Source: Baekduia alba (GTDB taxonomy: Bacteria; Actinomycetota; Thermoleophilia; Solirubrobacterales; Solirubrobacteraceae). From it: 64,000 nt of DNA. A model generated the notes under the pieces. The model was not told the DNA's origin. It saw nothing but the letters and a program-made list of their open reading frames with translations, and did no database searches. Made by a program: the position numbers and the translations under genes. Below, one piece after another: positions 1-64,000 of this stretch. The number at the start of each line of letters is the position of its first letter. Position 1 is the first letter of the stretch. The stretch is taken from contig NZ_CP114013.1 of assembly GCF_028416635.1 (NCBI RefSeq), positions 2,790,001 through 2,854,000 on the forward strand, in the 5' to 3' direction.

Positions 1-1
1 G

Positions 2-562
2 TGGCTGACCCAGTCGCGCAAGCTGCTCGGCGACGACGAGCTCGGCGGGCTGCTCGACCGCCTCAGCCCGGCGACCGCGAACCTCGCAGCGCTGGGCCAC
101 GCGACGCGCGAGTGGCTGCCGAAGATCGACGAGTTCAACCGCTGCGTCACCGGCGTGATCCTGCCGATGGGCAACCTGAAGGTCGACGACGGCCCGCTGT
201 CGGCCATCACCGAGAACTACAAGGAGTTCTGGCACGCGATGGTCGGCCAGGCCGCCGAGGGCCAGGGCTTCGACGGCAACGGCAACTACCTGCGCCTGCA
301 GGCGTCGCGCGGGCCGACCTCGATCGTCACCGGCAAGACCAACTACTCGGACTTCCCGTTCGTCGGCCAGCCGACGCTGCCGCCGCTGCGCACGCGCCCG
401 GCCTACGGCAACAAGCTGCCGGTCATGACGCGGTCGGTGCCGTGCTCCAAGAGCCCCGTGCCGGACGTCAACAACGCGGCCGCGACGGGTCCGGCAGACG
501 GCTCGAACCCGTCCGGCGCCGCGCCCGACGACGAGGCCGTGCAGTCCGGAGGCGGGGGCTGA
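2..562 (+). CDS. MlaD/Mce family lipid-transport protein, C-terminal part (5' end outside window)
   Basis: This is the last 186 codons of a protein whose start lies left of the window; the frame is open from base 2 to the TGA at 560-562. The visible part is the helical and C-terminal region of an Mce protein (segments such as EFNRCVTGVILPMGN and YKEFWHAMVG), without the MCE domain itself. Mce proteins form periplasmic or cell-wall shuttles that carry lipids or sterols to a YrbE-type permease. It overlaps the next Mce gene by one base (TGATG), so the three are one operon. The family call rests on this context and on the motif style; the substrate cannot be told. Confidence 0.75.
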   Translation, partial: WLTQSRKLLGDDELGGLLDRLSPATANLAALGHATREWLPKIDEFNRCVTGVILPMGNLKVDDGPLSAITENYKEFWHAMVGQAAEGQGFDGNGNYLRLQASRGPTSIVTGKTNYSDFPFVGQPTLPPLRTRPAYGNKLPVMTRSVPCSKSPVPDVNNAAATGPADGSNPSGAAPDDEAVQSGGGG

Positions 563-1899
563 TGCGCATCCGCGGCCTGCGCAAGCAGCTCGGCAACGCC
601 ATCTGGCTCGCGGCGATGATCGCGACGGGCCTGTTCGTCGGCAGCTACCTGCTCGCCCACGAGCGCATCGCGTGGCCGAGCTGGGTCCCGGGCCTGGGCA
701 AGGAGTACTTCTACGTCAACGCCAAGTTCAACACCGCGGCGGGCGTGCTGCCGGGCCAGGGCAACGCGGTCACGATCGCGGGCGTGAAGGTGGGGGAGAT
801 CTCGGGCGCGCGGCTCCAGGACGGGCAGGCCGTGCTGAAGCTCCGGCTCGACGCGAAGTACGGCCACGTCCACCCGGACGCCACGCTGCTGCTGCGGCCG
901 AAGACCCCGTTGAAGGACATGGTCGCCGAGCTCGACCCGGGGACCAAGGGCCCCGAGTTGAAGGACGAGGGGACGCTCGGCGTCGGCTCGACGCAGCCCG
1001 ACGTCAACTTCGACGAGATCCTGTCCGGCCTGGACGGCGACACGCGGGCGGCGCTCGTCGCGCTGCTCCAGGGCGCGGGCACCGCGCTGGGCGGCGAGGG
1101 CGGGCGCGAGCTGGCGAGCACCGTCAAGCGCTTCGAGCCGCTGTCGCGCCATGCGGCCGAGGCCGGCCGGCTCGTCGCGCAGCGGCGCGTGAAGCTGCGC
1201 CACCTGATGGGCAACCTGTCGCTGCTGGCCCAGGAGCTGGGGGCGCGCGACAAGGACCTCGGCGAGTTCGTGAACTCGAGCGCCGCGGTGTTCCGGCACT
1301 TCAGCGCGCAGAACGACAACCTGGGCGAGACGCTCTCGCTCCTGCCCGGGACGCTGCAGAAGACCGACACGGCGCTGGGCAAGCTCGACGAGCTGGGCGC
1401 GACGTTCAAGACCGGCCTGAAGGCGCTGCAGCCGACGGCCAAGGCGCTCGGCCCGACGCTGCGCGCCACGCAGCCGTTCTTCAAGGAGACGACGCCGGTC
1501 ATCAAGCGCTCGCTGCGCCCGTTCGCGCGCGAGGCGCAGCCGACGGCGGCCAAGCTCGTCCCGGCCGCCAAGCACCTGGCGACGGCCACGCCGCACCTCG
1601 ACACGCTGACGACGATGTTGAACGGGTTGCTCGCGGAGCTGGCGCACGATCCGCCCGGCGACGGCGTGCACGGCAACAGCTACCTGTACTACGTGCCGTG
1701 GGCCAACCACAACACCAACTCGGTGTTGGCGTCGCAGGACGGCATCGGCCCGGTCCGCCACAGCCTGATCCTGTACCCCTGCGGCTCGCTGAAGATCATC
1801 AACTCGCTCTCCAACAACTTCAAGAACAACCCGACGCTCGCCGCGGAGCTCCAGCTGCTCGGCGTGCCGAAGGCGGGCTCCTGCGGGAAGGACGGATGA
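562..1899 (+). CDS. MlaD/Mce family protein
   Basis: A 445-residue protein. A basic N-terminus (MRIRGLRKQ) and one membrane anchor at about residues 11-32 are followed by the MCE/MlaD domain (about 40-120, with the typical PGQGNAVTIAGVKVGEI stretch). A long Ala/Leu-rich helical region then runs to about residue 370, and the C-terminal tail holds two cysteines. Such proteins build the periplasmic needle of an Mce lipid importer. The ATG at 562 overlaps the upstream stop, which indicates translational coupling. The following Mce gene overlaps its stop by four bases. The length and domain order are normal for the family; the transported lipid is unknown. Confidence 0.88.
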   Translation: MRIRGLRKQLGNAIWLAAMIATGLFVGSYLLAHERIAWPSWVPGLGKEYFYVNAKFNTAAGVLPGQGNAVTIAGVKVGEISGARLQDGQAVLKLRLDAKYGHVHPDATLLLRPKTPLKDMVAELDPGTKGPELKDEGTLGVGSTQPDVNFDEILSGLDGDTRAALVALLQGAGTALGGEGGRELASTVKRFEPLSRHAAEAGRLVAQRRVKLRHLMGNLSLLAQELGARDKDLGEFVNSSAAVFRHFSAQNDNLGETLSLLPGTLQKTDTALGKLDELGATFKTGLKALQPTAKALGPTLRATQPFFKETTPVIKRSLRPFAREAQPTAAKLVPAAKHLATATPHLDTLTTMLNGLLAELAHDPPGDGVHGNSYLYYVPWANHNTNSVLASQDGIGPVRHSLILYPCGSLKIINSLSNNFKNNPTLAAELQLLGVPKAGSCGKDG

Positions 1900-3383
1900 T
1901 CAAGACCGTCCCCACCCTCGGTCGCATCGCGGTGATGGCGCTCTTCGCGCTGTCGAGCTTCGGCGCGTGCCTGTTCCTGTGGATGGCCTTCGGCGGCCCG
2001 TCGCCGCTCAAGCCCAAGGGCTACCAGCTCCACATCGCCTTCCCCGAGGCGACGCAGCTGGCCAATCAGTCCGACGTCCGGATCTCGGGCGTCAGCGTCG
2101 GCAAGGTCGTCAAGCTGGCGCCGGGCGCCGACAACCGGACCGAGACGACGATCCAGCTGAAGGCCAAGTACGCGCCGGTCCCGCGGGACTCCAAGGCGAT
2201 CCTGCGCGTCAAGTCGCTGCTGGGGGAGACCTACGTCGAGCTGACGCCCGGCGACCGCAAGGGCCCGCAGGTCCCCGACGGCGGCTCGCTCGACCCGGGC
2301 CGGGTCGCGCCGACCGTCGAGCTCGACGAGATCCTGGGGACGTTCGACGCCAAGACCCGCAAGGCGTTCCAGACCTGGATGGCGTCCCAGTCCGCGGCGG
2401 TGCAGGGTCGCGGCGCCGACATCAACGCGTTCTTCGGCGTGCTGCCGGGGTTCACCGAGAAGTTCGGGAAGCTGTTCGAGACCCTCGACGCCCAGCAGGC
2501 CGCGACGAGCAAGGCGATCTCGTCGACCGGTGAGATCTTCGACGCGATCAGCGAGCGCGAGGGCCAGCTGCGCGGGCTGGTCACCGACTCGCAGCGGCTG
2601 TTCGCGACGACGGCCGCGCGCAACGCGGACCTCGCCAAGATCATCCAGAAGCTGCCGCGCTTCGAGCGCGAGAGCAACGCGACGCTGCCGCAGCTGACCG
2701 CGTTCGGCAACCACGCGCGGCCCGCGATCCAGCAGCTGCAGCCGGCCGCGACCGCGATGGAGCCGGCGTTCAGCGCGCTCAACGACGTGGCGCCGCAGTT
2801 CGACGGGTTCTTCGGGCAGCTCCAGGAGGTCGTCGACGCGTCGGAGAAGGGCCTGCCGGCGTTCAACCGGATCCTCGGCAAGCTGCCGCCGCTGCTGGAC
2901 GCGTTCCAGCCGTTCCTGCGCAACGCGAACCCGATCGTGGACTACATCGGCAAGAACAAGCGCGAGGTGACCGCGTTCTTCGCGAACACCGCGGCGTCGT
3001 CGCAGGCCTACGACCTCGGCGGCCAGACGCTCGCGGGCACGCAGCACAACGTCAAGTACCTGCGGACGTCGCAGATCCTCAACCCCGAGACGCTGACGTT
3101 CTACCCGCGGCCGCTCGGCACGTCGCGCCTGAACCCGTACACGGCGGCTGGCACGACCCTCGAGGGCCTCAAGAACGGCGCGAGCATCTTCGGCAACGGG
3201 CAGTGCCCGAGCGGCGACGTCGCGCTGCCCACCTCGGCCGACCCGGACGCGCTGCTGCAGCTCATCGAGCCGTTCGTGTTCCGCACCGCCGACAAGGACG
3301 CCGTCGCGACCCCGACGTGCAAGTCCCAGGGCAACTACCCGGGCTTCTCGACGGCCTTCCCGCAGCTTCGCGCCGAGCCCTGA
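1896..3383 (+). CDS. MlaD/Mce family protein
   Basis: A 495-residue protein beginning in an ATGA overlap (1896-1899) with the previous Mce gene. A membrane anchor covers about residues 9-30. The MCE domain is at about 38-120 (SDVRISGVSVGKVVKLAPG, then LLGETYVELTPG), followed by a long helical region and a C-terminal domain with conserved aromatic residues and a cysteine pair. It would act with the two upstream proteins in one lipid-transport complex at the membrane and cell wall. It is the last gene of the operon: no further Mce or permease gene follows, and a candidate promoter starts 18 bases after its stop. Confidence 0.88.
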   Translation: MIKTVPTLGRIAVMALFALSSFGACLFLWMAFGGPSPLKPKGYQLHIAFPEATQLANQSDVRISGVSVGKVVKLAPGADNRTETTIQLKAKYAPVPRDSKAILRVKSLLGETYVELTPGDRKGPQVPDGGSLDPGRVAPTVELDEILGTFDAKTRKAFQTWMASQSAAVQGRGADINAFFGVLPGFTEKFGKLFETLDAQQAATSKAISSTGEIFDAISEREGQLRGLVTDSQRLFATTAARNADLAKIIQKLPRFERESNATLPQLTAFGNHARPAIQQLQPAATAMEPAFSALNDVAPQFDGFFGQLQEVVDASEKGLPAFNRILGKLPPLLDAFQPFLRNANPIVDYIGKNKREVTAFFANTAASSQAYDLGGQTLAGTQHNVKYLRTSQILNPETLTFYPRPLGTSRLNPYTAAGTTLEGLKNGASIFGNGQCPSGDVALPTSADPDALLQLIEPFVFRTADKDAVATPTCKSQGNYPGFSTAFPQLRAEP

Positions 3384-3400
3384 TCAGCGGCCCGCGCGGC

Positions 3401-3429
3401 TTGACAGGTGGGGCCTCGTCTGGTCCAAT
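3401..3429 (+). promoter_or_regulatory. Candidate sigma70-type promoter
   Basis: A perfect -35 hexamer TTGACA (3401-3406) is followed by a 17-bp spacer and TCCAAT (3424-3429), which matches four of six positions of the consensus -10. No open reading frame follows before the strong hairpin at 3559. It could therefore drive a non-coding transcript starting near 3436. The -10 is imperfect, and the call is an inference. Confidence 0.4.
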
Positions 3430-3435
3430 TCCCAT

Positions 3436-3603
3436 CGAGAGACGAGATCGTGTCTGGACCGGCACGAGATCCACTCGCAGCAGCAGATCCTCTCTCGAAG
3501 CACCGGCCATACATAGGCGCGTGGGGCGCCACTCGGCCGGTCCATCGAGGGAACGACACCGGGGAGCCTGCCCACCCCCGAGGGCAGGCTCCCCGGCGCT
3601 TTA
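3436..3603 (+). ncRNA. Possible small non-coding RNA
   Basis: The 240-bp gap between the mce operon and the convergent FMN reductase gene has no good reading frame. It does have the layout of an sRNA gene: a TTGACA-N17-TCCAAT promoter, about 165 transcribed bases and a 15-bp GC hairpin at the end. The body is itself foldable. GGACCGGC near 3457 can pair with GCCGGTCC near 3540, and a nested CCGGCC/GGCCGG stem encloses a GGCGC/GCGCC stem. It does not match 6S, SRP, tmRNA or RNase P RNA as far as I can see. Alternatively it is only a spacer with a shared terminator. Confidence 0.35.
3559..3596 (+). terminator. Strong (bidirectional) hairpin terminator
   Basis: A perfect 15-bp stem, 3559-3573 pairing with 3582-3596, closes on an 8-base loop. 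Only a short CGCTTTA tail follows, so it is a GC-type terminator rather than a classic T-tract one. It lies between converging genes (the mce operon or candidate sRNA on one side, the FMN reductase on the other) and can serve both strands. Confidence 0.7.
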
Positions 3604-3624
3604 AGGCCTCGCCGCGCGACGTGC

Positions 3625-4203
3625 TCAGCGGCCGATCGGTGGCGGCCCGAGGGGCTCGCCGCCGAGGTGCTCGGCGAACAGCAGCGTCGTGTCGAGCAGG
3701 GCGTCGAGGCGGGCGAGGGCCTCGTCGGAGGGCGCGCCGTCGGTGAAGTCGCGGGACGTGAGGTACGCGGATGTTGGGGTGGTCGCCGCCCCGAAGAAGG
3801 TGAGGATGTCGCGGAGGTGGCGGTCGACGCCGAGGAAGTGGTGGTCGGAGGCGCCGATGGCGACGACGGCGACCGGCTTGGCGCGCAGGGCGGGCACCGG
3901 GAGGTGATCGATCAGGTTCTTGAGCGCGCCGGTGAGCGAGCCGCGGTAGGTCGGGCTCGCGAGGACGACCGCGTCGGCCGCGGCGATCGCGTCGACCACG
4001 CGGGCTGTGTCGGCGCTGGCCTCGGCCGGTGGACGGCCGTCGGCGTACGGGATCTCGAGGGTGGCGAGGTCGATGGTCGTCACGGTCAGCGCGGGGTGGC
4101 GGCCGGTGGCGCGCTCGGCGGCCGTCGCGAGCGCGCGGTGCAGGCGGCCGGGCGGCGTCGCGCTGCCGAGGACGATGACCAGGGCGGTGGGGGAGTCGGG
4201 CAC
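3625..4203 (-). CDS. NADPH-dependent FMN reductase (SsuE/MsuE-like)
   Basis: About 192 residues from the GTG at 4203; an in-frame ATG at 4227 would add eight residues. The flavodoxin-like fold is recognised by LVIVLGSATPPGRL (phosphate-binding loop of FMN) and by VVLASPTYRGSLTGALKNLIDHL, the signature of the NADPH-dependent FMN reductase family. The enzyme reduces FMN for two-component monooxygenases. It is divergent from a flavin reductase remnant and near an SfnB-type oxidoreductase, which suggests a role in using organosulfur compounds. I prefer the GTG because the ATG overlaps the divergent gene. Confidence 0.8.
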   Translation of the reverse strand: MPDSPTALVIVLGSATPPGRLHRALATAAERATGRHPALTVTTIDLATLEIPYADGRPPAEASADTARVVDAIAAADAVVLASPTYRGSLTGALKNLIDHLPVPALRAKPVAVVAIGASDHHFLGVDRHLRDILTFFGAATTPTSAYLTSRDFTDGAPSDEALARLDALLDTTLLFAEHLGGEPLGPPPIGR

Positions 4204-4204
4204 G

Positions 4205-4221
4205 TTGATAATGTCTACCAA
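4205..4221. promoter_or_regulatory. Imperfect inverted repeat in a divergent promoter
   Basis: TTGATA-N5-TACCAA is an AT-rich imperfect inverted repeat (five of six arm positions pair) in the short gap between the divergent FMN reductase and flavin reductase genes. TGATAAT inside it also resembles a -10 element. It is a plausible promoter or operator, but the evidence is only positional. Confidence 0.3.
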
Positions 4222-4225
4222 AGCC

Positions 4226-4712
4226 ATGGGGAATGTCGCCGCGATCGACCTGCGGACCGCGATGGGGCACTTCGCGACGGGCGTGGCCGTCGTGACCGCG
4301 GCCGACGCCGATGCCCGCCCCTTCGGCACCACGGCCAACCGCGATCTCCTCGCTCTCGCTCGACGCGCCGCTGGTGCTCGCCTGCCTGCGCCGCGAGTCC
4401 GAGACGCTGGCCGCGCTGCGGGCCACCGACCGCTTCGCCGTCAACCTCCTGGCCGCCGGCCAGCGCGAGCTCTCCGACCGCTTCGCCCGCCGCACCGACC
4501 CGGCGTCCTGGGCGGGCGTCGCCCACCGGCTGCCCGACGGCGTCCCGATCCTGGACGACGCGCTGGCGAGCGTCGAGTGCCGCGTCCACGAGATCGCCGA
4601 GGGCGGCGACCACGTCATCGTCATCGGCCAGGTCATCGCGGTCGCCCACCCCGAGGAGCACGTCGAGCCGCTGCTGTTCTACCGCGGCGCGTACGTCTCG
4701 CTGGCCCGCTGA
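4226..4712 (+). pseudogene. Flavin reductase (HpaC/DszD-like), broken by a +1 frameshift
   Basis: The first 37 codons (MGNVAAIDLRTAMGHF, then GVAVVTA and FGTTAN) are the N-terminus of a flavin reductase-like FMN-binding protein. From about 4341 the protein continues in another frame as AISSLSLDAPLVLACLRRES and on to the TGA at 4710-4712. Removing one C from the AACCGCG run at 4337-4343 restores a normal protein of about 160 residues with the family motif TANAISSLSLD. An upstream ATG at 4211 is in the same frame. As read, the gene cannot make a full product. It is either recently inactivated or a one-base sequence error. Confidence 0.75.
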
Positions 4713-4758
4713 AAGCCTCGACCGGCGGGGCGCGCCCACGCGTGGGATCCTGACGTCG

Positions 4759-5961
4759 ATGGCCTCCTCCGCGCTCACCGTCCCGGTCCTCGCCGACGAC
4801 GCGTCCGCCCTCGCGGCGGCGCACGCGGTCGCGGAGGCGATCGCGCCCGGGGTCGTCGCGCGCGACCGCGCCGGGGCCGACGCGGTGCCGCGTGACGCCC
4901 TCGCCGCGCTCGACGGCTCGGGCCTGCTCGGCGTCACGGTCCCGCGGGCGCACGGTGGCGCCGAGGTGGCGATGGCCACGCTCGCCGAGGCGGTCCGGGT
5001 CGTCGCGGCCGTCGACCCGGCGATCGCCCAGGTGCCGCAGGCGCACTTCCTGTTCCTCGACGTCCTGCGCGTGTGGGGCACCGAGGCGCAGCGCGCGCGG
5101 CTGTTCGGCGAGGTCCTCGCCGGCGCGCGGATCGGCAACGCCCTCGCCGAGCGCGGCGGCCAGCACGCGCAGGACCTCAAGACGCGGGTGACCGGCGGCG
5201 TGCTCGCCGGCACCAAGTACTACTGCACCGGCGCGCTGACCGCGCGCTGGATCGCGGTGAGCGCGCTGGACGACGACGGGCGCCTCGTCGCCGCGTTCGT
5301 CGCGCGCGACACGCCCGGCGTCACGGTCGACACCGACTGGGACGTGCTGGGCCAGCGCGCCACGATCAGCGGCACCACGACGTTCGCCGACGTCCCCGTC
5401 GACCCGGCGTTGCTGGTGGACTACGCCCGGGCCTACGAAGTGCCCCAACAGCTCGGCGCCCGCGCGCAGCTCGTGCACGCCGCGATCGAGGTCGGCATCG
5501 CCGGGGGCGCGCTGCGCGACGCGCGCGCCTACCTGCGCGAGAAGGCGCGGCCGTCGACCGAGGCCGTCCGGGCGGGGGCGGACGCCGCCGTCGACGACCC
5601 GCACGTCCTGCATCGGTACGGCCGCGCCGCCGCGCGCGTCGGTGCCGCCGAGGCGCTGCTCGCCGACGCCGCGCGCACGCTCGACGCGATCGGCCTCGAG
5701 CCGGCCGACGCCGACGCCGCCGCCCGCGGCTCGCTCGCCGTCGCGGCCGCCAAGGCGTTCGGCAGCGAGGTCGCCGTGGACACGGCGTCCGAGCTCTTCC
5801 AGCTCTGCGGCACCAGCTCGACCGCCGGCAAGTACGACCTGGACCGCCACTGGCGCAACGCCCGCACGCACTCCGTCCACGACCCGCTGGACTGGAAGTA
5901 CCACCACCTCGCCGCCTACGCGCTGGCCGACGTCCTGCCGCCCAACCACGGGCAGCTGTAG
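4759..5961 (+). CDS. SfnB-family sulfur acquisition oxidoreductase (acyl-CoA dehydrogenase fold)
   Basis: A 400-residue flavoprotein of the acyl-CoA dehydrogenase superfamily, in the DszC/SfnB branch that uses reduced flavin to oxidise organosulfur compounds. Family marks are LLGVTVPRAHGGAEV near the N-terminus, GTKYYCTGALTARWIAV in the middle beta domain, and the C-terminal LFQLCGTSSTAGKYDLDRHW followed by the WKYHH and PPNHGQL ending typical of SfnB. The ATG at 4759 follows a 46-bp gap after the broken flavin reductase. FMN reductases next door would supply reduced flavin. An exact substrate (sulfone, sulfonate or thiophene) cannot be assigned. Confidence 0.8.
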   Translation: MASSALTVPVLADDASALAAAHAVAEAIAPGVVARDRAGADAVPRDALAALDGSGLLGVTVPRAHGGAEVAMATLAEAVRVVAAVDPAIAQVPQAHFLFLDVLRVWGTEAQRARLFGEVLAGARIGNALAERGGQHAQDLKTRVTGGVLAGTKYYCTGALTARWIAVSALDDDGRLVAAFVARDTPGVTVDTDWDVLGQRATISGTTTFADVPVDPALLVDYARAYEVPQQLGARAQLVHAAIEVGIAGGALRDARAYLREKARPSTEAVRAGADAAVDDPHVLHRYGRAAARVGAAEALLADAARTLDAIGLEPADADAAARGSLAVAAAKAFGSEVAVDTASELFQLCGTSSTAGKYDLDRHWRNARTHSVHDPLDWKYHHLAAYALADVLPPNHGQL

Positions 5962-6612
5962 TCAGTCGGTCAGCGTCAGCCCGTACTCGTCGCACACCGC
6001 GACCAGCTCGGGCAGCTCGGCGGTGAGCTCCAGCGGCTTGGCGCGCCCGCGCCGCACCAGTCGGCCGCGGGCCTCGAAGACCGCGTAGCACGGGCGGTCG
6101 TCCAGGTTGGACCCGAACGCGATCGCCGCGGCGCCGTGCTCGTAGAGCACGCGCCCGATGCGCTGGGTCACGAACCGCGTGCGGCTGCGGATCTCGGAGA
6201 CGTCGAGGTGGGCCATCCCGTGCTCGGCCAGCAGCGGCGCGTGCTCGCGCTCCAGCCGGGCGCGCGCGGCGGGCTCGTCGACGTCGACCAGCTCGCCCTC
6301 GTCGACCCGGACCGTCGCCGCCGCGAGCACGCGCTGCTCGCGGTACTCGCGCGGGACCGTCCCCGCCGCGGCCTCCAGCCCGGCGTCGCGGCCGAACAGC
6401 TCGCGCAGCTCGGCCAACATGGTGGTGTCGGGCCGCAGGTCGGCGAGCACCTCGCGCAGGCAGGTCGCGACGTCGCGCGCCGCGTAGAGCGTGCGGTAGG
6501 CCCGGCGCGGGTCGTCCCAGCGGCCCTCCCAGCCGCAGAGCTCGAGCGGGACGAAGTCCAGCGGCGCGTCGCGGTGCCCGAGGCGCCAGACCTCCGGGCC
6601 GCGCCCGCTCAG
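5962..6612 (-). CDS. RES-domain toxin (NAD+ phosphorylase family)
   Basis: The RES domain is clear: VWRLGHRDAPLDF at the start, RTLYAARDVATCLREVLADL (the conserved Arg and Glu) and a serine in the region FGSNLDDRPCYAVFE near the end. RES toxins deplete NAD+ when freed from a Xre/MbcA-type antitoxin, which is exactly the upstream gene. No ATG, GTG or TTG lies near the domain start. The only sensible start is a CTG at 6612 that overlaps the antitoxin stop (CTGA), giving 216 residues and tight coupling. The distant upstream frame inside the antitoxin gene is Arg-rich noise. Confidence 0.85.
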   Translation of the reverse strand: MSGRGPEVWRLGHRDAPLDFVPLELCGWEGRWDDPRRAYRTLYAARDVATCLREVLADLRPDTTMLAELRELFGRDAGLEAAAGTVPREYREQRVLAAATVRVDEGELVDVDEPAARARLEREHAPLLAEHGMAHLDVSEIRSRTRFVTQRIGRVLYEHGAAAIAFGSNLDDRPCYAVFEARGRLVRRGRAKPLELTAELPELVAVCDEYGLTLTD

Positions 6613-6992
6613 ACCGTGCCCCCGGCGAACGCGCGCGCGGCCGGGACGACGAAGCGCAGCATGTCCGGGTCGGTCGCCCCGCGCACGACGGCGGCGGGCG
6701 CGCGGTCGTCGAGGCGGGTGTTGGAGCCGACCCACCACGCCTTCGCCGTCTGGGCGCCGAACGCGGCGACGAGCATCTTGGTTGCCTTGAAGGCGTCGCG
6801 CAGCCGCATCTCGCGCTCGTCGCGCGGCTGGGCCTTGCCGGCGGCCCACCGGCCGACCATCTTGGGATCGGTCACGCCGGACAGATAGGCGGTGAGCTTC
6901 TGGCCGAGCTGCTCCTGCAGATAGGACGCAACGGCGCCGATCGGGAGGCGGGTGGCCTCGTCGCTGACGGTGGCGGGATCGAGGATGGGCAT
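6609..6992 (-). CDS. Xre/MbcA/ParS-type antitoxin (DUF2384 toxin-binding domain)
   Basis: A 127-residue protein. The C-terminal half has the antitoxin signature A-x-x-W-W-x-G-S-N-T-R-L-D-D-x-A-P (AKAWWVGSNTRLDDRAPAAV) followed by a short domain ending AARAFAGGTV. The N-terminal part (residues about 15-70) is a divergent Xre-like helix-turn-helix region. It neutralises the RES toxin encoded directly downstream and probably represses the operon through the small palindrome upstream of its start. Its stop overlaps the toxin start, as is usual for such modules. Confidence 0.83.
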   Translation of the reverse strand: MPILDPATVSDEATRLPIGAVASYLQEQLGQKLTAYLSGVTDPKMVGRWAAGKAQPRDEREMRLRDAFKATKMLVAAFGAQTAKAWWVGSNTRLDDRAPAAVVRGATDPDMLRFVVPAARAFAGGTV

Positions 6993-7016
6993 CGCGGCTC
7001 CTGGGTCGGTCGCCCG

Positions 7017-7027
7017 GGTACTCTACC
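7017..7027 (-). promoter_or_regulatory. Possible promoter/operator of the RES/Xre module
   Basis: GGTA-CTC-TACC is a perfect short inverted repeat 25 bp upstream of the antitoxin ATG. On the minus strand it reads TGGTAGAGT, which also looks like an extended -10 box. Overlap of a palindrome with the promoter fits autoregulation by the antitoxin. No good -35 is seen. Confidence 0.35.
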
Positions 7028-7038
7028 AGGAAAGCAAC

Positions 7039-7410
7039 CTAACGTTCGACGATCACGTTGGTGGCCTTGATGACGGCCGTCGCCGCCATGCCGGGCCGCA
7101 GGTCCAGGTCGTCGACCGCCTCGCGCGACATCAGCGAGACCACGCGGTACGGCCCGCAGGCGAGATCGACCTGGGCCATCACCCCGTCGCGCTGCACCGC
7201 GACCACGACCCCGGTCATCCTGTTGCGCGCGCTGGTGCGCTCGTGGGTGCCGCGCTCGCGCAGCAGGTCCGCCAGCGCCTCCGCGCGCAGGTACCGCTGT
7301 CCGCCGTGGCGCTCGAACGCGATGCGCCCGTCGCGCTCCCACCGGCGCAGCGTGTCGACGCTCAACCCGAGCGCCGCGGCCGCGGCGCCGATGCGCACCA
7401 TGTTGTCCAT
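7039..7410 (-). CDS. HTH-TOBE molybdate-responsive regulator (ModE-like)
   Basis: A 123-residue protein with a MerR-type helix-turn-helix at residues 4-50 (AAAALGLSVDTLRRWERDG, then GGQRYLRAEAL) fused to a TOBE/Mop domain (residues about 62-123, RMTGVVVAVQRDGVMAQVDL, then GMAATAVIKATNVIVER). TOBE domains bind molybdate or tungstate oxyanions, so this is likely the sensor that controls the modABC genes just downstream on the other strand. A second ATG three codons in is possible. HTH-plus-single-TOBE proteins are common beside actinobacterial mod operons. Confidence 0.85.
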   Translation of the reverse strand: MDNMVRIGAAAAALGLSVDTLRRWERDGRIAFERHGGQRYLRAEALADLLRERGTHERTSARNRMTGVVVAVQRDGVMAQVDLACGPYRVVSLMSREAVDDLDLRPGMAATAVIKATNVIVER

Positions 7411-7420
7411 GTCGACGAGG

Positions 7421-7882
7421 CTACTTCCCGGCGGGGGAGAAGCGAAGGACGTACGGGAAGTCGCCGAACGAGACGTCGACCAGGAAGCGGCCGTGGACGT
7501 CGATCGTCGTGGCTCCGGCGGCGGCCGCGGCCTTGAACAACGGCTCGGCCGGCCGCCCGGCCGGCGTCTGGAGGTCGGCGACGAACGCAGTCTGGGTGGT
7601 GAAGTCGAGCGTCGGGTCCTCGGGCGCGTACTGGACGAAGCGCACGCGGTAGCGGCCGTCGAGCGCGACGGGGCCGTGCGCCTGCGGCGAGGCGTTGGCG
7701 CGCAGGACGACCTCGCCGGCCCGGCGCGGCGCGCGGGCCAGCGGCGGGTCGGAGCGCAGGGCGGCGTCGCCCTTGGGCTTGGCGCCCGAAGACGAGTCGG
7801 CGTCGTCGCCGCAGCCGACGAGGACCGCCAGCAGGGCGGCGCACAAGAGGGACGTTGCGGACCGGCGCACCGGCGTTATCAT
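7421..7882 (-). CDS. Putative lipoprotein of unknown function
   Basis: A 153-residue protein with a lipoprotein signal: basic MITPVRRS, hydrophobic SLLCAALLAVLVG, then the lipidation cysteine in LVGCGDD. The mature part is small, beta-rich and has no motif I recognise (conserved-looking stretches GEVVLRANASPQAHGPVAL and VDVSFGDFPYVLRFSPAGK). It is divergent from the ferritin-like gene, with only 24 bp between the starts, and lies between the molybdate regulator and modABC. A role in metal uptake is possible but not shown. Confidence 0.6.
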   Translation of the reverse strand: MITPVRRSATSLLCAALLAVLVGCGDDADSSSGAKPKGDAALRSDPPLARAPRRAGEVVLRANASPQAHGPVALDGRYRVRFVQYAPEDPTLDFTTQTAFVADLQTPAGRPAEPLFKAAAAAGATTIDVHGRFLVDVSFGDFPYVLRFSPAGK

Positions 7883-7906
7883 CGCGCATGTGAACGTTCC
7901 TAGGCA

Positions 7907-8488
7907 ATGCATAGGTTCTTGCGGCGCGGGCGAGGTGTCGTCGTGCCGCTGACGCGCGCGGCGCTCCTGCGCGGCGGCGCCGCGGCCGGCGTCGCGTCGC
8001 TCCTGCCCGCCGGGGTCGCGCGCGCCGCGCTGCCCGCTCCGGCGCCCGTCGGCGACGACCTCGGGTACCTGCAGTTCACGCTGATCGCCGAGCGCGTCAG
8101 CCAGGCCTACTACGCGAAGGTCGGCGACCAGGCCGCCGCCCAGCAGAAGGCGAGGCACGTCGACAAGCTCACCGCCGCGCTCGGCGCCGACGCGCCCGCG
8201 CCCGACGACTTCATGATCGTGCTGCCCAAGAAGCCGACGGTGGCCCTCGCCATCAAGCTCGAGACGCTGCTCGTCCGCACGCTCACCGGCGCGCTGGCCT
8301 CGACCCAGGACGGCTCGACGCGGCTCCTGCTCGCCCGCCTGCTGGCCAGCGACGCCCAGCACCTGCTCGTCGTGCGCGCCGCCGCCGGCGTCCCGGCGAT
8401 CCAGGGCCTCCCGGTCCCGCTCGACCTCGACGCCGCCGGCGCCGAGCTCGACGCGCTGCTGTCCGCCCCCAACTACCCCAAGACGTGA
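7907..8488 (+). CDS. Ferritin-like domain secreted protein
   Basis: About 193 residues from the ATG at 7907. A GTG at 7943 is an alternative and would leave room for a ribosome site. An Arg-rich N-terminus and hydrophobic stretch (LLRGGAAAGVASLLPAGVARA) look like a signal peptide. The rest is alpha-helical, with a ferritin-like pair of helices (YLQFTLIAERVSQAYY and LLARLLASDAQHLLVVR) carrying the Glu and His expected of this superfamily. It ends in an ATGA overlap with modA, so it is the first gene of the mod operon. Metal binding is plausible but untested. Confidence 0.6.
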   Translation: MHRFLRRGRGVVVPLTRAALLRGGAAAGVASLLPAGVARAALPAPAPVGDDLGYLQFTLIAERVSQAYYAKVGDQAAAQQKARHVDKLTAALGADAPAPDDFMIVLPKKPTVALAIKLETLLVRTLTGALASTQDGSTRLLLARLLASDAQHLLVVRAAAGVPAIQGLPVPLDLDAAGAELDALLSAPNYPKT

Positions 8489-9225
8489 TGCGCCTCCGCC
8501 TCCCGACCGTCGTCCTGGCCGCGCTCGCCGCGGCCGCGCTGCCGACCGCCGCCGCGCAGGCGGCGCCCACGGTCTACGCCGCCGCCTCGCTGAACAACGC
8601 GTTCCCGGCCCTGGACCACACGCCGAAGTACAACTTCGCCGGCTCCAACACGCTGCAGGCCCAGATCGAGCGCGGCGCGCCCGCCGACGTCTTCGCCTCC
8701 GCCAGCCCGACCGAGGCCACGGCGCTGTTCAACGAAGGGCTGTGCACGCGCCCGGTGACGTTCGCGACCAACATCCTGGTCCTGGTCGTCCCGAAGGCCA
8801 ACCCCGCCGGCATCACGTCGGTGTACTCGCTGCGCGGCAGCGGCAAGCGCCTGGCGATCGGCACCGCGGGTGTCCCGATCGGCAACTACACGCGGCTGCT
8901 CCTGCGCCGCCTGCACCTCACCAACGTCCTCTCGACCAACACGGTCAGCCAGGAGAAGGACGTCACGTCGGTGCTGTCCAAGGTGGCGCTGAACTCGGCC
9001 GACGCCGGCTTCGTCTACCACACCGACGCGCTGTCGACGCGCGGCCGGACAGCCGAGATCCGCGTGCCGAAGTGGGCGCAGCCGGCGGTCCGGTACCAGA
9101 TCTGCGCGGTCAAGCGGCCGGGCGCCGACACCGCGGCGGCGCAGGCCTACATCGACAAGGTCGTCGGCGGCGCCGGCCGCACGATCCTCAAGCGCTACGG
9201 GTTCGGGCTGCCGCCGCGCGGGTGA
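8488..9225 (+). CDS. modA: Molybdate ABC transporter substrate-binding protein
   Basis: A 245-residue periplasmic-type binding protein: a signal peptide to about residue 26 (MRLRLPTVVLAALAAAALP, cleavage after AQA), then TVYAAASLNNAFPAL, the classic ModA opening. GSNTLQAQIERGAPADVFASA and ALNSADAGFVYHTDA, further ModA motifs, also occur. It captures molybdate (or tungstate) for the ModBC permease encoded next. The ATG at 8488 overlaps the stop of the ferritin-like gene, and its own stop overlaps modB. Unlike many Gram-positive ModA proteins it shows no lipobox. Confidence 0.92.
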   Translation: MRLRLPTVVLAALAAAALPTAAAQAAPTVYAAASLNNAFPALDHTPKYNFAGSNTLQAQIERGAPADVFASASPTEATALFNEGLCTRPVTFATNILVLVVPKANPAGITSVYSLRGSGKRLAIGTAGVPIGNYTRLLLRRLHLTNVLSTNTVSQEKDVTSVLSKVALNSADAGFVYHTDALSTRGRTAEIRVPKWAQPAVRYQICAVKRPGADTAAAQAYIDKVVGGAGRTILKRYGFGLPPRG

Positions 9226-10067
9226 TGCGCGGCGGCCGGATCACGGGGTTCGACGCGCTCGTCGCCGCCGCGGCGACGCTCGCGCTCACGTTCTTCGCCC
9301 TGCCGCTGATCGCGCTGTTCACGCAGGTCCCGCTGACCGACGTCCCGGACCTGCTCGGCGACCCCGTCGTCACCGACGCGCTGAAGGTGACGCTGCGCAC
9401 CAACCTGATCGCCGACGCGCTGATCCTCGCCTTCGGGACGCCGACCGCGTTCCTGCTCGCCCGCCGGCGCTTCCGCGGCCGGTCGCTGCTGGTCACGCTC
9501 GTCGAGCTGCCGCTCGTCCTGCCGCCCGCCGTCGCGGGCATCGCGCTGCTGGCGGCTCTCGGTCGCGGCGGCCTGCTCGGCGGGGCGCTGGCCGACCGCG
9601 GCATCGTGCTGCCGTTCACCGAGTGGGCCGTCGTGCTCGCCGTCGCGTTCGTCGCCGCGCCGTTCTACGTGCGCCAGGCGATCGCCGCGTTCGAGGCCGT
9701 CGACCCGCAGCTGCCGGCGGCGGCCCGGACCCTCGGCGCATCGCCGGCGCGCACGTTCTGGCGCATCGACCTGCCGCTCGCCGCCGGCGGCCTCGCGGCC
9801 GGCGCGGTGCTGGCCTTCGCGCGCGGCGTGGGGGAGTTCGGGGCGACGATCGTCTTCGCCGGCAGCGTCCGCGGCGAGACCCAGACGCTGACGCTGGGCA
9901 TCTACGACCAGCTGGAGTCCAACTTCGACGCGGCTCTGGCGATCGGGATCCTCCTGGTGGTGCTGAGCGGCGCGGTGCTGCTGAGCGTCAAGATGCTCGC
10001 TTCATGGCGCAGCTCGAGCTCGACATCGCCGTCGCCCTTCGCGCGTACACGCTCCGCGTCGGCCTGA
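9225..10067 (+). CDS. modB: Molybdate ABC transporter permease
   Basis: A 280-residue inner-membrane protein with about five to six hydrophobic segments and the permease EAA-type loop (VDPQLPAAARTLGASPARTFWRI), followed by FARGVGEFGATIVFAGSVRG and LTLGIYDQLE, hallmarks of ModB/CysTWA permeases. It forms the channel for molybdate. The start overlaps the modA stop (TGATG). The 3' end is unusual: the frame runs 64 bp into modC, adding a Ser/Arg-rich tail (SSSSTSPSPFARTRSASA) that looks like frame noise rather than a conserved domain. Confidence 0.9.
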   Translation: MRGGRITGFDALVAAAATLALTFFALPLIALFTQVPLTDVPDLLGDPVVTDALKVTLRTNLIADALILAFGTPTAFLLARRRFRGRSLLVTLVELPLVLPPAVAGIALLAALGRGGLLGGALADRGIVLPFTEWAVVLAVAFVAAPFYVRQAIAAFEAVDPQLPAAARTLGASPARTFWRIDLPLAAGGLAAGAVLAFARGVGEFGATIVFAGSVRGETQTLTLGIYDQLESNFDAALAIGILLVVLSGAVLLSVKMLASWRSSSSTSPSPFARTRSASA

Positions 10068-10963
10068 CCGTCGCGCCGGGCGAGACGGTCGCGCTCGTCG
10101 GGCCGTCGGGCGCGGGCAAGTCCACCGTGTTGCGCGCGGTCGCCGGGCTGCTGGCGCCCGACACGGGGCGGATCGCGCTGGGCGAGGACGTGTGGTTCGC
10201 CCGCGGCGGCGACCGCGGGCGCCGCGTCGCGCTGCCGCCCGAGCGCCGTGCCGTCGGCCTCGTGTTCCAGGACTACGCGCTGTTCCCGCACCTGACCGTC
10301 GCCCAGAACGTCGCGTTCGGCGGGACGGCCGTGCGCGCCGCCGAGCTGCTGGACCGCCTGGGCATCGCGGCCCTGGCCGGCGAGCGCCCGACGAACCTCA
10401 GCGGCGGCGAGCGCCAGCGCGTCGCGCTGGCCCGCGCGCTGGCCCGCGACCCCGGCGTCCTGCTGCTCGACGAGCCGCTCTCCGCGCTGGACGCCCACAC
10501 CCGTGCCGTGGTCCGCGGCGAGCTGGGTGACCTGCTGGCCGAGCTCGCGCTCCCGGCGCTCGTCGTCACCCACGACCACCGCGACGCCATCGCCCTCGCC
10601 GACCGCGTCGGCGTCATCGTCGACGGCCGGCTGCGCCAGCTCGACGCGCCCGCGCAGCTGCTGCGCGCCCCCGCCGACGCGTTCGTCGCCGCGTTCACCG
10701 GCGCCAACGTGATCGACGGCCTCGCCGTCCAGCCGTGGGCGGTCACGATCGTCACCGGGCCGGAGGCGCCCGCGCCGCGTTCCGGCATCCGGGTCGTCCA
10801 GGGGACGATCGACGGGGTGGAGGACGAAGGTCCGCGTGCGCGCGTGCGCGTGGGCGGGCTCGTGGCCGAGGTGCCGGCCGCCCAGGCGGCGAGCCTCAGC
10901 CACGGCGAGCCCGCGTGGGCCACGTTCGCGCGCGCCGACGCCCACACGCTCGCGCATCCCTAG
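10004..10963 (+). CDS. modC: Molybdate ABC transporter ATP-binding protein
   Basis: A 319-residue ATPase with Walker A GPSGAGKST, Q-loop VFQDYALFP, signature LSGGERQR, Walker B LLLDEPLSALD and H-loop VVTHDH, followed by a C-terminal TOBE/Mop-like domain (about 240-319, VVQGTIDGVEDEG onward) that binds oxyanion in ModC. It powers molybdate import through ModB. The ATG at 10004 lies 64 bp inside the modB frame, an unusually long overlap. No later start would keep the Walker A region. Confidence 0.92.
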   Translation: MAQLELDIAVALRAYTLRVGLTVAPGETVALVGPSGAGKSTVLRAVAGLLAPDTGRIALGEDVWFARGGDRGRRVALPPERRAVGLVFQDYALFPHLTVAQNVAFGGTAVRAAELLDRLGIAALAGERPTNLSGGERQRVALARALARDPGVLLLDEPLSALDAHTRAVVRGELGDLLAELALPALVVTHDHRDAIALADRVGVIVDGRLRQLDAPAQLLRAPADAFVAAFTGANVIDGLAVQPWAVTIVTGPEAPAPRSGIRVVQGTIDGVEDEGPRARVRVGGLVAEVPAAQAASLSHGEPAWATFARADAHTLAHP

Positions 10964-11012
10964 CCACCGAGCCCGCGGGAAGGATCTCCGCGCGGCGGGG
11001 TCTTGCCTGGAC

Positions 11013-11450
11013 ATGACCCGCCTCCTCCCGACCCTCGTGTCCGTCGCCGCCGCCGGCGCGCTGATCGCCGGCTGCGGCAGCAGCGACTCGTCCGACACCA
11101 GCTCCTCGGAGGCGGCCCCGACCACGACGGCCGCGAGCGCTCCCGCCCCGGCCGCTGCGAGCGACAACCTCCAGCTCAAGGCCGTCGAGTCCAACGGCCT
11201 GTCGTTCGACAAGAAGACGCTGACCGCCAAGACCGGCACGGTCACGCTGACGCTCGACAACCCCGGCAGCGACAGCCAGCCGCACGCGATCGCGGTCGAG
11301 GGCAACGGCGTCGACAAGGACGGCGAGACCGTCCAGCCGGGCGGCACGTCGAAGGTCACGGTCGACCTCAAGCCCGGCAAGTACACGTTCTACTGCCCGG
11401 TGCCCGGGCACCGGCAGGCCGGCATGGAGGGGACGCTCACCGTCCAATGA
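11013..11450 (+). CDS. Cupredoxin-domain lipoprotein (plastocyanin-like)
   Basis: A 145-residue lipoprotein: signal and lipobox ALIAGCGSS, a Ser/Thr/Ala/Pro linker to about residue 50, then a single cupredoxin domain. Type-1 copper ligands are visible as His in SQPHAIAVE and Cys-His-Met in FYCPVPGHRQAGMEGTL. It is therefore a membrane-anchored, extracytoplasmic blue-copper electron carrier or copper protein. It is first in a three-gene operon with an ECF sigma factor (ATGA overlap) and its anti-sigma, which suggests the sigma responds to an envelope, redox or copper cue. Confidence 0.87.
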   Translation: MTRLLPTLVSVAAAGALIAGCGSSDSSDTSSSEAAPTTTAASAPAPAAASDNLQLKAVESNGLSFDKKTLTAKTGTVTLTLDNPGSDSQPHAIAVEGNGVDKDGETVQPGGTSKVTVDLKPGKYTFYCPVPGHRQAGMEGTLTVQ

Positions 11451-12034
11451 GCGTCTCGACCCAGGGCACGATCGCGGCTACCGTCTCGGGGATGCCGGAG
11501 GGCGGCGCCCGCCCACTCGACCCGCAGCGCCTCGGTGACCACGTCGACCGCCTCTACCGGGCAGCGCTGGCGCTGTGCGGCAACCGCCACGACGCCGAGG
11601 ACCTGGTCCAGGAGACCTACGCCCGCGTGCTCGCGCGGCCGCGCTTCCTGCGCCACGACGACGACCTCGGCTACCTGCTCCGCGTCCTGCGCAACACCTT
11701 CTTGAACCGGCTGCGCACCCAGAAGCGCAAGCCGACGCCGCTCGAGCTCGACGACGAGCGCGACGGCCTGGCGCGCGCCGGCGACCCGCGCCATCCGGAG
11801 GCGGCGCTCGAGGTCTCCGAGCTGCTGACGGCGATCGCCCACCTGCCCGCGGACCAGCGCGACGCGATCGTGGCGATCGACATCGTCGGCCTGAGCTACC
11901 GCGAGGCCGGGCGCGTGCTCGGCGCCAAGGAGGCGACGATCACGACGCGGCTGCATCGCGGGCGCTCGCGCCTGGCCAAGCTGCTGCGCCCCGCACCATC
12001 CGACTTGCCCCGCGACCCCAGCACCCTGCGATGA
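11447..12034 (+). CDS. ECF-type RNA polymerase sigma factor
   Basis: A 195-residue sigma-70 family protein of the ECF class. Region 2 reads LYRAALALCGNRHDAEDLVQETYARV and the promoter-melting part FLNRLRTQKR. Region 4 has LPADQRDAIVAIDIVGLSYREAGRVLGAKEATITTRLHRGRSRL with the helix-turn-helix. It directs RNA polymerase to a stress regulon. The ATG at 11447 overlaps the cupredoxin stop, and its stop overlaps the start of the membrane anti-sigma gene (ATGA), a standard co-regulated pair. A later start at 11492 is possible. Confidence 0.88.
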   Translation: MSVSTQGTIAATVSGMPEGGARPLDPQRLGDHVDRLYRAALALCGNRHDAEDLVQETYARVLARPRFLRHDDDLGYLLRVLRNTFLNRLRTQKRKPTPLELDDERDGLARAGDPRHPEAALEVSELLTAIAHLPADQRDAIVAIDIVGLSYREAGRVLGAKEATITTRLHRGRSRLAKLLRPAPSDLPRDPSTLR

Positions 12035-12720
12035 CCGCACGCACCCCTGAACCGCCCGACCGCGATCCCCTGCTCTCCGCCGCCGACAGCGAGGTTGTCG
12101 GGCGCCACATCCACGAGCTCGCGCTGACCGTGGAGGCGCCGCCGGCGCTGCGCGCCCGGATCGCGGAGGCCGAGCGGACCCGCCCTAAGCGGGCGCGGGC
12201 GTGGCTGCGGCGCCCGCGCATCGTCCTGCCGGCGCTCGCCGGGACCGCGCTGGCCGCGGTGCTCGTCGGCGTCCTGGCCTTCGCCGGCGGCGCGGCGGGA
12301 CCCTCGGTCGACGAGGCGGCGGCGCTCGCCCTCGCCCGCCCGACCGCCGCGGCGCCCGCCGCCACCGGCAGCGTGGCGCTGGACGAGCGCGTCGGCGGCA
12401 TCACGTTCCCCAACTACGCCTACCAGTGGCCGGCGTGGAAGGCGGCCGGCATGCGCCACGACCGGCTCGGCGGGCGCGACGCGACGACGATCACCTACCG
12501 CGGCCCCAAGGGCGACGTCGGCTACACGATCGTCGACGGCCGGCCACTGCCCGAGCCCGACGGCGCGCGCACGGTCAACCGCGCCGGGCTCAAGTTGTCC
12601 ATCTACCGCAAGGACGGCGCGACGGTCGTCACCTGGCGGCGCGACGGCCACACGTGCGTCCTCGCCGGCAAGGGGAAGGGCGTCGAGCCGCAGCTCGTGA
12701 AGTTCGCCACCTGGGCATGA
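12031..12720 (+). CDS. Membrane-anchored anti-sigma factor (putative)
   Basis: A 229-residue protein with a cytoplasmic N-terminus of about 65 residues, one membrane segment (IVLPALAGTALAAVLVGVL, about 68-88) and an extracytoplasmic domain of about 130 residues. No zinc-finger HxxxCxxC motif is visible, so it is not a ZAS-type anti-sigma. The role is inferred from topology and from the four-base overlap with the ECF sigma gene. The outer domain (TFPNYAYQWPAWKAAGMRHD) would sense the signal that releases the sigma factor. Confidence 0.7.
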   Translation: MTARTPEPPDRDPLLSAADSEVVGRHIHELALTVEAPPALRARIAEAERTRPKRARAWLRRPRIVLPALAGTALAAVLVGVLAFAGGAAGPSVDEAAALALARPTAAAPAATGSVALDERVGGITFPNYAYQWPAWKAAGMRHDRLGGRDATTITYRGPKGDVGYTIVDGRPLPEPDGARTVNRAGLKLSIYRKDGATVVTWRRDGHTCVLAGKGKGVEPQLVKFATWA

Positions 12721-12727
12721 TGTCGGG

Positions 12728-13411
12728 GTGAGCGAGCACCCCGGCCTGCACCCGCCCGACGTCGACACCTACATCAACGAGCGACTCGTAGGAGATGATC
12801 CGGCGCTCGACGCGGCGCAGGCGCGCGCGGCGGCCGCCGGGGTGCCGGCCATCGAGGTCGCGCCCAACCAGGGCAAGCTCCTGCACCTGCTCGCGCGCAT
12901 GAGCGGGGCCCGCCGGGTCCTGGAGCTCGGGACGCTCGCCGGCTACAGCACGATCTGGCTGGCCCGGGCGCTGCCCGCCGACGGACGGCTGATCACGCTG
13001 GAGGCCGACGCCGGCTACGCGGCCGTCGCCCAGGCGAACCTCGAGGCGGCCGGCCTGAGCGCGCGCGTCGAGATCCGCGTCGGCGCCGCGCTCGACACGC
13101 TGCCGCAGCTGCGCGACGAAGGGCCGTTCGACTTCGTCTTCCTCGACGCTGACAAGCAGCGCACGGCCGCGTACCTGGAGTGGGCGCTGCGGCTGACCCG
13201 CCCGGGGAGCGTCGTCGTCGCCGACAACGTGGTGCGCGGCGGGGCGGTGGCGGACGCGGCCGACGACGACCCTCGGGTGCAGGGGATGCGGCGCTTCTTC
13301 GACCTGCTGCACGCCGCGTCGGGCGTCACCGCGACGGCCGTGCAGACCGTCGGGTCCAAGGGCTGGGACGGCTTCGCCCTCGCCCTGGTCGAGGAGCCCG
13401 CGACGGGCTAG
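12728..13411 (+). CDS. Class I SAM-dependent O-methyltransferase (COMT type)
   Basis: A 227-residue enzyme from a GTG at 12728. The SAM-binding motif is VLELGTLAGYSTIWLA, followed by LITLEAD, the metal/catalytic loop FVFLDADKQ and VVADNVVRGG, all typical of the catechol O-methyltransferase-like family (Methyltransf_3). These enzymes methylate catechol-type hydroxyls using a divalent metal. It starts 7 bp after the anti-sigma gene and converges with cheY, whose stop overlaps by four bases. The substrate is unknown. Confidence 0.88.
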   Translation: MSEHPGLHPPDVDTYINERLVGDDPALDAAQARAAAAGVPAIEVAPNQGKLLHLLARMSGARRVLELGTLAGYSTIWLARALPADGRLITLEADAGYAAVAQANLEAAGLSARVEIRVGAALDTLPQLRDEGPFDFVFLDADKQRTAAYLEWALRLTRPGSVVVADNVVRGGAVADAADDDPRVQGMRRFFDLLHAASGVTATAVQTVGSKGWDGFALALVEEPATG

Positions 13412-13767
13412 GCGGTGATCTTCTCGATCGCCGTCAGGACTCGCTGGGCCTGAAACGGCTTGGCGATGAAGTCCTTGGCGCCGGCCTTGACGGCCTCCAG
13501 CACCTTGGACTCCTGCGCCAGCGCGGAGCACATGACGACCTTCGCGCCCGGGTCGATCGCCATCAGCTCCTTCAGCGCGGTCAGGCCGTCCTTCTCGGGC
13601 ATCGTGATGTCGAGCGTCATCACGTCGGGGCGCAGCTCCTGGTAGCGCTGCACCGCCTCGATGCCGTTCGCGCCTTCGCCGACGACCTCGTGCCCGCCGT
13701 TCTGGAGGACGTCGATCACCATGCGACGCATGAACGCGGCGTCGTCGACTACGAGAATGCGGGCCAT
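13408..13767 (-). CDS. cheY: Single-domain response regulator, CheY-like
   Basis: A 119-residue receiver domain. The acidic pocket D8/D9 and phospho-acceptor D53 (LDITMPEKDG), the Ser/Thr position S81 and the conserved lysine K103 (FIAKPF) are all present. There is no output domain, so it acts like CheY, binding the flagellar switch or another partner when phosphorylated. A FlgC-like mini-protein lies immediately upstream, supporting a link with motility. Its ribosome site is buried in a hairpin (13768-13795). Confidence 0.88.
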   Translation of the reverse strand: MARILVVDDAAFMRRMVIDVLQNGGHEVVGEGANGIEAVQRYQELRPDVMTLDITMPEKDGLTALKELMAIDPGAKVVMCSALAQESKVLEAVKAGAKDFIAKPFQAQRVLTAIEKITA

Positions 13768-13795
13768 GTCCCCCTCGGTGGTCGACCAGGGGGAC
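13768..13795 (-). promoter_or_regulatory. Hairpin sequestering the cheY ribosome binding site
   Basis: GTCCCCC (13768-13774 on the plus strand) pairs with GGGGGAC (13789-13795), and a TGGTCGACCA palindrome sits in the loop. On the minus strand the last arm (GGGGGAC) directly precedes the cheY ATG and contains its purine-rich Shine-Dalgarno sequence. Translation may therefore depend on opening this stem. It is too close to the start to be a terminator for cheY. Confidence 0.5.
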
Positions 13796-13814
13796 GGAAA
13801 CCTGAAAAGCGCGG

Positions 13815-14027
13815 TCAGGCCAGGAGGTCGACGAGGTTCTGCTGCGTCTCGTCCTGCGTCTGGAGCACCTTCGCGTTGGCGTCGTAGGCGATGCTCGCCA
13901 GGCTCAGGTTCGCGAACGCGGTGGCCAGGTCGGCGTCCGGTGCCGCGCTCATGCTCGCGATGCTGGCCCCGGCCTGGTCCAGCATCAGGCTGGCCGCCTG
14001 CATGCCGCTGATCGCGCTGACGTTCAC
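13815..14027 (-). CDS. Small FlgC/flagellar-rod-like protein
   Basis: A 70-residue protein. The C-terminal 30 residues (NLSLASIAYDANAKVLQTQD, then VDLLA) closely follow the pattern of the C-terminal helix of flagellar axial proteins FlgC, FlgG and FlgE (N-x-x-A-x-x-A-Y-x-A-N-x-K-V-x-x-T). The N-terminus MNVSAISGMQAASLMLDQAG resembles the N-terminal rod helix of the same proteins. The middle domain is missing, so it looks like a mini axial protein: both coiled ends joined. It sits 47 bp upstream of cheY on the same strand. The exact function is unknown. Confidence 0.6.
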   Translation of the reverse strand: MNVSAISGMQAASLMLDQAGASIASMSAAPDADLATAFANLSLASIAYDANAKVLQTQDETQQNLVDLLA

Positions 14028-14073
14028 CTACGGGGGATCGGCGCGCGGCCCGGGGCGCCTTGACCCGTGCGCG

Positions 14074-14739
14074 TCAGGCTCGGCGGATCGTCGAGGCCGC
14101 GGCGTCGAGCAGCGCGATGACGGTCGCGTCGTCGACGGCCGCGAAGTCCTCGTACCAGGCGCCGACGGCCCGGAAGCCGCGCGGGCGCAGCGGGCAGACG
14201 ACGGCGTCGGCGTCGAGCGCGACCAGCGCGCACGCCTCGTCGGAGCCGACGGGCGCGGCCACCACGATCGGCGCCGCCGCGCGGGAACGCAGCGCCTGCA
14301 CCGCCGCGCGCATCGTCGCACCGGTGGCCAGCCCGTCGTCGACCACGACGACGGTGCGACCGCTGACCGGCGTGACCGGGCGGTCGCCGCGGTAGCGCCG
14401 CTCGCGCCGCGCGAGCTCGGCCGTCTCGCTCGCGACCACGGCGGCGATCGCGTGGTCGTCGAGCCGTGCGCCGGCGACGACGTCGGGGTTGACGACGTGC
14501 GCGCCGCCGGAGGCGATCGCGCCGAAGGCGAGCTCGGCCTGGTCGGGGACGCCGAGCTTGCGGACGAGCACGATGTCGAGCGGCGCGCCGAGCGCCGCCG
14601 CGACCTCGACCGCCACGGGCACGCCGCCGCGCGGGAGGGCGAGCACGAGCGCGGGCCCCGCGCCGCCCGCCGCGACCGCGCGCGCGACCGCCGGCGCCAG
14701 GCGGCGCCCCGCGTCGACACGGTCCGCGTAGAGGTCCAT
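14074..14739 (-). CDS. Phosphoribosyltransferase-family protein
   Basis: A 221-residue protein starting at ATG 14739 behind an AGGAG ribosome site. The PRPP-binding loop VVVVDDGLATGATMRAAVQAL is intact, and ALVLALPRGGVPVAVEVAAAL is the usual N-terminal motif of this stand-alone PRTase group (often near Dos-type or erythromycin-esterase genes). Such proteins have a type I PRTase fold, but their true substrate is mostly unknown. It is divergent from the propeller-VWA gene. Confidence 0.83.
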   Translation of the reverse strand: MDLYADRVDAGRRLAPAVARAVAAGGAGPALVLALPRGGVPVAVEVAAALGAPLDIVLVRKLGVPDQAELAFGAIASGGAHVVNPDVVAGARLDDHAIAAVVASETAELARRERRYRGDRPVTPVSGRTVVVVDDGLATGATMRAAVQALRSRAAAPIVVAAPVGSDEACALVALDADAVVCPLRPRGFRAVGAWYEDFAAVDDATVIALLDAAASTIRRA

Positions 14740-14830
14740 CAGCGTGCTCCTGCCAAGAGGATGACGGAGCCGACCGCGGTTGCGGACAAGATCCGCGTAA
14801 CACCCCGCTCCCTTGACCGTTGGAGACGCC

Positions 14831-17407
14831 ATGCGCATGCGATCCACCACGCTGGTGACCACCGCGGCGACCGTCGCGGCCCTGCTGCTGTCCGCGTCCG
14901 GCGCGATCGCGGCCGACGCGCCGACCGGGGCGCCGCAGGACCTCGCCTCCACCGGCGCGGACCGCACGCTCACCGGCACCGGCCCGGGCGCCCAGACCGG
15001 CTGGGCCGTCGCGGCGGCCGGCGACGTCAACGGCGACGGGATCGCGGACGCGATCGTCGGCGCGCCCGGCGGGCCGAAGGACCCCGGCACGGCCTACGTC
15101 GTCTTCGGCAGCCCGGGCGCGAGCCCGCTGACCGCGCTCGCCACGCTCGGCGACGGCGGCTTCAAGATCACCGGCGGCGCGCCCGGCGACCGGGCCGGCC
15201 TGGCGGTCAGCGCCGCGGGCGACGTCAACGGGGACGGGCTGGCCGACGTCGTGGTCGGCGCCCCCGGCGCCGCCGCCTACGGCCGCGCCGACGCGGGCGT
15301 CGCCTACGTCGTCTACGGCAAGAAGACGCCGGAGGCGGTCGCGCTCGGCCAGCTCGGCGCGGGCGGCTACGCGATCGTCGGCGCCGCACCCGGCGACGGG
15401 GCCGGCACCGCGCTCGCGGCCCTCGGCGACGAGGGTCGCGACGGCGTCCCGGACCTCGCGGTCGGCGCGCCCGGCTCGGCCGCGCTGCGCAAGCGCGGCG
15501 GCGCCGCCTACGTGGTCGCCGGCCACCGCGGCGGCGGCGACGTCGACCTCGCCGATCCCGCCTCCGGCCCGTCGTGGCGGATGGACGGCCCGACCGGCGG
15601 CTTCGCGGGCCTGGCGCTCGCGGCGGTCGGCGACCTCAACGGCGACGGCGCCTCCGAGATCGCGGTCGGCGCCCCGGGCACCGACCCGGCGGCGATCGAC
15701 GACGGCGACCTGGCCGACGTCGCCGACGGCCACGAGGCGCGCGGCGCCGCCTACGTCGTGTACGGCCACGGCGGCACGAGCGGCGAGGACCTGCCGCGGC
15801 TGGCCGCCGACCACGGCGTGCGGCTACGCGCCGGGACGACCGACCAAGCGCTCGGCCTCGCGCTCGCGGCCGGCGACCTCGACGGCGACGGCGTGGCCGA
15901 CCTCGCGATCGGCGTGCCGCTGAGCGACCGCAACGACCGCCAGAACTCCGGCTCGGCCTACGTCCTCTACGGGGCGCGCGGGCTGGGCGGGACGCTGGAC
16001 CTCAGCGCCCCCGACGCGGCACGCGTCCTGCGCCTCGACGGCGCCGCGGCCAAGGACGCGTTCGGCGCCGGCGTGGCGCTGCCGGGCGACCTCGACGCCG
16101 ACGGCAAGCCCGACCTCGTGATCTCGGCGGTGTTCGCGTCGCCGTTCGACCGCGCCGACGCGGGCGCCGCGTACCGCGTCTCGGGCGCGCCGGTGAGCGG
16201 GACGCTGGACGCCGGCAAGCTGCCGGTCGCCCAGACCTTCGCCGGCTCGACCGCGGGCGGGCACCTGCGCGCGCTGGCCGCCGCCGGCGACCTCGATCGC
16301 GACGGCGCGACCGACCTGCTGCTCGGCGAGCCCGAGGCCGGCGACGGCGGCACCGTCCGCATCGTCCGCGGGATCGCGCCCGCGCTCGTCACCCCGGCGC
16401 CGACCGCGCCCGATCCGGGCGTCCAGGAGGAGGTCGACCAGGACGGCTGCCACGCGGCGACGCGCTTCGAGCTGCTGATCGACGACTCCGGCTCGATGGA
16501 GGATTCCGACCCGGACCGCCTGCGCGCCAAGGCGCTTGAGCTGCTGCTCGCCAAGCCGGGCAACGCGGGCCGGACGTTCACCGCCGTGCAGTTCGGCAGC
16601 GAGGCCAGCAACGTCTTCGACGCCACCAAGATCGCCTATGGCGTGGCGGGCGTGACGCAGATCCGCGACCTGTCGGCCGCGTTGGAGCGCGATCTCGTCG
16701 CCGACGACGGCGGCACGAACTACAACGCCGGATTCCGCTCGCTCAACCGCGCCGCGGGCCGCGCCAGCGCGCGGATCTTCCTCACCGACGGCGAGCACAA
16801 CGAGGGCGGCGACTTCCGCAACGGCCACCGCGGCGGCCCGCCGACCTACGTCATCGGCCTCGGCCCCGACCTCGGCGGCCGCCGGTCGGAGGCCGGGCAG
16901 CGTCTGGGCCGGATCGCGCGCGAGACCAAGGGCACGTTCTTCCCGAACGTGACCGTCGACACCGTGCAGGCCGTGATGAACGCGATTGCCGCGAAGGTCA
17001 ACTGCGACATCGAGTTCGACCAGTACGTCGACACGCTCACCGCGAAGGACCCCGAGGCGGACACGAACGTGACCGACCTCGAGAGCGGGACCGCGTCGGC
17101 CGACGTCGACGTGACGTGGGGCGACCCGGACGACGACGTCCAGCCGTCCGGACTGGTCGTCGTGGACGGCGGCAAGCCGGTCGTCGCGCTGCCGCAGGCC
17201 GCGCTGGCCCAGGCCGCGTCGGGCCAGACGGTTACGGTCGGCAAGGTGAAGGTCTCGGGCCGGCGTGGGTTGACCTACGTGTCGCTGCACGTCACCGGGC
17301 TCAAGGGCGCCGACCGCCTGCGCGTGCGCGTCAAGGCGGCGGCGGTCCGCGGCCGCGACGGGGTGCGCGTCCGCACGCAGGTCGCCCAGAGCCGGCGGCG
17401 CCGGTAG
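14831..17407 (+). CDS. Secreted integrin-like protein: seven FG-GAP repeats plus VWA domain
   Basis: An 858-residue exported protein. A signal peptide (residues 1-34, ending AIAADA) is followed by seven FG-GAP repeats, each with a calcium-loop motif (DVNGDGIAD, DVNGDGLAD, DEGRDGVPD, DLNGDGASE, DLDGDGVAD, DLDADGKPD, DLDRDGATD). Together these would make a complete seven-bladed propeller (about 50-510). A von Willebrand A domain comes next (about 545-730) with an intact metal site: DDSGSM, a Thr in GGTNYN and LTDGEH. A beta-rich C-terminal domain ends in Arg-rich residues. The layout recalls an integrin alpha chain with an inserted A domain. The ATG at 14831 follows GGAGACGCC. The likely role is adhesion or cell-surface binding, inferred only. 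Confidence 0.85.
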   Translation: MRMRSTTLVTTAATVAALLLSASGAIAADAPTGAPQDLASTGADRTLTGTGPGAQTGWAVAAAGDVNGDGIADAIVGAPGGPKDPGTAYVVFGSPGASPLTALATLGDGGFKITGGAPGDRAGLAVSAAGDVNGDGLADVVVGAPGAAAYGRADAGVAYVVYGKKTPEAVALGQLGAGGYAIVGAAPGDGAGTALAALGDEGRDGVPDLAVGAPGSAALRKRGGAAYVVAGHRGGGDVDLADPASGPSWRMDGPTGGFAGLALAAVGDLNGDGASEIAVGAPGTDPAAIDDGDLADVADGHEARGAAYVVYGHGGTSGEDLPRLAADHGVRLRAGTTDQALGLALAAGDLDGDGVADLAIGVPLSDRNDRQNSGSAYVLYGARGLGGTLDLSAPDAARVLRLDGAAAKDAFGAGVALPGDLDADGKPDLVISAVFASPFDRADAGAAYRVSGAPVSGTLDAGKLPVAQTFAGSTAGGHLRALAAAGDLDRDGATDLLLGEPEAGDGGTVRIVRGIAPALVTPAPTAPDPGVQEEVDQDGCHAATRFELLIDDSGSMEDSDPDRLRAKALELLLAKPGNAGRTFTAVQFGSEASNVFDATKIAYGVAGVTQIRDLSAALERDLVADDGGTNYNAGFRSLNRAAGRASARIFLTDGEHNEGGDFRNGHRGGPPTYVIGLGPDLGGRRSEAGQRLGRIARETKGTFFPNVTVDTVQAVMNAIAAKVNCDIEFDQYVDTLTAKDPEADTNVTDLESGTASADVDVTWGDPDDDVQPSGLVVVDGGKPVVALPQAALAQAASGQTVTVGKVKVSGRRGLTYVSLHVTGLKGADRLRVRVKAAAVRGRDGVRVRTQVAQSRRRR

Positions 17408-17421
17408 CGGCCTGAGGCGGG

Positions 17422-17446
17422 GCGGCGGCGCGCGACGCGCCGCCGC
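17422..17446 (+). terminator. GC-rich hairpin terminator
   Basis: An 11-bp perfect stem (17422-17432 with 17436-17446) on a CGA triloop lies between the stop of the propeller-VWA gene and the psuG start. There is no T-tract, so termination strength is uncertain. Confidence 0.5.
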
Positions 17447-17461
17447 TACCGTCAGTCGCCC

Positions 17462-18367
17462 ATGATCACCGTCGCACCCGAAGTCGAGACAGCGCTGGCG
17501 GCCGGCGAGGCCGTCGTGGCGCTGGAGTCCACGATCGTCTCCCACGGGCTCCCGCGGCCCGACAACATCGTGATCGCCCGGCAGATCGAGCAGGCGGTGC
17601 GCGACGGCGGCGCGGTCCCGGCAACGATCGCGCTCGTCGACGGCGAGGTCCGCGTCGGCCTCGACGACGCGGCGCTGGAGGCGATCGCCACACGCGACGA
17701 CGTGGTCAAGTGCAGCTCCCGCGACCTCCCGATCGCCGCGGCGCGCGGCGCCACCGGCGCCACGACGGTGGCGGCGACGGCGCACCTCGCGGCCGAGACC
17801 GGCATCGGCCTCTTCGCGACCGGCGGCCTCGGCGGTGTGCACCGCGAGGCGGCCGACACGTGGGACGAGTCGGCCGACCTGGTCGGGCTGGCCCGGACCG
17901 ACATCTGCGTGGTCTGCGCGGGCGTGAAGTCGATCCTCGACATCCCTGCGACGCTCGAGCGCCTCGAGTCGCTGGGCATCGGCGTGGCGGGCTACAAGAC
18001 CACGCGGTTCCCCGCCTTCTACCTGACCGAGAGCGGCTACGAGCTGCCGTGGCAGCTCGACTCGCCCGAGGAGATCGCGGCGGTCCTCGGCGCCCGCGGC
18101 GAGCTCGGCCTCGACGGCTCCGCGCTGGTGATCGCCAACCCGCTGCCCGAGAGCGAGCAGCTGGACCCCGAGCTGCACGAGCGCGTGTTGCGCGAGGCGC
18201 TGGCGGCGGCGGCGGCCGAGGGCGTGCGCGGCCGCGACGTCACGCCGTTCCTGCTCGCGCGCTTCCACGAGGGCACGGGCGGCGAGTCGCTGCGGGCCAA
18301 CGTCGCGCTCGTGCTGGCCAACGCGCGCCTCGCTGGGCAGATCGCGGCGGCGCAGGCCCAGGCGTAG
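17462..18367 (+). CDS. psuG: Pseudouridine-5'-phosphate glycosidase
   Basis: A 301-residue enzyme that splits pseudouridine 5'-phosphate into uracil and ribose 5-phosphate. Family motifs are [16 protein letters not shown] at the N-terminus, [52 protein letters not shown] and the C-terminal [19 protein letters not shown]. The length is normal. The PfkB-type kinase gene follows after 10 bp, so the pair makes the full pseudouridine salvage route (kinase, then glycosidase). Confidence 0.93.
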
Positions 18368-18377
18368 GCCGCGGTCC

Positions 18378-19262
18378 ATGACGATCGTCGTCGTCGGCGA
18401 CCTGATGGTCGACGTCGTCGCGGCCGCCGCCGCGCCGCTCGCACACGCGTCCGACACCGAGGCGCACGTGCGCTGGACCGGGGGCGGGGCGGCCGCGAAC
18501 GTCGCGGCCTGGCTCGCGCACCAGGATGTCGGGGTCGCCCTCGTGGCCCGCGCAGGCGACGACGTCGCAGGCCGCGGCGCGGTCGCCGAGCTGCGCGAGG
18601 CGGGCGTCGACGTCCACGTCGCGACCGACGACGCGCGCGCCACCGGCACCTGCGTCGTCGTCATCGGCGCCGACGGCGAGCGCACGATGCTGCCCGACCG
18701 CGGCGCGAACCTCGCGCTGGCGCCCGACGACCTGCCGGCGCAGCTGTTCGCCAAGGGCAACCACCTGCACTTGAGCGGCTACGTCCTGCTCCACGACGGG
18801 CCGCGCGCTGCGGGCCTCTGCGCGCTCGACCACGCCCACGAGGCCGGGATGACGATCTCGATCGACCCGGCCTCGGCGGCGCCGCTGCGCGACTGCGGCG
18901 TCGACCGCGTCCTGGGCTGGATCGCCGGCGCCGACGTGCTGCTGCCCAACCTCGACGAGGCCCGCGTCCTGACCGGGCTCGACGACCCCGAGGCCGCAGC
19001 CCGCGCGCTGGCCGCGAGCGCCGACGCACGCGAGGTCGTCGTGACGCTCGGCGCCGGCGGCGCGCTGTGGACCGACGGCCAGGAGGTCGTCCGGACCGCC
19101 GGGCCGGCCGTGGAGACCGTCGTGGACACCACCGGCGCCGGCGACGCCTTCGCCGCCGGCTGGCTCGCCGCGCGTCGCCGCCGCGCGAGCCCCCAGGACG
19201 CGCTCACCAGCGCGTGCACGCTCGGCGCCCGCGCCGTCACGCGCGCCGGCGCGCGGCCCTAG
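18378..19262 (+). CDS. psuK: PfkB-family carbohydrate kinase, probable pseudouridine kinase
   Basis: A 294-residue ribokinase-family enzyme. Signature 1 is GGGAAANVAAWLAHQDVGVALVA, and signature 2 is DTTGAGDAFAAGW with the catalytic aspartate. A DRGANLAL motif lies between them. In this position directly after psuG it is most likely the kinase that phosphorylates pseudouridine. Other sugar kinases in the family look much the same, so the substrate rests on context. Confidence 0.82.
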   Translation: MTIVVVGDLMVDVVAAAAAPLAHASDTEAHVRWTGGGAAANVAAWLAHQDVGVALVARAGDDVAGRGAVAELREAGVDVHVATDDARATGTCVVVIGADGERTMLPDRGANLALAPDDLPAQLFAKGNHLHLSGYVLLHDGPRAAGLCALDHAHEAGMTISIDPASAAPLRDCGVDRVLGWIAGADVLLPNLDEARVLTGLDDPEAAARALAASADAREVVVTLGAGGALWTDGQEVVRTAGPAVETVVDTTGAGDAFAAGWLAARRRRASPQDALTSACTLGARAVTRAGARP

Positions 19263-19271
19263 GACTGGCAC

Positions 19272-19607
19272 TCAGGACGGCTCGGACTCCTCGAGCTCGT
19301 CGGTCGTGACCTCTTCCAGGACGCCGAGGATCTCGCCGACGCGGCAGACCAGGAGGCGCTCCTCGTCGACCTCGACCCAGGCGCCGGCGGAGGTGTGGAA
19401 GACGACGTGGTCGCCGGGCGCGATCGGCATCCGCACGCCGACGTGGTCCCACCAGTCCAGGCCCTGGCCGACCGCGAGGACGATCCCGTGCTGTGGCGGC
19501 GGCTCGTTGGAGCCGGCCGGCACGAGCAGCCCGGAGCGGCGGAAGCGCTCGGGCTCGAGCTCCTTGATGACCACGCGGTCGAAGAGGGGGCGCAGGAAGT
19601 GCTTCAT
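19272..19607 (-). CDS. GroES-like co-chaperonin paralogue (orphan)
   Basis: A 111-residue protein with the GroES/Cpn10 beta-barrel pattern: PLFDRVVIKELEPERFRRSG (cf. the canonical PLGDRVVVK opening), GIVLAVGQG, APGDHVVFHTSAGAWVEVDEE and LVCRVGEILGVLEE at the end. It is longer than normal GroES because of an acidic C-terminal tail (TTDELEESEPS) and inserted residues (LDWWDHVGVRM). No groEL gene is nearby, so this is not the main groES. It may be a specialised cap for a second chaperonin or have lost that role. Confidence 0.75.
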   Translation of the reverse strand: MKHFLRPLFDRVVIKELEPERFRRSGLLVPAGSNEPPPQHGIVLAVGQGLDWWDHVGVRMPIAPGDHVVFHTSAGAWVEVDEERLLVCRVGEILGVLEEVTTDELEESEPS

Positions 19608-19641
19608 CGTCGCGCAGCGTAGTTCGTCAAGATGCCCCGCG

Positions 19642-20163
19642 ATGCGCAGCGGTCGCCGCCGAGCCCTCGTCCTCGGCAACATCCTGTTCTTCCTCGCGGG
19701 GCCGGGGCTCGAGGCCGGCGTCGGGCCGTGGCTGCTCGTGCAGGTCGCGGGGCGCGACGGGGCCGATCCGCCGGTCGCGCTGCGGGTGCTCGGCGCGCTG
19801 TCGATGCTCGGCGGCATCGCCGTCCTGCTCGACGTCTTCGTCCGGTTCGTGCGCGAGGGCGCGGGCACGCCGTCGCCGGCCGCGCCGACCGCCCGCGTCA
19901 TCGCCGGCGGCGCCTACCGCGTCGTGCGCCACCCGATGTACGTGGCGACAGCGACGGTCATCCTCGGCGAGGCGCTGCTCGTCGGCCAGCCGATCCTGCT
20001 CGTGGCGGCCGCGGCGTACGTGGCGACGACCGCGGCGCTGGCCCGCTACGTGGAGGAGCCACGGCTCGCCCGCCGGTTCGGCGCCTCCTACGAGGCGTAC
20101 CGGCGGGCGGTGCCGGGCTGGATCCCGCGGCTGGGCATGGGGAGGCCGCGGGGCGGGACTTAG
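19642..20163 (+). CDS. Isoprenylcysteine carboxyl methyltransferase-like (ICMT/PEMT) membrane protein
   Basis: A 173-residue integral membrane protein with about four hydrophobic segments. The C-terminal motif GGAYRVVRHPMYVATATVILGEALL, followed by the EEPRLARRFGASYEAYRR ending, is the SAM-binding signature of the ICMT/phospholipid methyltransferase family. Bacterial members methylate diverse lipophilic substrates, and the target here is unknown. The ATG at 19642 is chosen because the hydrophobic segment starts right after. The gene converges with the SnoaL-like gene (4-bp overlap of the ends). Confidence 0.8.
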   Translation: MRSGRRRALVLGNILFFLAGPGLEAGVGPWLLVQVAGRDGADPPVALRVLGALSMLGGIAVLLDVFVRFVREGAGTPSPAAPTARVIAGGAYRVVRHPMYVATATVILGEALLVGQPILLVAAAAYVATTAALARYVEEPRLARRFGASYEAYRRAVPGWIPRLGMGRPRGGT

Positions 20164-20537
20164 GCGGCCTCGGCCTGCTCGAGGAAGCCGACGACGTCGC
20201 CGAGGCGGCCGTCGCCGGTCACCGTCGCGAAGTCGTGGCCCACGGCGACCGCCGGCCCGCCGGCCGTCGGCTCCAGGCGCCAGACGAACCGCACGTGGTC
20301 GCCGACGGCGTCGGGCCCTGCGGCCAGGACGAAGCGGTGGCCGGGGAACTGCTGCTGGGCGGCGCCGATCATCCCGGCGATCTCGTCCGGGCCGGACCCG
20401 GACATCATCGGGTCGACGTAGGTCGCCTCAGCGGCGAAGGCCTGCCCGACGAGCGCGCGGCGGCGCTCCGGCTCGCCCTCGTTCCAGGCGGCGATGTAGG
20501 CGTCGACGGTCTCGGTGATGGAGGAGGAGTTGGTCAT
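20160..20537 (-). CDS. SnoaL/NTF2-like domain protein
   Basis: A 125-residue alpha+beta barrel protein. The pattern MTNSSSITETVDAYIAAWNEGEPERRRALVGQAF, then AEATYVDPMMSGSGPDEIAGMI, matches the nuclear-transport-factor-2/SnoaL superfamily, whose members act as small isomerases, cyclases or ligand binders. There is no further clue to a substrate. It starts 48 bp before the end of hrpA on the same strand. Confidence 0.75.
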   Translation of the reverse strand: MTNSSSITETVDAYIAAWNEGEPERRRALVGQAFAAEATYVDPMMSGSGPDEIAGMIGAAQQQFPGHRFVLAAGPDAVGDHVRFVWRLEPTAGGPAVAVGHDFATVTGDGRLGDVVGFLEQAEAA

Positions 20538-20585
20538 GGGTCACAGCCTGCCGGTGACGCGGCGGCCGGTCGATGACCTCCGAGG

Positions 20586-23500
20586 TCATGCTGCCTCGTC
20601 CATCGCCTTCCGGACGCGCTTGGCGCTGACCTGGCCGCGGACGCCGAGCGCCTGCGCGAACTGCGCGACGCGCAGCTCCTGGATCAGCCACCCGGCCTCG
20701 ATCAGCCCGGACGGCACGGGACGCCCGGCGTTGACGTAGGCGTTGATCCGGTCGCGCAGCTCGCCCTCCAGCGCGCGCACGCCGGCCATGCGGTCGCGGT
20801 CGACCGCGACGACGTCGGCCAGGCGCTCCAGCCGGCGCTCGGCGGCGCGCAGGTAGCGGACGACGTCGCCGAGGCGGTAGGCGCCGGTCGTCGCGGCGAA
20901 GCCCGGGTAGACGAGGCCGCCGAGCTGCTCGGCGACGTCCTGGCGGGCGTCGCGCAGCGGCGCGGCGATCAGCGTCTCCATGCGGCGGTGCAGGTCGGCG
21001 CGCGCGGCGAGGATGTCGACGACGTCGCGCATCACGACGCTCGTCCGCGCCGCCAGCGCGCCCGCGACGTGGCCGCGCAGCCGAGCGAACGACGCGGCGT
21101 CCCACGCCGGGCCGCCGGCCTCGTCGACCAGGACGTCGACCGCCGCGCTCGTCGCGTCGTCGACGACCGCGGCCAGCGAGCCGTGCGGCGCCGCGGCCAG
21201 CAGCAGCTGCGCGCGGTTGTCGAGCCGGCCGACGACCTGGCGGGCGACGGTCGGGATCGTCAGCAGGAGCAGGCGGCGCGTGCCGAGCGCCATGGCGGCG
21301 TCGGCGGCAGCGCGCGACTCCATCATCTTGACGTCGACGTGGTCGCCGCGGTCGACCAGCGCGCCGAACGCGCGGCCGGCGTCGCCGGCGCCGCGCAGGG
21401 CGATCTCGCGCGGCAGCGCGTCGAAGCCCGCCCACGCGGTGAGCCCGGCGTGCTCGTGCTCGGCGGTCGCGGCGCTCAGCGCGGCCCGCAGCCGCGGCTT
21501 GACCTGGTCGCGGACCGCCGCGAGGTCGGTGCCGTGCGCGACGGTCGCGCCGCGCTCGTCCTCGACGGCGAACGTCATCTTGAGGTGGTCGGGCAGGGCG
21601 GAGGGGGCGAACGCCTGCGCCGGGACGAGGGTGCCCTTCAGGGCGCTGACCTCGCGGGCCAGGACCTCGGCCAGCGGCCCGGAGCGCGGCTTCATCCGGC
21701 TCAGCGCCAGCGCCGCGGTCTCCGGGACCGGCACGAGCGGGCGGCGCAGCTCCTTGGGCAGGCCGCGCAGCAGCGTCGTCACCAGCTCCATGCGGAAGGC
21801 GGGGACGAGCCATTCGAAGCCCGTCGCGCGCAGCTGCGGCAGCGTCGCGAGCGGGACGTGCACGGTGACGCCGTCGTGCTCGGAGCCCGGCTCGAAGGCG
21901 TAGGTCAACGGCAGGACGAGGTCGCCCTGACGCCAGGCCGACGGGCGGCCCGCGCCCTCCAGCGCGTCGCGCGCCTCGGGCCGGACGAGCAGCTCCAAGG
22001 TGTAGGTCAACAGCGACGGGTCGGCGCGGCGCGCGTCCTTCCACCAGCGGTCGAAGTGCGCCGCGCTGACGACGTCCTGCGGGATCCGCGCGGCGAAGAA
22101 GTCGTAGAGCGTCTGGTCGTCGACCACGATGTCGCGGCGGCGCTCGCGCTGCTCGAGCACGTCGATCTCCTCGAGCACCCGGGCGTTGTCGGCGAAGAAG
22201 CGGTGGCGCGTGTCCCAGTCGCGCTCGACCAGCGCGCGGCGGATGAACAGGTCGCGCGCGAGCTCCGGGTCGATCTTCGCGTAGCCGACCTTGCGGCCCG
22301 CGACGATCGGCAACCCGTACAACGTGACCCGCTCGGTGGCGACGACCGCGCCCTGCTTGCGCTCCCAGCGCGGCTCGGAGTAGGTGCGCTTGACCAGGTG
22401 CTCGGCCAGCGGCTCGACCCACGCCGGCTCGATCTTGGCCGCGGCCCGGCCGAAGAGCCGCGCGGTCTCGACGAGCTCGGCGACCATGACCCACGCCGGC
22501 TGCTTGCGGGCCAGCGTCGAGCCGGGGAAGATCGAGAAGCGCGCGCCGCGCGCGCCCAGGTAGTCCCGTTTGGCCACATCCCGCACGCCGACGTGCGAGA
22601 GCAGTCCCGACAGCAGGGCGACGTGGATGTGCTGCACCTCGCCCGGCTCCTGGTTGCGCGTGATGCCCAGCTCCTTGGCCGCCGAGCGCAGCTGCCCGAC
22701 GAGGTCCTGCCACTCGCGCACGCGCAGGAAGTGCAGGTACTCGCTCTTGAGCCGCTTGCGGAACTGCGAGCCCGACAGCTCGTGCTGCTGCTCGCGCACG
22801 TAGGACCACAGGTTGAGGTAGGCGACGAAGTCCGAGTGGTCGTCCTTGAACCGCGCGTGCTGCTGGTCGGCCTGTGCCTGCAGGTCGCTCGGCCGCTCGC
22901 GCGGGTCCTGGATCGACAACGCGGCGGCGATCACGATGACCTCCTCGACGCACCGCAGCCGGTCGGCCTCCAGGATCATCCGGGCCATCCGCGGGTCGAC
23001 CGGCAGCCGCGCGAGCTTGCGGCCGACGCCCGTCAGGCGCTTGCCCGACGGCGCGGCCGGGTCCAGCGCGCCGAGCTCGTGCAGGAGGTTGACGCCGTCG
23101 CGCACCTGCCGCGCGTCGGGCGGGTCGAGGAACGGGAACTCGCTGACCGCGCCGAGGTCGAGCGCGGCCATCTGCAGGATCACCGACGCGAGGTTCGTGC
23201 GCAGGATCTCCGGATCGGTGAAGCGCGGGCGCTCCGTGAAGTCCTCCTCGTCGAAGAGGCGGACGCAGATGCCGTCCGAGGTGCGGCCGCAGCGGCCCTT
23301 GCGCTGGTCGGCCGAGGCCTGCGAGATCGGCTCGATCGGCAGCCGCTGGACCTTCAGCCGCGCGCTGTAGCGCGACATGCGCGCGAAGCCCGGATCGACG
23401 ACGTACTTGATCCCGGGCACGGTCAGCGACGTCTCGGCGACGTTGGTGGCCAGGACGACGCGGCGCTTGCGATGGCCCTGGAAGACCTTCTGCTGCTCGG

Positions 23501-24467
23501 CGTTGGACAGCCGCGCGTAGAGCGGCAGGATGTCCAGGTCGTCGTCCTTGAAGCGCCCGCGCAGCGCGTCGGCCGTGTCGCGGATCTCGCGCTCGCCGCT
23601 CAGGAAGACCAGGACGTCGCCGTCGCGCGACTCGCGCAGCAGCTCGTCGACGGCGTCGCCGATCGCCTCGGGCTGGTCGCGCTCCGGGCCGCCCTCGGTC
23701 AGCGCGAGCGGCCGGTAGCGCGTCTCGACCGGGAACGTGCGGCCGCTGACCTCCACGATCGGCGCGTCGCCGAAGTGCGCGGCGAACTGCCCGGGGTCGA
23801 TCGTCGCCGACGTGATGATGAGCTTCAGGTCGGGCCGGCGCGGCAGCAGCTGGTGCAGGAAGCCGAGCAGGAAGTCGATGTTCAACGAGCGCTCGTGCGC
23901 CTCGTCGATGATGATGGTGTCGTAGCGGCGTAGCAGGCGGTCGCGCTGGATCTCGGCCAGCAGCAGGCCGTCGGTCATCAACCGCACCAACGTGCTCTCG
24001 CTCGACCTGTCGTTGAACCGCACGGCGTAGCCGACGGCGTCGCCGAGCCCGACGTCGAGCTCCTCGGCGATGCGCTGCGCGACCGTCCGGGCCGCGAGCC
24101 GGCGCGGCTGGGTGTGGGCGATCGCGCCGCGGATCCCGCGGCCGAGCTCCAGGCAGATCTTGGGGATCTGCGTGGTCTTGCCCGAGCCGGTCTCGCCGGC
24201 GACGACGACGACCTGGTGGTCGCGGATCGTCGCCAGCAGCTCCTCGCGGCGCGCCGAGACCGGCAGCGCCTCGGGGTAGGTGATGGCCGGGACGGCGGCG
24301 CGGCGGCGCTCGATCCGCGCCTCGGCCGCGGCGAAGTCGCGGTCCAGCCGTGCCAGCCCCGCCTCGTCCTCCGGATGGCGGCGCGCACGATCGAGCCGCC
24401 GTGCGAGGCGATGCTCGTCGAGCAGCGTCAGCTCCTCCAGGCGGGTTCTGAGCTCGGCGATCGGCAC
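20586..24467 (-). CDS. hrpA: ATP-dependent RNA helicase HrpA (DEAH box)
   Basis: A 1293-residue protein, the normal size for HrpA. The helicase core carries GETGSGKTTQIPK (motif I), a DEAH box (IIIDEAHERSLNID), SATID (motif III) and QRKGRCGR (motif VI). The HA2 and OB-fold regions follow, and then the long HrpA-specific C-terminal DUF3418 domain. It unwinds RNA or stalled mRNA-ribosome complexes; in other bacteria it rescues collided ribosomes. The start is a GTG at 24467. Nothing in the sequence suggests damage. Confidence 0.93.
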   Translation of the reverse strand: MPIAELRTRLEELTLLDEHRLARRLDRARRHPEDEAGLARLDRDFAAAEARIERRRAAVPAITYPEALPVSARREELLATIRDHQVVVVAGETGSGKTTQIPKICLELGRGIRGAIAHTQPRRLAARTVAQRIAEELDVGLGDAVGYAVRFNDRSSESTLVRLMTDGLLLAEIQRDRLLRRYDTIIIDEAHERSLNIDFLLGFLHQLLPRRPDLKLIITSATIDPGQFAAHFGDAPIVEVSGRTFPVETRYRPLALTEGGPERDQPEAIGDAVDELLRESRDGDVLVFLSGEREIRDTADALRGRFKDDDLDILPLYARLSNAEQQKVFQGHRKRRVVLATNVAETSLTVPGIKYVVDPGFARMSRYSARLKVQRLPIEPISQASADQRKGRCGRTSDGICVRLFDEEDFTERPRFTDPEILRTNLASVILQMAALDLGAVSEFPFLDPPDARQVRDGVNLLHELGALDPAAPSGKRLTGVGRKLARLPVDPRMARMILEADRLRCVEEVIVIAAALSIQDPRERPSDLQAQADQQHARFKDDHSDFVAYLNLWSYVREQQHELSGSQFRKRLKSEYLHFLRVREWQDLVGQLRSAAKELGITRNQEPGEVQHIHVALLSGLLSHVGVRDVAKRDYLGARGARFSIFPGSTLARKQPAWVMVAELVETARLFGRAAAKIEPAWVEPLAEHLVKRTYSEPRWERKQGAVVATERVTLYGLPIVAGRKVGYAKIDPELARDLFIRRALVERDWDTRHRFFADNARVLEEIDVLEQRERRRDIVVDDQTLYDFFAARIPQDVVSAAHFDRWWKDARRADPSLLTYTLELLVRPEARDALEGAGRPSAWRQGDLVLPLTYAFEPGSEHDGVTVHVPLATLPQLRATGFEWLVPAFRMELVTTLLRGLPKELRRPLVPVPETAALALSRMKPRSGPLAEVLAREVSALKGTLVPAQAFAPSALPDHLKMTFAVEDERGATVAHGTDLAAVRDQVKPRLRAALSAATAEHEHAGLTAWAGFDALPREIALRGAGDAGRAFGALVDRGDHVDVKMMESRAAADAAMALGTRRLLLLTIPTVARQVVGRLDNRAQLLLAAAPHGSLAAVVDDATSAAVDVLVDEAGGPAWDAASFARLRGHVAGALAARTSVVMRDVVDILAARADLHRRMETLIAAPLRDARQDVAEQLGGLVYPGFAATTGAYRLGDVVRYLRAAERRLERLADVVAVDRDRMAGVRALEGELRDRINAYVNAGRPVPSGLIEAGWLIQELRVAQFAQALGVRGQVSAKRVRKAMDEAA

Positions 24468-24494
24468 GCCCTTCGAGGATACGAGGCGCTTGGG

Positions 24495-25076
24495 TCAGGC
24501 GGCCAGGTTGCCCGGGTCGACCAGCGGGCCCGTGGGATGGACCTCCGCCTGGTCGTAGAGGCGGTACCACTCCTTGATGTGGCCGCCGGCGACGCGGATC
24601 GCGCCGCCCGTCGTGCTGCCGGCCGCGCCGCCGCAGTCGCCGCCGGTGCGCTCGGTCAGCCGGAAGCGCACGAGCGTGAAGCGCCCGGCCGCCGAGTAGC
24701 GGGTGGCGACCGCGCCGCACGGGAAGCTGGAGACGACCGCCAGGACCTCGGTGGCGTCGTCGAGGTGCAGCACCGGCGTGGCGTTCTGGAACACGCTCGG
24801 GATCGCGAACGAGCGGGCGGCGGCGCGCAGGTGGCCGTGGCGCAGCGCGCGCAGCCAGCCCTCGATGACGCGGCGGGCCTCCGGGTCGGCGGGGCGCGTG
24901 CCGTGCGTCGGGACGCGCTTGGGCGGCAGGACGTGCGGGTCGATGCCGGGCGCGGGCGTCGAGCCGACGGGCGGCGCGGGAACGGCGCCCTCGCGGACGG
25001 TGCGCGTCGCGTGGCCGCCGCCGCAGCCCACGACGGCGAGCGCGGCGCAGGCGATCAGGACGAGACGGGGGCGCAC
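24495..25076 (-). CDS. Putative lipoprotein of unknown function
   Basis: About 193 residues from a GTG at 25076 (VRPRLVLIACAALAVVGCGGG), giving a clean lipoprotein signal with the Cys about 17 residues in. A Pro-rich linker leads to a domain (about 70-190) that resembles the small extracytoplasmic folds common in this order: RRVIEGWLRALRHGHLRAAARSF, a Cys in FPCGAVATRY and another in GDCGGA, probably a disulfide. The function is unknown. It is upstream of hrpA (28-bp gap) on the same strand. Confidence 0.65.
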   Translation of the reverse strand: MRPRLVLIACAALAVVGCGGGHATRTVREGAVPAPPVGSTPAPGIDPHVLPPKRVPTHGTRPADPEARRVIEGWLRALRHGHLRAAARSFAIPSVFQNATPVLHLDDATEVLAVVSSFPCGAVATRYSAAGRFTLVRFRLTERTGGDCGGAAGSTTGGAIRVAGGHIKEWYRLYDQAEVHPTGPLVDPGNLAA

Positions 25077-25176
25077 GATGCTCCGATGATGCCCGTCGCG
25101 GGCGCCCGCGTCACGCGGTATGGCGCCGAACAACGCCCCGCGACCTTGACGGGTGGGCGATCGTTGCAGGGACACG

Positions 25177-27756
25177 ATGCGCTCGCTCTCGCTTTTCGTT
25201 CTGGGGTCCTTGCTGCTCGCGCTGGGGGCCGCCGGCGCCGCCGGCGCGGCGACGTGGTCGCCCTCGGCGGTCGGGGAGGCGCCGCTCGGCGGCGGCGTCT
25301 TCCGCTTCCCGCAGGCGGTCGCGGTCAGCCCGGGCGGCCAGACGGTCTTCGTGGGCGACCAGAGCTCCAGCGTCGTGCAGGCCTTCGGCCCCGACGGCGC
25401 GGTCAAGTTCTCGGTCGGCTTCCAGTCGACGCGGCGCGAGGCCGGGCGGATCGGGATCGTCGGCGGCGTGGCGACCGACCGGTCCGGCCACGTGTACGTG
25501 CTCGACGCGCAGAACGAGCGCGTCCAGGCCTTCGACGCATCCGACGGGCACTACCTGGCGCAGTTCGGCGACGCCTCGGTGTTCGACCTGCTCTCCGGCG
25601 ACCCGGCGACGATCGGCGGCGGCCGCAGCGCGTCGGGTCTCGCGGTCGTCCAGGGTCCCGGCCAGCCGCCGGTCGTCTACGTCGCCGATCAGGGCAACGA
25701 GCGCGTGGAGCGCTTCGTGCTGGATCCGACGACGCTGACGCCGACGGGCGCGCCGGCGCTGAGCCCGGCCGGCGTCGACCTCTCGGCGCCGCAGGGGATC
25801 GCGCTGGACCCGGGCGGTACGCGGGTCTACGTCGCCGACGACGACCACCACCGCGTCGTCGTCCTGCGGGCCGACACGCTGGAGCAGGTCGGGACGATCG
25901 GGTCGGAGGGCGCCGGGCCGGGACAGATGCAGAACCCCTACGACGTCGCGGTCGACGGCCACGACCCCAACCGCCTGTTCGTGGCCGACAACCTCAACAA
26001 CCGCGTGGACGTCTTCGACGCGACGTCGTTCGGCTTCCTCGGGACGCTGGGCGCCCAGGGCTACGGCCCGGGCACGGGCAACATGGCGATCGTGCGCTCG
26101 GTGGGCGCGCTCACCGACACGCCCGGCGGCGGCGTGGACGTGGCCGACACGGCCAACGACCGGATCCAGGCGTTCGACGTCAACAACGGCATTCGCGCGA
26201 TCTGGGGCACGTCCGGGCGCGGGCCGGGGTACTTCACGCGGCCCGAGGGCGTGGCCTTCGCGCCCGACGGCGGGATCGCGGTGGCCGACTCGTTCGACGA
26301 GCGGATCGGGCTGTTCGCCGCCGACGGCACGTGGACCGGGCTGCGCGGGCAGGTCAGCGCCTCGACGGGCTTCGCGACCGAGGGCAGCAACCCCGGCCAG
26401 TACAACCTGCCCCACGACGCGGCCTACGACGGCGCCGGGAACCTGTGGGTCGCCGACACGGGCAACAACCGCGTGCAGGAGCTCGGCCCCGACGGGGCCG
26501 TGAAGGCGATCGTCGCGGTGGGGCGCCCGCTGGGGATCGCGGCGGCGCCGGGCGGCGGCGCGTTCGTCGCCGGGTCGCGCGACGGCGTGGTCGTCAGGAT
26601 CGAGGCCGACGGGACCACGACGAGCACCGTCCGGTCCGGCCTGGCCCATCCGGCCGCGGTGGCCGTCGCGCCGGACGGGACGCCCTTCGTCGCCGACGAC
26701 GTCAGCGTTCGCAATGTGGTGGACAACGCGTTGGTGGCCGCATCGGGCGGCGGGACGGCGTGGGATCGCCCGTCGGGGCTGGGCTTCGGTCCGGACGGCG
26801 CGCTGTACGTCGCCGAGCAGCGGCCGGGCACGGCGACGGGTGCGCGCGTGGTGGTCAGCGCCAGCGCGGCGGGCGCGTCCTGGGCGACGTTGGCCGACGA
26901 GGGCAACGGCGCCGCGCAGGTCATCGACCCCGGTGGCCTGGCGGTGAGCGCCGACGGCGGGACGGTCCTGGTGGCCGACACCGGCAACGACCGGGTCCTG
27001 CGCCTCGACGCCGCGGGCCACGCGCCGCCGCCGCGCGGCGAGCTGTCGGTCGCCGTGAGCGGGATCGACCGCGGCACCGTCGTGAGCGACCTGCCGGGCA
27101 TCGCCTGCGTCAGCGACTGCGCGCAGCACTTCGGCGTTGGGCGGACGGTGACGCTGACCGCGCGCCCGCGGCCTGGCTCGGTCCTGTCGGTGTGGACGGG
27201 CGCGTGCTCGGGCAGCGCGGCGACGTGCACGGTCACGATGAGCGGCGACCAGCACGTAGGGGTGATCTTCGCGGCGCCGCCGCCGGTGGTCGCGCCGCCG
27301 GCCGCGCCCGTTCCCGCACCCAAGCCGCGCGCGGCGGCCGTCGTCCTGACGTCGGTGCGGCTGAGCACGCACGCGCTGCGCCCGGCGCGCAAGGCCAACC
27401 GCCGCCGGCACGTGCGCGCCCGCAAGGCCACCCGCGCCACCGGAACCGTCCGCGTCACGCGCCCGGCGACGCTCAGCGTGCGGGTGCAGGTCGGCCGCCC
27501 GGGCCGGCGCGCCGGCTCCTCGTGCGTCGCGATCACGAAGGCCAACCGGCGCCGGGCCAAGTGCACGCGCTACGTCACGACGGCGCGGGCGAAGTCGCTG
27601 AAGCCGGGCGCGAAGACCGTGCGCTTCGCCGTGACCTCGTCGTTCGGCGCGTCGCGGACGCTGCCGGTCGGCAGCTACCGCCTGAGCGTCGCGGCGCTCG
27701 ACGCCGACGGCAACCGCTCGGGCCCGCGCACGGTGAGCTTCAAGGTGGTGCGCTAG
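25177..27756 (+). CDS. Secreted NHL-repeat beta-propeller protein with InlB-type repeat
   Basis: An 859-residue exported protein. A signal peptide covers residues 1-27 (LLLALGAAGAAGAA). Repeated NHL units follow to about residue 615, many ending in VYVADQGNERVERF-, LFVADNLNNRVDVF- or LWVADTGNNRVQEL-like strings, so one or two propellers. Next comes a small two-Cys repeat of the bacterial InlB-B type (ACVSDCAQHFGVGRTVTLTA, then VLSVWTGACSGSAATCTVTM). A C-terminal beta domain rich in Arg and Lys ends the protein. A role in surface binding is likely; no enzyme motif is seen. Confidence 0.82.
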   Translation: MRSLSLFVLGSLLLALGAAGAAGAATWSPSAVGEAPLGGGVFRFPQAVAVSPGGQTVFVGDQSSSVVQAFGPDGAVKFSVGFQSTRREAGRIGIVGGVATDRSGHVYVLDAQNERVQAFDASDGHYLAQFGDASVFDLLSGDPATIGGGRSASGLAVVQGPGQPPVVYVADQGNERVERFVLDPTTLTPTGAPALSPAGVDLSAPQGIALDPGGTRVYVADDDHHRVVVLRADTLEQVGTIGSEGAGPGQMQNPYDVAVDGHDPNRLFVADNLNNRVDVFDATSFGFLGTLGAQGYGPGTGNMAIVRSVGALTDTPGGGVDVADTANDRIQAFDVNNGIRAIWGTSGRGPGYFTRPEGVAFAPDGGIAVADSFDERIGLFAADGTWTGLRGQVSASTGFATEGSNPGQYNLPHDAAYDGAGNLWVADTGNNRVQELGPDGAVKAIVAVGRPLGIAAAPGGGAFVAGSRDGVVVRIEADGTTTSTVRSGLAHPAAVAVAPDGTPFVADDVSVRNVVDNALVAASGGGTAWDRPSGLGFGPDGALYVAEQRPGTATGARVVVSASAAGASWATLADEGNGAAQVIDPGGLAVSADGGTVLVADTGNDRVLRLDAAGHAPPPRGELSVAVSGIDRGTVVSDLPGIACVSDCAQHFGVGRTVTLTARPRPGSVLSVWTGACSGSAATCTVTMSGDQHVGVIFAAPPPVVAPPAAPVPAPKPRAAAVVLTSVRLSTHALRPARKANRRRHVRARKATRATGTVRVTRPATLSVRVQVGRPGRRAGSSCVAITKANRRRAKCTRYVTTARAKSLKPGAKTVRFAVTSSFGASRTLPVGSYRLSVAALDADGNRSGPRTVSFKVVR

Positions 27757-27795
27757 TCGCCGCGGGCGCGACGGCCGCTGTTAGCGTGGTCGGCG

Positions 27796-28890
27796 ATGAC
27801 GGTGCTGAGCCGGCGGGCCCTGAACCGCGCGCTGCTTGCGCGGCAGCTGCTGCTGGGGCGCGCGGAGCACGTGACGGCGGAGGAGGCCGTCGAGCGCCTC
27901 GCGGGCGTGCAGGCCCAGGCGCCGCGGGCGCCCTACGTCGGGTTGTGGTCGCGGCTCGCGCGCTGGGAGCCGACCGAGTTGGAGGCCTTGCTCGTGGAGC
28001 GCACGGTGGTCCGCACCTGGCTGATGCGCGCGACCGTCCACCTCGTCTCCGCCCGCGACGCGCAGGCCTGGGCGCCGGTGTTCGCCGACGTCCGCCGCCG
28101 GCGCTTCGCGGCGAGCCCGTTCGCCAAGCGCCTGGCCGGCCTGGACCTGGAAGCGGTCGCCGACGCGCTGCACGCGGTGCTGGCCGAGACGCCCCTCACC
28201 CGCACCGAGCTGGCGCAGGCGATGGGCGCGCGCTTCCCCGGCGCCGACGTCGAGGCCCTCGGCTACGTCGCCGCCTTCCGCGGGTTCGTCGTCCAGCCCC
28301 CGCCGCGCGGGCTGTGGGAACGGGGCGGGCCGGCGCGGCTCGTCCCGATGGCGCAGTGGCTGGCCGCCGGCGGCGAGGCCGCCACGCCCGCCGAGGTCGT
28401 CCGTCGCTACCTCGGCGCCTTCGGCCCGGCCACGCTCGCCGACGTCGCGACGTGGTCCGGGCTCGCCGGCTGCGCGGAGATCGTCGACCCGCTGCGCGCC
28501 GACCTCGTCACCTTCACCGACGAGCGCGGACGGGAGCTGCTCGACCTGCCCGATGCGCCGCGGCCGGACCCCAAGACGCCGGCGCCGCCGCGGTTCCTGC
28601 CCGAGTACGACAACGTCCTGCTCTCGCACGCCGACCGCGCCCGCGTCATCGACGTCGAGCGGCGGGTCCCGCTGCCGCCGGGCAACGGCGGCGCGCGCGG
28701 CACGCTGCTCGTCGACGGCTTCTGGCGGGCCGAGTGGGCGCTGCAGGCGCCCGGCACGCTGCGCGTCGCGCCGTTCGCCCCATGGGCCAAGCGTCACGAC
28801 GCGGCGGTGATGCGCGAAGGTGCGGCGCTGCTCGCCCTGATCGCACCCGACGCCCAAGACCACCATGTCGCCATCGCTCCCGTCGCTTGA
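27796..28890 (+). CDS. HTH_42 winged-helix protein, AlkZ-like DNA glycosylase (QxQ type)
   Basis: A 364-residue member of the winged-helix HTH_42 superfamily. It opens with LSRRALNRALLARQLLLGR and has the motif LAGVQAQAPRAPY, where Q39-A-Q41 matches the QxQ catalytic motif of AlkZ-type glycosylases that unhook DNA crosslinks and bulky adducts. TWLMRATVHLVSARDAQAW and LGAFGPATLADVATWSGL are other family marks. The next gene is a paralogue that overlaps it by 26 bp. The glycosylase activity is inferred from the motif; family members are often annotated only as winged-helix DNA-binding proteins. Confidence 0.8.
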   Translation: MTVLSRRALNRALLARQLLLGRAEHVTAEEAVERLAGVQAQAPRAPYVGLWSRLARWEPTELEALLVERTVVRTWLMRATVHLVSARDAQAWAPVFADVRRRRFAASPFAKRLAGLDLEAVADALHAVLAETPLTRTELAQAMGARFPGADVEALGYVAAFRGFVVQPPPRGLWERGGPARLVPMAQWLAAGGEAATPAEVVRRYLGAFGPATLADVATWSGLAGCAEIVDPLRADLVTFTDERGRELLDLPDAPRPDPKTPAPPRFLPEYDNVLLSHADRARVIDVERRVPLPPGNGGARGTLLVDGFWRAEWALQAPGTLRVAPFAPWAKRHDAAVMREGAALLALIAPDAQDHHVAIAPVA

Positions 28891-29980
28891 CCGCCGCGCG
28901 CTGAACCGCGCGCTGCTCGCCCGCCAATGGCTCCTGGAGCCCCGGACCGCGACGGCGCTCGAGGCGATCGAGCACCTCGTCGGGCTCCAGGCCCAGGACG
29001 TCAAGGCACCGTACTTCCAGCTCGTCCCGCGTCTGGCCGCCTACGATCCCAGCGAGTTGTCGTCGTTGCTCGAGTCGCGCGCCGCGGTCCGGATCGTGCT
29101 GATGCGCGGCACGATCCACCTCGTCTCCGCCCGCGACGCGCACGCGCTGCGGCCGCTCGTCCAGCCCGTGATCACGCGCGCCACGGACGGCAACCACGCG
29201 GTGTCCGCCGACCGTGCGCAGCTCACGCGCGCTGGCCGGCAGCTCGTCGAGGCGCAGCCGCGCACGTTCGCCCAGCTCGCCGAGCTGCTCGGCCCGCGCT
29301 TCCCCGACGACGACCCGCCGGCGCTCGCGCAGCAGATCCGCGCCCGCGTCCCGCTCGTCCAGGTCCCACCGCGCGGCCTCTGGGGCCGTTCGGGCGCGCC
29401 CGCGCACACGTCGCTGGAGGCCTGGACCGACCACCACGACGCCGCCACCGTCGACGACCTCGTCGGCCGCTACCTCGGCGCCTTCGGCCCGGCGACCGTC
29501 CAGGACATGCAGAAGTGGTCCGGCCTGACCCGGCTGGCCGAGGCCTTCGCGCGGCTCCGCGGCGACCTGGTGGTCTTCACCGACGCCGAGACCGGCAAGC
29601 GCGAGCTCTTCGACCTGCCCGACGCCCCGCGCCCGGCCGGCGCCGACGCCGATCCCCGGCTCGACCCGATCCTCGTAGGGCCGTTCGACAACCTCATCCT
29701 GTCCCACGCCGACGCGAGCCGCGTCCTGCCCCAGGAGCACCGCACCAAGGTCATGACCCAGAACGGGCTGATCGCGGGCCTGGTCCTGATCGACGGCGTC
29801 GTCGCCGGCAACTGGCGGATCAAGGCCACCAAGAAGCTGGCGGCGCTGACGATCGCCCGCTTCACCACCAAGCCCTACACCAAGCGCGACACCGCGCAGA
29901 TCGTCGCGCGGGCCGAGCGGCTCCTCGCCCTCGCGGCGCCCGACGCCACTCGCGACGTCGTGTTCACGCCGCCCGGCTGA
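28865..29980 (+). CDS. HTH_42 winged-helix protein, AlkZ-like DNA glycosylase (QxQ type)
   Basis: A 371-residue paralogue of the preceding gene, with the same opening (DRRALNRALLARQWLLEP), QxQ motif (LVGLQAQDVKAPY, Q42 and Q44), RIVLMRGTIHLVSARDAHAL and LGAFGPATVQDMQKWSGL. The tandem arrangement and 26-bp overlap suggest duplication followed by divergence, with different substrate ranges likely. Its 3' end overlaps the convergent P450 gene by 17 bp. Established members protect DNA from alkylating or crosslinking natural products. Confidence 0.8.
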   Translation: MSPSLPSLDRRALNRALLARQWLLEPRTATALEAIEHLVGLQAQDVKAPYFQLVPRLAAYDPSELSSLLESRAAVRIVLMRGTIHLVSARDAHALRPLVQPVITRATDGNHAVSADRAQLTRAGRQLVEAQPRTFAQLAELLGPRFPDDDPPALAQQIRARVPLVQVPPRGLWGRSGAPAHTSLEAWTDHHDAATVDDLVGRYLGAFGPATVQDMQKWSGLTRLAEAFARLRGDLVVFTDAETGKRELFDLPDAPRPAGADADPRLDPILVGPFDNLILSHADASRVLPQEHRTKVMTQNGLIAGLVLIDGVVAGNWRIKATKKLAALTIARFTTKPYTKRDTAQIVARAERLLALAAPDATRDVVFTPPG

Positions 29981-31388
29981 GCACCACGACGCGCGCGCCG
30001 CGCGCCGGGATCATCGTCACGTTGCGATGGACGGCGCGCTCGGGCTCCGGGACGTCGGCCGCCAGGTCGAGCCGCCGCGCCATCGCCTCCAGCACGACGC
30101 GCTGCTCGGCCATCGCCAGCGCCGCGCCGAGGCAGCGCCGGATGCCGCCGCCGAACGGGATCCACGTGTAGGTGCCGGGCTTGTGGCCCTCCCAGCGCTC
30201 GGGCCGGAACGCGAACGGGTCCGGGTAGACGTCCTCGCGGTGGTGGATCAGCAGGATGCTCATCGTCACCGGCGTGTCGGCCGGGACGGCGTACTCGCCC
30301 AGGCGCCACGGCACCTTCACGCGCCGGCCGATGATCGGGATGACCGGCCGCGAGCGCATCGCCTCGGTGATCGTCTGCTCGACGACCGTGGCCGAGAGCT
30401 CGGCGTCGCCGCCGCGGACCGCGTCGCGCAGGCGCTCGTAGGCCGCCGGTGTCCGGACCAGCCGCTCCCACGTCCACGCCAGCGAGTTGGCGGTCGTCTC
30501 GTGGCCGGCGAGCACGAGCGTCAGCAGCTCGTCGCGCAGCTCGTGGTCGGTCAGCGCCTCGCCGTCCTCGGTCCGCGCCCGCAGCAGCAGCGACAGGATG
30601 TCCTGGCGCTCCTCGACGTCGGCGGCCGCCCGGCGCGCCGCGATCACCGCGTAGGTCGGGCGGTCCAGCAGCTCGAGGCCCGCCTTGGTGATCCCGACCG
30701 GCTCCTCGCGACCGATGTTCATCAGCTCGGCGAGCTGCGCGGTCTTCCACGTCGATGCCTGGACCAGGCCCTTGATCGCCCGGCGCAGCCCGTGCTCGGG
30801 CGTCCCGCGCTTGAGCTCGCCGTCGATCCCGAAGATCCCGGCCATGATCACGTCGAGCGTGATCGCCTGCATGCGCGGGGCCAGCGCGATCGGCTCGCCG
30901 ACGGGCCACGTCGCGATCTCGCGCTCGGCGGCGTCGCTGATCATCTGCTCGTAGCGCTCGATCGCCTCGCCGTGGAACGGCGGCAGCAGCAGCTTGCGCT
31001 GGCGCATGTGGCGCGGGCCGATCGCGGTCAGCACCGAGTTGGGCCCGACGATCGGACGCAGCGGCGACTCGCCGGTCAGCGACGGCGCCTGATCGGGCTT
31101 GGCCGTGAAGAGCGACTGGACGTGGTCCGGGTGCGAGGTGATCACCGGATCGCCCGGGACGATCCCGCGCATCCGGAAGACCTCGCCGTGGCGGCGCCGG
31201 CCGCCGAAGACGAAGTCGATCTGGCGCTGGTTGAACCGCAGCACCTGGAGAGCGCGCGGCAGCTGGATCATCGGCGGGAGCGGCAGCGCCGCGGCCTCGG
31301 CGCCGTCGATCGGGCCGGCGGGCGACGGTGGCGCCTCACCCATCAGCGGGCGGTCGTCATCGACGGAGACTGCTTGAGCGAGCGTCAT
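29964..31388 (-). CDS. Cytochrome P450
   Basis: A 474-residue soluble-type P450. The oxygen-activation helix reads LAGHETTANSLAW, the ExxR motif is EAMR and the heme loop FGGGIRRCLG has the cysteine ligand. The overall pattern (PERWEGHKPGTYTWIPFGGG) resembles the CYP102/CYP110-like bacterial fatty-acid or terpenoid hydroxylases. No reductase or ferredoxin gene is adjacent. A perfect 20-bp palindrome lies 56-75 bp upstream of the ATG, suggesting repression by a TetR-type factor. It is flanked by DNA glycosylase genes. Confidence 0.9.
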   Translation of the reverse strand: MTLAQAVSVDDDRPLMGEAPPSPAGPIDGAEAAALPLPPMIQLPRALQVLRFNQRQIDFVFGGRRRHGEVFRMRGIVPGDPVITSHPDHVQSLFTAKPDQAPSLTGESPLRPIVGPNSVLTAIGPRHMRQRKLLLPPFHGEAIERYEQMISDAAEREIATWPVGEPIALAPRMQAITLDVIMAGIFGIDGELKRGTPEHGLRRAIKGLVQASTWKTAQLAELMNIGREEPVGITKAGLELLDRPTYAVIAARRAAADVEERQDILSLLLRARTEDGEALTDHELRDELLTLVLAGHETTANSLAWTWERLVRTPAAYERLRDAVRGGDAELSATVVEQTITEAMRSRPVIPIIGRRVKVPWRLGEYAVPADTPVTMSILLIHHREDVYPDPFAFRPERWEGHKPGTYTWIPFGGGIRRCLGAALAMAEQRVVLEAMARRLDLAADVPEPERAVHRNVTMIPARGARVVVLSRAA

Positions 31389-31443
31389 GACACCAGCGAG
31401 TGTGCCATGGATCGGTGTAACGGTTGTGTGCGGTGGCGCACGG

Positions 31444-31463
31444 TTCTGACCGCGCGGTCAGAA
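31444..31463. promoter_or_regulatory. Perfect 20-bp palindromic operator upstream of the P450 gene
   Basis: TTCTGACCGCGCGGTCAGAA reads the same on both strands. It lies 56 bp upstream of the P450 ATG, in the 305-bp gap 31389-31693 between the divergent P450 and YcaQ-like genes. The GACCG-CGGTC core is the style of TetR-family operators. No TetR gene is in the window. The rest of the gap holds a 12-bp stem at 31609-31639, a short GTCCACGCC tandem near 31650 and nothing that looks coding. Confidence 0.65.
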
Positions 31464-31608
31464 GCGATACGCGCTGACGACGCGACCGATGGACAGGCTT
31501 GTGTCCGGACGATCGACTCTGGAACCTCGAACGGTGTGGATCCTCGAGCTTCATCCGTCCGCCACGGTGAGGTTCGCGCGAGACGGGGCGGCGGCGCGCG
31601 CCGAGCCT

Positions 31609-31639
31609 CGGCCCGAGGACGGCCGACGTCCTCGGGCCG
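31609..31639 (+). promoter_or_regulatory. 12-bp hairpin in the leader of the YcaQ-like gene
   Basis: The arms 31609-31620 and 31628-31639 are perfectly complementary and enclose a 7-base loop (GGCCGAC). It ends 54 bp before the ATG of the YcaQ-like gene. It could be an attenuator in that leader or a stand-alone terminator for a short transcript. There is no T-tract. Confidence 0.4.
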
Positions 31640-31693
31640 CTCGCTGGCGGTCCACGCCGTCCACGCCGTGCGGCAACATGACGCGTCCCGTCG

Positions 31694-32929
31694 ATGCCCG
31701 CCCGCTCCCCATCCCGCCGTCGCGCGACGCTCTCGGCTGCCGAGGCGCGTCGGGTCGCGCTTGCTGCCCAGGGCTTCGCCGAGCCGCGTGCGCTCGACCG
31801 TCCCGTCGATGCGCGCGCGTTGCGTGCGCGGGTGATCGATCGCGTCGGCCTGATCCAGATCGACTCCGTCAACGTGCTGCAGCGCGCGCACTACCTGCCG
31901 GCGTTCAGCCGGCTCGGGGCCTACGACGTCGCCGCCCTGGACAAGCTCGCGCACTACGCGCCGCGCCGGCTGTTCGAGTACTGGGGGCACGAGGCGTCGC
32001 TGATCCCGGTCGAGCTGCACCCGCACCTGCGCTGGCGGATGCGCCGCGCGCACGACGACGCGTGGGGCGGCATGCGGCGGATCGCGCAGGACCGGCCGGA
32101 GCTCGTCGCCGCCGTCCTCGACGACATCCGTGCGCGCGGGCCGCTGACCGCCGCCCAGCTCGGGCACCTCGACGAGCCGCGCGGCAAGAAAGGCCCGTGG
32201 TGGGACTGGTCCGACGTCAAGCGCGCGCTGGAGTTCCTGTTCTGGTCGGGTGAGATCACGAGCGCGCGGCGGCGCCGGTTCGAGCGGCTCTACGACGTGC
32301 CCGAGCGCGTGCTGCCGGCCGCGGTCGTCAACGCGCCGACGCCGAGCGACGAGGAGGCCCAGCGCGAGCTGCTGCGCGTCGCCGCCCGGTCGCTGGGCGT
32401 CGCGACCGAGCCCGACCTGCGCGACTACTTCCGGCTGCCGGCGGCCGACGCGAAGCTGCGCGTGCCCGAGCTGGTGGAGGCCGGCGAGCTGCTGGCGGTC
32501 GAGGTCGAGGGCTGGGGGCGCGGGCCGGCGTACCTCGCGCCGGGCGCGCGGGTGCCGCGGCGCGTCGACGCGCGGGCCCTGGTCGGGCCGTTCGACTCGC
32601 TGATCTGGGAGCGGCCGCGGGTCGAGCGCGTCTTCGGCTTCCGCTACCGGATCGAGATCTACGTGCCCAAGGAGCAGCGCGTGCACGGCTACTACGTGCT
32701 GCCGCTGCTGCTCGGCGACCGGCTGGTCGCGCGCGTCGACCTCAAGTCCGACCGCGCGGCCAGCGCGCTGCTCGTCCAGGCCGCGCACGCCGAACCCGAG
32801 GCGCCGGAGGAGACGGCGGAAGTCCTGGCGCAGCAGCTGCGGGCGATGGCCGCGTGGCTGGGGCTCGACGACGTGACGGTCGTCGGGCCGGGCGACCTGG
32901 CGCCGGCGCTGGCCGGCGCGCTGCGGTGA
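31694..32929 (+). CDS. YcaQ/AlkX-type DNA crosslink-repair glycosylase (QxD type)
   Basis: A 411-residue HTH_42 protein more like E. coli YcaQ (AlkX) than the two AZL paralogues nearby. The motif LIQIDSVNVLQRAHY contains Q55-I-D57, the QxD catalytic signature of that branch, and FEYWGHEASLIPVELHPHLRWRM is the next YcaQ hallmark. The C-terminus has RIEIYVPKEQRVHGYYVLPLLLGDRLVARVDLK, also family-typical. These enzymes remove bulky N7 adducts and unhook interstrand crosslinks. The ATG at 31694 gives an Arg/Ser-rich N-terminus; a later start is possible. Confidence 0.83.
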   Translation: MPARSPSRRRATLSAAEARRVALAAQGFAEPRALDRPVDARALRARVIDRVGLIQIDSVNVLQRAHYLPAFSRLGAYDVAALDKLAHYAPRRLFEYWGHEASLIPVELHPHLRWRMRRAHDDAWGGMRRIAQDRPELVAAVLDDIRARGPLTAAQLGHLDEPRGKKGPWWDWSDVKRALEFLFWSGEITSARRRRFERLYDVPERVLPAAVVNAPTPSDEEAQRELLRVAARSLGVATEPDLRDYFRLPAADAKLRVPELVEAGELLAVEVEGWGRGPAYLAPGARVPRRVDARALVGPFDSLIWERPRVERVFGFRYRIEIYVPKEQRVHGYYVLPLLLGDRLVARVDLKSDRAASALLVQAAHAEPEAPEETAEVLAQQLRAMAAWLGLDDVTVVGPGDLAPALAGALR

Positions 32930-33030
32930 GGTGCGGGCCGCCCCCGGCCTGGCGGTGCGGGTAGCTCTCCCGGCGTTGGCGTAGGGGTTCTCCCGATGAC
33001 GCGGGCACGGCGCGCTGGGACGGTGGCGCC

Positions 33031-33819
33031 ATGCTCACGCGCCGTCTCCCACTCCTGCTCGCCCTGGCCGCGCTCGTCGCCGCCGCGATCGCGCAGCCCG
33101 CATCCGCCCGCGGCGGCTTCCACCACGCGCGCTTCCTCGTCACGTTCGACGGGACGGTCCACAGCGCCTGGAACCTCCCGAAGTACCGGGCCGCCCAGGA
33201 CTGCTACCGCTCCACGATGTTCGAGGCCGGCGGCGAAGAGACCTGGCACGTCGCCTCGACCGGGGAGAACAAGGTGCTGGCCTTCGACAACGGCGTCGCC
33301 ACCCAGTTCCAGTTCGGCAGCTGGGTGATGAACGCCGACACGGGCCAGACCGCGCTCAAGGCCAAGGGCCAGGTCAACCGCAGCCGCCATCAGAGCACGA
33401 CCTACGAGGCGGGCACCTGCGGGATCACGGCGCCGCCGCTGGACTGGGACGAGCCCAAGCCGCCGATGGACTGCGGCACGCGGCTGGTCAACTACGAGGT
33501 CCAGCTCGGCTGGACGGGCGCGACGGCCGTCAAGCTGGCGCCCGACGTCGTCACCGGCGAGAACGGCGTCCGCGAGAAGCTGGGCTTCGACAACTGCACG
33601 CTGGTCACGCCCAACAACGTCCTGGCCGGCTCCTGGCCCGCGGCGACCGGTCGCATCACGTCCAAGGGCAAGCCCATGAGCAGTTACTGGGGCAGGCAGA
33701 GGACGTTCACCGCGACCGGCCACGAGAGCTGGAGCGCGCAGCGGCCGGTCGAGACCGTCACCCAGACGGCGAGCGTGACGATCGACTGGAAGCTGACGTT
33801 CACCCGGGTCAAGGGGTGA
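33031..33819 (+). CDS. Secreted protein of unknown function
   Basis: A 262-residue protein with a signal peptide (LPLLLALAALVAAAIAQPASA, cleavage near residue 27). The mature part is beta-rich, with Cys in AQDCYRST, AGTCGIT, PMDCGTR and FDNCTL, probably two disulfides, and many aromatic residues. No domain is recognised. It stands alone between two convergent or divergent neighbours; the 100-bp upstream gap contains an imperfect palindrome (AGGGGTTCTCCCGATG, 32983-32998). It overlaps the GNAT gene end by 11 bp. Confidence 0.65.
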   Translation: MLTRRLPLLLALAALVAAAIAQPASARGGFHHARFLVTFDGTVHSAWNLPKYRAAQDCYRSTMFEAGGEETWHVASTGENKVLAFDNGVATQFQFGSWVMNADTGQTALKAKGQVNRSRHQSTTYEAGTCGITAPPLDWDEPKPPMDCGTRLVNYEVQLGWTGATAVKLAPDVVTGENGVREKLGFDNCTLVTPNNVLAGSWPAATGRITSKGKPMSSYWGRQRTFTATGHESWSAQRPVETVTQTASVTIDWKLTFTRVKG

Positions 33820-34306
33820 GGTCGCCGGCGAGCAGCTCCATGAGCAGCCCGTCGTGCCAGCCCTCGCCGCCGGTGGCGCGCTCGTAGGCGCGCATCACGC
33901 CGACCGGGCGGAAGCCGACCTTGGTGTAGGCCTTGATCGCCCGGGCGTTCGCCGCCGCCGGATCGATGGTGATCCGGTGGTGGCCGCGGTCGCCGACCAG
34001 GAGCGCCGCGATCCGTCGCACGGCCTCGGTCCCGAGGCCCTGGCCGTGGTGGGCGGGGTCGAGGTAGACGTCGATGTTCGCGTGCCGGTACTTCGGCTCG
34101 TCCTCCTCCCAGAACTGGACGAGGCCGGCGACCGCGCCGTCGACGAGGATCGTGAAGCGGACCGACTCCGGGTCGTCGGTCAGCGGGAAGCCCGGGTCGG
34201 GCGCGTCCCACCAGCGCGCCACCTCCGGCGTCGCGAGGATCCGGAGCAGCTCCGGCGCGTCGGCCGGTGCGAGCGGCCGGAGCGTGAGGCGCTCGCGCGC
34301 CGTCAC
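33809..34306 (-). CDS. GNAT acetyltransferase, AAC(6')-like
   Basis: A 165-residue N-acetyltransferase. The acetyl-CoA site is HHGQGLGTEAVRRIAALL (motif A), preceded by YRHANIDVYLDP and followed by NARAIKAYTKVGFRPVGVMR. This arrangement, with LRPLAPADAPELLRIL and ARWWDAPD in the N-terminus, is shared with aminoglycoside 6'-acetyltransferases of the Ib/chromosomal group. Many chromosomal relatives acetylate unknown small molecules, so resistance should not be assumed. The start is a GTG overlapping the stop of a small membrane protein gene. Confidence 0.78.
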   Translation of the reverse strand: MTARERLTLRPLAPADAPELLRILATPEVARWWDAPDPGFPLTDDPESVRFTILVDGAVAGLVQFWEEDEPKYRHANIDVYLDPAHHGQGLGTEAVRRIAALLVGDRGHHRITIDPAAANARAIKAYTKVGFRPVGVMRAYERATGGEGWHDGLLMELLAGDLTP

Positions 34307-34530
34307 TCAGAGGCCGCCGCGGCGGTCGTTGGCGCCCGCGCCGCGGAAGTCGCCGTGGCCGGAGCCGTGGTAGGTGTAGGCGTTGTCGTCCCGGCCTGGT
34401 TGGGCGCCGCCCAGATCAGGCCGAGGCCGACGATCCCGGCGAACGCGATCACCGGCGTGACGAGGATCGCCAGCGCGATCGCGACCAGCAGGATCGCCAC
34501 GCCGGTCCAGGACATCGGGGTCGACACCAT
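34303..34530 (-). CDS. Small membrane protein
   Basis: About 75 residues from the ATG at 34530. One or two hydrophobic segments (WTGVAILLVAIALAILVTPV and AFAGIVGLGLIWAAP) are followed by a Thr/Ala/Pro tail (TTTPTPTTAPATATSAARAP) that looks like a flexible extracellular tether. There are no known domains. It sits between the F420-dependent oxidoreductase (10-bp gap) and the GNAT gene (GTGA overlap), so the genes are probably co-transcribed. Confidence 0.5.
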   Translation of the reverse strand: MVSTPMSWTGVAILLVAIALAILVTPVIAFAGIVGLGLIWAAPNQAGTTTPTPTTAPATATSAARAPTTAAAASE

Positions 34531-34540
34531 CGGGTCGAGG

Positions 34541-35386
34541 CTACGCCTGGGCCAGCGGCGGGACAAGCTCCTGTCCGATGCGCGTCACGGTCGCGAGGTC
34601 GCGGTGCTCCAGGTGCTGGACGAAGACGCGCGCGACGCCGGCCTGGGCGAAGCCCTTCAGCGTGGCGATCGTCGCGTCGCCGACCGGCCCGGGCAGCGGA
34701 CCCATCATCGAGAACGGGATCGGGTCGCGGCCGGCGGCGGCGCAGGCGGCGTCGATCCGGGCCTTGCGCTCGACGGCCTCCTCGAGCGTGGGCATCACGG
34801 TGTTGTACTCGTCGGCGTAGCGGGCGGCGAGGCGCGCCGCGCGCGGGCCCGCGGCGCCGCCGAGGATCAGCGGCGGGTGGGGCGCCTGGACGGGCTTGGG
34901 GTAGGCGGACAGGTCGCGCAGCGTGTAGTGCGCGCCGGCGAACGAGTAGTTGTCGTCGTCGCCCCAGTGGCCGTCGTGGATGATCGCGAGCTGCTCCTCC
35001 AGGACGTCCATGCGCTCGCGCATCGACAGGAACGGGAAGCCGTAGGCCGTGTGCTCGACCTCCGACCAGCCGGTGCCGAGGCCGAGCTCGATCCGGCCGC
35101 CGGAGACGTGGTCGGCGGTCGTGGCGAGCTTGCCGAGGACCGACGGGTGGCGGAAGCTCGAAGGGGACACCATCGTGCCGAGCCGCAGCGTCGTCGTGCG
35201 CGCGGCGAGCGCGTTGATCGTGCCCCACGCGTCGAGCGCACCGCGCTCGGGGTGGCCGCCGACCGACAGGTAGTGGTCGGAGCGGAACAGCGCCTCGATC
35301 CCACTGGCCTCGCACGCCTCGGCCAGCGCCACCCAGTCCTCCCAGGTGACGTCCTCCTGGCCCTCGATCATCAGCGCGACGCGCAT
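34541..35386 (-). CDS. LLM-class F420-dependent oxidoreductase
   Basis: A 281-residue TIM-barrel protein of the luciferase-like family. Marks are EASGIEALFRSDHYL, TTTLRLGTMVSPSSFRHPSVL, GGRIELGLGTGWSEVEHTAYGFPF and [25 protein letters not shown]. In actinobacteria such proteins mostly use reduced F420 rather than FMN; the substrate is unknown. The ATG at 35386 overlaps the stop of the small YANLMAT protein gene. Length and order are normal. Confidence 0.87.
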   Translation of the reverse strand: MRVALMIEGQEDVTWEDWVALAEACEASGIEALFRSDHYLSVGGHPERGALDAWGTINALAARTTTLRLGTMVSPSSFRHPSVLGKLATTADHVSGGRIELGLGTGWSEVEHTAYGFPFLSMRERMDVLEEQLAIIHDGHWGDDDNYSFAGAHYTLRDLSAYPKPVQAPHPPLILGGAAGPRAARLAARYADEYNTVMPTLEEAVERKARIDAACAAAGRDPIPFSMMGPLPGPVGDATIATLKGFAQAGVARVFVQHLEHRDLATVTRIGQELVPPLAQA

Positions 35387-35712
35387 CAGCCGTTGACCTG
35401 GGTCAGGACGCCCGCGGCCGGGTCGTTGACTTCGCCGGTCAGCTCGTACTGGTTGGAGCCGGCGCCCTGGGCCCACGCGATGTCGGCCTGCTTGCGCACC
35501 CACGTCAGCTGCAGCCACGACGGCAGGTGCCCGCCGCGCGCGGAGCAGTCCTCCTTGTCCTCGATGTCGGCCCCGGCGATCGAGCCGCTCTTGATCTGCG
35601 TGGAGGTCACGGAGTTCCTGGGGAGCTTGGTCGCGGCGTAGGCGCCGCCGCCGAGGGCGAAGAAGCGGGCGAGGGTCGCCATGAGGTTGGCGTAGGAGAG
35701 GTGTCGGCGCAT
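35386..35712 (-). CDS. Short secreted protein with the Solirubrobacterales leader motif
   Basis: A 108-residue protein with an N-terminal segment (LSYANLMATLARFFALGGGAYAA) that matches the order-specific leader YANVMATVALFVALGGTSYAA seen on many exported proteins of Solirubrobacterales. The rest (KLPRNSVTSTQIKSGSIAGA, the usual LPRNSVG-x-x-QI type repeat start) is brief. It is a small exported protein, perhaps a truncated member of a longer family. It overlaps the LLM gene start by one base. The function is unknown. Confidence 0.55.
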   Translation of the reverse strand: MRRHLSYANLMATLARFFALGGGAYAATKLPRNSVTSTQIKSGSIAGADIEDKEDCSARGGHLPSWLQLTWVRKQADIAWAQGAGSNQYELTGEVNDPAAGVLTQVNG

Positions 35713-35726
35713 GGCGCCGAACGTTG

Positions 35727-35891
35727 TCAGGCGGGGTGGTGGCGGTCAACGCGCCCGCGGCGCAGCATGGCGCGGACGCGCTGGGTCATGTACGCGGTGA
35801 GCGCGGTGACGCCGGCGACGCCGACCGGCGCGAAGCCGAGGAGCGTCTCCTCGATCGGGATGCCGGCGAGGTGGGCGCCGAGGAACGTCAT
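35727..35891 (-). CDS. Small membrane protein at the end of the CO dehydrogenase operon
   Basis: A 54-residue protein read as MTFLGAHLAGIPIEETLLGF followed by APVGVAGVTALTAYMTQRV and a basic tail. One hydrophobic segment spans about residues 18-37. Its ATG (35891-35889) overlaps the XdhC stop by four bases, which is strong support for a real, coupled gene. It may be a membrane or envelope partner of the cox operon (compare the small membrane proteins coxK or coxH), but nothing identifies it. Confidence 0.6.
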   Translation of the reverse strand: MTFLGAHLAGIPIEETLLGFAPVGVAGVTALTAYMTQRVRAMLRRGRVDRHHPA

Positions 35892-36967
35892 GTCGCCTGG
35901 TGCACGCGGCCGCGGGCGTCCTTGAGGCGGCCGCCGTCGCGGCCGTGGCGGACGGCGATCAGCTCGGCGAGGATCGAGACCGCGGTCTCCTCGGCGGTCA
36001 CGGCGCCGAGGTCGAGGCCGACCGGCGCGGAGAGGCGGGCGAGGTCGGCGTCGTCAAAGCCGGCGGCGCGCAGGCGCTCCCGGCGGCGGGCCTGCGCGCG
36101 GCGGCTGCCCATCGCCCCGATGTACGGCGCGTCGGAGCGCAGCGCCAGGCCGAGCGCGGCGTCGTCGAGCTTGGGGTCGTGGGTCAGCACGACGACCGCG
36201 GTCGCGCGGTCGACGCCGCCCAGCACCGGGACGGCCTCCTGCGGCCACTGCGCGACCACGCGCTCGGCCGCGGGGAAGCGGCTCGCGGTGGCGAAGCGCG
36301 ACCGCGGGTCGATGACGAAGACGCGCCAGCCCGCGACGGTGGCCAGCGCCGCGAGCTGCGCGGCGAAGTCGACGGCGCCGAAGACGAGCAGGCGCGGCGG
36401 CGGGGCGACGGCGTCGACGAAGACGCGGCCATGCGGCGTGTCGTGCAGGCCGCGGCGCTCGGTCCAGAGCGCCGCGGCCGCGAGGTCGAGGGCCGCGGCG
36501 TCGAGGTCGGGGTCGCCGAGCGTGCCGTCGGCGTGGGCGTCGGCGCCGACGAGCAGCGTCGCACCAGGTTGGGGCACTTGGCCGTCGACGGCGGTGACCA
36601 GCGCGACGCGCTCGCCGTCGCGGATCCGGCGGGCGAACGCCCCGCCGTGGCCGGCCGCGTCGTGGCGCTGGACCCAGATGTCGAGCTCGCCGCCGCAGGG
36701 CAGCCCGACGTCCCACGCCTCGGCGTCGGCGATGCCGTAATGCAGCAGGCGCGGCGGCCCGCCGGCGAGCACGTCGGCGGCGACCTCCACGACCGCGCTC
36801 TCGACGCAGCCGCCCGAGACCGCGCCCGCGACGTCGCCGTCGGCGTTGAGCGCGAGCTTCGCGCCCGGCGGCTGAGGCGCGGAGCGCTGCGTGTCGACGA
36901 CGGTCGCGGTGGCGACCTGGAGGCCTCGCGCCTCCCAACGGCCAAGGGCGTCGAGCAGCTCGCGCAT
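35888..36967 (-). CDS. XdhC-family molybdenum cofactor insertion chaperone
   Basis: A 359-residue protein with the XdhC layout: the N-terminal domain (GRWEARGLQVATATVVDTQR, then GAVSGGCVESAVVEVA with the conserved Cys) and a C-terminal Rossmann domain (RLLVFGAVDFAAQLAAL, then VFVIDPRSRFATASRF). XdhC proteins bring sulfurated Mo cofactor to molybdo-hydroxylases such as CO dehydrogenase. It is the last known gene of the cox operon, separated by 7 bp from coxG. A second XdhC-family gene (40377-41192) lies upstream, as usual in cox clusters (CoxF and CoxI). Confidence 0.88.
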   Translation of the reverse strand: MRELLDALGRWEARGLQVATATVVDTQRSAPQPPGAKLALNADGDVAGAVSGGCVESAVVEVAADVLAGGPPRLLHYGIADAEAWDVGLPCGGELDIWVQRHDAAGHGGAFARRIRDGERVALVTAVDGQVPQPGATLLVGADAHADGTLGDPDLDAAALDLAAAALWTERRGLHDTPHGRVFVDAVAPPPRLLVFGAVDFAAQLAALATVAGWRVFVIDPRSRFATASRFPAAERVVAQWPQEAVPVLGGVDRATAVVVLTHDPKLDDAALGLALRSDAPYIGAMGSRRAQARRRERLRAAGFDDADLARLSAPVGLDLGAVTAEETAVSILAELIAVRHGRDGGRLKDARGRVHQAT

Positions 36968-36974
36968 CGACCCG

Positions 36975-37718
36975 TCAGCTCCGCTTGCGGCCCAGCAGGA
37001 ACGCGCCGAGCGCGAGGACGAGGGCCAGGACGCCGAGCGTCTTGGGATCGCGCAGGCGACCGAGGGCGACGGCCTTGACGAGGGAGCCGACGGGCAGCGC
37101 CGCGGCCTCGGCCGGCGAAGGCGGCGGAGACGCCGGAGGAACGGCGCGCGGGGGCTCGGGGGCGGCGGCCGGCCGAGCCTCCGCGGCGTGCGGCGCGTCG
37201 GCCTCCACGGCGGCGTGCGGCGCGTGGGCCTCCACGGCGGCGGGCGCCGGGCCCGCGGCCTCCGCGGCGCCCCCGCGCTCGACCATCCCCGCGAGGTTCT
37301 GCGCGAACGTGTCGGTCAGCGAGGCGGCGACGTCCTTGAGCACACCCTGGCCCATGGCGGCGGCCTTGCCCGACATCTGCATCGTCGTCGTGATCGAGGC
37401 CTCGGTCCCACCGGGCTGCTCGCGCAGGGCCATGCGGATGTCGGCGGAGGCGGTGCCCTGGCCGCGGGCCTCCTTGGCCTTCGCGCGCATCGTCGCCAGG
37501 TGCGCGACGACGTCCTTGTCGAGGATCTCGACGTCGCCCTTGTAGTTCATGGTCATCGGCCCGAGCCGGACCTTGACGGCCACCTTGTAGGCGTCGTCGC
37601 CGGTCTGCTCCAGCACCTGCGCGCCGGGCATGCACGGCGCGATGCGCTCGACGTCGAGCAGCAGGTCCCAGACCTCGTCGAGCGGGGCCTGGACCAGGAA
37701 CGTGTTCTCGAACTCCAT
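36975..37718 (-). CDS. coxG: CoxG-family SRPBCC membrane protein
   Basis: A 247-residue protein. The SRPBCC (START-like) domain (residues 1-145) opens MEFENTFLVQAPLDEVWDLL and has the CPxxM-like patch CMPGAQVLEQ. A Pro/Ala/His-rich linker with a 9-residue tandem repeat follows, then one C-terminal membrane segment (LGVLALVLALGAFLLG). CoxG anchors CO dehydrogenase to the cytoplasmic membrane, and in recent work it delivers quinone to the enzyme. It lies 11 bp after coxE, in the usual D-E-G order. Confidence 0.9.
   Translation of the reverse strand: MEFENTFLVQAPLDEVWDLLLDVERIAPCMPGAQVLEQTGDDAYKVAVKVRLGPMTMNYKGDVEILDKDVVAHLATMRAKAKEARGQGTASADIRMALREQPGGTEASITTTMQMSGKAAAMGQGVLKDVAASLTDTFAQNLAGMVERGGAAEAAGPAPAAVEAHAPHAAVEADAPHAAEARPAAAPEPPRAVPPASPPPSPAEAAALPVGSLVKAVALGRLRDPKTLGVLALVLALGAFLLGRKRS
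37186..37239. repeat. 27-bp tandem repeat inside coxG
   Basis: Two copies of a 27-bp unit (37186-37212 and 37213-37239) differ at one base. They encode the repeat AAVEAxAPH in the linker between the SRPBCC domain and the membrane tail. A slipped-strand length polymorphism would alter the linker length without a frameshift. Confidence 0.75.
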
Positions 37719-37729
37719 GTTGTCGTCCT

Positions 37730-38920
37730 TCAGCTCGGGATCGTCCGCGCGCCGATCGCCGCGATGGCGTCGCCGAGCGCAAGCAGGTTGTGGCCGCCGA
37801 CCAGCGCATCGCAGGACGGCAGCGCGGCCGCCATCCCACCCGCGGCGGGCGCGAAGCCGGGCGCGGCCAGCCGCGGGTTGACCCAGACGACGCGGTGGGC
37901 CAGCCGGCGCAGGCGCGCCATCTCGCGGCCGACGACGTCGGGGTCGCCGACCTCCCAGCCGTCGGAGACGATGACCACGACCGCGCCGCGCGCCATCCCG
38001 CGCCGGCCGTGCTCGGCGTTGAACCGCGCGAGCGCCGCGCCGATCCGCGTGCCGCCCGACCAGTCCGGGGCCGCGGCCGCCGCCCGCGCGATCGCGAGAT
38101 CGGGCTGGTGGCCGCGCAGCGCGCGCGTCAGCCGGGTCAGGCGCGTGGCGAACACGAACGCCTCGGCGTCCGCGCCGCCGACAGCGCTGTGCAAGAACAT
38201 GAGGAACGCGCGCGAGTAGGGCTCCATCGAGCCCGAGACGTCGCAGAGGACCACGAGCGGCCGGTGCGCGCGCAGGCGCCGGCGGCGCAGCTGCCGGACC
38301 GGGTCGCCGCCGGTGCGATGGCTGGCGCGCAGCGTCGCGCGGACGTCGAGGCGCTCGCCGCGGCGGGCCCGCCGCGCGCGCCGGGTCCGCCGCGTCGGCG
38401 TCGCCACGTGCAGCTGCTCCATCAGCCGGCGCAGCGCGAGCAGCTCGTCGGGCTCGACGTCGCCGAAGTCCTTGGCGGCCAGCCGCTCGCCGGCGCTGGC
38501 GACGGGCACGGCGAGCGCGCTGGCGTCGGCGTCGTCGCCGGGCGCGGCGGTGGGGGAGGAGGACGGGCGCGCGCTGCCGCCCTCGTCCGCCGTTCGCGGC
38601 GCGCCGGGCGGCGGCCGCTGCGTCCCGCGCTCCAAGCCCGGCGGTGGCGGCGCGTGCGGGTCGCCGCGCGCGTCGGCCGGGTCGACGACGCCGTCGAAGA
38701 CCCGCGCGAACACGCCGTCGAACGCGCCGACCTGCGCGTGGCCCGAGACGAACACCGCCCGCGCCGTCCAGTACAGCCGGTCCCGGGTGGCCGGCGGCGC
38801 GACCTGCAGCGCCCGCGCGAACCGCACCGACCGCTCCGGCGAGCACGGGATGCCGGCCTCGCGCACCGCGCGCCCGAAGCGCGCGGCGAGCAGCGGGAGG
38901 TCCACCGCGTCAGGCGGCAT
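37730..38920 (-). CDS. coxE: CoxE-like VWA domain protein (CO dehydrogenase maturation)
   Basis: A 396-residue protein with an intact VWA metal site (VVLCDVSGSMEPYSRAFLMF) in the second half, preceded by an acidic/Ser-rich linker (about 110-150). The N-terminus has the CoxE pattern RFGRAVREAGIPCSPERSVRF. CoxE cooperates with the AAA+ ATPase CoxD to load copper and sulfur into the CoxL active site. It overlaps coxD by 11 bp. Confidence 0.9.
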   Translation of the reverse strand: MPPDAVDLPLLAARFGRAVREAGIPCSPERSVRFARALQVAPPATRDRLYWTARAVFVSGHAQVGAFDGVFARVFDGVVDPADARGDPHAPPPPGLERGTQRPPPGAPRTADEGGSARPSSSPTAAPGDDADASALAVPVASAGERLAAKDFGDVEPDELLALRRLMEQLHVATPTRRTRRARRARRGERLDVRATLRASHRTGGDPVRQLRRRRLRAHRPLVVLCDVSGSMEPYSRAFLMFLHSAVGGADAEAFVFATRLTRLTRALRGHQPDLAIARAAAAAPDWSGGTRIGAALARFNAEHGRRGMARGAVVVIVSDGWEVGDPDVVGREMARLRRLAHRVVWVNPRLAAPGFAPAAGGMAAALPSCDALVGGHNLLALGDAIAAIGARTIPS

Positions 38921-39806
38921 CGCCGGCCTCCGCTCCGACCAGGCGGTCGAGCCCCGCGGCGCGCGTCGTCTCCTGGTCCTCGCGGTACTTCAGGACGGCG
39001 CCGAGCGTGCGGTCGGCGGCGACTGGGTCGAGCGCCGACAACCCCAGGGCGTGCAGCGCGGCGACCCAGTCGATCGCCTCCGCGATGCCCGGCGGCTTCT
39101 GGACGTCGGCGGCGCGCAGCCGCCGCACGGCGCGGGCGACCTCGGCGGCGAGGCGGTCGTCGGCGGCCGGGACGCGGCGGCGGACGATCTCGGCCTCGCG
39201 CTCGGGCGACGGGTAGTCGATCCAGTGGTAGAGGCAGCGGCGCTTGAGCGCGTCGTGCAGGTCGCGCGTGCGGTTGGACGTCAGGACCACGATCGGCGGG
39301 TGCTCCGCGCGGATCGTCCCGAGCTCGGGGATCGTCAGGGAGGCCTCGGCCAGCAGCTCCAGCAGGAACGCCTCGAAGTCGTCGTCGGCGCGGTCGAGCT
39401 CGTCGATGAGCAGGACCGCGGGGCGCGGGCCCGGATGCTCGATGGCCATCAACAACGGCCGCCGGATCAGGTAGTCGTCGGAGAACAGCGCGTCCTCCGA
39501 GAGCTGCGCGTCGCCGGCCTCGGCCAGCCGGATCGCCAGCAGCTGGCGCGGGTAATTCCACTCATACAGCACTTCCGCCGAGTCGATCCCCTCGTAGCAC
39601 TGCACGCGGATCAGCGGCGTGTCCAGCGCTGCCGCCAGCGCCTTGGCCGCCTCGGTCTTCCCGACGCCGGCCTCGCCTTCGAGCAGCAGCGGCTGGGGGA
39701 GGGCCAAGGCCAGGTACAACGCGGTGGCGAGCCCGTCGTCGGCGAGGTAGTCGACCGCGGCCAGGCGGGCCGCGAGCGCGTCGGGATCGGCGAGGCCGAG
39801 GCTCAC
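38910..39806 (-). CDS. coxD: MoxR-type AAA+ ATPase CoxD
   Basis: A 298-residue AAA+ ATPase with Walker A LLEGEAGVGKTEAAKALAAA, Walker B AVLLIDELDRADDDFEAFL, sensor VLTSNRTRDLHDALKRRC and the arginine finger region. MoxR-type CoxD unfolds apo-CoxL so the Mo-Cu cluster can be completed, acting with CoxE. The GTG start at 39806 overlaps the stop of the mocA-like gene (GTGA). Confidence 0.9.
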   Translation of the reverse strand: MSLGLADPDALAARLAAVDYLADDGLATALYLALALPQPLLLEGEAGVGKTEAAKALAAALDTPLIRVQCYEGIDSAEVLYEWNYPRQLLAIRLAEAGDAQLSEDALFSDDYLIRRPLLMAIEHPGPRPAVLLIDELDRADDDFEAFLLELLAEASLTIPELGTIRAEHPPIVVLTSNRTRDLHDALKRRCLYHWIDYPSPEREAEIVRRRVPAADDRLAAEVARAVRRLRAADVQKPPGIAEAIDWVAALHALGLSALDPVAADRTLGAVLKYREDQETTRAAGLDRLVGAEAGDAA

Positions 39807-40384
39807 CGCCGCACCGCCTCGTAGTCCTCCCACGTGTCGACGTCGCGCGGGACCGGGCCGGCGACCGGGACCTCGACGACGCGGTCGGCGTGCCGCTTCA
39901 GCAGCTTCCACACCGCCTTGTCGCCGTGCAGGTCGGCCAGCGCGGCGAACGTGCTGCGCGAGAACGCGAACGGATGCCCGCGGCCGTCGTCGTAGCGGCA
40001 GACCGCGTACGCCGCGTCGCCGCGGCCGGCGAGCAGCGCGTCCACCATCGCGGTCGTCACGCCTGGCTGGTCGCCGAGCAGCAGCACCAGGACGTCGATC
40101 GACGGCCGCACCGCGCCCAGCGCCGCCGCGATCGACGACGAGCACCCGGCGCCGAACGCGGCGTTGTGCACCACCTCGACGTCGCGGAGGTCGACCTGCG
40201 CGACCACGTCCTGCGCCGCGCCGCCGACCGCGCAGAGGAGCTGCTCGAAGCCGCACGCGCGGGCGGTGGCGAGCGAGTGGTCCAACAGCGTCCGCTCCCC
40301 GAACGGGAGCAGGTGCTTGGGCTGCCCGAGGCGGCGTGAGCCGCCCGCGGCCAGGACCAGGCCGCAGACCCGGGCGTCAGCCAT
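39803..40384 (-). CDS. mocA: Molybdenum cofactor cytidylyltransferase (MocA/MobA family)
   Basis: A 193-residue nucleotidyltransferase with the signature LVLAAGGSRRLGQPKHLLPFG (LAAGxSxRxGxxK) and the metal-binding LLLGDQPGV. MocA attaches CMP to the molybdopterin, making the MCD cofactor used by CO dehydrogenase. It lies between xdhC and coxD within the cox operon and overlaps both neighbours. Some operons use an adenylyl or guanylyl relative; CODH needs the cytosine dinucleotide form, hence the call. Confidence 0.85.
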   Translation of the reverse strand: MADARVCGLVLAAGGSRRLGQPKHLLPFGERTLLDHSLATARACGFEQLLCAVGGAAQDVVAQVDLRDVEVVHNAAFGAGCSSSIAAALGAVRPSIDVLVLLLGDQPGVTTAMVDALLAGRGDAAYAVCRYDDGRGHPFAFSRSTFAALADLHGDKAVWKLLKRHADRVVEVPVAGPVPRDVDTWEDYEAVRR

Positions 40385-41192
40385 GGCCGTGGCAGCAGTC
40401 GCCGACGCCGTGCTCCATGGTCGGCACCTGCACCGGCACGCCCGGGACCGGCGTCCCGCGCGGCGCGCCCGAGCGGCGCTCGTCGACGATCGCCGCCAGG
40501 ATCGACAGCGCGATCTCCGGCGGCGTCCGCGCGTGGATGTCCAGGCCCGCGGGCGTGTGCAGCCGCGCGCGCAGCTCGTCCGGCAGGTCCAGCGACGCCC
40601 GGACGGCCTCGCCGCGGCGCGGCGACGCGACCAGCCCGACGTAGGGCACGCCCTCGTTGAGCGCCGCGCACAGCGCCGCCTCCTCGTCGCGCCCATGTGA
40701 CGCGACCACCAGCGCCAGGTCCTCGCCGCTGACGGCCACGACGCCGGCGGCCGGCGCGACCGGCTCGAGCCCGAGGTGCGGCGCCAGCTCGCGCAGCGCC
40801 AGGGCCACCGGCGCGTCGCCGACCACGAGGACGCGCGGCGGCGGCAGCGCCGGGTCCAGGAAGATCTCCAGCGCGCCGCCGCTCAAGCACGGGTTGTGCT
40901 CGACGATCGCGCCGTCGTCGGCCTCCTGGCCGTCCGCCGGCGCGCCATCCTGAACCAACCGCAACAACAACGGCTCGCCCGTCTCCATCGCCCGCAGCGC
41001 GTGCAGCCGCACCGAGGACTCCGCGCACACCCCGCCGACGAAGCCCTCGACGGTCCCGTCGGCGAGCACCAGCGCGACGTCGCCCGGCCGTGCGCTCGTC
41101 GGCGACCGCGCGTGCACGACCGTGGCGACGACGTACGCGGACCGCGCGGCGGCCAGCGCCCGCGCCCGCTCCGAGAGCCGCGCGCCGATCAT
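40377..41192 (-). CDS. XdhC-family maturation protein of CO dehydrogenase
   Basis: A 271-residue protein with an XdhC domain: AYVVATVVHARSPTSARPGDV, FVGGVCAESSVRLHALRAM with the conserved Cys, RVLVVGDAPVALALREL and YVGLVASPRRGEAV. It ends in a Cys/His-rich tail (HGVGDCCHGHG) that could bind a metal. It directly follows coxL (ATGA overlap), in the position of coxF, and would deliver or sulfurate the Mo cofactor. It precedes the mocA-like gene. Confidence 0.85.
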   Translation of the reverse strand: MIGARLSERARALAAARSAYVVATVVHARSPTSARPGDVALVLADGTVEGFVGGVCAESSVRLHALRAMETGEPLLLRLVQDGAPADGQEADDGAIVEHNPCLSGGALEIFLDPALPPPRVLVVGDAPVALALRELAPHLGLEPVAPAAGVVAVSGEDLALVVASHGRDEEAALCAALNEGVPYVGLVASPRRGEAVRASLDLPDELRARLHTPAGLDIHARTPPEIALSILAAIVDERRSGAPRGTPVPGVPVQVPTMEHGVGDCCHGHG

Positions 41193-43561
41193 TGCGGCGG
41201 CGCCGCCCGGCCCTGCATGGCGTCCCACACCCGCGACGGCGTGCAGGGCATGTCGATGTGGTCGACGCCGTAGTTGGGGTGCAACGCGTCGATGATGGCG
41301 TTGACCACCGCCGGCGGCGAGCCGACCGTCGGCGACTCGCCCACGCCCTTGGCCCCGATCGGATGGTGCGGCGACGGCGTCACCGTCTCGCCCAGCTCGT
41401 ACTCCGGGACCTCCAGCGCGGTCGGGATCAGGTAGTCCATGAACGACCCGCCGAGGCAGTTGCCCTGGTCGTCGAAGGCGATCAGCTCCATCAGCGCGAT
41501 GCCGATGCCTTCGGCCAGCCCGCCGTGGATCTGGCCTTCGACGATCATGGGGTTGATCTTCACGCCGCAGTCGTCGACCGCGATGAAGCGCCGGACGGAG
41601 ACCTGCGCCGTGCCCGGGTCGATGTCGACCACGCAGATGTAGGCCCCGAACGGGAACGTCAGGTTCGGCGGGTTGTAGACCGCGATGTCCTCCAGCACGC
41701 CCTCGACGCCCGGTGGCAGGTCGCCCGCGCCGTGCGCGGCCATCGCGATCTCCGCGATCGTCTTGGACGCCGACGGATCGCCCTTGACGTGGAACTCGCC
41801 CTTGGTCCACTCCAGGTCCTCGGGCGACACCTCCAACATGCCGGCCGCGATGAGTCGCGCCCGCTCGCGCACCTTGCGCGCGACCAGCGCGGTCGCCGCG
41901 CCGGACACCGGCGTCGACCGCGACCCGTAGGTGCCGAGGCCGTACGGGGTCCGGTCGGTGTCGCCGTTGACGACCTCGATGTCGGCCGGCGAGATCCCGA
42001 GCTCCTCGGCGACGATCTGCGCGAACGTCGTCTCGTGGCCCTGGCCCTGGCTCATGCAGCTCACGCCCAGCACGGCCTTGCCGGTCGGGTGGACGCGCAG
42101 CTCGGCGCCGTCGTTCATCGCCAGGCCGAGGATGTCCATGTCCTTGCGCGGGCCCGCGCCGACGGTCTCGGTGAAGAACGAGATGCCGATGCCCATCAGC
42201 TCGCCGCGCTCGCGCTTGCCCTCCTGCTCGCGGCGCAGGTCGTCGTAGCCCGCGATCTCCATCGCCAGCTTCATCGCACGCGGGTAGTCGCCGGAGTCGT
42301 ACTCCCAGCCCGTCTTGCACTGGTAGGGGAACTGCTCGGGCCGGATGAAGTTCTTCAGCCGCAGCTGCGCGGGGTCCATCCCGATCTCCAGCGCGAAGGC
42401 GTCGACCATGCGCTCGACCAGGTACACCGCCTCGGTCACCCGGAACGAGCAGCGGTAGGCCACGCCGCCCGGCGCCTTGTTGGTGTACACGCCGTGGACC
42501 GAGCAGTGCGCGGCCTCCAGGTCATAGGACCCGGAGAAGATGTGGAAGAACCCGGCCGGGTACTTCGTCGGCTGCGCGGTGGCGTTGAACGCGCCGTGGT
42601 CGGCGGTCACGTCGACGCGCAGGCCGGTGATCCTCCCGTCCTGGGTCCCGCAGATCTCGCCCTTCATGATGTAGTCGCGGGCGAAGCCGGTCGACATGAG
42701 GTTCTCGGCCCGGTCCTCCTGCCACTTCACCGGCTTGCCGGTCAGGATCGACCCGACGATCGCGCAGACGTAGCCCGGGTAGACCGGGACCTTGTTGCCG
42801 AAGCCGCCGCCGATGTCGCCGGGGACGATCCGGATCTTGTGCTCGGGCAGGCCCGCGACCAAGGCGTACACCGTGCGGTGCGCGTGCGGCGCCTGGGTCG
42901 TCGTGTAGAGCGTGAGCTGCCCCATCACCGGGTCCATCTGCGCGACCGCGCCGCACGTCTCCAGCGGCGCCGGATGGCAGCGCGGGTAGATCATGTCGCG
43001 CTCGACGCGCACCTCGGCGGCGTCGAACACCGCGGCGGTGGCGTCGCGGTCGCCGGCCTCCCAGTCGAAGATGTGGTTGTCGGTCTGGCCCTCCTTGTCG
43101 TCGCGGATCACGGGCGCGCCGGCGTCCAGCGCGCGGCGCGCGTCGACGACGACCGGCAGCTCCTCGTAGTCGACGTCGATCAGCTCCAGCGCGTCGCGCG
43201 CGGCGTAGCGGTCCTCGGCGACGACGAAGGCGACCTCCTGGCCCTGGAAGCGCACCTTGTCGGTGGCCAGCACGGCCTGCGTGTCGGCCGACATCGTCGG
43301 CATCCACGCGAGGTTCAGGCCCTCGAGATCGGCGCCGGTGACGACCGCCCGCACCTTGGGGTGCGCGACCGCGGCCGACGTGTCGATCGACAGGATCTTC
43401 GCGTGGGCCAGCGGCGAGCGCAGGATCGCGCCGTGCAGCATGCCGGGCAGCTTCAGGTCGTCGATGTACCGGCCCTGGCCGCGGACGAAGCGCGGGTCTT
43501 CCTTGCGCGTCATCCGGCCGTAGCCCATCGGCGGGGCGGCGGGCTCGTCGATCGCGGCCAT
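41189..43561 (-). CDS. coxL: Aerobic CO dehydrogenase large subunit, form I
   Basis: A 790-residue molybdopterin-binding subunit of the xanthine oxidase family. The active-site loop at residues 368-374 is AYRCSFR, the form I signature whose Cys holds the copper of the Mo-Cu centre; form II (putative) enzymes have AYRGAGR. Other marks are PGDIGGGFGNKVPVYPGYV, GQGHETTFAQIVAEELG and GAKGVGESPTVGSPPAVVNA at the end. It oxidises CO to CO2 and passes electrons to coxS and coxM. It starts with ATG at 43561, 3 bp after coxS. Confidence 0.95.
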   Translation of the reverse strand: MAAIDEPAAPPMGYGRMTRKEDPRFVRGQGRYIDDLKLPGMLHGAILRSPLAHAKILSIDTSAAVAHPKVRAVVTGADLEGLNLAWMPTMSADTQAVLATDKVRFQGQEVAFVVAEDRYAARDALELIDVDYEELPVVVDARRALDAGAPVIRDDKEGQTDNHIFDWEAGDRDATAAVFDAAEVRVERDMIYPRCHPAPLETCGAVAQMDPVMGQLTLYTTTQAPHAHRTVYALVAGLPEHKIRIVPGDIGGGFGNKVPVYPGYVCAIVGSILTGKPVKWQEDRAENLMSTGFARDYIMKGEICGTQDGRITGLRVDVTADHGAFNATAQPTKYPAGFFHIFSGSYDLEAAHCSVHGVYTNKAPGGVAYRCSFRVTEAVYLVERMVDAFALEIGMDPAQLRLKNFIRPEQFPYQCKTGWEYDSGDYPRAMKLAMEIAGYDDLRREQEGKRERGELMGIGISFFTETVGAGPRKDMDILGLAMNDGAELRVHPTGKAVLGVSCMSQGQGHETTFAQIVAEELGISPADIEVVNGDTDRTPYGLGTYGSRSTPVSGAATALVARKVRERARLIAAGMLEVSPEDLEWTKGEFHVKGDPSASKTIAEIAMAAHGAGDLPPGVEGVLEDIAVYNPPNLTFPFGAYICVVDIDPGTAQVSVRRFIAVDDCGVKINPMIVEGQIHGGLAEGIGIALMELIAFDDQGNCLGGSFMDYLIPTALEVPEYELGETVTPSPHHPIGAKGVGESPTVGSPPAVVNAIIDALHPNYGVDHIDMPCTPSRVWDAMQGRAAPPQ

Positions 43562-43564
43562 GGC

Positions 43565-44053
43565 TCAGGCCTCCGGGGTCGCGGTCGCGGTCTGCGGCGC
43601 GTGGTCGGCCGCCCACCGGATCGCCTTGACGATGTTCGTGTAGCCCGTGCAGCGGCAGATCTGGCCGGAGATCGCCTCGCGGATCTCGGCGTCGGTCGGG
43701 TTCGGGTTCTCGTCCAGCAGCGCCCGCGCGGTGAGCAGCATCCCCGGCGTGCAGAAGCCGCACTGGAGGCCGTGTTGGGCGATGAAGCCCTGCTGGACGG
43801 GATCGAGGACACCATCCTGCTCCATGCCCTCGACCGTCCGGAGCTCGTGGCCCGCCGCGGTCGCGGCGAGCATCGTGCAGGACTTGACCGGCCGGCCGTC
43901 GACCAGGACGACGCACGCGCCGCAGTTCGACGTGTCGCAGCCCCAGTGCGTGCCGGTGAGGTCCAGGTCGTCCCGGATGAAGTGCACCAACAAGGTGCGG
44001 GGCTCCACCTCGGCAGACCGCTCCTCGCCGTTGATCGTCAGCGTGACCTGCAT
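43565..44053 (-). CDS. coxS: CO dehydrogenase small (iron-sulfur) subunit
   Basis: A 162-residue protein with two [2Fe-2S] clusters. The plant-type N-terminal cluster uses C39, C44, C47 and C59 ([16 protein letters not shown], then VKSC), and the C-terminal cluster uses C98, C101, C133 and C135 (CGFCTPGM and ICRCTGY). It carries electrons from the Mo-Cu site to the FAD of coxM. It lies between coxM (4-bp gap) and coxL (3-bp gap). The M-S-L order is standard for form I operons. Confidence 0.95.
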
Positions 44054-44057
44054 CGCC

Positions 44058-44933
44058 TCAGCTCTCCTCTCGCAGTGCCCGCGCGGTCGCCGAGCGCAGC
44101 GCGCGCAGCGTCAGCTCGTTGGCCAGATGGCGCTTGTACTCGGCCGACCCGCGCTGGTCGGTCTGCGGTGCGCAGTCCTCGGCGGCCAGCCGTGCGGCCT
44201 GCGCGAACGTCTCCTCCGACGGCGGCGCGCCGGTCAGCGCGTCGGACGCGCGCTGCGCGGTGACGTCGCCGCCGACGGCGGTCAGCGCCACGGCGCCGGA
44301 CGCGATCGTCCCGCCGTCCAGCCGCACCGCGGCGGCGACCGCCGCGATCGCCCAGTCGCCGACGCGGCGCTTGACCTTCTCGTAGGCGCTGCCGATCCCG
44401 GGCTGGACCGGCACGCGGATCTCGACCAGCATCTCGGCGTCGCGGATCGTCGTCTCGTACGGGCCGGAGTGCAGCTCGCGCATCGAGATCGTGCGCTGGC
44501 CGTCCAATCCCTGGATGACCAGCCGCGCGCCGACGACCGCGCACGCGGCGGAGATGTCCTCCGCCGGGTCGGCTTGGCACAGCGCGCCGCCGATCGTCCC
44601 GCGGTTGCGGACGACGGGGTCGGCGATCAGCTTCTCGGCGTCGATGAAGACGCCGAAGCGCGCCGCGATCAGCGCGGACTCCAGGATCTCGCGATGGCGC
44701 GTCAGGGCCCCGATCCGGACCTCGCCGTCGGCCTCGCGGACGTAGCCGAGCTCGTCGCTCAGCGCGTCGAGGTCGATCAACAGCTCGGGCGCGGCCAGCC
44801 GGAGCTTCATCATCGGCAGCAGCGAGTGGCCGCCGGCCAGGAGCCGGGCGTCCGGGCCGCCGGAACGCAGCAGCTCGAGCGCGTGCTCCACGCTGGTTGC
44901 GCGCTCGTACTCGAACGCCGCGGGAATCTGCAT
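44058..44933 (-). CDS. coxM: CO dehydrogenase medium (FAD-binding) subunit
   Basis: A 291-residue FAD-binding subunit with the flavin motifs [19 protein letters not shown] and [20 protein letters not shown], and the C-terminal CO_deh_flav_C fold. It passes electrons from coxS to the quinone pool, helped by CoxG. The ATG at 44933 is behind AGAGGAGC; an upstream ATG at 44960 would add nine residues. It is the first gene of the cox operon and diverges from the LysR gene. Confidence 0.93.
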
Positions 44934-45018
44934 CGACCCTGTGCTCCTCTCACCGTTCACGACGAGACGGCTTGCGACCTCGAACCTGGCAGGCGTAGGC
45001 TCGGCTGGGCAAGCGGCG

Positions 45019-45036
45019 ATGAACCAAACGCTTCAT
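45019..45036. promoter_or_regulatory. Inverted repeat at the LysR start, in the cox/LysR divergent region
   Basis: ATGAA-N8-TTCAT ends in the LysR start codon. It lies in the 101-bp gap 44934-45034 between coxM and the LysR gene. LysR proteins bind T-N11-A type dyads and often repress themselves. The site is near the expected position but overlaps the coding start, so it would be an autoregulatory site at best. Confidence 0.3.
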
Positions 45037-46030
45037 GACCCTTCGACAGCTCGCCATCTTCGCGACGGTCGCCCGCCTGGGCTCGGTGAAGGCGGCCGCG
45101 CGGGAGCTCGGCGTCAGCGAGCCGGCAGTGTCGGCCGCGGTGCGGATCCTGCGCGAGGAGCTGGGCGACGACCTCTACCAGCGCGAGGGCCACGGGCTGG
45201 TGCTGACCGCCCAGGGCACGCGGCTGGCGTCGCTGGCCACCGAGATCGGGCAGCTCGCGCGGCGCGCCCGCGGCGGGCTGGCGGCCGACGGCGACGGGCC
45301 GGTGCAGCGCCTGCTGCACATCGCCGTCACCGGCGCGGTCGAGGAGCACGTGATCGGTCCGCTGCTGGCCGCGTTCGCCGAGCGCACGCCGGAGGTCCAC
45401 GCGACCGTCGACGTCGCGCCGCCCGCGCGCTTCGCCGAGCTGCTCGACCGCCGGCGCGCGGACATCACGCTGGGGCCGCGGCCGTCGATCGCCGCGTCGC
45501 CGGCCCTCGTCGTCGCGCCGTTCCTGCGCTACCGGATGGTGGTCGTGGCGCCGCCGGCGCACCGGCTCGCGGGCCGCGAGCCGGTCGCGCCGAGCGAGCT
45601 GGAGGACGCACGCTGGCTCGTCGGCTCCGAAGGGGTGGAGCGCGGGTCGCCCGCGTCGCGGTACTTCGCCCGTGCGCGGATCGCGCCGGCCGACGTGCGC
45701 GTGTTCCCCAGCGACGCCGCCGCGCTGTCGGCGGTGACGGCGGGGGAGGGCGTGATGCTCGCGCTGTGGCACGCGTCGGCCGCGGCGCTGCGGCGGCGGA
45801 CGATCGCGCGGCTGGCCGTGCGCGGCACGCCGGTCGTCGACCTCTGGTACGCGACGACGCTGCCCGACGAGCACTGCCTGACCGGGGCGTCGCGGCTGCG
45901 GCGCTTCACGACCAGCGCCGACGCCACGCAGGCGATGGCGGCGCCCCGGCGCGGCGTGCCGGCGGCGCTGGTCCGCGCCCCGGTGCACGCCACGCTGTGG
46001 CACTCGGTCGCCCGCCCCACCGGCGACTAG
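45035..46030 (+). CDS. LysR-family regulator, probable cox operon regulator
   Basis: A 331-residue regulator. The winged helix-turn-helix is residues 1-60 (MTLRQLAIFATVARLGSVKA, then AARELGVSEPAVSAAVRILR), followed by a periplasmic-binding-like effector domain (about 90-300). The divergent position relative to coxM is the classical location of a LysR activator. The effector (CO, a redox signal or a metabolite) is unknown. The C-terminus after about residue 305 is Ala/Arg-rich and longer than in most relatives. Confidence 0.82.
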   Translation: MTLRQLAIFATVARLGSVKAAARELGVSEPAVSAAVRILREELGDDLYQREGHGLVLTAQGTRLASLATEIGQLARRARGGLAADGDGPVQRLLHIAVTGAVEEHVIGPLLAAFAERTPEVHATVDVAPPARFAELLDRRRADITLGPRPSIAASPALVVAPFLRYRMVVVAPPAHRLAGREPVAPSELEDARWLVGSEGVERGSPASRYFARARIAPADVRVFPSDAAALSAVTAGEGVMLALWHASAAALRRRTIARLAVRGTPVVDLWYATTLPDEHCLTGASRLRRFTTSADATQAMAAPRRGVPAALVRAPVHATLWHSVARPTGD

Positions 46031-46038
46031 ATCATCAA

Positions 46039-46689
46039 CTACGCCGCGACGGCGGCGTCCGCCCACTGCTCGTCGATCTCGTGCTCGGCGGCGGCCGCGA
46101 GGCTCTCGGCGGCCTGCGGGATCAGGTCGAACATCGCGGGCGTGGTCTCGGCGAGCTGGAGCTCGGCGGCGATGAAGCGCGGCTGCAGGCCGGTGAGGCT
46201 GATGCCGTGCGGCAGCCACGGCTCGGCGTGGTCCCAGCCGTGGCGCGGCGTTCCCGGCTGGTAGCCGCCGCCGCGCGAGGCGAGCACGAGGAAGTCGCGG
46301 CCGCCGAGCAGGCCTTCACCGGTCTCGGCGCTGAGCGACAGGCCGGGAGCGATCAGGTGGTCGACCCAGGACTTGACCGTGCTGGGCGGGCCGAAGTTGT
46401 AGAGGGGGAGACCCAAGATGATGGTGTCGGCCGCCGCGATCTCGCCGACGAGCTCCCGCGTCAAGGCATAGGACTCGGCCTGTGCCGGCGTGTGCGTGTC
46501 CGGCGGGACCATGCGCGCCGTGCCGGAGGCGGCGTCGAAGTGCGGGATCGGCTGAGCGCCGAGATCGCGGTAGGCGACCGTGCCGGCGGGATGGGTGGCC
46601 AGCCAGCGCTCGCGGGCGCGTGCCGTCAGCCGGCGGCTGATCGAGCGGTCGCCCTGGATGCTCGAGTCGATGTGCAGGAGATGCGGCAT
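46039..46689 (-). CDS. FMN-dependent NADH-azoreductase (AcpD/AzoR family)
   Basis: A 216-residue flavodoxin-like protein: HLLHIDSSIQGDRSISRRLT (FMN phosphate loop), TIILGLPLYNFGPPSTVKSWVDHL and LVLASRGGGYQPGTPRHGWDH are AzoR hallmarks. AzoR enzymes reduce quinones and azo compounds with NADH or NADPH. It is divergent from a MarR gene with a palindrome between them, the standard layout for quinone or electrophile-responsive control. The ATG at 46689 is the likely start. Confidence 0.87.
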   Translation of the reverse strand: MPHLLHIDSSIQGDRSISRRLTARARERWLATHPAGTVAYRDLGAQPIPHFDAASGTARMVPPDTHTPAQAESYALTRELVGEIAAADTIILGLPLYNFGPPSTVKSWVDHLIAPGLSLSAETGEGLLGGRDFLVLASRGGGYQPGTPRHGWDHAEPWLPHGISLTGLQPRFIAAELQLAETTPAMFDLIPQAAESLAAAAEHEIDEQWADAAVAA

Positions 46690-46709
46690 GGGAGCGTGTC
46701 GTCCTTCGT

Positions 46710-46736
46710 CATTCGTTTGTGTAAGACCAACGAATG
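46710..46736. promoter_or_regulatory. MarR-type operator between azoreductase and MarR genes
   Basis: CATTCGTT (46710-46717) and AACGAATG (46729-46736) are perfect 8-bp inverted arms separated by 11 bp. The site lies 21 bp upstream of the azoreductase ATG and just before the MarR gene, so one bound MarR dimer could cover both promoters. Its AT-rich arms stand out from the surrounding GC-rich sequence. Confidence 0.65.
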
Positions 46737-47253
46737 GCACCATACAACACATGCTCGCTCGCGCAATACACTGCGTGCCATCGCCGGCACCGAGTCCACG
46801 ACCCACCGCTCGTCCGCGCTGCTCGACCATCTCGCGCGGCTCACGCGTCTGCGCTCGGAGTCGGCGCTGGCGCCGCTCGGGCTGCGTCCGCGCCACCTCG
46901 TGGCGCTCACGGTCCTGCGCGACCACGGCGGCAGCACGCAGCAGGCGCTGGCCGGGATGCTCCACATCGACCGGACCAACCTGGTGGGGTTGCTCAACGA
47001 CCTCGAGAAGGCCGGCCTGATCTCCCGCCTGCGCGCCGAGGAGGACCGTCGCCGCCACATCGTCGCGCTGACCGCCGACGGCGCCCAGCGCCTCGGCGAG
47101 GCCGAGTGCGCGCTGGCCGCGGCCGAGAACGAGGTCCTCGGGGCACTCGATGTCGACGAGCGCGAGACGCTATACCGCCTCCTGCAGCGGGCGACCGGCG
47201 GCCACGTCGGGGACTGCGCGGCGGCCGCCGCGGTTCCGGCGCCGACCGACTGA
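46717..47253 (+). CDS. MarR-family transcriptional regulator
   Basis: A MarR domain from about 46807: SALLDHLARLTRLRSESALA, then GLRPRHLVALTVLRDHGGST, QQALAGMLHIDRTNLVGLLN and RAEEDRRRHIVALTADG (wing). The start is unclear. No ATG or GTG lies in frame close to the domain. The nearest usable codons are TTG at 46717 (inside the operator), CTG at 46771 or GTG at 46696, and the coordinates here take the TTG. It probably represses the divergent azoreductase gene and itself in response to quinones or phenolics. Confidence 0.75.
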   Translation: MCKTNEWHHTTHARSRNTLRAIAGTESTTHRSSALLDHLARLTRLRSESALAPLGLRPRHLVALTVLRDHGGSTQQALAGMLHIDRTNLVGLLNDLEKAGLISRLRAEEDRRRHIVALTADGAQRLGEAECALAAAENEVLGALDVDERETLYRLLQRATGGHVGDCAAAAAVPAPTD

Positions 47254-47280
47254 GCGCGACGATCGGCGTACGGTAGGCGC

Positions 47281-48597
47281 ATGCGCCGCCCAGCCGCAGT
47301 GCTCGCTGCCCTCATGGCGCTCGGCGCCGTCGGCGCGCCGGCCGTGCCGGCCGCGCAGCCCAAGCCCGTGGGCACGATCCTGGTCGCGGACCTCGAGGCC
47401 AATCGCCTGGTGGCGGTCGACCCGGCGACCGGGGCGCAGTCGGTCGTGGCCGAGGGCGGGCCGTTCGTGGACCCCGAGGGCCTGGTCGTCGATCCGGCCA
47501 CCTGCGACGCGATCGTCAGCGACGCCGGGGCGGCCAAGATCTTCCGGGTCTCGCTGGCCGACGGCACGATCACGACGATCGCCGGCGGGCCGCCGCTCGT
47601 GCATCCGGTCGGCGGCGTGCTCGACGAGCAGGGGCGGCTGCTGTCCTCCGACGAGGAGGCGCTCGGCGGCTCGGGCGGCGTCATCCGCGTCGACCTGAGG
47701 AGCGGTGAGCAGACGGTCGTGGCCGGCGGCGGGAGCTTCGTGACGCCGCTGGGCGTCGCGCTCGCGCCGGACGGCCGGACGTTCGTGGCCGACGCCGACG
47801 CGTTCGCCGACACGCGCGGCGGCGTCATCGCCGTGGACCGGGCATCCGGCGCGCAGACGGTCGTCTCGCAGGATCCGGGTCCGGGCCAGCACCCGCAGGG
47901 CATCCTCTGGCACGACGGCCGCCTGCTGCTGACCGACATGCAGCGCGGCGGGCTGTTCACTGTCGATCCGGCGTCGCCCGGCGTCCAGACGCCGGTCGTG
48001 GTCGGCCACGGCCTGCAGACGCCGCGCGAGATCGAGGGCGACGGGCCGGGCCGGGCGCTGATCGCCGACGCCGGCGCAAAATCGGTGTTCCGCGTCGACC
48101 TCGGGACCGGCGCGGTCCAGACCGTGACCAGCGGCGGGCTGCTGATGACGCCGTTCGGCATCGCGACCGTGCCGACCTGTCCGGACAGGCCGGCGCCGGC
48201 GCCTGCTCCGCCGGCGGCCGGCGTCGTGCCGCCGCCCGCCCGGTCACCGGTTATGGACACCACGGCGCCGCGCGTCACGATCGTCTCCGCGCCCGGCAAG
48301 GCCCGCCGCGCGTCGCTCGTCCGCGGCATCGCGCTGCGGCTGTCGGTGTCCGAGCCGGCGAAGGTCCGCGTCGAGCTGCGCCGTCCGTCGCACGGCAGGC
48401 GTCCGGGCAGCCGCCTCGGTCCGTCGGTGACGCTCCGCCGGACCAGGCTCGGCGCGTTCACGGTCCGGGTCACGGCCACATCCGCCGCGCTGCGCCGCCT
48501 GCTGCGCACCGGCAGCCGCCTGACGGTCCGGATCGTCGTCGCCGACACCGCCGGCAACGTGACCGTGCGCGAACGCCGCCTCTCCGTTTCCAAGTAG
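47281..48597 (+). CDS. Secreted SMP-30/NHL-like beta-propeller protein
   Basis: A 438-residue exported protein: a signal peptide to about residue 26 (AALMALGAVGAPAVPAA), then a six-bladed propeller (about 30-300) with repeated DP-x-TGAQSVVAEGG-like and VALAPDGRTFVADAD-like strands. A Pro/Ala linker and a C-terminal beta domain with a basic end (about 320-438) follow. No catalytic residues are recognised. It resembles the NHL protein at 25177 in layout. Envelope location is likely. Confidence 0.75.
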   Translation: MRRPAAVLAALMALGAVGAPAVPAAQPKPVGTILVADLEANRLVAVDPATGAQSVVAEGGPFVDPEGLVVDPATCDAIVSDAGAAKIFRVSLADGTITTIAGGPPLVHPVGGVLDEQGRLLSSDEEALGGSGGVIRVDLRSGEQTVVAGGGSFVTPLGVALAPDGRTFVADADAFADTRGGVIAVDRASGAQTVVSQDPGPGQHPQGILWHDGRLLLTDMQRGGLFTVDPASPGVQTPVVVGHGLQTPREIEGDGPGRALIADAGAKSVFRVDLGTGAVQTVTSGGLLMTPFGIATVPTCPDRPAPAPAPPAAGVVPPPARSPVMDTTAPRVTIVSAPGKARRASLVRGIALRLSVSEPAKVRVELRRPSHGRRPGSRLGPSVTLRRTRLGAFTVRVTATSAALRRLLRTGSRLTVRIVVADTAGNVTVRERRLSVSK

Positions 48598-48652
48598 ACA
48601 TAACGCCGATTAGCGAGCATTGCATCGGCCGTTTCGGGGGAGTTCCCTGAGG

Positions 48653-48679
48653 TGTCACGCCTGCGGGCGCGGCGGTGTC
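48653..48679 (+). promoter_or_regulatory. Predicted ECF41-type promoter
   Basis: TGTCACG (48653-48659), a 16-bp spacer, then TGTC (48676-48679). The published ECF41 consensus is TGTCACA-N16-CGTC, so both the -35 and the spacing match, with one mismatch in each element. It lies 33 bp upstream of the carboxymuconolactone decarboxylase-like gene, the usual partner and target of ECF41. The adjacent sigma factor has the ECF41 marks. Confidence 0.7.
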
Positions 48680-48712
48680 TCCATGCCAAACCCCGCAACC
48701 AAAGGAGACACC

Positions 48713-49276
48713 ATGGCCCTTCGCGTTCCCAAGACCGAGATCCCCACGACGCTCAGCGACATCTACATCGAGCAGTTCGGCGCCGTGCCGGAGCCGCTCG
48801 AGGTGACGTTCCACAACCCGAAGGTCGCCGAGTCCTCCGGCGAGTTCGGTGGCAAGGTCGCCGAGTGGGACGCGTGCGACGAGAGCCTCAAGTCGTTCGC
48901 GCACATGGCCGTCGCGGCGCAGGTCGGCTGCAGCTGGTGCCTGGACCTCGGCTACTTCCAGGCGCTGAACAAGGACCTGGACCTGGCCAAGGCGAGCCAG
49001 GTGCCGCGCTGGCGGGAGTCCGACGTGTTCGCCCCGCTGGAGCGCGACGTGCTGGAGTACGCCGAGGCGATGACGAACACGCCGCCTACCGTCACCGACG
49101 AGCTGTCGGCGCGCCTGCTCGACCACCTCGGCCCGGCCGGGCTGGTCGAGCTGACCGTGTTCATCGGGTTCTCGAACTTCGCGACCCGCGGCAACGCGGC
49201 GTTCGGCATCGAGTCGCAGGGCTTCTCGGACGCGTGCGAGATCCCGCTGGCCGGGCGCCCGGAGGTCGCGGCCTAG
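48713..49276 (+). CDS. Carboxymuconolactone decarboxylase-family protein (AhpD-like, ECF41 partner)
   Basis: A 187-residue helical protein of the CMD/AhpD family. The redox-type CxxC is in AAQVGCSWCLDLGYFQAL, followed by LERDVLEYAEAMTNTPPTVTD and a C-terminal helix pair. In bacteria with ECF41 sigma factors, such a gene sits next to the sigma gene and is its main target. The ATG at 48713 is behind AAAGGAG. The sigma gene starts 11 bp after the stop. The substrate is unknown; a role in oxidative or electrophile stress is guessed. Confidence 0.85.
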   Translation: MALRVPKTEIPTTLSDIYIEQFGAVPEPLEVTFHNPKVAESSGEFGGKVAEWDACDESLKSFAHMAVAAQVGCSWCLDLGYFQALNKDLDLAKASQVPRWRESDVFAPLERDVLEYAEAMTNTPPTVTDELSARLLDHLGPAGLVELTVFIGFSNFATRGNAAFGIESQGFSDACEIPLAGRPEVAA

Positions 49277-49286
49277 CGCCGACGTC

Positions 49287-50153
49287 ATGACCGCCGACCC
49301 GTTCGTCACCCATCGCGCCCTGCTGTTCACGGTCGCCTACGAGATGCTCGGGTCGGCGGCCGACGCCGAGGACGTGCTGCAGGAGTCCTGGCTGCGCTGG
49401 GCCGACGTCGACCAGTCCCAGGTCAGCGAGCCGCGGGCGTACCTCATCCGGGTCGTCACGCGGCAGGCCCTCAACCGCCTGCGCGCGGTGTCGCGACGGC
49501 GCGAGGACTACGTCGGCGAGTGGCTGCCCGAGCCGCTGCTGACCAGCCCCGACGTCGCCGAGGACGTCGAGCTCGCCGAGAGCGTGTCGATCGCGATGCT
49601 GACCGTGCTGGAGACCCTCGGGCCGACCGAGCGGGCGGTGTTCGTGCTCCGCGAGGTCTTCGAGATGCCCTACGGCGAGATCGCCGAGGCCATCGGGAAG
49701 TCGACGGTCGCGGTGCGGCAGATCGCGCGGCGGGCACGCGAGCACGTGGCGGCCCGGCGGCCGCGGGTGCAGGTGGACCGGTCCGAGCAGCAGGCCGTCG
49801 TGGAGCGTTTCCTGCTGGCGCTGCGCACCGGACGGCTGCAGGAGCTGATGGAGGTCATGGCGCCGGACGTGGTCCTGATCGCCGACGGCGGCGGGCTCGC
49901 GCCCTCCGTGCGCCATCCGATCCACGGCGTCGAGCGGGTCGCGCAGCTGCTCGCGCGCGCGGACCGGGCGGCCGCCCCGCTGGAGACGACGACCGTGTGG
50001 CTCAACGGCGCGCCGGCGGGCCGGATCGCGGTCGGCGACGAGCTGACGCTGGTCAGCCTCGTCGTGGAGGACGGACGGATCACCCGCGTCTACGTGATGC
50101 GCAACCCGCGGAAGCTGACGCGGCTGGAGGCGCCCGCCGAGCTCGCCCGGTGA
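49287..50153 (+). CDS. sigJ: ECF41 sigma factor with SnoaL-like C-terminal domain (SigJ type)
   Basis: A 288-residue sigma factor. Regions 2 and 4 occupy residues 1-165 (AADAEDVLQESWLRW and YGEIAEAIGKSTVAVRQIARRA). The C-terminal 120 residues form a SnoaL-like regulatory domain. The three ECF41 marks are present: the linker WLPEPL (79-84), DGGG in the SnoaL domain and NPRKL near the end (cf. NPDKL). In this group the extension replaces a separate anti-sigma factor. A matching ECF41 promoter lies before the partner gene. Confidence 0.9.
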   Translation: MTADPFVTHRALLFTVAYEMLGSAADAEDVLQESWLRWADVDQSQVSEPRAYLIRVVTRQALNRLRAVSRRREDYVGEWLPEPLLTSPDVAEDVELAESVSIAMLTVLETLGPTERAVFVLREVFEMPYGEIAEAIGKSTVAVRQIARRAREHVAARRPRVQVDRSEQQAVVERFLLALRTGRLQELMEVMAPDVVLIADGGGLAPSVRHPIHGVERVAQLLARADRAAAPLETTTVWLNGAPAGRIAVGDELTLVSLVVEDGRITRVYVMRNPRKLTRLEAPAELAR

Positions 50154-50162
50154 GCGTCGGGG

Positions 50163-51101
50163 TCAGCGGCGCAGCAGCCCGCGGCGGCCGGCGCCCCGGG
50201 CGACCTGCTGCTCGAGCGCGGCGATCCGCTCGCGCAGCTCCGCGGTCGTCGCCATCTCCGCGACGTAGGCCTCGGCGTAGGCGTCGTGCTGGCGGTTGAG
50301 CTCGAGGTGCTCGCGGTGCGCGAGCGCGACGGCGTGCAGCGCCGCGGTCAGCTCCCGCGGCTCGCCGGGTTCCGGCGCCTGCAGGTCCGCCGCGCTGGGC
50401 GCCGGCGTCGACGGGCGCTCGAGCAGGACGAGATCCTGGCCGGCGAGTCCCCCGGCCTCGAAGGCCACCACGTCGAACGCGCGGCCCCAGTGGGCGCGGA
50501 TCCACCATTCGCTGTGCAGCACCATCGGGCCGCCGGCCCGCCACGGGCGGCCGGGGCCGCGCACCGTCATCCCGATGCGGTCCGGGTCCCAGTCCTCCCC
50601 GGCTAGCTGCTGGCTGGCGCCGCCGCCGGCGACGCTGATCAGCAGCCGTCCGCCCGGGCGAACGACGCGGCGCAGCTCCAGCAGCCATTGCGCCCACCGG
50701 TCGGTCAGGTGGGAGAAGACCGACATCGACCAGGCGACGTCGAACGTCGCGTCGTCGAACGGCAGCGGCGGCGCCTCGCCCGTGAGGACCGCCTCGACGC
50801 CGTCCAGGTGATCGCGCACCCATGCGACGCACGGCTCGTCGATGTCGCAGCCGACCAGCTGGCCGGGCGCGACCGTCGCGGCGAACTGCCGCAGGACGCG
50901 GCCGCTCCCGCAGCCGAAGTCCAACGCGCGGGCGCCGTCGCTCGGCCACACGCCGCCCAGCTCGCGGACGATCGCCTCCCGCAGCTCGGCGCCCTGTCTC
51001 CGGTACGCGGCGACGACGCCGTCGCTGGCCTCCAGGCCCACGATGTAGCCGGCCAGCTCCGCCGGCGGCACCGGGCCCACTTCGTCCTGAACGTCGCTCA
51101 C
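50163..51101 (-). CDS. Class I SAM-dependent methyltransferase
   Basis: A 312-residue protein from a GTG at 51101. The SAM motif is ARALDFGCGSGRVLRQFA, then LVGCDIDEPCVAWVRDHL, FDVAWSMSVFSHLTD and LRRVVRPGGRLLISV. A C-terminal coiled-coil-like helix (about 265-305, rich in Leu, Glu and His) follows. The domain type is that of many small-molecule or lipid methyltransferases; the target is unknown. It sits back to back with the sigma factor gene, their ends 9 bp apart. Confidence 0.83.
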   Translation of the reverse strand: MSDVQDEVGPVPPAELAGYIVGLEASDGVVAAYRRQGAELREAIVRELGGVWPSDGARALDFGCGSGRVLRQFAATVAPGQLVGCDIDEPCVAWVRDHLDGVEAVLTGEAPPLPFDDATFDVAWSMSVFSHLTDRWAQWLLELRRVVRPGGRLLISVAGGGASQQLAGEDWDPDRIGMTVRGPGRPWRAGGPMVLHSEWWIRAHWGRAFDVVAFEAGGLAGQDLVLLERPSTPAPSAADLQAPEPGEPRELTAALHAVALAHREHLELNRQHDAYAEAYVAEMATTAELRERIAALEQQVARGAGRRGLLRR

Positions 51102-51128
51102 GCCGTGGAGTATCGCGTGAGCCGAGCG

Positions 51129-51533
51129 CTACTCGTCGGCCCACCAGTCGCGCTGGCCGGTGACGTCGTCGCGCTGCGCCGCGCCGAGGTTCGGCGCGCC
51201 GATGACGAGGATCTCGAGGCCCTCCGGCCCGGCCTCGTAGCCTCGCCACGCACCGGGCGGGAGGCGCACCGCGTCCCATGCCTGGAGCGCGACGATCTCG
51301 TCGTCGACCTTCATCCGCCCGCTCCCGCGCAGGACCACGTACACCTCCTCCTGCGTCCTGTGCGTGTGGCCGTACGGAAAGCGATAGCCGGGTGGGACGC
51401 GCTGGTAGCTCAGGCCGGAGTGCTCGAGCTCGAGCGCCTGGGTCGCCATGCGGAACTCCAGGCCCGGCGCGCCGTCGAACCTGGACCCGACGTCCTCCAG
51501 ATCCGCCTTGATGTTCCTCAGCGTGAACGGCAC
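51129..51533 (-). CDS. Cupin-domain protein
   Basis: A 134-residue single-cupin protein (GTG start at 51533). The first cupin motif is visible as the HTHRTQEEVYVVLRGSGRM stretch with two His and a Glu, and the second as the WDAVRLPPGAWRGYEAG region. Cupins of this size are metal-dependent dioxygenases, isomerases or storage proteins; the function is unknown. It is followed by a methyltransferase on the same strand. The insertion sequence at 51577 lies 43 bp upstream of its start. Confidence 0.8.
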   Translation of the reverse strand: MPFTLRNIKADLEDVGSRFDGAPGLEFRMATQALELEHSGLSYQRVPPGYRFPYGHTHRTQEEVYVVLRGSGRMKVDDEIVALQAWDAVRLPPGAWRGYEAGPEGLEILVIGAPNLGAAQRDDVTGQRDWWADE

Positions 51534-51638
51534 GGCGCGATCCTACGCCACCGCGCAGGACGTGCCCTGGCCTAGTCTGAACAGACTCCATGTTCTCGCG
51601 ACAGTTGTCTGTCGTTTGAGATCTATGCCTTGACCTCA

Positions 51639-51665
51639 GACGGGCCCGCCGAAGGCGGGCCCGTC
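51639..51665 (+). terminator. Hairpin inside the IS, upstream of the transposase
   Basis: A perfect 12-bp stem (51639-51650 with 51654-51665) with a GAA triloop. It lies inside the IS, ahead of the transposase ATG. Insertion sequences often carry such a structure to stop read-through from the host, keeping transposase expression low. Confidence 0.6.
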
Positions 51666-51717
51666 CGGGTTGCGACTCAGGCTCCGAAGTCGCCAAACCA
51701 AGGAGTCGAGGAGTCGC

Positions 51718-52701
51718 ATGACCAAGGATGACGTGCTGTTCGGCTATCGCCTGCAGCTGTTCTCGCTGGCCGCTGAGCGCGGAGTCTCAGAGGCCTGCCG
51801 TCTGATGGGTGTTCATCGTTCGACCTACTACCGCTGGAAGCAGCAGGTCCAGAAGTCCGGCCTCGAGATGCTGCGGCCCCGAGAACGACGCTCGCCGCAG
51901 ATGCCCAACCAGCTCTCGCCGATGGTCGAACAACGGATCGTCGCCTTCGCGCTGGGCCATCCCGGGCTCGGCCCGCGGCGGATCGCTACGCGCCTGGCCC
52001 GACCGCAGTGGGGCGGGCTGATCGTCTCGCCCAACGGCGTCTACAAGACCCTGGTTCGCCACGGCCTGAACACGCGGGCTAAGCGCCTGGCGTTGGTCGC
52101 CGGCTACCGCGCTCCGTTTGAGCCGCCGCGCGAGCCCGAGCCCGAGCCCCACATCGACAGCAACCGTCCCGGCGAGCTGGTCGGCATCGACTGCTTCTTT
52201 GTCGGGCGCCTGCATGGCAGCGCCGGCCCGGTCTGGCAGATCACCGCCTGCGACACCTACAGCTCCTTTGCCTGGGCCGACCTGGTCGTCTGCCCACCGA
52301 GCGGGCCGACCGTCGAACACACCTCAAAACTCGCCCACCGCATCGCCAAAGAGCTCTCGGCCGCCGGCTGGCAACTGGAGCGGGTCCTGACCGACAACGG
52401 CAACGAATTCGGCCGGCGCGCCTTCGCCGCGGCCCTGCCCGACGGCGTCGCTCACACCCAGACCCGCTCCGGACGCCCACAGACCAACGGCCACGTCGAA
52501 CGCCTACACCGCACCGTCCTGGAAGAGTGCTGGCGACCGGCCTTCGCCCGCTTCTTACAGGTCCGCTTCACCGGCCTACGCCGCCACCTCAACACCTACA
52601 TCAACGAATACAACTACGAGCGAGATCACCACGGACGACACACGGCCGGGCGCTGCCCGGCCGAGCTCGTCTACGGTGCCAAAAAGATGGAGCCCCGATG
52701 A
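51718..52701 (+). CDS. IS481-family transposase
   Basis: A 327-residue transposase. A helix-turn-helix (EACRLMGVHRSTYYRWK) is followed by an integrase-core (rve) domain with the catalytic triad D158 (VGIDCFF), D226 (LTDNGNEF) and E261 (HVERLHRT), in the classical DD(35)E spacing. There is no frameshift or stop, so it should be active. The start at 51718 follows AGGAGTCGAGGAGTCGC. It fills most of the 1160-bp element. Confidence 0.93.
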   Translation: MTKDDVLFGYRLQLFSLAAERGVSEACRLMGVHRSTYYRWKQQVQKSGLEMLRPRERRSPQMPNQLSPMVEQRIVAFALGHPGLGPRRIATRLARPQWGGLIVSPNGVYKTLVRHGLNTRAKRLALVAGYRAPFEPPREPEPEPHIDSNRPGELVGIDCFFVGRLHGSAGPVWQITACDTYSSFAWADLVVCPPSGPTVEHTSKLAHRIAKELSAAGWQLERVLTDNGNEFGRRAFAAALPDGVAHTQTRSGRPQTNGHVERLHRTVLEECWRPAFARFLQVRFTGLRRHLNTYINEYNYERDHHGRHTAGRCPAELVYGAKKMEPR

Positions 52702-52737
52702 GCCACACCCGTCGGCACAACTCGGAGTCCGTTCAGC

Positions 52738-52870
52738 CTAGTCGTCGAGGCTGCCACGGTCAGGTTTGACGGTCGTTCCCGTCATCCCGCAGGCCTCGTC
52801 GGACGCCATGAACGCCGCGACGGCCGCCACCTTCGCGAGCGGTTGGACCCGTCGCGGATGCGTCGTGCCG
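52738..52870 (-). pseudogene. Short-chain dehydrogenase C-terminal remnant
   Basis: The minus strand reads RRVQPLAKVAAVAAFMASDE followed by ACGMTGTTV, the typical C-terminal end of an SDR oxidoreductase (RVGEPEEVAxxVAFLASDExSxxTG). The rest of the enzyme is missing upstream, and the last codons look frameshifted. The insertion sequence has its right target duplication at the presumed stop codon. It is thus an old fragment, not created by the IS. Confidence 0.6.
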
Positions 52871-52957
52871 GCGCGGCCCTCCTGGGAAAGCGGCTTCCCG
52901 GGCCAGCAACGACGGCGGCGTCTTCCAGCCCAGCCGGGACCGGCGGCGGCCGGCCGC

Positions 52958-53872
52958 TCAGGCGAAGCGCGCGAGCGCGGCGGTGATCGCGGCGGAGGCA
53001 GTGCCGCCCGCGCCGTGCCCACGGTCGGCGAGGATCTGGAGCTCGGCCGCGGGCCAGCGGCCGGCGAGGTCCTCGGCGACGTCGGCCGGTGAGCCGACGT
53101 CGCGGTCGCCGTGGATGAGGACGGCCGGGACGTGCGCGATCGCGGCGGCGCCGTCGGCGAGCTCGGTCGGCCCGCGCCACGCGGCGTGGCGCCAGTAGTG
53201 CGTCACCAGCCGGGCGAACGCGAGCCGGAACGTCGGGTCGTCGTAGCGCGGGTCGGCGTCGCCGCCGACGTGCGCGTCCTCCCAGGCGCACCAGGCGCGC
53301 GCCGCAGGCACGTGGACCGCCGGGTCGGGATCCACCAGCAGGTTGTTATAGGCATCAACAAGAGGTTCGCCCTCCGCCCGGCCCTCCGCCCCCGCCCGGA
53401 GGCGCTCCCACGCCTCCGGGAACAGCGGCGCCACGCCTTCGGTGACCCACTCCACCTCGCGCGCCGTCGTCGTGACCACCGAGAACAGCACCATCTCGGT
53501 CACGCGATCCGGGTGGCGCTGCGCGTAGGCCAGGCCGAGCGTCGATCCCCAGGAGCCGCCGAGGACGAGCCAGCGCTCGATGCCCAGGTGCCCGCGCAGC
53601 CGCTCGACGTCGGCGATGAGGTGGTCGGTCGTGTTGGCCGACAGGTCGACGGCGGGCGCCCCGGCGTGCGGGGTGCTGCGCCCGCAGCCGCGCTGGTCGA
53701 AGAGCAGGACGCGGTAGCGCTCCAGGTCGAACAGCTCGGTCCACCAGGCGCCCGCGCCGGACCCGGGCCCGCCGTGCAGGACCACCGCCGGCTTGCCGTC
53801 CGCCGCGCCGTGGACCTCCCACCAGATCGCGTGTCCGTCGCCGACGTCGAGGCTCCCGTGCACCCGCGGCAT
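52958..53872 (-). CDS. pip: Proline iminopeptidase (alpha/beta hydrolase)
   Basis: A 304-residue hydrolase. VVLHGGPGSGAG is the oxyanion-hole loop (HGGPG), LLFDQRGCGRSTPHAG follows, and the nucleophile elbow is GGSWGS with the Ser in SWGSTLGLAYAQRHPDRV. These are the marks of the S33 proline iminopeptidase family, which removes N-terminal proline from peptides. The catalytic Asp and His are expected near GDRDVGSP and GHGAGG, also present. The start is ATG 53872. Confidence 0.9.
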   Translation of the reverse strand: MPRVHGSLDVGDGHAIWWEVHGAADGKPAVVLHGGPGSGAGAWWTELFDLERYRVLLFDQRGCGRSTPHAGAPAVDLSANTTDHLIADVERLRGHLGIERWLVLGGSWGSTLGLAYAQRHPDRVTEMVLFSVVTTTAREVEWVTEGVAPLFPEAWERLRAGAEGRAEGEPLVDAYNNLLVDPDPAVHVPAARAWCAWEDAHVGGDADPRYDDPTFRLAFARLVTHYWRHAAWRGPTELADGAAAIAHVPAVLIHGDRDVGSPADVAEDLAGRWPAAELQILADRGHGAGGTASAAITAALARFA

Positions 53873-53957
53873 CTTCCTAGGTTCTCGCGATACCCGTACC
53901 CCGGCGCGAACGGGCTGCCGTATACCGCGGCGTCGCGCATGGTGCTCCCATGGCCGG

Positions 53958-55178
53958 ATGCGGATCCTCCTCACCACGCGCGGCAGTGCCGGGCACGTCC
54001 TGCCGCTCGCCCCGTTCGGGCACGCCGCGCGGCGCGCCGGGCACGACGTGCTCGTCGTGGCCCAGCGCCAGCACGAGGCCAACGTGGCCCGCACCGGCCT
54101 CCCGCACGCGCCCGTCGACGATCCCGACCAGGCCGAGTGGCGTGCGCGCGTCGGCGCGTTCATGGCCATGGGCATCGACGACGCGAACTGCGCGATGGTC
54201 GGCGAGTTCTTCGGGCGCGTCGACACGACCGCGGCGCTGCCGGGCCTGCGCGCCGTGGTCGAGAGCTGGCGGCCGGACCTGATCGTGCGCGAGAGCTGGG
54301 AGTACGCCTCCACCCTGGTCGCCGACCTGTATGACATCCCGGTCGTGCGCGTCGCGCTCGGCCTCGGCGCGCTCGACGCGTGGTCCAACGACCTCGTGGC
54401 GCCCGCGCTGGACGTCCTGCGCGACGAGATCGGGCTGCCCGCCGACCCGGAGGCCGCGCGGCTGCACGGCACGCCGTTGTTCACCATGATGCCCGCCGCG
54501 CTGGACGGCGGCGACCGGCAGGCCGAGGTCCGGCGCTTCCGCCAGGCCGACCCGGTGCTGACCGTCCGCGACAGCGCGCCGCTGCCGCAGTGGTGGCCCG
54601 ACAACGCGGACCCGCTCGTCTACTTCAGCCTCGGCTCGGTCGCCGGCCAGCCGCACATGCCCTACTTCCCGGCGCTGTACCGGATGGTCGTCGACGAGTT
54701 GTCGTCCTTGCCCATCCGCCTGCTCGTGACGACCGGCGACCTGCCCGACCCGGCCGCGCTCGGCCCGGTGCCCGCCAACGTGCACGTCGCCCGCTGGGTG
54801 CCACAGGAGGCCGTGCTCCCCCACGCCGCCGCGGCGATCGTCCACGGCGGCTACGGCTCGACGCTCGGCGCGCTGGCGCACGGCGTCCCGACCGTCGTCA
54901 TCCCGCTGTTCAGCATCGACCAGTGGGCGAACGCCGACGCGGTGCAGCGCGCCGGCGCCGGCATCGCGCTCGCGGCCGACCGCGACACCCGGCTCGTCGT
55001 CGACCTCCCCAACGGCGACGCGATCGCCGGCCTCGCCCCCGCCGTCCTGCGCCTGCTGACGGACCGGACCCCGCGCCGCCGGGCCGTCGAGATCTCCGCC
55101 GCGATGGCCGCGCTGCCGCCCGTCGACGAGGCGATCGACGCGTTCGAGGACGTCGTCGGCGTGGCCAGCCGCGGCTGA
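53958..55178 (+). CDS. Glycosyltransferase, MGT/UGT type (GT1)
   Basis: A 406-residue GT-B enzyme. The N-terminal acceptor domain starts MRILLTTRGSAGHVLPLAPF. The C-terminal donor domain has the plant-like signature ARWVPQEAVLPHAAAAIVHG, then GYGSTLGALAHGVPTVVIPL and the QWANA end. Such enzymes glycosylate macrolides, polyketides or lipids with UDP- or dTDP-sugars. The neighbour downstream is a CpsB-like phosphatase (114-bp gap). The donor and acceptor are unknown. Confidence 0.85.
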   Translation: MRILLTTRGSAGHVLPLAPFGHAARRAGHDVLVVAQRQHEANVARTGLPHAPVDDPDQAEWRARVGAFMAMGIDDANCAMVGEFFGRVDTTAALPGLRAVVESWRPDLIVRESWEYASTLVADLYDIPVVRVALGLGALDAWSNDLVAPALDVLRDEIGLPADPEAARLHGTPLFTMMPAALDGGDRQAEVRRFRQADPVLTVRDSAPLPQWWPDNADPLVYFSLGSVAGQPHMPYFPALYRMVVDELSSLPIRLLVTTGDLPDPAALGPVPANVHVARWVPQEAVLPHAAAAIVHGGYGSTLGALAHGVPTVVIPLFSIDQWANADAVQRAGAGIALAADRDTRLVVDLPNGDAIAGLAPAVLRLLTDRTPRRRAVEISAAMAALPPVDEAIDAFEDVVGVASRG

Positions 55179-55292
55179 GCGCCCGCCGTCGCCGCCGCCT
55201 CGGGGGCATCCGTGGGACGTCGTACCGTGTGAGGCCCGTCCCCGGCACGATTGCCACTTGGTAACACCATTTCCCCGCTGAGCGCCGAAAAC

Positions 55293-56129
55293 GTGCGTGT
55301 GACCCGCGCCGACCTCCACCTCCACCTGCTGCCGGGCGTCGACGACGGCGCGCCCGACCTCGCCACCGCCGTCCGCCACGCCGAGCGGATGGTCGCCGCC
55401 GGCGTGACCGAGGCGACCGTCACGCCGCACGTCGGCTCGCCCTACTTCGACGGCGTCGTCGTCGGCGAGATCGCAGACCGCACCGGCGCGCTCCAGGCCG
55501 AGCTGGACCGGCGCCGCATCGGGCTGCGCCTGCACGCGGGCGGTGAGATCCACCCCGCCGCCGCCCACGACCTGACCGCGGCGGAGCTCGACCTGATCGC
55601 CCACGGCCCGCGCGACGCGCGCTGGGTGCTGGCCGAGGTCCCGTTCGCGGGGGTCGACCAGGAGTTCGTCGCCGGGCTGGACGCCATTCGCGCCCGCGGC
55701 TTCGGCATCGTCATCGCGCATCCGGAGCGAGCGCAGGGCTTCCTGGACGGTGGCCTGGCGCTGCTGCGCCCGGCGCTGCGCGCGGGCGCCGTGCTCCAGG
55801 TCAACGCCTGCTCGCTGCTCGGCCGCCAGGGCGCCGAGGCCCGCGACGCCGCGCGCCGGCTCGTGCGGTCGCGGCTGGCCTACGTCATCGCCTCCGACGG
55901 CCACCCCGGCCACCGCGACCACACGCTGCGCGACGGCGAGGCGCCCGCGGTGGCGGCCGGCGCGTCGCGCGCCCAAGTCCTCCAGCTCACCCAGGCCAAC
56001 CCGCGCTTCCTGCTGCGCCACGGCCTCCCCCACGTCGACGCGCCGCTGCCCCTGCGCGCGGGTCCGGGCCGCGACGCGCTCGCGCACGTCCGTGCCGCGG
56101 CGCGCCGGCTGAGCAGCGCGTCGGTCTAG
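55293..56129 (+). CDS. CpsB/CapC-like PHP-domain tyrosine phosphatase
   Basis: About 278 residues from a GTG at 55293; another GTG at 55299 and a TTG at 55251 are alternatives. PHP metal ligands are visible: DLHLHLLPGVDDG, TPHVGSPYF, GGEIHP, AHPER and ASDGHPG. The arrangement matches the manganese-dependent CpsB/YwqE phosphatases that control capsule or exopolysaccharide export. It may act in a polysaccharide pathway along with the upstream glycosyltransferase. No capsule kinase gene is in view. Confidence 0.83.
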   Translation: MRVTRADLHLHLLPGVDDGAPDLATAVRHAERMVAAGVTEATVTPHVGSPYFDGVVVGEIADRTGALQAELDRRRIGLRLHAGGEIHPAAAHDLTAAELDLIAHGPRDARWVLAEVPFAGVDQEFVAGLDAIRARGFGIVIAHPERAQGFLDGGLALLRPALRAGAVLQVNACSLLGRQGAEARDAARRLVRSRLAYVIASDGHPGHRDHTLRDGEAPAVAAGASRAQVLQLTQANPRFLLRHGLPHVDAPLPLRAGPGRDALAHVRAAARRLSSASV

Positions 56130-56133
56130 CCGC

Positions 56134-56147
56134 CTTGGTCTGACCAG
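56134..56147. promoter_or_regulatory. GntR/FadR-type operator, copy 1
   Basis: CTTGGTCTGACCAG contains TGGT-CTG-ACCA, a perfect dyad of the FadR/PdhR type. It lies between the phosphatase stop and the glyoxalase-like gene stop. A nearly identical copy is at 56599-56612 in the divergent promoter of the GntR gene. The pair flanks the glyoxalase-like gene. Confidence 0.55.
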
Positions 56148-56159
56148 CGCCGCCGGCGC

Positions 56160-56576
56160 TCAGGACGGCGCGTCCTGCGGCGTGGCGAAGCGGCCGCCGT
56201 CGATCAGCTCGATCCGGTAGCCGTCGGGGTCGGCGACGAATGCGATGAGCGGCAGGTCGTCGCGGTCGCCGGGGTGGAACGGCGGCTTCTCGGGCGTCAC
56301 GCCGAGGTCGGCCTCCAGCGCCGCCAGCGTCGAGGTGATGTCCTCGACGGTCAAGGCGATGTGGTTGTAGCCATCGCCCAGGTCGTATGGCGCTTCGCGC
56401 CCGACGTTGACGGTCAGCTCGAGCTGGTCGCCCGCCCCGGGCAGGCCCATGTAGATGTTGTAGGCCGTGGCGAAGTTCAGCCGGCCGCGCGGCTCGAAGC
56501 CCAGCGCCGAGTAGAAGCGCACGGACGCCCCGGGGTCGCGGACGCGGATGCAGGTGTGCACGAAGGAGAGGCTCAT
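56160..56576 (-). CDS. Glyoxalase I-like VOC protein
   Basis: A 138-residue vicinal-oxygen-chelate protein. The first half has [20 protein letters not shown] (metal His) and DQLELTV (Glu); the second has [19 protein letters not shown] (His) and [10 protein letters not shown] (Glu), so all four metal ligands of lactoylglutathione lyase-type enzymes are present. The ATG at 56576 is behind AGGAG. It diverges from the GntR gene, and operator sites lie on both sides of it. Confidence 0.85.
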
Positions 56577-56598
56577 GACGTCGGATGCTCGCACAGAT

Positions 56599-56612
56599 CT
56601 TGGTCTGACAAG
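56599..56612. promoter_or_regulatory. GntR/FadR-type operator, copy 2
   Basis: CTTGGTCTGACAAG differs from copy 1 (56134-56147) at one base. It lies in the 64-bp gap between the divergent glyoxalase-like gene and the GntR regulator gene, 28 bp before the regulator start. This is the expected place for an autoregulatory operator. Confidence 0.6.
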
Positions 56613-56640
56613 CGGGCCCCGCGGTGTACTCTCCATCGCA

Positions 56641-57330
56641 ATGACCCCCGTTTACGAGCAGGTCGCCGACCAGTTGCGCGAGTCGATCCTCAGCGGCCAG
56701 CTGCCGGCCGGCAGCGCCCTGCCGCCCGAGCGCGAGCTGTCGGAGCGCTACGGCGTCGGCCGCACGACGGTCCGCGAGGCGCTGCGCGCGCTGCAGGCCA
56801 CCGGCCTCGCGGTCGCGACCGGGCCGACCTCGCCGCTGCGCGTCGTCGCGCCCGAGGGGCTGACCACCGCCCCGCTGCGCGACACGCTCGTGCACCTGCT
56901 GCGGCTGGGCCGCCTCCCGCTCGACGACCTCATCGGCCTGCGCGTCGCGCTGGAGGGCGCCGGCGCGGCGGAGGCGGCGACGCGCACGCCACGCCCCGAC
57001 CTGACCGCCGCCCGCGACCAGCTCGCGTTCATGCGCGCGGCCGGGACCGACCTCGCGGCGTTCGAGGTCGCCGACGTCCGCTTCCATCTGGAGCTCGTGC
57101 GGGCCTCCGGGAACGAGGCGCTGTCGATCGTGATGCTCGCCGTGCGCGACACGGTCTCCGCGGCGTTGTTGGCGCACTTGGAGGCGCTCGACGACCCGGC
57201 GCGGACCCTGCGCCAGCTGATCGCCGAGCACGAGGCGATCCTGGCGGCGGTGATCGCCGGCGACGGCGAGGCCGCGCGCCGCCTGTCGGGCGAGCACCTG
57301 ACGCGCTTCTACACCACGCCGGGGCGATGA
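56641..57330 (+). CDS. GntR/FadR-family regulator of the FAD oxidase operon
   Basis: A 229-residue regulator. A winged helix at residues 1-75 ([20 protein letters not shown], then [20 protein letters not shown]) is joined to a FCD ligand-binding domain (about 85-225) with the metal-site His in VRFHLEL and [13 protein letters not shown]-type regulators respond to organic acids such as lactate or glycolate. The gene overlaps the downstream FAD oxidase (ATGA), so it likely controls that gene and the glyoxalase-like gene through the two matching sites. Confidence 0.88.
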
Positions 57331-58724
57331 CCGCCGCCGCCGCGGCCGCGGTCGCCCTGGTGCGCGAGGCCGGCCTCGCGGGCGTCGGCGAGCTGCTCGT
57401 CGACCCCGAGCTCCTCGCCTCCTACCGCCACGACCAGGCGGCGCCCGGGCTCCTGGCGTCCGGGACCCCCGCCGCCGTCGCGCGCCCGACCACGACCGCC
57501 GAGGTCCAGGCCGCGGTGATCGCCGCCGCCCGGGCCGGCGTCCCGGTGGTCGCGCGCGGCGCGGGCTCCGGGCTCAGCGGCGGGGCCAACGCGATCGACG
57601 GCTGCCTCGTGCTCTCGCTGGAGCGCATGACGCAGATCGTGGACCTCGACCCGGGCGCGCTCACCGCGACCGTGCAGGCCGGTGTGGTCAACCACGCGCT
57701 GCGCGACGCGGCCGCCGGCGAGCGCCTCCTCTACGCGCCGGACCCGGCGAGCTACGAGTTCTCGACGATCGGCGGCAACGTCGCGACCAACGCCGGCGGC
57801 CTGTGCTGCGTCAAGTACGGCGTGACGCGCGACGCGCTGCTCGGGCTGGAGGTCGTCCGCGCCGACGGCGAGGTCATGCGGGTCGGCCACGCCACGCGCA
57901 AGGGCGTCACGGGCTACGACCTCACCAGCCTGCTCTGCGGCAGCGAGGGCACGCTGGCGATCGTCACCGAGGCGACCGTCCGCCTCCTCCCCCAGCCGCC
58001 CGCCGCGCACACGTTGGCCGCGAGCTTCAGCCGCCTCGACGCCGCCGGCCACGCCATCGCCGCGATCTGCCGTCGGCACCGGCCGTCGATGCTCGAGCTG
58101 ATGGACCGGACGACGATCGGCGCGGTCGAGGCACTGCAGCCGATGGAGCTCGACCTCGAGGCCGAGGCCATGGTCTTCGCGCGCAGCGACGCGGGACGCG
58201 TCGAGGGCGCCGAGGAGATCGCGGCGCTCGCGCGCCTGTGCGAGCAGGCGGGCGCCGACCTCGTGCTGACGAGCGACGAGGAGGCCGAGGGCCGCATGCT
58301 GATGGCCGCGCGCCGGCTCGCGTTCATCGCGCTGGAGCGCCAGGGCAGCACGCTGCTCGACGACGTCGCGGTCCCGCTCCCCGCGGTCCCGGCGCTGCTG
58401 CGCGGCATCGAGCGCATCGCAGAGCGCACCGGCGTCCTGATCGGCACGTTCGGGCATGCGGGCGACGGCAACATGCACCCGACGATCGTGTACGACCACA
58501 CCGACGCCGACGCGCTGGTCCGGGCGCGCGCGGCGTTCGACGCGATCCTCGCGCTGGCGATCGACCTCGGCGGGACCGTCACCGGTGAGCACGGCGTCGG
58601 GCTGCTCAAGCGCGAGGCGGCCGCGCGCGAGCTGGCCGGCTCGCTCGACCTCCAGCGCGCGATCAAGGCGGCGTTCGACCCGCACGGGCTGCTCAATCCT
58701 GACAAGGTCCCGTGGGCGGCGTGA
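57327..58724 (+). CDS. FAD-binding oxidase, GlcD-like (glycolate/D-lactate dehydrogenase)
   Basis: A 465-residue FAD oxidase of the GlcD type. The FAD-binding stretch is [17 protein letters not shown], then [21 protein letters not shown]. The C-terminal cap ends in [20 protein letters not shown] and [13 protein letters not shown]. Substrates in the family are glycolate, D-lactate or 2-hydroxyglutarate. The upstream FCD-type regulator and glyoxalase-like gene fit a lactate or glycolate setting. No glcE or glcF partner is next to it, so it may be a single-subunit D-lactate dehydrogenase type. Confidence 0.87.
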
Positions 58725-58786
58725 CCGTCACGACGACGGTCACATGACTCAAGCACGGCGCGACGGGTCGCGCGTACGGTCGCACC

Positions 58787-59360
58787 ATGAGCACTCCCAC
58801 CACACCCGACACCATCGTCCTCGTCCACGGCTTCTGGGTCACCCCGCGCAGCTGGGAGCACTGGAAGGCGCGCTACAAGGCCGCCGGCTACACGGTCCTG
58901 ACGCCCGGCTACCCGGGCTTCGACGTCGAGGTCGAGGCGCTGCGGGCCAACCCGCAGCCGATCGAGGACGCCACCGTCCCGGCGATCGTCGAGCACCTCG
59001 AAGCGGTCATCGGCGCGCTGGACAAGCCGCCGATCATCATGGGCCGCAGCGCCGGCGGCGCCTTCACGCAGCTGGTGCTGGACCCTGCTGCCCGGCCATC
59101 AGGACACGTGGGTGGACTACAAGAACGACGACCGCGCGCCGCTGCTGTTCCTGTCGGGCGACCGCGACCACATCATGCCGCCGAGCGTGCAGAAGTCCAA
59201 TGCCAAGCACTACAAGTCGGAGAAGACGTTGACGGAGACCGAGCTGTTCGAAGGCCCGCACCTGATGGTCGCGGCCGACGGTTGGGAGAAGATCGCCGAC
59301 CGCGCCCTGGAGTGGGCGCTCGCGCACGCCCAGACGACGACCCCGGCGGCGGCGGCGTGA
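58787..59360 (+). pseudogene. Alpha/beta hydrolase with internal deletion and frameshift
   Basis: The first part (MSTPTTPDTIVLVHGFWVTP, then IIMGRSAGGAFTQLVLD with the nucleophile Ser) is a normal alpha/beta hydrolase N-terminus. At about 59081-59088 the frame jumps: the other frame reads LLPGHQDTWVDYKNDDRAPL, then LFLSGDRDHIMPPSVQ, and ends at the stop at 59360. The piece between the nucleophile elbow and the LLPGHQ stretch, roughly 80-110 codons in normal relatives, is missing. The gene cannot make a working hydrolase as written; an assembly deletion is possible. Confidence 0.8.
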
Positions 59361-60169
59361 GCGAGGCCCTGCCCCTGACGCTGACCCACATCGGCGGGCC
59401 GACGCTGCTCGTCGAGGTGGGCGGCTGGCGGATCCTGACCGATCCGACCTTCGACGCCCCCGGCAAGAAGTACAAGTTCGGCTGGGGGACGTCGTCGGTC
59501 AAGCTCGCCGGGCCCTCCGTGGCGCCCGGCGAGGTCGGCCCGCTCGACGCGATCCTGGTCAGCCACGACCACCACGAGGACAATCTCGACGCCGCGGGGC
59601 GCGCGCTGCTGCCGACGGCGGGAGCGGTCGTGACGACGGTCCCGGGCCGGGGCCGGCTCGCCGGCGAGCTCGGCGCCGACCGCGTGCGCGGGCTGTCTGA
59701 CTGGCAGTCGACCACGCTCGAGGCGCCGGGCAAGCCGACGATCACCGTGACCGCAACCCCCTGCCGTCACGGCCCGCCCGGCAGCCATCCGATCGTCGGC
59801 GACGTCATCGGGTTCGCGCTGTCGTGGGAGGGCCAGACCGGCGGCGTGCTGTGGATCAGCGGCGACACCGTGCTCTACGACGGCGTGCGCGAGGTGGCGG
59901 ACCGGCTGGACGTCGACGTCGCCGTGGTCCACCTGGGCGGCGTGCAGTTCCCGGTGTCCGGCCCGTTGCGCTACACGATGACCGGCCGCGACGCCGTCGC
60001 GCTGGTCGGCGCGATCGCCCCGCGCGTGGCGGTCCCGATCCACTACGAGGGCTGGAAGCACTTCCGCGACGACCGCGCCCACGTCGAGTCCGCGCTGTCG
60101 GCGGCGCCCGACGACGTCGCGGCGCGGTTCCGGTGGCTGGCGATCGGGGAGCCGACGGCGGTGGCGTGA
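59357..60169 (+). CDS. MBL-fold metallo-hydrolase (UlaG-like)
   Basis: A 270-residue protein from a GTG at 59357 that overlaps the previous stop (GTGA). The metal motif is AILVSHDHHEDNLD (HxHxxDN form), followed by the GGVLWISGDTVLYDG stretch with the metal Asp and the VAVPIHYEGWKHFRDD His. It belongs to the metallo-beta-lactamase superfamily of the UlaG or YtnP group. Function in the operon is unknown; the substrate could be a lactone or phosphodiester. Confidence 0.82.
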   Translation: MSEALPLTLTHIGGPTLLVEVGGWRILTDPTFDAPGKKYKFGWGTSSVKLAGPSVAPGEVGPLDAILVSHDHHEDNLDAAGRALLPTAGAVVTTVPGRGRLAGELGADRVRGLSDWQSTTLEAPGKPTITVTATPCRHGPPGSHPIVGDVIGFALSWEGQTGGVLWISGDTVLYDGVREVADRLDVDVAVVHLGGVQFPVSGPLRYTMTGRDAVALVGAIAPRVAVPIHYEGWKHFRDDRAHVESALSAAPDDVAARFRWLAIGEPTAVA

Positions 60170-60193
60170 CCCGCGCGCGGCGATGATGTGCGG

Positions 60194-61087
60194 ATGAGCT
60201 ACGAGACGATCCTGTACGCCGTCGACGGCGCCGTCGCGACGATCACGCTCAACCGGCCGGAGCGGCTCAACACGATCGTGCCGCCGATGCCCGACGAGGT
60301 CGAGGCGGCGGTCGGGGTCGCCACGCGCGACGAGGACGTCAAGGTCATCGTGTTGCGCGGCGCGGGCCGGGCGTTCTGCGCGGGCTACGACTTCGGCGGC
60401 GGCTTCGAGCACTGGGGCGACGCGATGCTCACCGACGGCCGCTGGGATCCCGGCAAGGACTTCGCGATGGCCACCGCGCCGGAGCTCTCCCCCACGCAGA
60501 AGTTCATGTCGATCTGGCGGACGCCGAAGCCGGTGATCGCGCAGGTCCACGGCTACTGCGTCGGTGGCGGCAGCGACTTCGCGCTGTGCGCCGACCTCGT
60601 CGTCGCCTCCGACGACGCGGTGATCGGGACGCCGTACTCGCGCATGTGGGGCTCCTACCTCTCGGGCATGTGGATCTACCGCCTCGGCCTGGCCCGGACC
60701 AAGTACCACGCCTTGACCGGGCGGCCGCTCACCGGCGCGCAGGCCGCCGCGGTCGAGCTCATCAACGAGGCCGTGCCGTTCGCCGAGCTGGAGGCGCGCG
60801 TCGCCGCGCTGGCCGGCGAGCTGGCGAGCATCCCGTCCTCCCAGCTGGCGGCGATGAAGCTCGTCGTCAACCACGCCTACGAGAACATGGGCCTGGCCTC
60901 GACCCAGACGCTCGGCCCGATCCTCGACGGCCTCATGCGCAACACGCCTGACGCGCTGGCGTTCATCGACACGGCCGCCCGCGAGGGCGTCGGCGCGGTC
61001 GTCGCCCAGCGCGACGGCGCGTTCGGGGACTACAGCCAGGCGCCGGAAGTTCTCCAGCCCGATCCGAACAACGTGATCGTTCCCTGA
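60194..61087 (+). CDS. Enoyl-CoA hydratase/isomerase family protein
   Basis: A 297-residue crotonase-fold protein. The N-terminus (AVATITLNRPERLNTIVPPM) and oxyanion-hole motifs GAGRAFCAGYDFGGG and VHGYCVGGGSDFALCADLVV are clear. The catalytic Glu pair of classic hydratases is not obvious, so it may be an isomerase, dehalogenase or hydrolase of the same fold. The start is ATG 60194, with GTG 60188 an alternative. A second member is 61741-62676, sharing the YxVGGxxD-type core. Confidence 0.85.
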   Translation: MSYETILYAVDGAVATITLNRPERLNTIVPPMPDEVEAAVGVATRDEDVKVIVLRGAGRAFCAGYDFGGGFEHWGDAMLTDGRWDPGKDFAMATAPELSPTQKFMSIWRTPKPVIAQVHGYCVGGGSDFALCADLVVASDDAVIGTPYSRMWGSYLSGMWIYRLGLARTKYHALTGRPLTGAQAAAVELINEAVPFAELEARVAALAGELASIPSSQLAAMKLVVNHAYENMGLASTQTLGPILDGLMRNTPDALAFIDTAAREGVGAVVAQRDGAFGDYSQAPEVLQPDPNNVIVP

Positions 61088-61100
61088 CCGCTGCGCTCAG

Positions 61101-61781
61101 GTGAGCGGCCGAGAGGCCGATCACCGGGGTGTGCAGCGCGTCGGCCACAAGGGAGCGGGGCAGCTCGCACCGGGCAACACGGTGGCGAGCTTCGACGCCG
61201 CCCTGGCGACCGGCGTGGACGTCATCGAGTTCGACGTCCTGCGCGTGCGCGGCCGCCTCATCCTGGCGCACTCGTCCTTCGACGCCCGCCGCCGGCCCTG
61301 CATGACCCTCGTCGAGGCGCTGGCCGTCCTGAGCGACGCGCGCTTCGCCGGGCTCCTCTTCAACGTCGACCTCAAGCGGCCCGGCTACGAGGTCGACACG
61401 ATGGCCGCCCTGCGCGCCGCGGGCCTGATCGATCGCGTCCTGGTCTCCTCGCAGTTCGCGCGCTCGCTGGACCGCGTGCGCCGCGTCGAGCCGACCGCGC
61501 GCGTGGGGATCTCGGTCGGCGGCTGGCTGTCGCGCCGCCGCCACCGCTGGAACCGCCGCGTCACGCAGCGCCTGTTCGACGCGATCGAGACCGGCCGCTT
61601 CGACTGCCTGATGGCGCACCACCGCCTCGTCGACTCCGAGCTCGTGGCCCGGATGGCCGCCGCCGGCGGCGAGGTCTACGCCTGGACCGTGGACTCCGAG
61701 TCGATCATCGAGCGCCTGACGCTCACCGGCGTCGCCGGGATCACGACGAACGATCCGCGCCTGTTCCTCGCGCGCGTGTGA
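61101..61781 (+). CDS. Glycerophosphodiester phosphodiesterase family protein
   Basis: A 226-residue TIM-barrel protein (GTG start). The GDPD signature HKGAGQLAPGNTVASFDAAL has the catalytic His in HKG. Metal residues follow in DVIEFDVLRV and ILAHSSFDA. The C-terminus WTVDSESIIERLTLTGVAGI and TNDPRL are usual. GDPDs hydrolyse glycerophosphodiesters to glycerol 3-phosphate. The 3' end overlaps the convergent enoyl-CoA hydratase by 41 bp. Confidence 0.85.
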   Translation: MSGREADHRGVQRVGHKGAGQLAPGNTVASFDAALATGVDVIEFDVLRVRGRLILAHSSFDARRRPCMTLVEALAVLSDARFAGLLFNVDLKRPGYEVDTMAALRAAGLIDRVLVSSQFARSLDRVRRVEPTARVGISVGGWLSRRRHRWNRRVTQRLFDAIETGRFDCLMAHHRLVDSELVARMAAAGGEVYAWTVDSESIIERLTLTGVAGITTNDPRLFLARV

Positions 61782-62676
61782 CCCCCGACGGCGCGCCGCC
61801 GGCGTCGCCGTAGGGCTCGTCGCGGGCCCGGACCGCCTCGCGGAAGCCGTCGTGCGCCGCCTGCTGCTGGAACGCGTAGCCCTCGGCGGTGTGCCGGGCG
61901 ATGCCGTCGAAGACGGTCCCGATCAGCTGCGTCGCGGGCAGGCCCTGGGCGACCGTCTGCTGGTTGACCAGCAGCTTCATCATCTGCAGCTGGTTGAGCG
62001 GCGTCCGCGCGATGCGCCGGACGAGGTCCTCGGCGCGCGCGTCGAGCTGGTCGGCCGACGGCGCCTCGATCGCCAGCCCCCACTCCAGCGCCTCGGCGCC
62101 GCTGAGGCAGTCGCCGGTGAACAGCAGGCGCTTGGCGCGCTGCGGGCCGAGGCGGCCGGCCCAGAGCGAGGTCGTCGGCGAGCCCCAGACCCGCGCCGGC
62201 GGGTAGCCGATCTTGGCGTCGTCGGCGATGACGAGCAGGTCGCTGCACAGCGCCAGGTCGGTGCCGCCGGCGACGCAGAACCCGTGGACCTTGCAGACCA
62301 CCGGCTTGGTGCACTCGAAGAGCGACATGAAGGCCTTGACGTTGCGCGACATCATCGCGTAGTCGACCATCGGGTCCCAGGTGCCGGTCGGGTCGTGGTT
62401 GGCGGCCATGACGGCGGGGTCCAGCGGCGAGCCGGACGCCGCGAGCTCACCGCCCCCTCCGAGTCCCTCCGCGCTGTCGACCAGGTCGTAGCCGCCGCAG
62501 AAGCCCTTGCCGTTGCCGCTCAGCAGGATCACATGCACGGCCGGGTCCAGGTCGGCCTGCTCGACGCGCGCCGCCAGCTCGTCGATCAGCGCGCGCGTCA
62601 GGCCGTTGCCGCGCTCCGGCCGGTTCAGCGTGATCCGAGCGACGCGTCCGTCCACCGCGTAGGTCATCGTCTCCAT
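61741..62676 (-). CDS. Enoyl-CoA hydratase/isomerase family protein
   Basis: A 311-residue crotonase-fold protein: RVARITLNRPERGNGLTRAL, NGKGFCGGYDLVDSAEG, VHGFCVAGGTDLALCSDLLV and GYPPARVWGSPTTSLWAGRL. An insert near residues 70-100 (Gly-rich) and a long C-terminal extension (AFQQQAAHDGFREAVRARDE onward) are unusual. The last 13 codons overlap the convergent GDPD gene. The specific reaction is unknown. Confidence 0.85.
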   Translation of the reverse strand: METMTYAVDGRVARITLNRPERGNGLTRALIDELAARVEQADLDPAVHVILLSGNGKGFCGGYDLVDSAEGLGGGGELAASGSPLDPAVMAANHDPTGTWDPMVDYAMMSRNVKAFMSLFECTKPVVCKVHGFCVAGGTDLALCSDLLVIADDAKIGYPPARVWGSPTTSLWAGRLGPQRAKRLLFTGDCLSGAEALEWGLAIEAPSADQLDARAEDLVRRIARTPLNQLQMMKLLVNQQTVAQGLPATQLIGTVFDGIARHTAEGYAFQQQAAHDGFREAVRARDEPYGDAGGAPSGVTRARGTGADRSS

Positions 62677-62749
62677 CCAGCACTTCTACCGGTCCGAGCG
62701 GGAACTCCGCCTGCCGCCGTCCGCCCCGTGGCCTAGGCTCGGTCGCCGC

Positions 62750-63442
62750 ATGATGCCCGTCGCCCCCTTGACCGACTCCGGACCATTGCTCGCGCATCAC
62801 CCCATCGGCGCGTCCACCGGCTTCCTGGTCGAGGAGCGCGGCAACTGGCCGGCGCTGACCGCCGGCGCCGCGGCGCTGTCGCCCTTCACGGCCGAGCTGG
62901 CCGCGCTGTCCGAAGACGAGCTGCCAGGCCTGCTGGCCTACCTCCAGGACGGCCCGTCGCTGCCGTTCCACTACCTCTCGGTCCACGGCCCGTCGAAGCA
63001 CCTCAAGATGGCCGAGAGCAAGTTGGTGGACTCGCTCAACCGCCTGCCGGCGGTCGTCGACGCGATCGTCGTGCATCCCGACGTCATCGACGACGCGGCC
63101 GAGCTGCGCCGCCTGGGCTCGCGGCTGGTGCTCGAGAACATGGACTCGCGCAAGGCCGGCGGCCGGACCGCGGACGAGCTGGCGCCCTACTTCGCCGAGC
63201 TGCCGGACGCGGGCCTGTGCCTCGACGTCGCCCACGCGCGCGACGTCGACCCGTCGATGGCCGGCGCCCACGAGCTGCTCGACCGCTTCGCGGTGCGCCT
63301 GCGCCACCTCCACGTCAGCTCGCTCGATGCCGACGGCCACCACGTCCCGCTGCGGGACAGCGACCTGGAGGCCTTCGGGCCCGTCCTGCGACGCTGCCGC
63401 GACGTCCCGTGGATCCTCGAAGCCCCGCTGCCGGCGGCCTGA
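62750..63442 (+). CDS. TIM-barrel protein of the xylose isomerase/AP endonuclease-like family
   Basis: A 230-residue protein. Metal-ligand style motifs are the SVHGPSKHLKM His, the LVLENMDSRKAGGRTADEL Glu, the GLCLDVAHARDVDPS Asp and His, and the RHLHVSSLDADGHHVPL His. This is the pattern of the AP_endonuc_2 sugar-isomerase-like barrel. The short length is notable (normal relatives are about 260-290 residues). It is followed by a nucleotidyltransferase whose start overlaps. Confidence 0.7.
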   Translation: MMPVAPLTDSGPLLAHHPIGASTGFLVEERGNWPALTAGAAALSPFTAELAALSEDELPGLLAYLQDGPSLPFHYLSVHGPSKHLKMAESKLVDSLNRLPAVVDAIVVHPDVIDDAAELRRLGSRLVLENMDSRKAGGRTADELAPYFAELPDAGLCLDVAHARDVDPSMAGAHELLDRFAVRLRHLHVSSLDADGHHVPLRDSDLEAFGPVLRRCRDVPWILEAPLPAA

Positions 63443-64000
63443 GCGCGCTGGAGCGCCTCGGCGCCCACGGCGCCGACGGCTTCCCGAACCTCCTCGCCGC
63501 CCGCGCGCGCACCGAGGCTCAGATCGCGCGGCTGCGCGGGCAGTTCGCCGAGGGCGCGCTCAGCGGCGGGGCGACCGCGCGGCTGGACGACACGCGCGCC
63601 GACGTCTCGGTCGTGCTGTTCGGCTCGTGGGGCCGGCGCGAGCTGACCGAGCACTCCGACGACGACTGGCTGCTGCTCGTCGAGCGCGAGGGCGAGGCGG
63701 AGGCTGAGCTGGCCGCGGTCCGCGAGGTGCTCGGCGGCGGCAAGCGCGAGCCCGGCCTGCAGGCGACGTTCGGCGTCGCCAGCTCGGCCGAGGACCTCGT
63801 CCAGCACATCGGCCTCGAGGAGGACCACAACCGCAACCTGACGCGGCGCATGCTGCTCATGCTGGAGTCGGTCCCGGTCGCCGGCGACGACATCCACCGT
63901 CGCTGCTGGCTGGCGGTGCTGGACCGCTACCTCGCCGAGAGCCGCACCGACCGCCGGCCACCGCGCTTCTTCCTCAACGACGTCATCCGCTATTGGCGGA
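63409..64000 (+). CDS. Nucleotidyltransferase-domain protein, 5' part (cut by window edge)
   Basis: The frame is open from about 63409 (GTG) or 63439 (CTG in a CTGA overlap with the previous stop) to the window end, about 195 codons. VVLFGSWGRRELTEHSDDDW is a classic nucleotidyltransferase motif (G-S-x-x-R-x-x, then D-x-D), with the catalytic DDD. It continues with LTRRMLLMLESVPVAGDDIH and FFLNDVIRYWR. The family may be a DUF294/GlnD-like signalling or RNA-modifying transferase; the 3' part is missing. Confidence 0.75.
   Translation, partial: MDPRSPAAGGLSALERLGAHGADGFPNLLAARARTEAQIARLRGQFAEGALSGGATARLDDTRADVSVVLFGSWGRRELTEHSDDDWLLLVEREGEAEAELAAVREVLGGGKREPGLQATFGVASSAEDLVQHIGLEEDHNRNLTRRMLLMLESVPVAGDDIHRRCWLAVLDRYLAESRTDRRPPRFFLNDVIRYWR

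What the first reader, a model, noticed from the sequence alone, without database searches (positions are those of the whole stretch)
27796..32929. Three HTH_42 DNA glycosylase paralogues around a P450
Two tandem AlkZ-like genes (QxQ motif) and one AlkX/YcaQ-like gene (QxD motif) lie within 5 kb, with a P450 between them. QxQ enzymes are known to guard producers of DNA-crosslinking natural products such as azinomycin. The clustering of both types with an oxidase suggests a dedicated defence against, or self-resistance to, a DNA-alkylating compound. No biosynthetic core genes are visible, so resistance to others is as likely.
Basis: partly seen in the sequence, partly recalled or inferred. Interest (0 to 1): 0.65.

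Follow-up and report, generated by a model that had tools for sequence, protein, structure and literature searches.

The report
Clustered DNA-repair glycosylases beside a P450
A soil actinobacterium carries three enzymes that cut damaged bases out of DNA side by side, next to an oxidising enzyme; this is most likely a local genotoxin-protection spot built from known enzyme families rather than the self-protection of an antibiotic producer.

Summary
Three PF06224 (HTH_42) genes, A and B (QAQ) and Y (QID), lie in 5.1 kb with a P450 between B and Y. The genome has only four PF06224 genes, so this is not chance placement. A and B are predicted AlkZ-fold glycosylases with the catalytic pair intact. 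Y is close to T. fusca AlkX. A and B overlap, so are probably co-transcribed, but are not a recent duplication. The P450 runs against B and has its own upstream region. B-P450 occurs in four of seven genus genomes, B-P450-Y in three; 20 P450 orthologue loci elsewhere hold no HTH_42 gene. No PKS, NRPS or terpene core appeared in 50 of 68 predicted window proteins, so producer self-resistance is unsupported. Glycosylase genes cluster more than expected in 30 chosen genomes. An AAC(6')-like acetyltransferase family, with one copy near Y, abuts HTH_42 genes in two other genera. Best reading: a lineage-specific genotoxin-repair neighbourhood; the P450's involvement is unproven.

The parts
27796..28890 (+). 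A: AlkZ-like (AZL, QxQ) HTH_42 DNA glycosylase, 364 aa, Q39/Q41
   Evidence: Pfam 259 bits; both glutamines invariant in 25 of 25 aligned proteins; AF2 pLDDT 89.6, VIA Z 32.9 to AlkZ 5uuj
28865..29980 (+). B: AlkZ-like (AZL, QxQ) HTH_42 DNA glycosylase, 371 aa, Q42/Q44; start overlaps the end of A by 26 nt
   Evidence: Pfam 261 bits; AF2 pLDDT 92.2, VIA Z 33.5 to AlkZ 5uuj; orthologues 72% and 67% in G006 and G005, 55% over a partial gene in G004
29964..31388 (-). Cytochrome P450, 474 aa, convergent with B (17-nt overlap), heme motif FGGGIRRCLG
   Evidence: Pfam 185 bits; heme signature; orthologues 84.5%, 82%, 81% beside B in G006, G005, G004
31444..31463 (.). Perfect 20-bp palindrome TTCTGACCGCGCGGTCAGAA, 55 nt before the P450 start codon; possible operator
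   Evidence: only site in the genome at up to 2 mismatches; imperfect copies at a similar place in G006 and G005, none seen in G004
31694..32929 (+). Y: AlkX/YcaQ-like (YQL, QxD) HTH_42 DNA glycosylase, 411 aa
   Evidence: Pfam 244 bits; phmmer 417 bits over residues 6-394 to T. fusca AlkX 9zd6; in the QxD clade of the tree
33809..34306 (-). AAC(6')-like GNAT acetyltransferase; neighbour, possibly part of the detoxification neighbourhood
   Evidence: NF000225 188 bits, below its cut-off of 250; homologues 18, 27 and 124 nt from HTH_42 domain hits in G016, G015, G119
25177..27756 (+). NHL-repeat protein, same strand, 39 nt before A; possible first gene of the A-B transcript
   Evidence: Pfam NHL 102 bits; in G006 B follows its orthologue within about 30 nt

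Best explanation
A lineage-specific genotoxin-repair neighbourhood. Y is an AlkX-type glycosylase that excises simple N7-alkylguanines and unhooks interstrand crosslinks (inferred from homology). A and B are two AlkZ-fold glycosylases, probably made from one transcript, that each excise a narrower class of bulky guanine adducts from unknown environmental genotoxins (substrates inferred only). The resulting AP sites pass to ordinary base excision repair (established for the family). B settled beside Y and a P450 early in the genus, and A joined B later or was lost in the sampled relatives. The P450 has its own upstream region and is either an unrelated neighbour or oxidises a related xenobiotic. 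Shown here: family, motifs, predicted fold, gene order, synteny. Inferred: substrates, co-transcription, role of the P450.
For: Families and motifs. Intact QxQ in 25 of 25 and AlkZ fold. Y close to T. fusca AlkX, whose 7mG and crosslink activity is published (PMC9040887 section 9). Genome has 4 family members, 3 of them here. B-P450 is present in 4 of 7 genus genomes and B-P450-Y in 3 although flanking genes changed (a SnoaL-type gene instead of NHL before B in G005; extra genes before Y in G006). 9 adjacent HTH_42 pairs within 10 kb in 30 genomes (counted by hand) against 1.02 expected. No biosynthetic core among 50 of 68 predicted window proteins. AAC(6')-like GNATs abut HTH_42 genes in G015, G016, G119, a MerR gene precedes the AZL in G013, G014, G016 (Pfam-checked in G013 and G016), and MarR and MFS genes adjoin the QxD gene in G031 and G057 and lie about 2 kb from it in G119 (Pfam-checked in G031 and G119).
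Against: No substrate or expression data. Conservation of the block is limited to one genus: G001 has Y without B, G004 has B-P450 without Y at that place, G002 and G003 have neither. Three of these six relatives (G002, G004, G005) are only 65-81% complete, so absences there are weak. The 30 genomes were chosen by me after several clusters had been seen, and they are related. No exact or one-mismatch LexA-type box (CGAAC-N4-GTTCG, consensus recalled) lies near A, P450 or Y, so there is no sign of damage induction. MFS and MarR genes are common, so their adjacency may be chance.
Confidence: 0.55

Rival explanations
1. Coincidental neighbours: three ordinary DNA-repair genes and an unrelated P450 that landed together and are kept only by shared descent in one genus; no common task.
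For: Mixed strands, no single operon; orthologous P450s sit in varied other contexts; Y neighbourhoods differ from genus to genus in 36 loci; B-P450-Y seen in one genus only.
Against: About 5e-6 for three of four family members within 4 kb; A and B overlap and are not a recent duplicate; HTH_42 pairs recur in other genera.
Confidence: 0.27
2. P450-coupled protection: the P450 makes or activates a DNA-reactive metabolite (or oxidises a genotoxin) and B, later A, repairs the resulting adducts.
For: All 4 orthologues of B found in the genus are directly beside this P450, whereas P450 orthologues occur without B in G001 and G003; a second AZL in the genus (G002) also has a different P450 nearby. 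Bradley et al. suggest that P450s could turn cluster products into alkylators (PMC9040887 discussion).
Against: Opposite strand, separate putative operator; of 191 HTH_42 hits none outside this genus has a P450 signature within 5 kb; the shared position can be one inherited event.
Confidence: 0.13
3. Self-resistance of a producer of a DNA-alkylating natural product (as AlkZ for azinomycin).
For: AZL genes are enriched in biosynthetic clusters in Streptomyces and some clusters hold two AZLs (PMC9040887 sections 6-7).
Against: No PKS, NRPS or terpene core among 50 of 68 predicted window proteins; A and B outside the AlkZ clade; YQL genes were never within 20 kb of a cluster in Streptomyces.
Confidence: 0.05

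Closest known systems
AlkX / YcaQ (YQL subfamily of HTH_42), e.g. T. fusca AlkX 9zd6
   Same: Y: QxD motif, near full-length similarity (417 bits), one copy of its type in the genome, no biosynthetic core found nearby
   Different: In Streptomyces the YQL neighbourhood is reported as nearly invariant; here it varies by genus and in three genomes of this genus includes an AZL and a P450
AlkZ (azinomycin self-resistance glycosylase, 5uuj)
   Same: A, B: QxQ motif and AlkZ fold (VIA Z 32.9 and 33.5)
   Different: 22% identity in the structural alignments; separate clade; no biosynthetic cluster found
TxnU2/TxnU4 and LldU1/LldU5 paired AZLs of the trioxacarcin and LL-D49194 clusters (PMC8934636, passages)
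   Same: Two AZL paralogues in one locus
   Different: Those pairs are QxQ plus HxQ inside polyketide clusters; here both are QxQ, adjacent, and no cluster was found; direct sequence comparison not made

Membership tests
HTH_42 / AlkZ-like family PF06224 (A, B, Y) | Score above the Pfam gathering cut-off over the full domain | tested here: met
   259, 261, 244 bits against 25.9; profile 1-328, 1-328, 1-329 of 329
HTH_42 / AlkZ-like family PF06224 (A, B) | AlkZ fold | tested here: met
   Predicted models align to 5uuj over 345 residues at 2.8 A (B) and 347 at 3.0 A (A)
AZL subfamily (A, B) | (Q/H)-aliphatic-Q catalytic motif | tested here: met
   QAQ; glutamines invariant in 25 of 25
AZL subfamily as self-resistance genes (A, B) | Located in or near a biosynthetic gene cluster | tested here: not met
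   No PKS/NRPS/terpene core among 50 of 68 predicted window proteins; antiSMASH not available, so other cluster types are not excluded
AZL subfamily (A, B) | Glycosylase activity specific for one cognate adduct | not testable with these tools
   Needs purified protein and adducted DNA
AlkZ orthology (A, B) | Groups with S. sahachiroi AlkZ in the tree | tested here: not met
   A and B in a 63-row clade (SH-aLRT 98) without AlkZ, which joins three HxQ proteins (SH-aLRT 95); AlkZ is a long branch and the tool warns about that join
YQL / AlkX subfamily (Y) | Q-aliphatic-D motif and strong similarity to a characterised YQL | tested here: met
   QID; E 7e-124 to T. fusca AlkX; 36-row QxD clade
YQL / AlkX subfamily (Y) | Near-invariant gene neighbourhood (reported for Streptomyces) | tested here: not met
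   Neighbours differ between genera in 36 loci; the Streptomyces gene set itself was not compared
YQL / AlkX subfamily (Y) | 7mG excision and crosslink unhooking | not testable with these tools
   Published for T. curvata and T. fusca proteins
Anti-phage defence proteins (PADLOC) | Match to a PADLOC model | tested here: inconclusive
   0 matches at E 0.01 for A, B, P450, Y and two neighbours

The most novel reading that the evidence does not exclude
A layered, cluster-independent genotoxin-resistance locus: a P450 and an AAC(6')-like acetyltransferase modify the compound, two specialised AlkZ-fold glycosylases remove its bulky adducts and AlkX removes crosslinks. Similar part-sets (MerR-GNAT-AZL, AZL-MarR-MFS-AlkX, QxD-GNAT) would be assembled independently across the family.
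Probability: 0.2. Interest if true: 0.6.

Novelty: new member of a known kind. Interest (0 to 1): 0.35.

Why it matters
AZL glycosylases are known chiefly as self-resistance enzymes of antibiotic producers, and YQL genes were reported away from biosynthetic clusters in a nearly fixed neighbourhood in Streptomyces (PMC9040887). A locus that joins two AZLs to a YQL without a biosynthetic cluster in sight would give test enzymes for what stand-alone AZLs do, and would caution against using AZL genes alone as markers of genotoxin clusters.

Tried and rejected
Recent tandem duplication of A and B: rejected. B groups with its three genus orthologues (bootstrap/SH-aLRT 100/99) and A with G071 and G067 (98/88). 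An older common origin of A and B is not excluded: the AU test does not reject A plus the B clade as one clade (p 0.138).

Damage induction through a LexA box: CGAACNNNNGTTCG (consensus recalled) with up to 2 mismatches gave 79 sites in the window against 54 expected. None is exact, and none of the one-mismatch sites is near the genes. No sigma-70-like promoter or terminator was found in 27400-33200.

P450 as a general partner of AZLs: 10 of 191 HTH_42 hits have a P450 signature within 5 kb, all in genus g1, and 2 of the 10 come from a duplicate record (L121 = L022) (signature recalled). A first version of the regex was wrong and found none; it was corrected. Many contigs are short, so the flanks scanned within 5 kb were 1.62 Mb in all.

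The G002 AZL with a P450 (43-45% identical, divergent, a short gene between that I read as a metallophosphoesterase by eye) was considered as a second instance; with about 9 P450 genes per genome (counted in G000 only) one such case can be chance.

RNA families: none at gathering threshold in the window; tRNAs: none. NCBIfam gave no match at E 0.001 for A, B or Y.

The empty-site test was inconclusive: in G001 the NHL and HrpA genes lie about 200 kb apart, and no AZL is seen in the gene lists of the two fetched regions.

Full report
OBSERVATION. A (27796-28890 +), B (28865-29980 +), P450 (29964-31388 -) and Y (31694-32929 +) are all there. A, B and Y match PF06224 far above cut-off and the P450 matches PF00067. 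The motifs are QAQ, QAQ and QID. The window is G000:C1:2790001-2854000 of a 5.86-Mb single-contig genome with four PF06224 genes found in all. The fourth, at 651945-652961, carries HSTD at the motif position, which fits the AZL2 class H-aliphatic-(S/T)-(D/E) of Bradley et al. 2022 (PMC9040887 section 5, read). Under random placement three of four gene starts within 3.95 kb has a probability of about 5e-6.

IDENTITY OF THE GENUS. G005, a member of the same genus group, corresponds to a record titled Conexibacter sp. isolate RYN_248 (same 7463-base contig length; gene positions mirror those of L022).

WHAT A, B AND Y ARE. The two glutamines are invariant in 25 of 25 aligned proteins. AlphaFold models of B (pLDDT 92.2) and A (89.6) align to AlkZ 5uuj with Z 33.5 and 32.9 and to AlkX 9zd6 with Z 26.3 and 26.5. 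Y matches 9zd6, the T. fusca enzyme (PMC13303869, passages), with E 7e-124. T. fusca and T. curvata YQL proteins excise 7mG and unhook crosslinks (PMC9040887 section 9), so Y very likely does too. In a 127-row tree A and B fall in a 63-row clade that excludes AlkZ, which joins HxQ proteins (AlkZ is a long branch, so its exact place is unsure). B's best named relatives outside the genus, at 45-55% identity, are in Cohnella, Paenibacillus, Myxococcus, Rubrobacter, Streptomyces and others (best 80 of 312; 36 of the 80 are Streptomyces). Of the 27 Streptomyces loci longer than 15 kb, 21 hold at least one and 15 hold all of four shared downstream gene families. I read this as a stable chromosomal site rather than varied biosynthetic clusters; antiSMASH was not run.

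GENE ORDER AND HISTORY. Two of the other six genus genomes keep B-P450-Y: G006 (B 70%, P450 84.5%, Y 87%; extra genes between P450 and Y) and G005 (66%, 82%, 84%, same order). G004 keeps B-P450; its 3.9-kb contig continues past the P450 without Y, and no Y was found in that genome (68% complete). G001 has Y alone and the P450 orthologue (81%) elsewhere. G003 has neither Y nor B; its nearest P450 is 73% identical and elsewhere. G002 has another AZL and another P450. So all four B orthologues found adjoin the P450, but the P450 occurs without B. No A-like gene was seen in the other six genomes, three of which are 65-81% complete; in G006 B follows the NHL gene within about 30 nt. A recent duplication is excluded (A-B identity 45%; B groups with its orthologues at 100/99). 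A groups with G071 and G067 (98/88), but the AU test does not reject A+B as a clade (p 0.138).

THE P450. Relatives at E up to 1e-40, of very varied identity, occur in 122 of 146 family genomes. Twenty fetched loci with the closest relatives outside the B-bearing genomes (64-81% identity) have varied neighbours (in L201 from G001 the gene caller did not return the P450 itself) and hold no HTH_42 match at E 1e-3 in 332 kb. A perfect 20-bp palindrome lies 55 nt before its start codon, unique in the genome at up to 2 mismatches, with imperfect forms in G006 and G005 and none seen in G004. That looks like a TetR-type operator (inference), so the P450 probably has its own control.

SURROUNDINGS. 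Fifty of 68 predicted window proteins were scanned with Pfam; the 18 left out are mostly short. Among the 50 are HrpA, a CO-dehydrogenase/xanthine-oxidase-type operon, an LLM oxidoreductase, ABC-transporter parts, an Indigoidine_A-like protein and a PfkB kinase. There is no PKS, NRPS or terpene core. PADLOC gives nothing for six proteins.

IS CLUSTERING A PATTERN? In 30 genomes that I picked from 108 with matches (contiguous ones and those with several copies, after several clusters had been seen), 126 genes formed 9 adjacent pairs within 10 kb in 8 genomes, against 1.02 pairs expected (pairs counted and fragments in one frame merged by hand). Grouped by genus these are four events: A-B and B-Y here, HxQ AZL with YQL in G031 (L026) and G025 (L225), and an HxQ plus QxQ pair in one genus (seen by motif in G134; by position only in G132, G133, G135). 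Outside that set, G122 and G052 also hold AZL pairs. In G031 the order is AZL, MarR, MFS exporter, YQL (MarR and MFS confirmed by Pfam); YQL adjoins members of the same two gene families in G057.

ACETYLTRANSFERASE LINK. The AAC(6')-like GNAT at 33809-34306 has homologues at E up to 1e-20 in 49 of 146 genomes. At least four of those 49 lie within 1 kb of an HTH_42 gene: the window copy (928 nt from the Y domain hit), G015 and G016 (27 and 18 nt from the AZL hit) and G119 (124 nt from a QLDT-type protein). In the 181 HTH_42 loci no other member of this GNAT family was found in the flanks held (phmmer E 1e-4). My hand estimate of the chance expectation is about 0.16. In G016 the order is MerR-GNAT-AZL with overlapping ends; in G015 GNAT and AZL overlap and the contig ends just upstream; in G013 and G014 a MerR gene adjoins the AZL directly (Pfam check of MerR in G013 and G016). 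The window copy is in no operon with Y, and G006 and G005 gave no match, so its membership here is suggestive only.

VERDICT. The proteins are new members of known enzyme subfamilies. The locus is a genus-level repair neighbourhood, most likely for environmental genotoxins; the substrate and the P450's part remain open. Of the literature I read PMC9040887 (sections 5-10) and passages of PMC8934636 and PMC13303869. Four searches listed no paper whose title or opening abstract describes an AZL-YQL-P450 locus; this is not proof of absence.

Noticed in passing
33809-34306 (-); L089 8931-9458; L092 160-687; L070 7295-7783: AAC(6')-like GNAT acetyltransferases directly beside HTH_42 glycosylase genes in G016, G015 and G119, and 0.9 kb from Y in the window; in G016 a MerR-GNAT-AZL row with overlapping ends.
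   Followed up: partly
L026 8501-12894 (G031): HxQ AZL, MarR regulator, MFS exporter and YQL in a row; exporter and YQL about 33 nt apart, so perhaps one transcript.
   Followed up: partly
G000:C1:651945-652961 (-), L025 6867-8123: Fourth HTH_42 gene with an HSTD motif, the AZL2 signature described for Streptomyces; similar proteins with HSTD in G001, G005 and G006.
   Followed up: partly
31444-31463: Perfect 20-bp palindrome upstream of the P450, unique in the genome at up to 2 mismatches; regulator unknown.
   Followed up: partly
L022 4357-4378: Perfect 22-bp palindrome TGTGACATCGATCGATGTCACA just upstream of the P450 in G005, with degenerate copies by eye at the same place in G006, G004 and the window.
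   Followed up: no
62786-63442 (+): AP_endonuc_2 (TIM-barrel) protein, 33 bits against a cut-off of 31; whether it is an AP endonuclease was not tested.
   Followed up: no
35888-44933 (-): CO-dehydrogenase/xanthine-oxidase-type operon with CoxG, CoxE, AAA, MobA-like and two XdhC-like genes; in G005 the LLM gene is instead followed directly by the flavodoxin-type gene.
   Followed up: no
L069-L075: A second QxD-type group with a QLDTIS motif, sister to the YQL clade, in several genera of the family.
   Followed up: no
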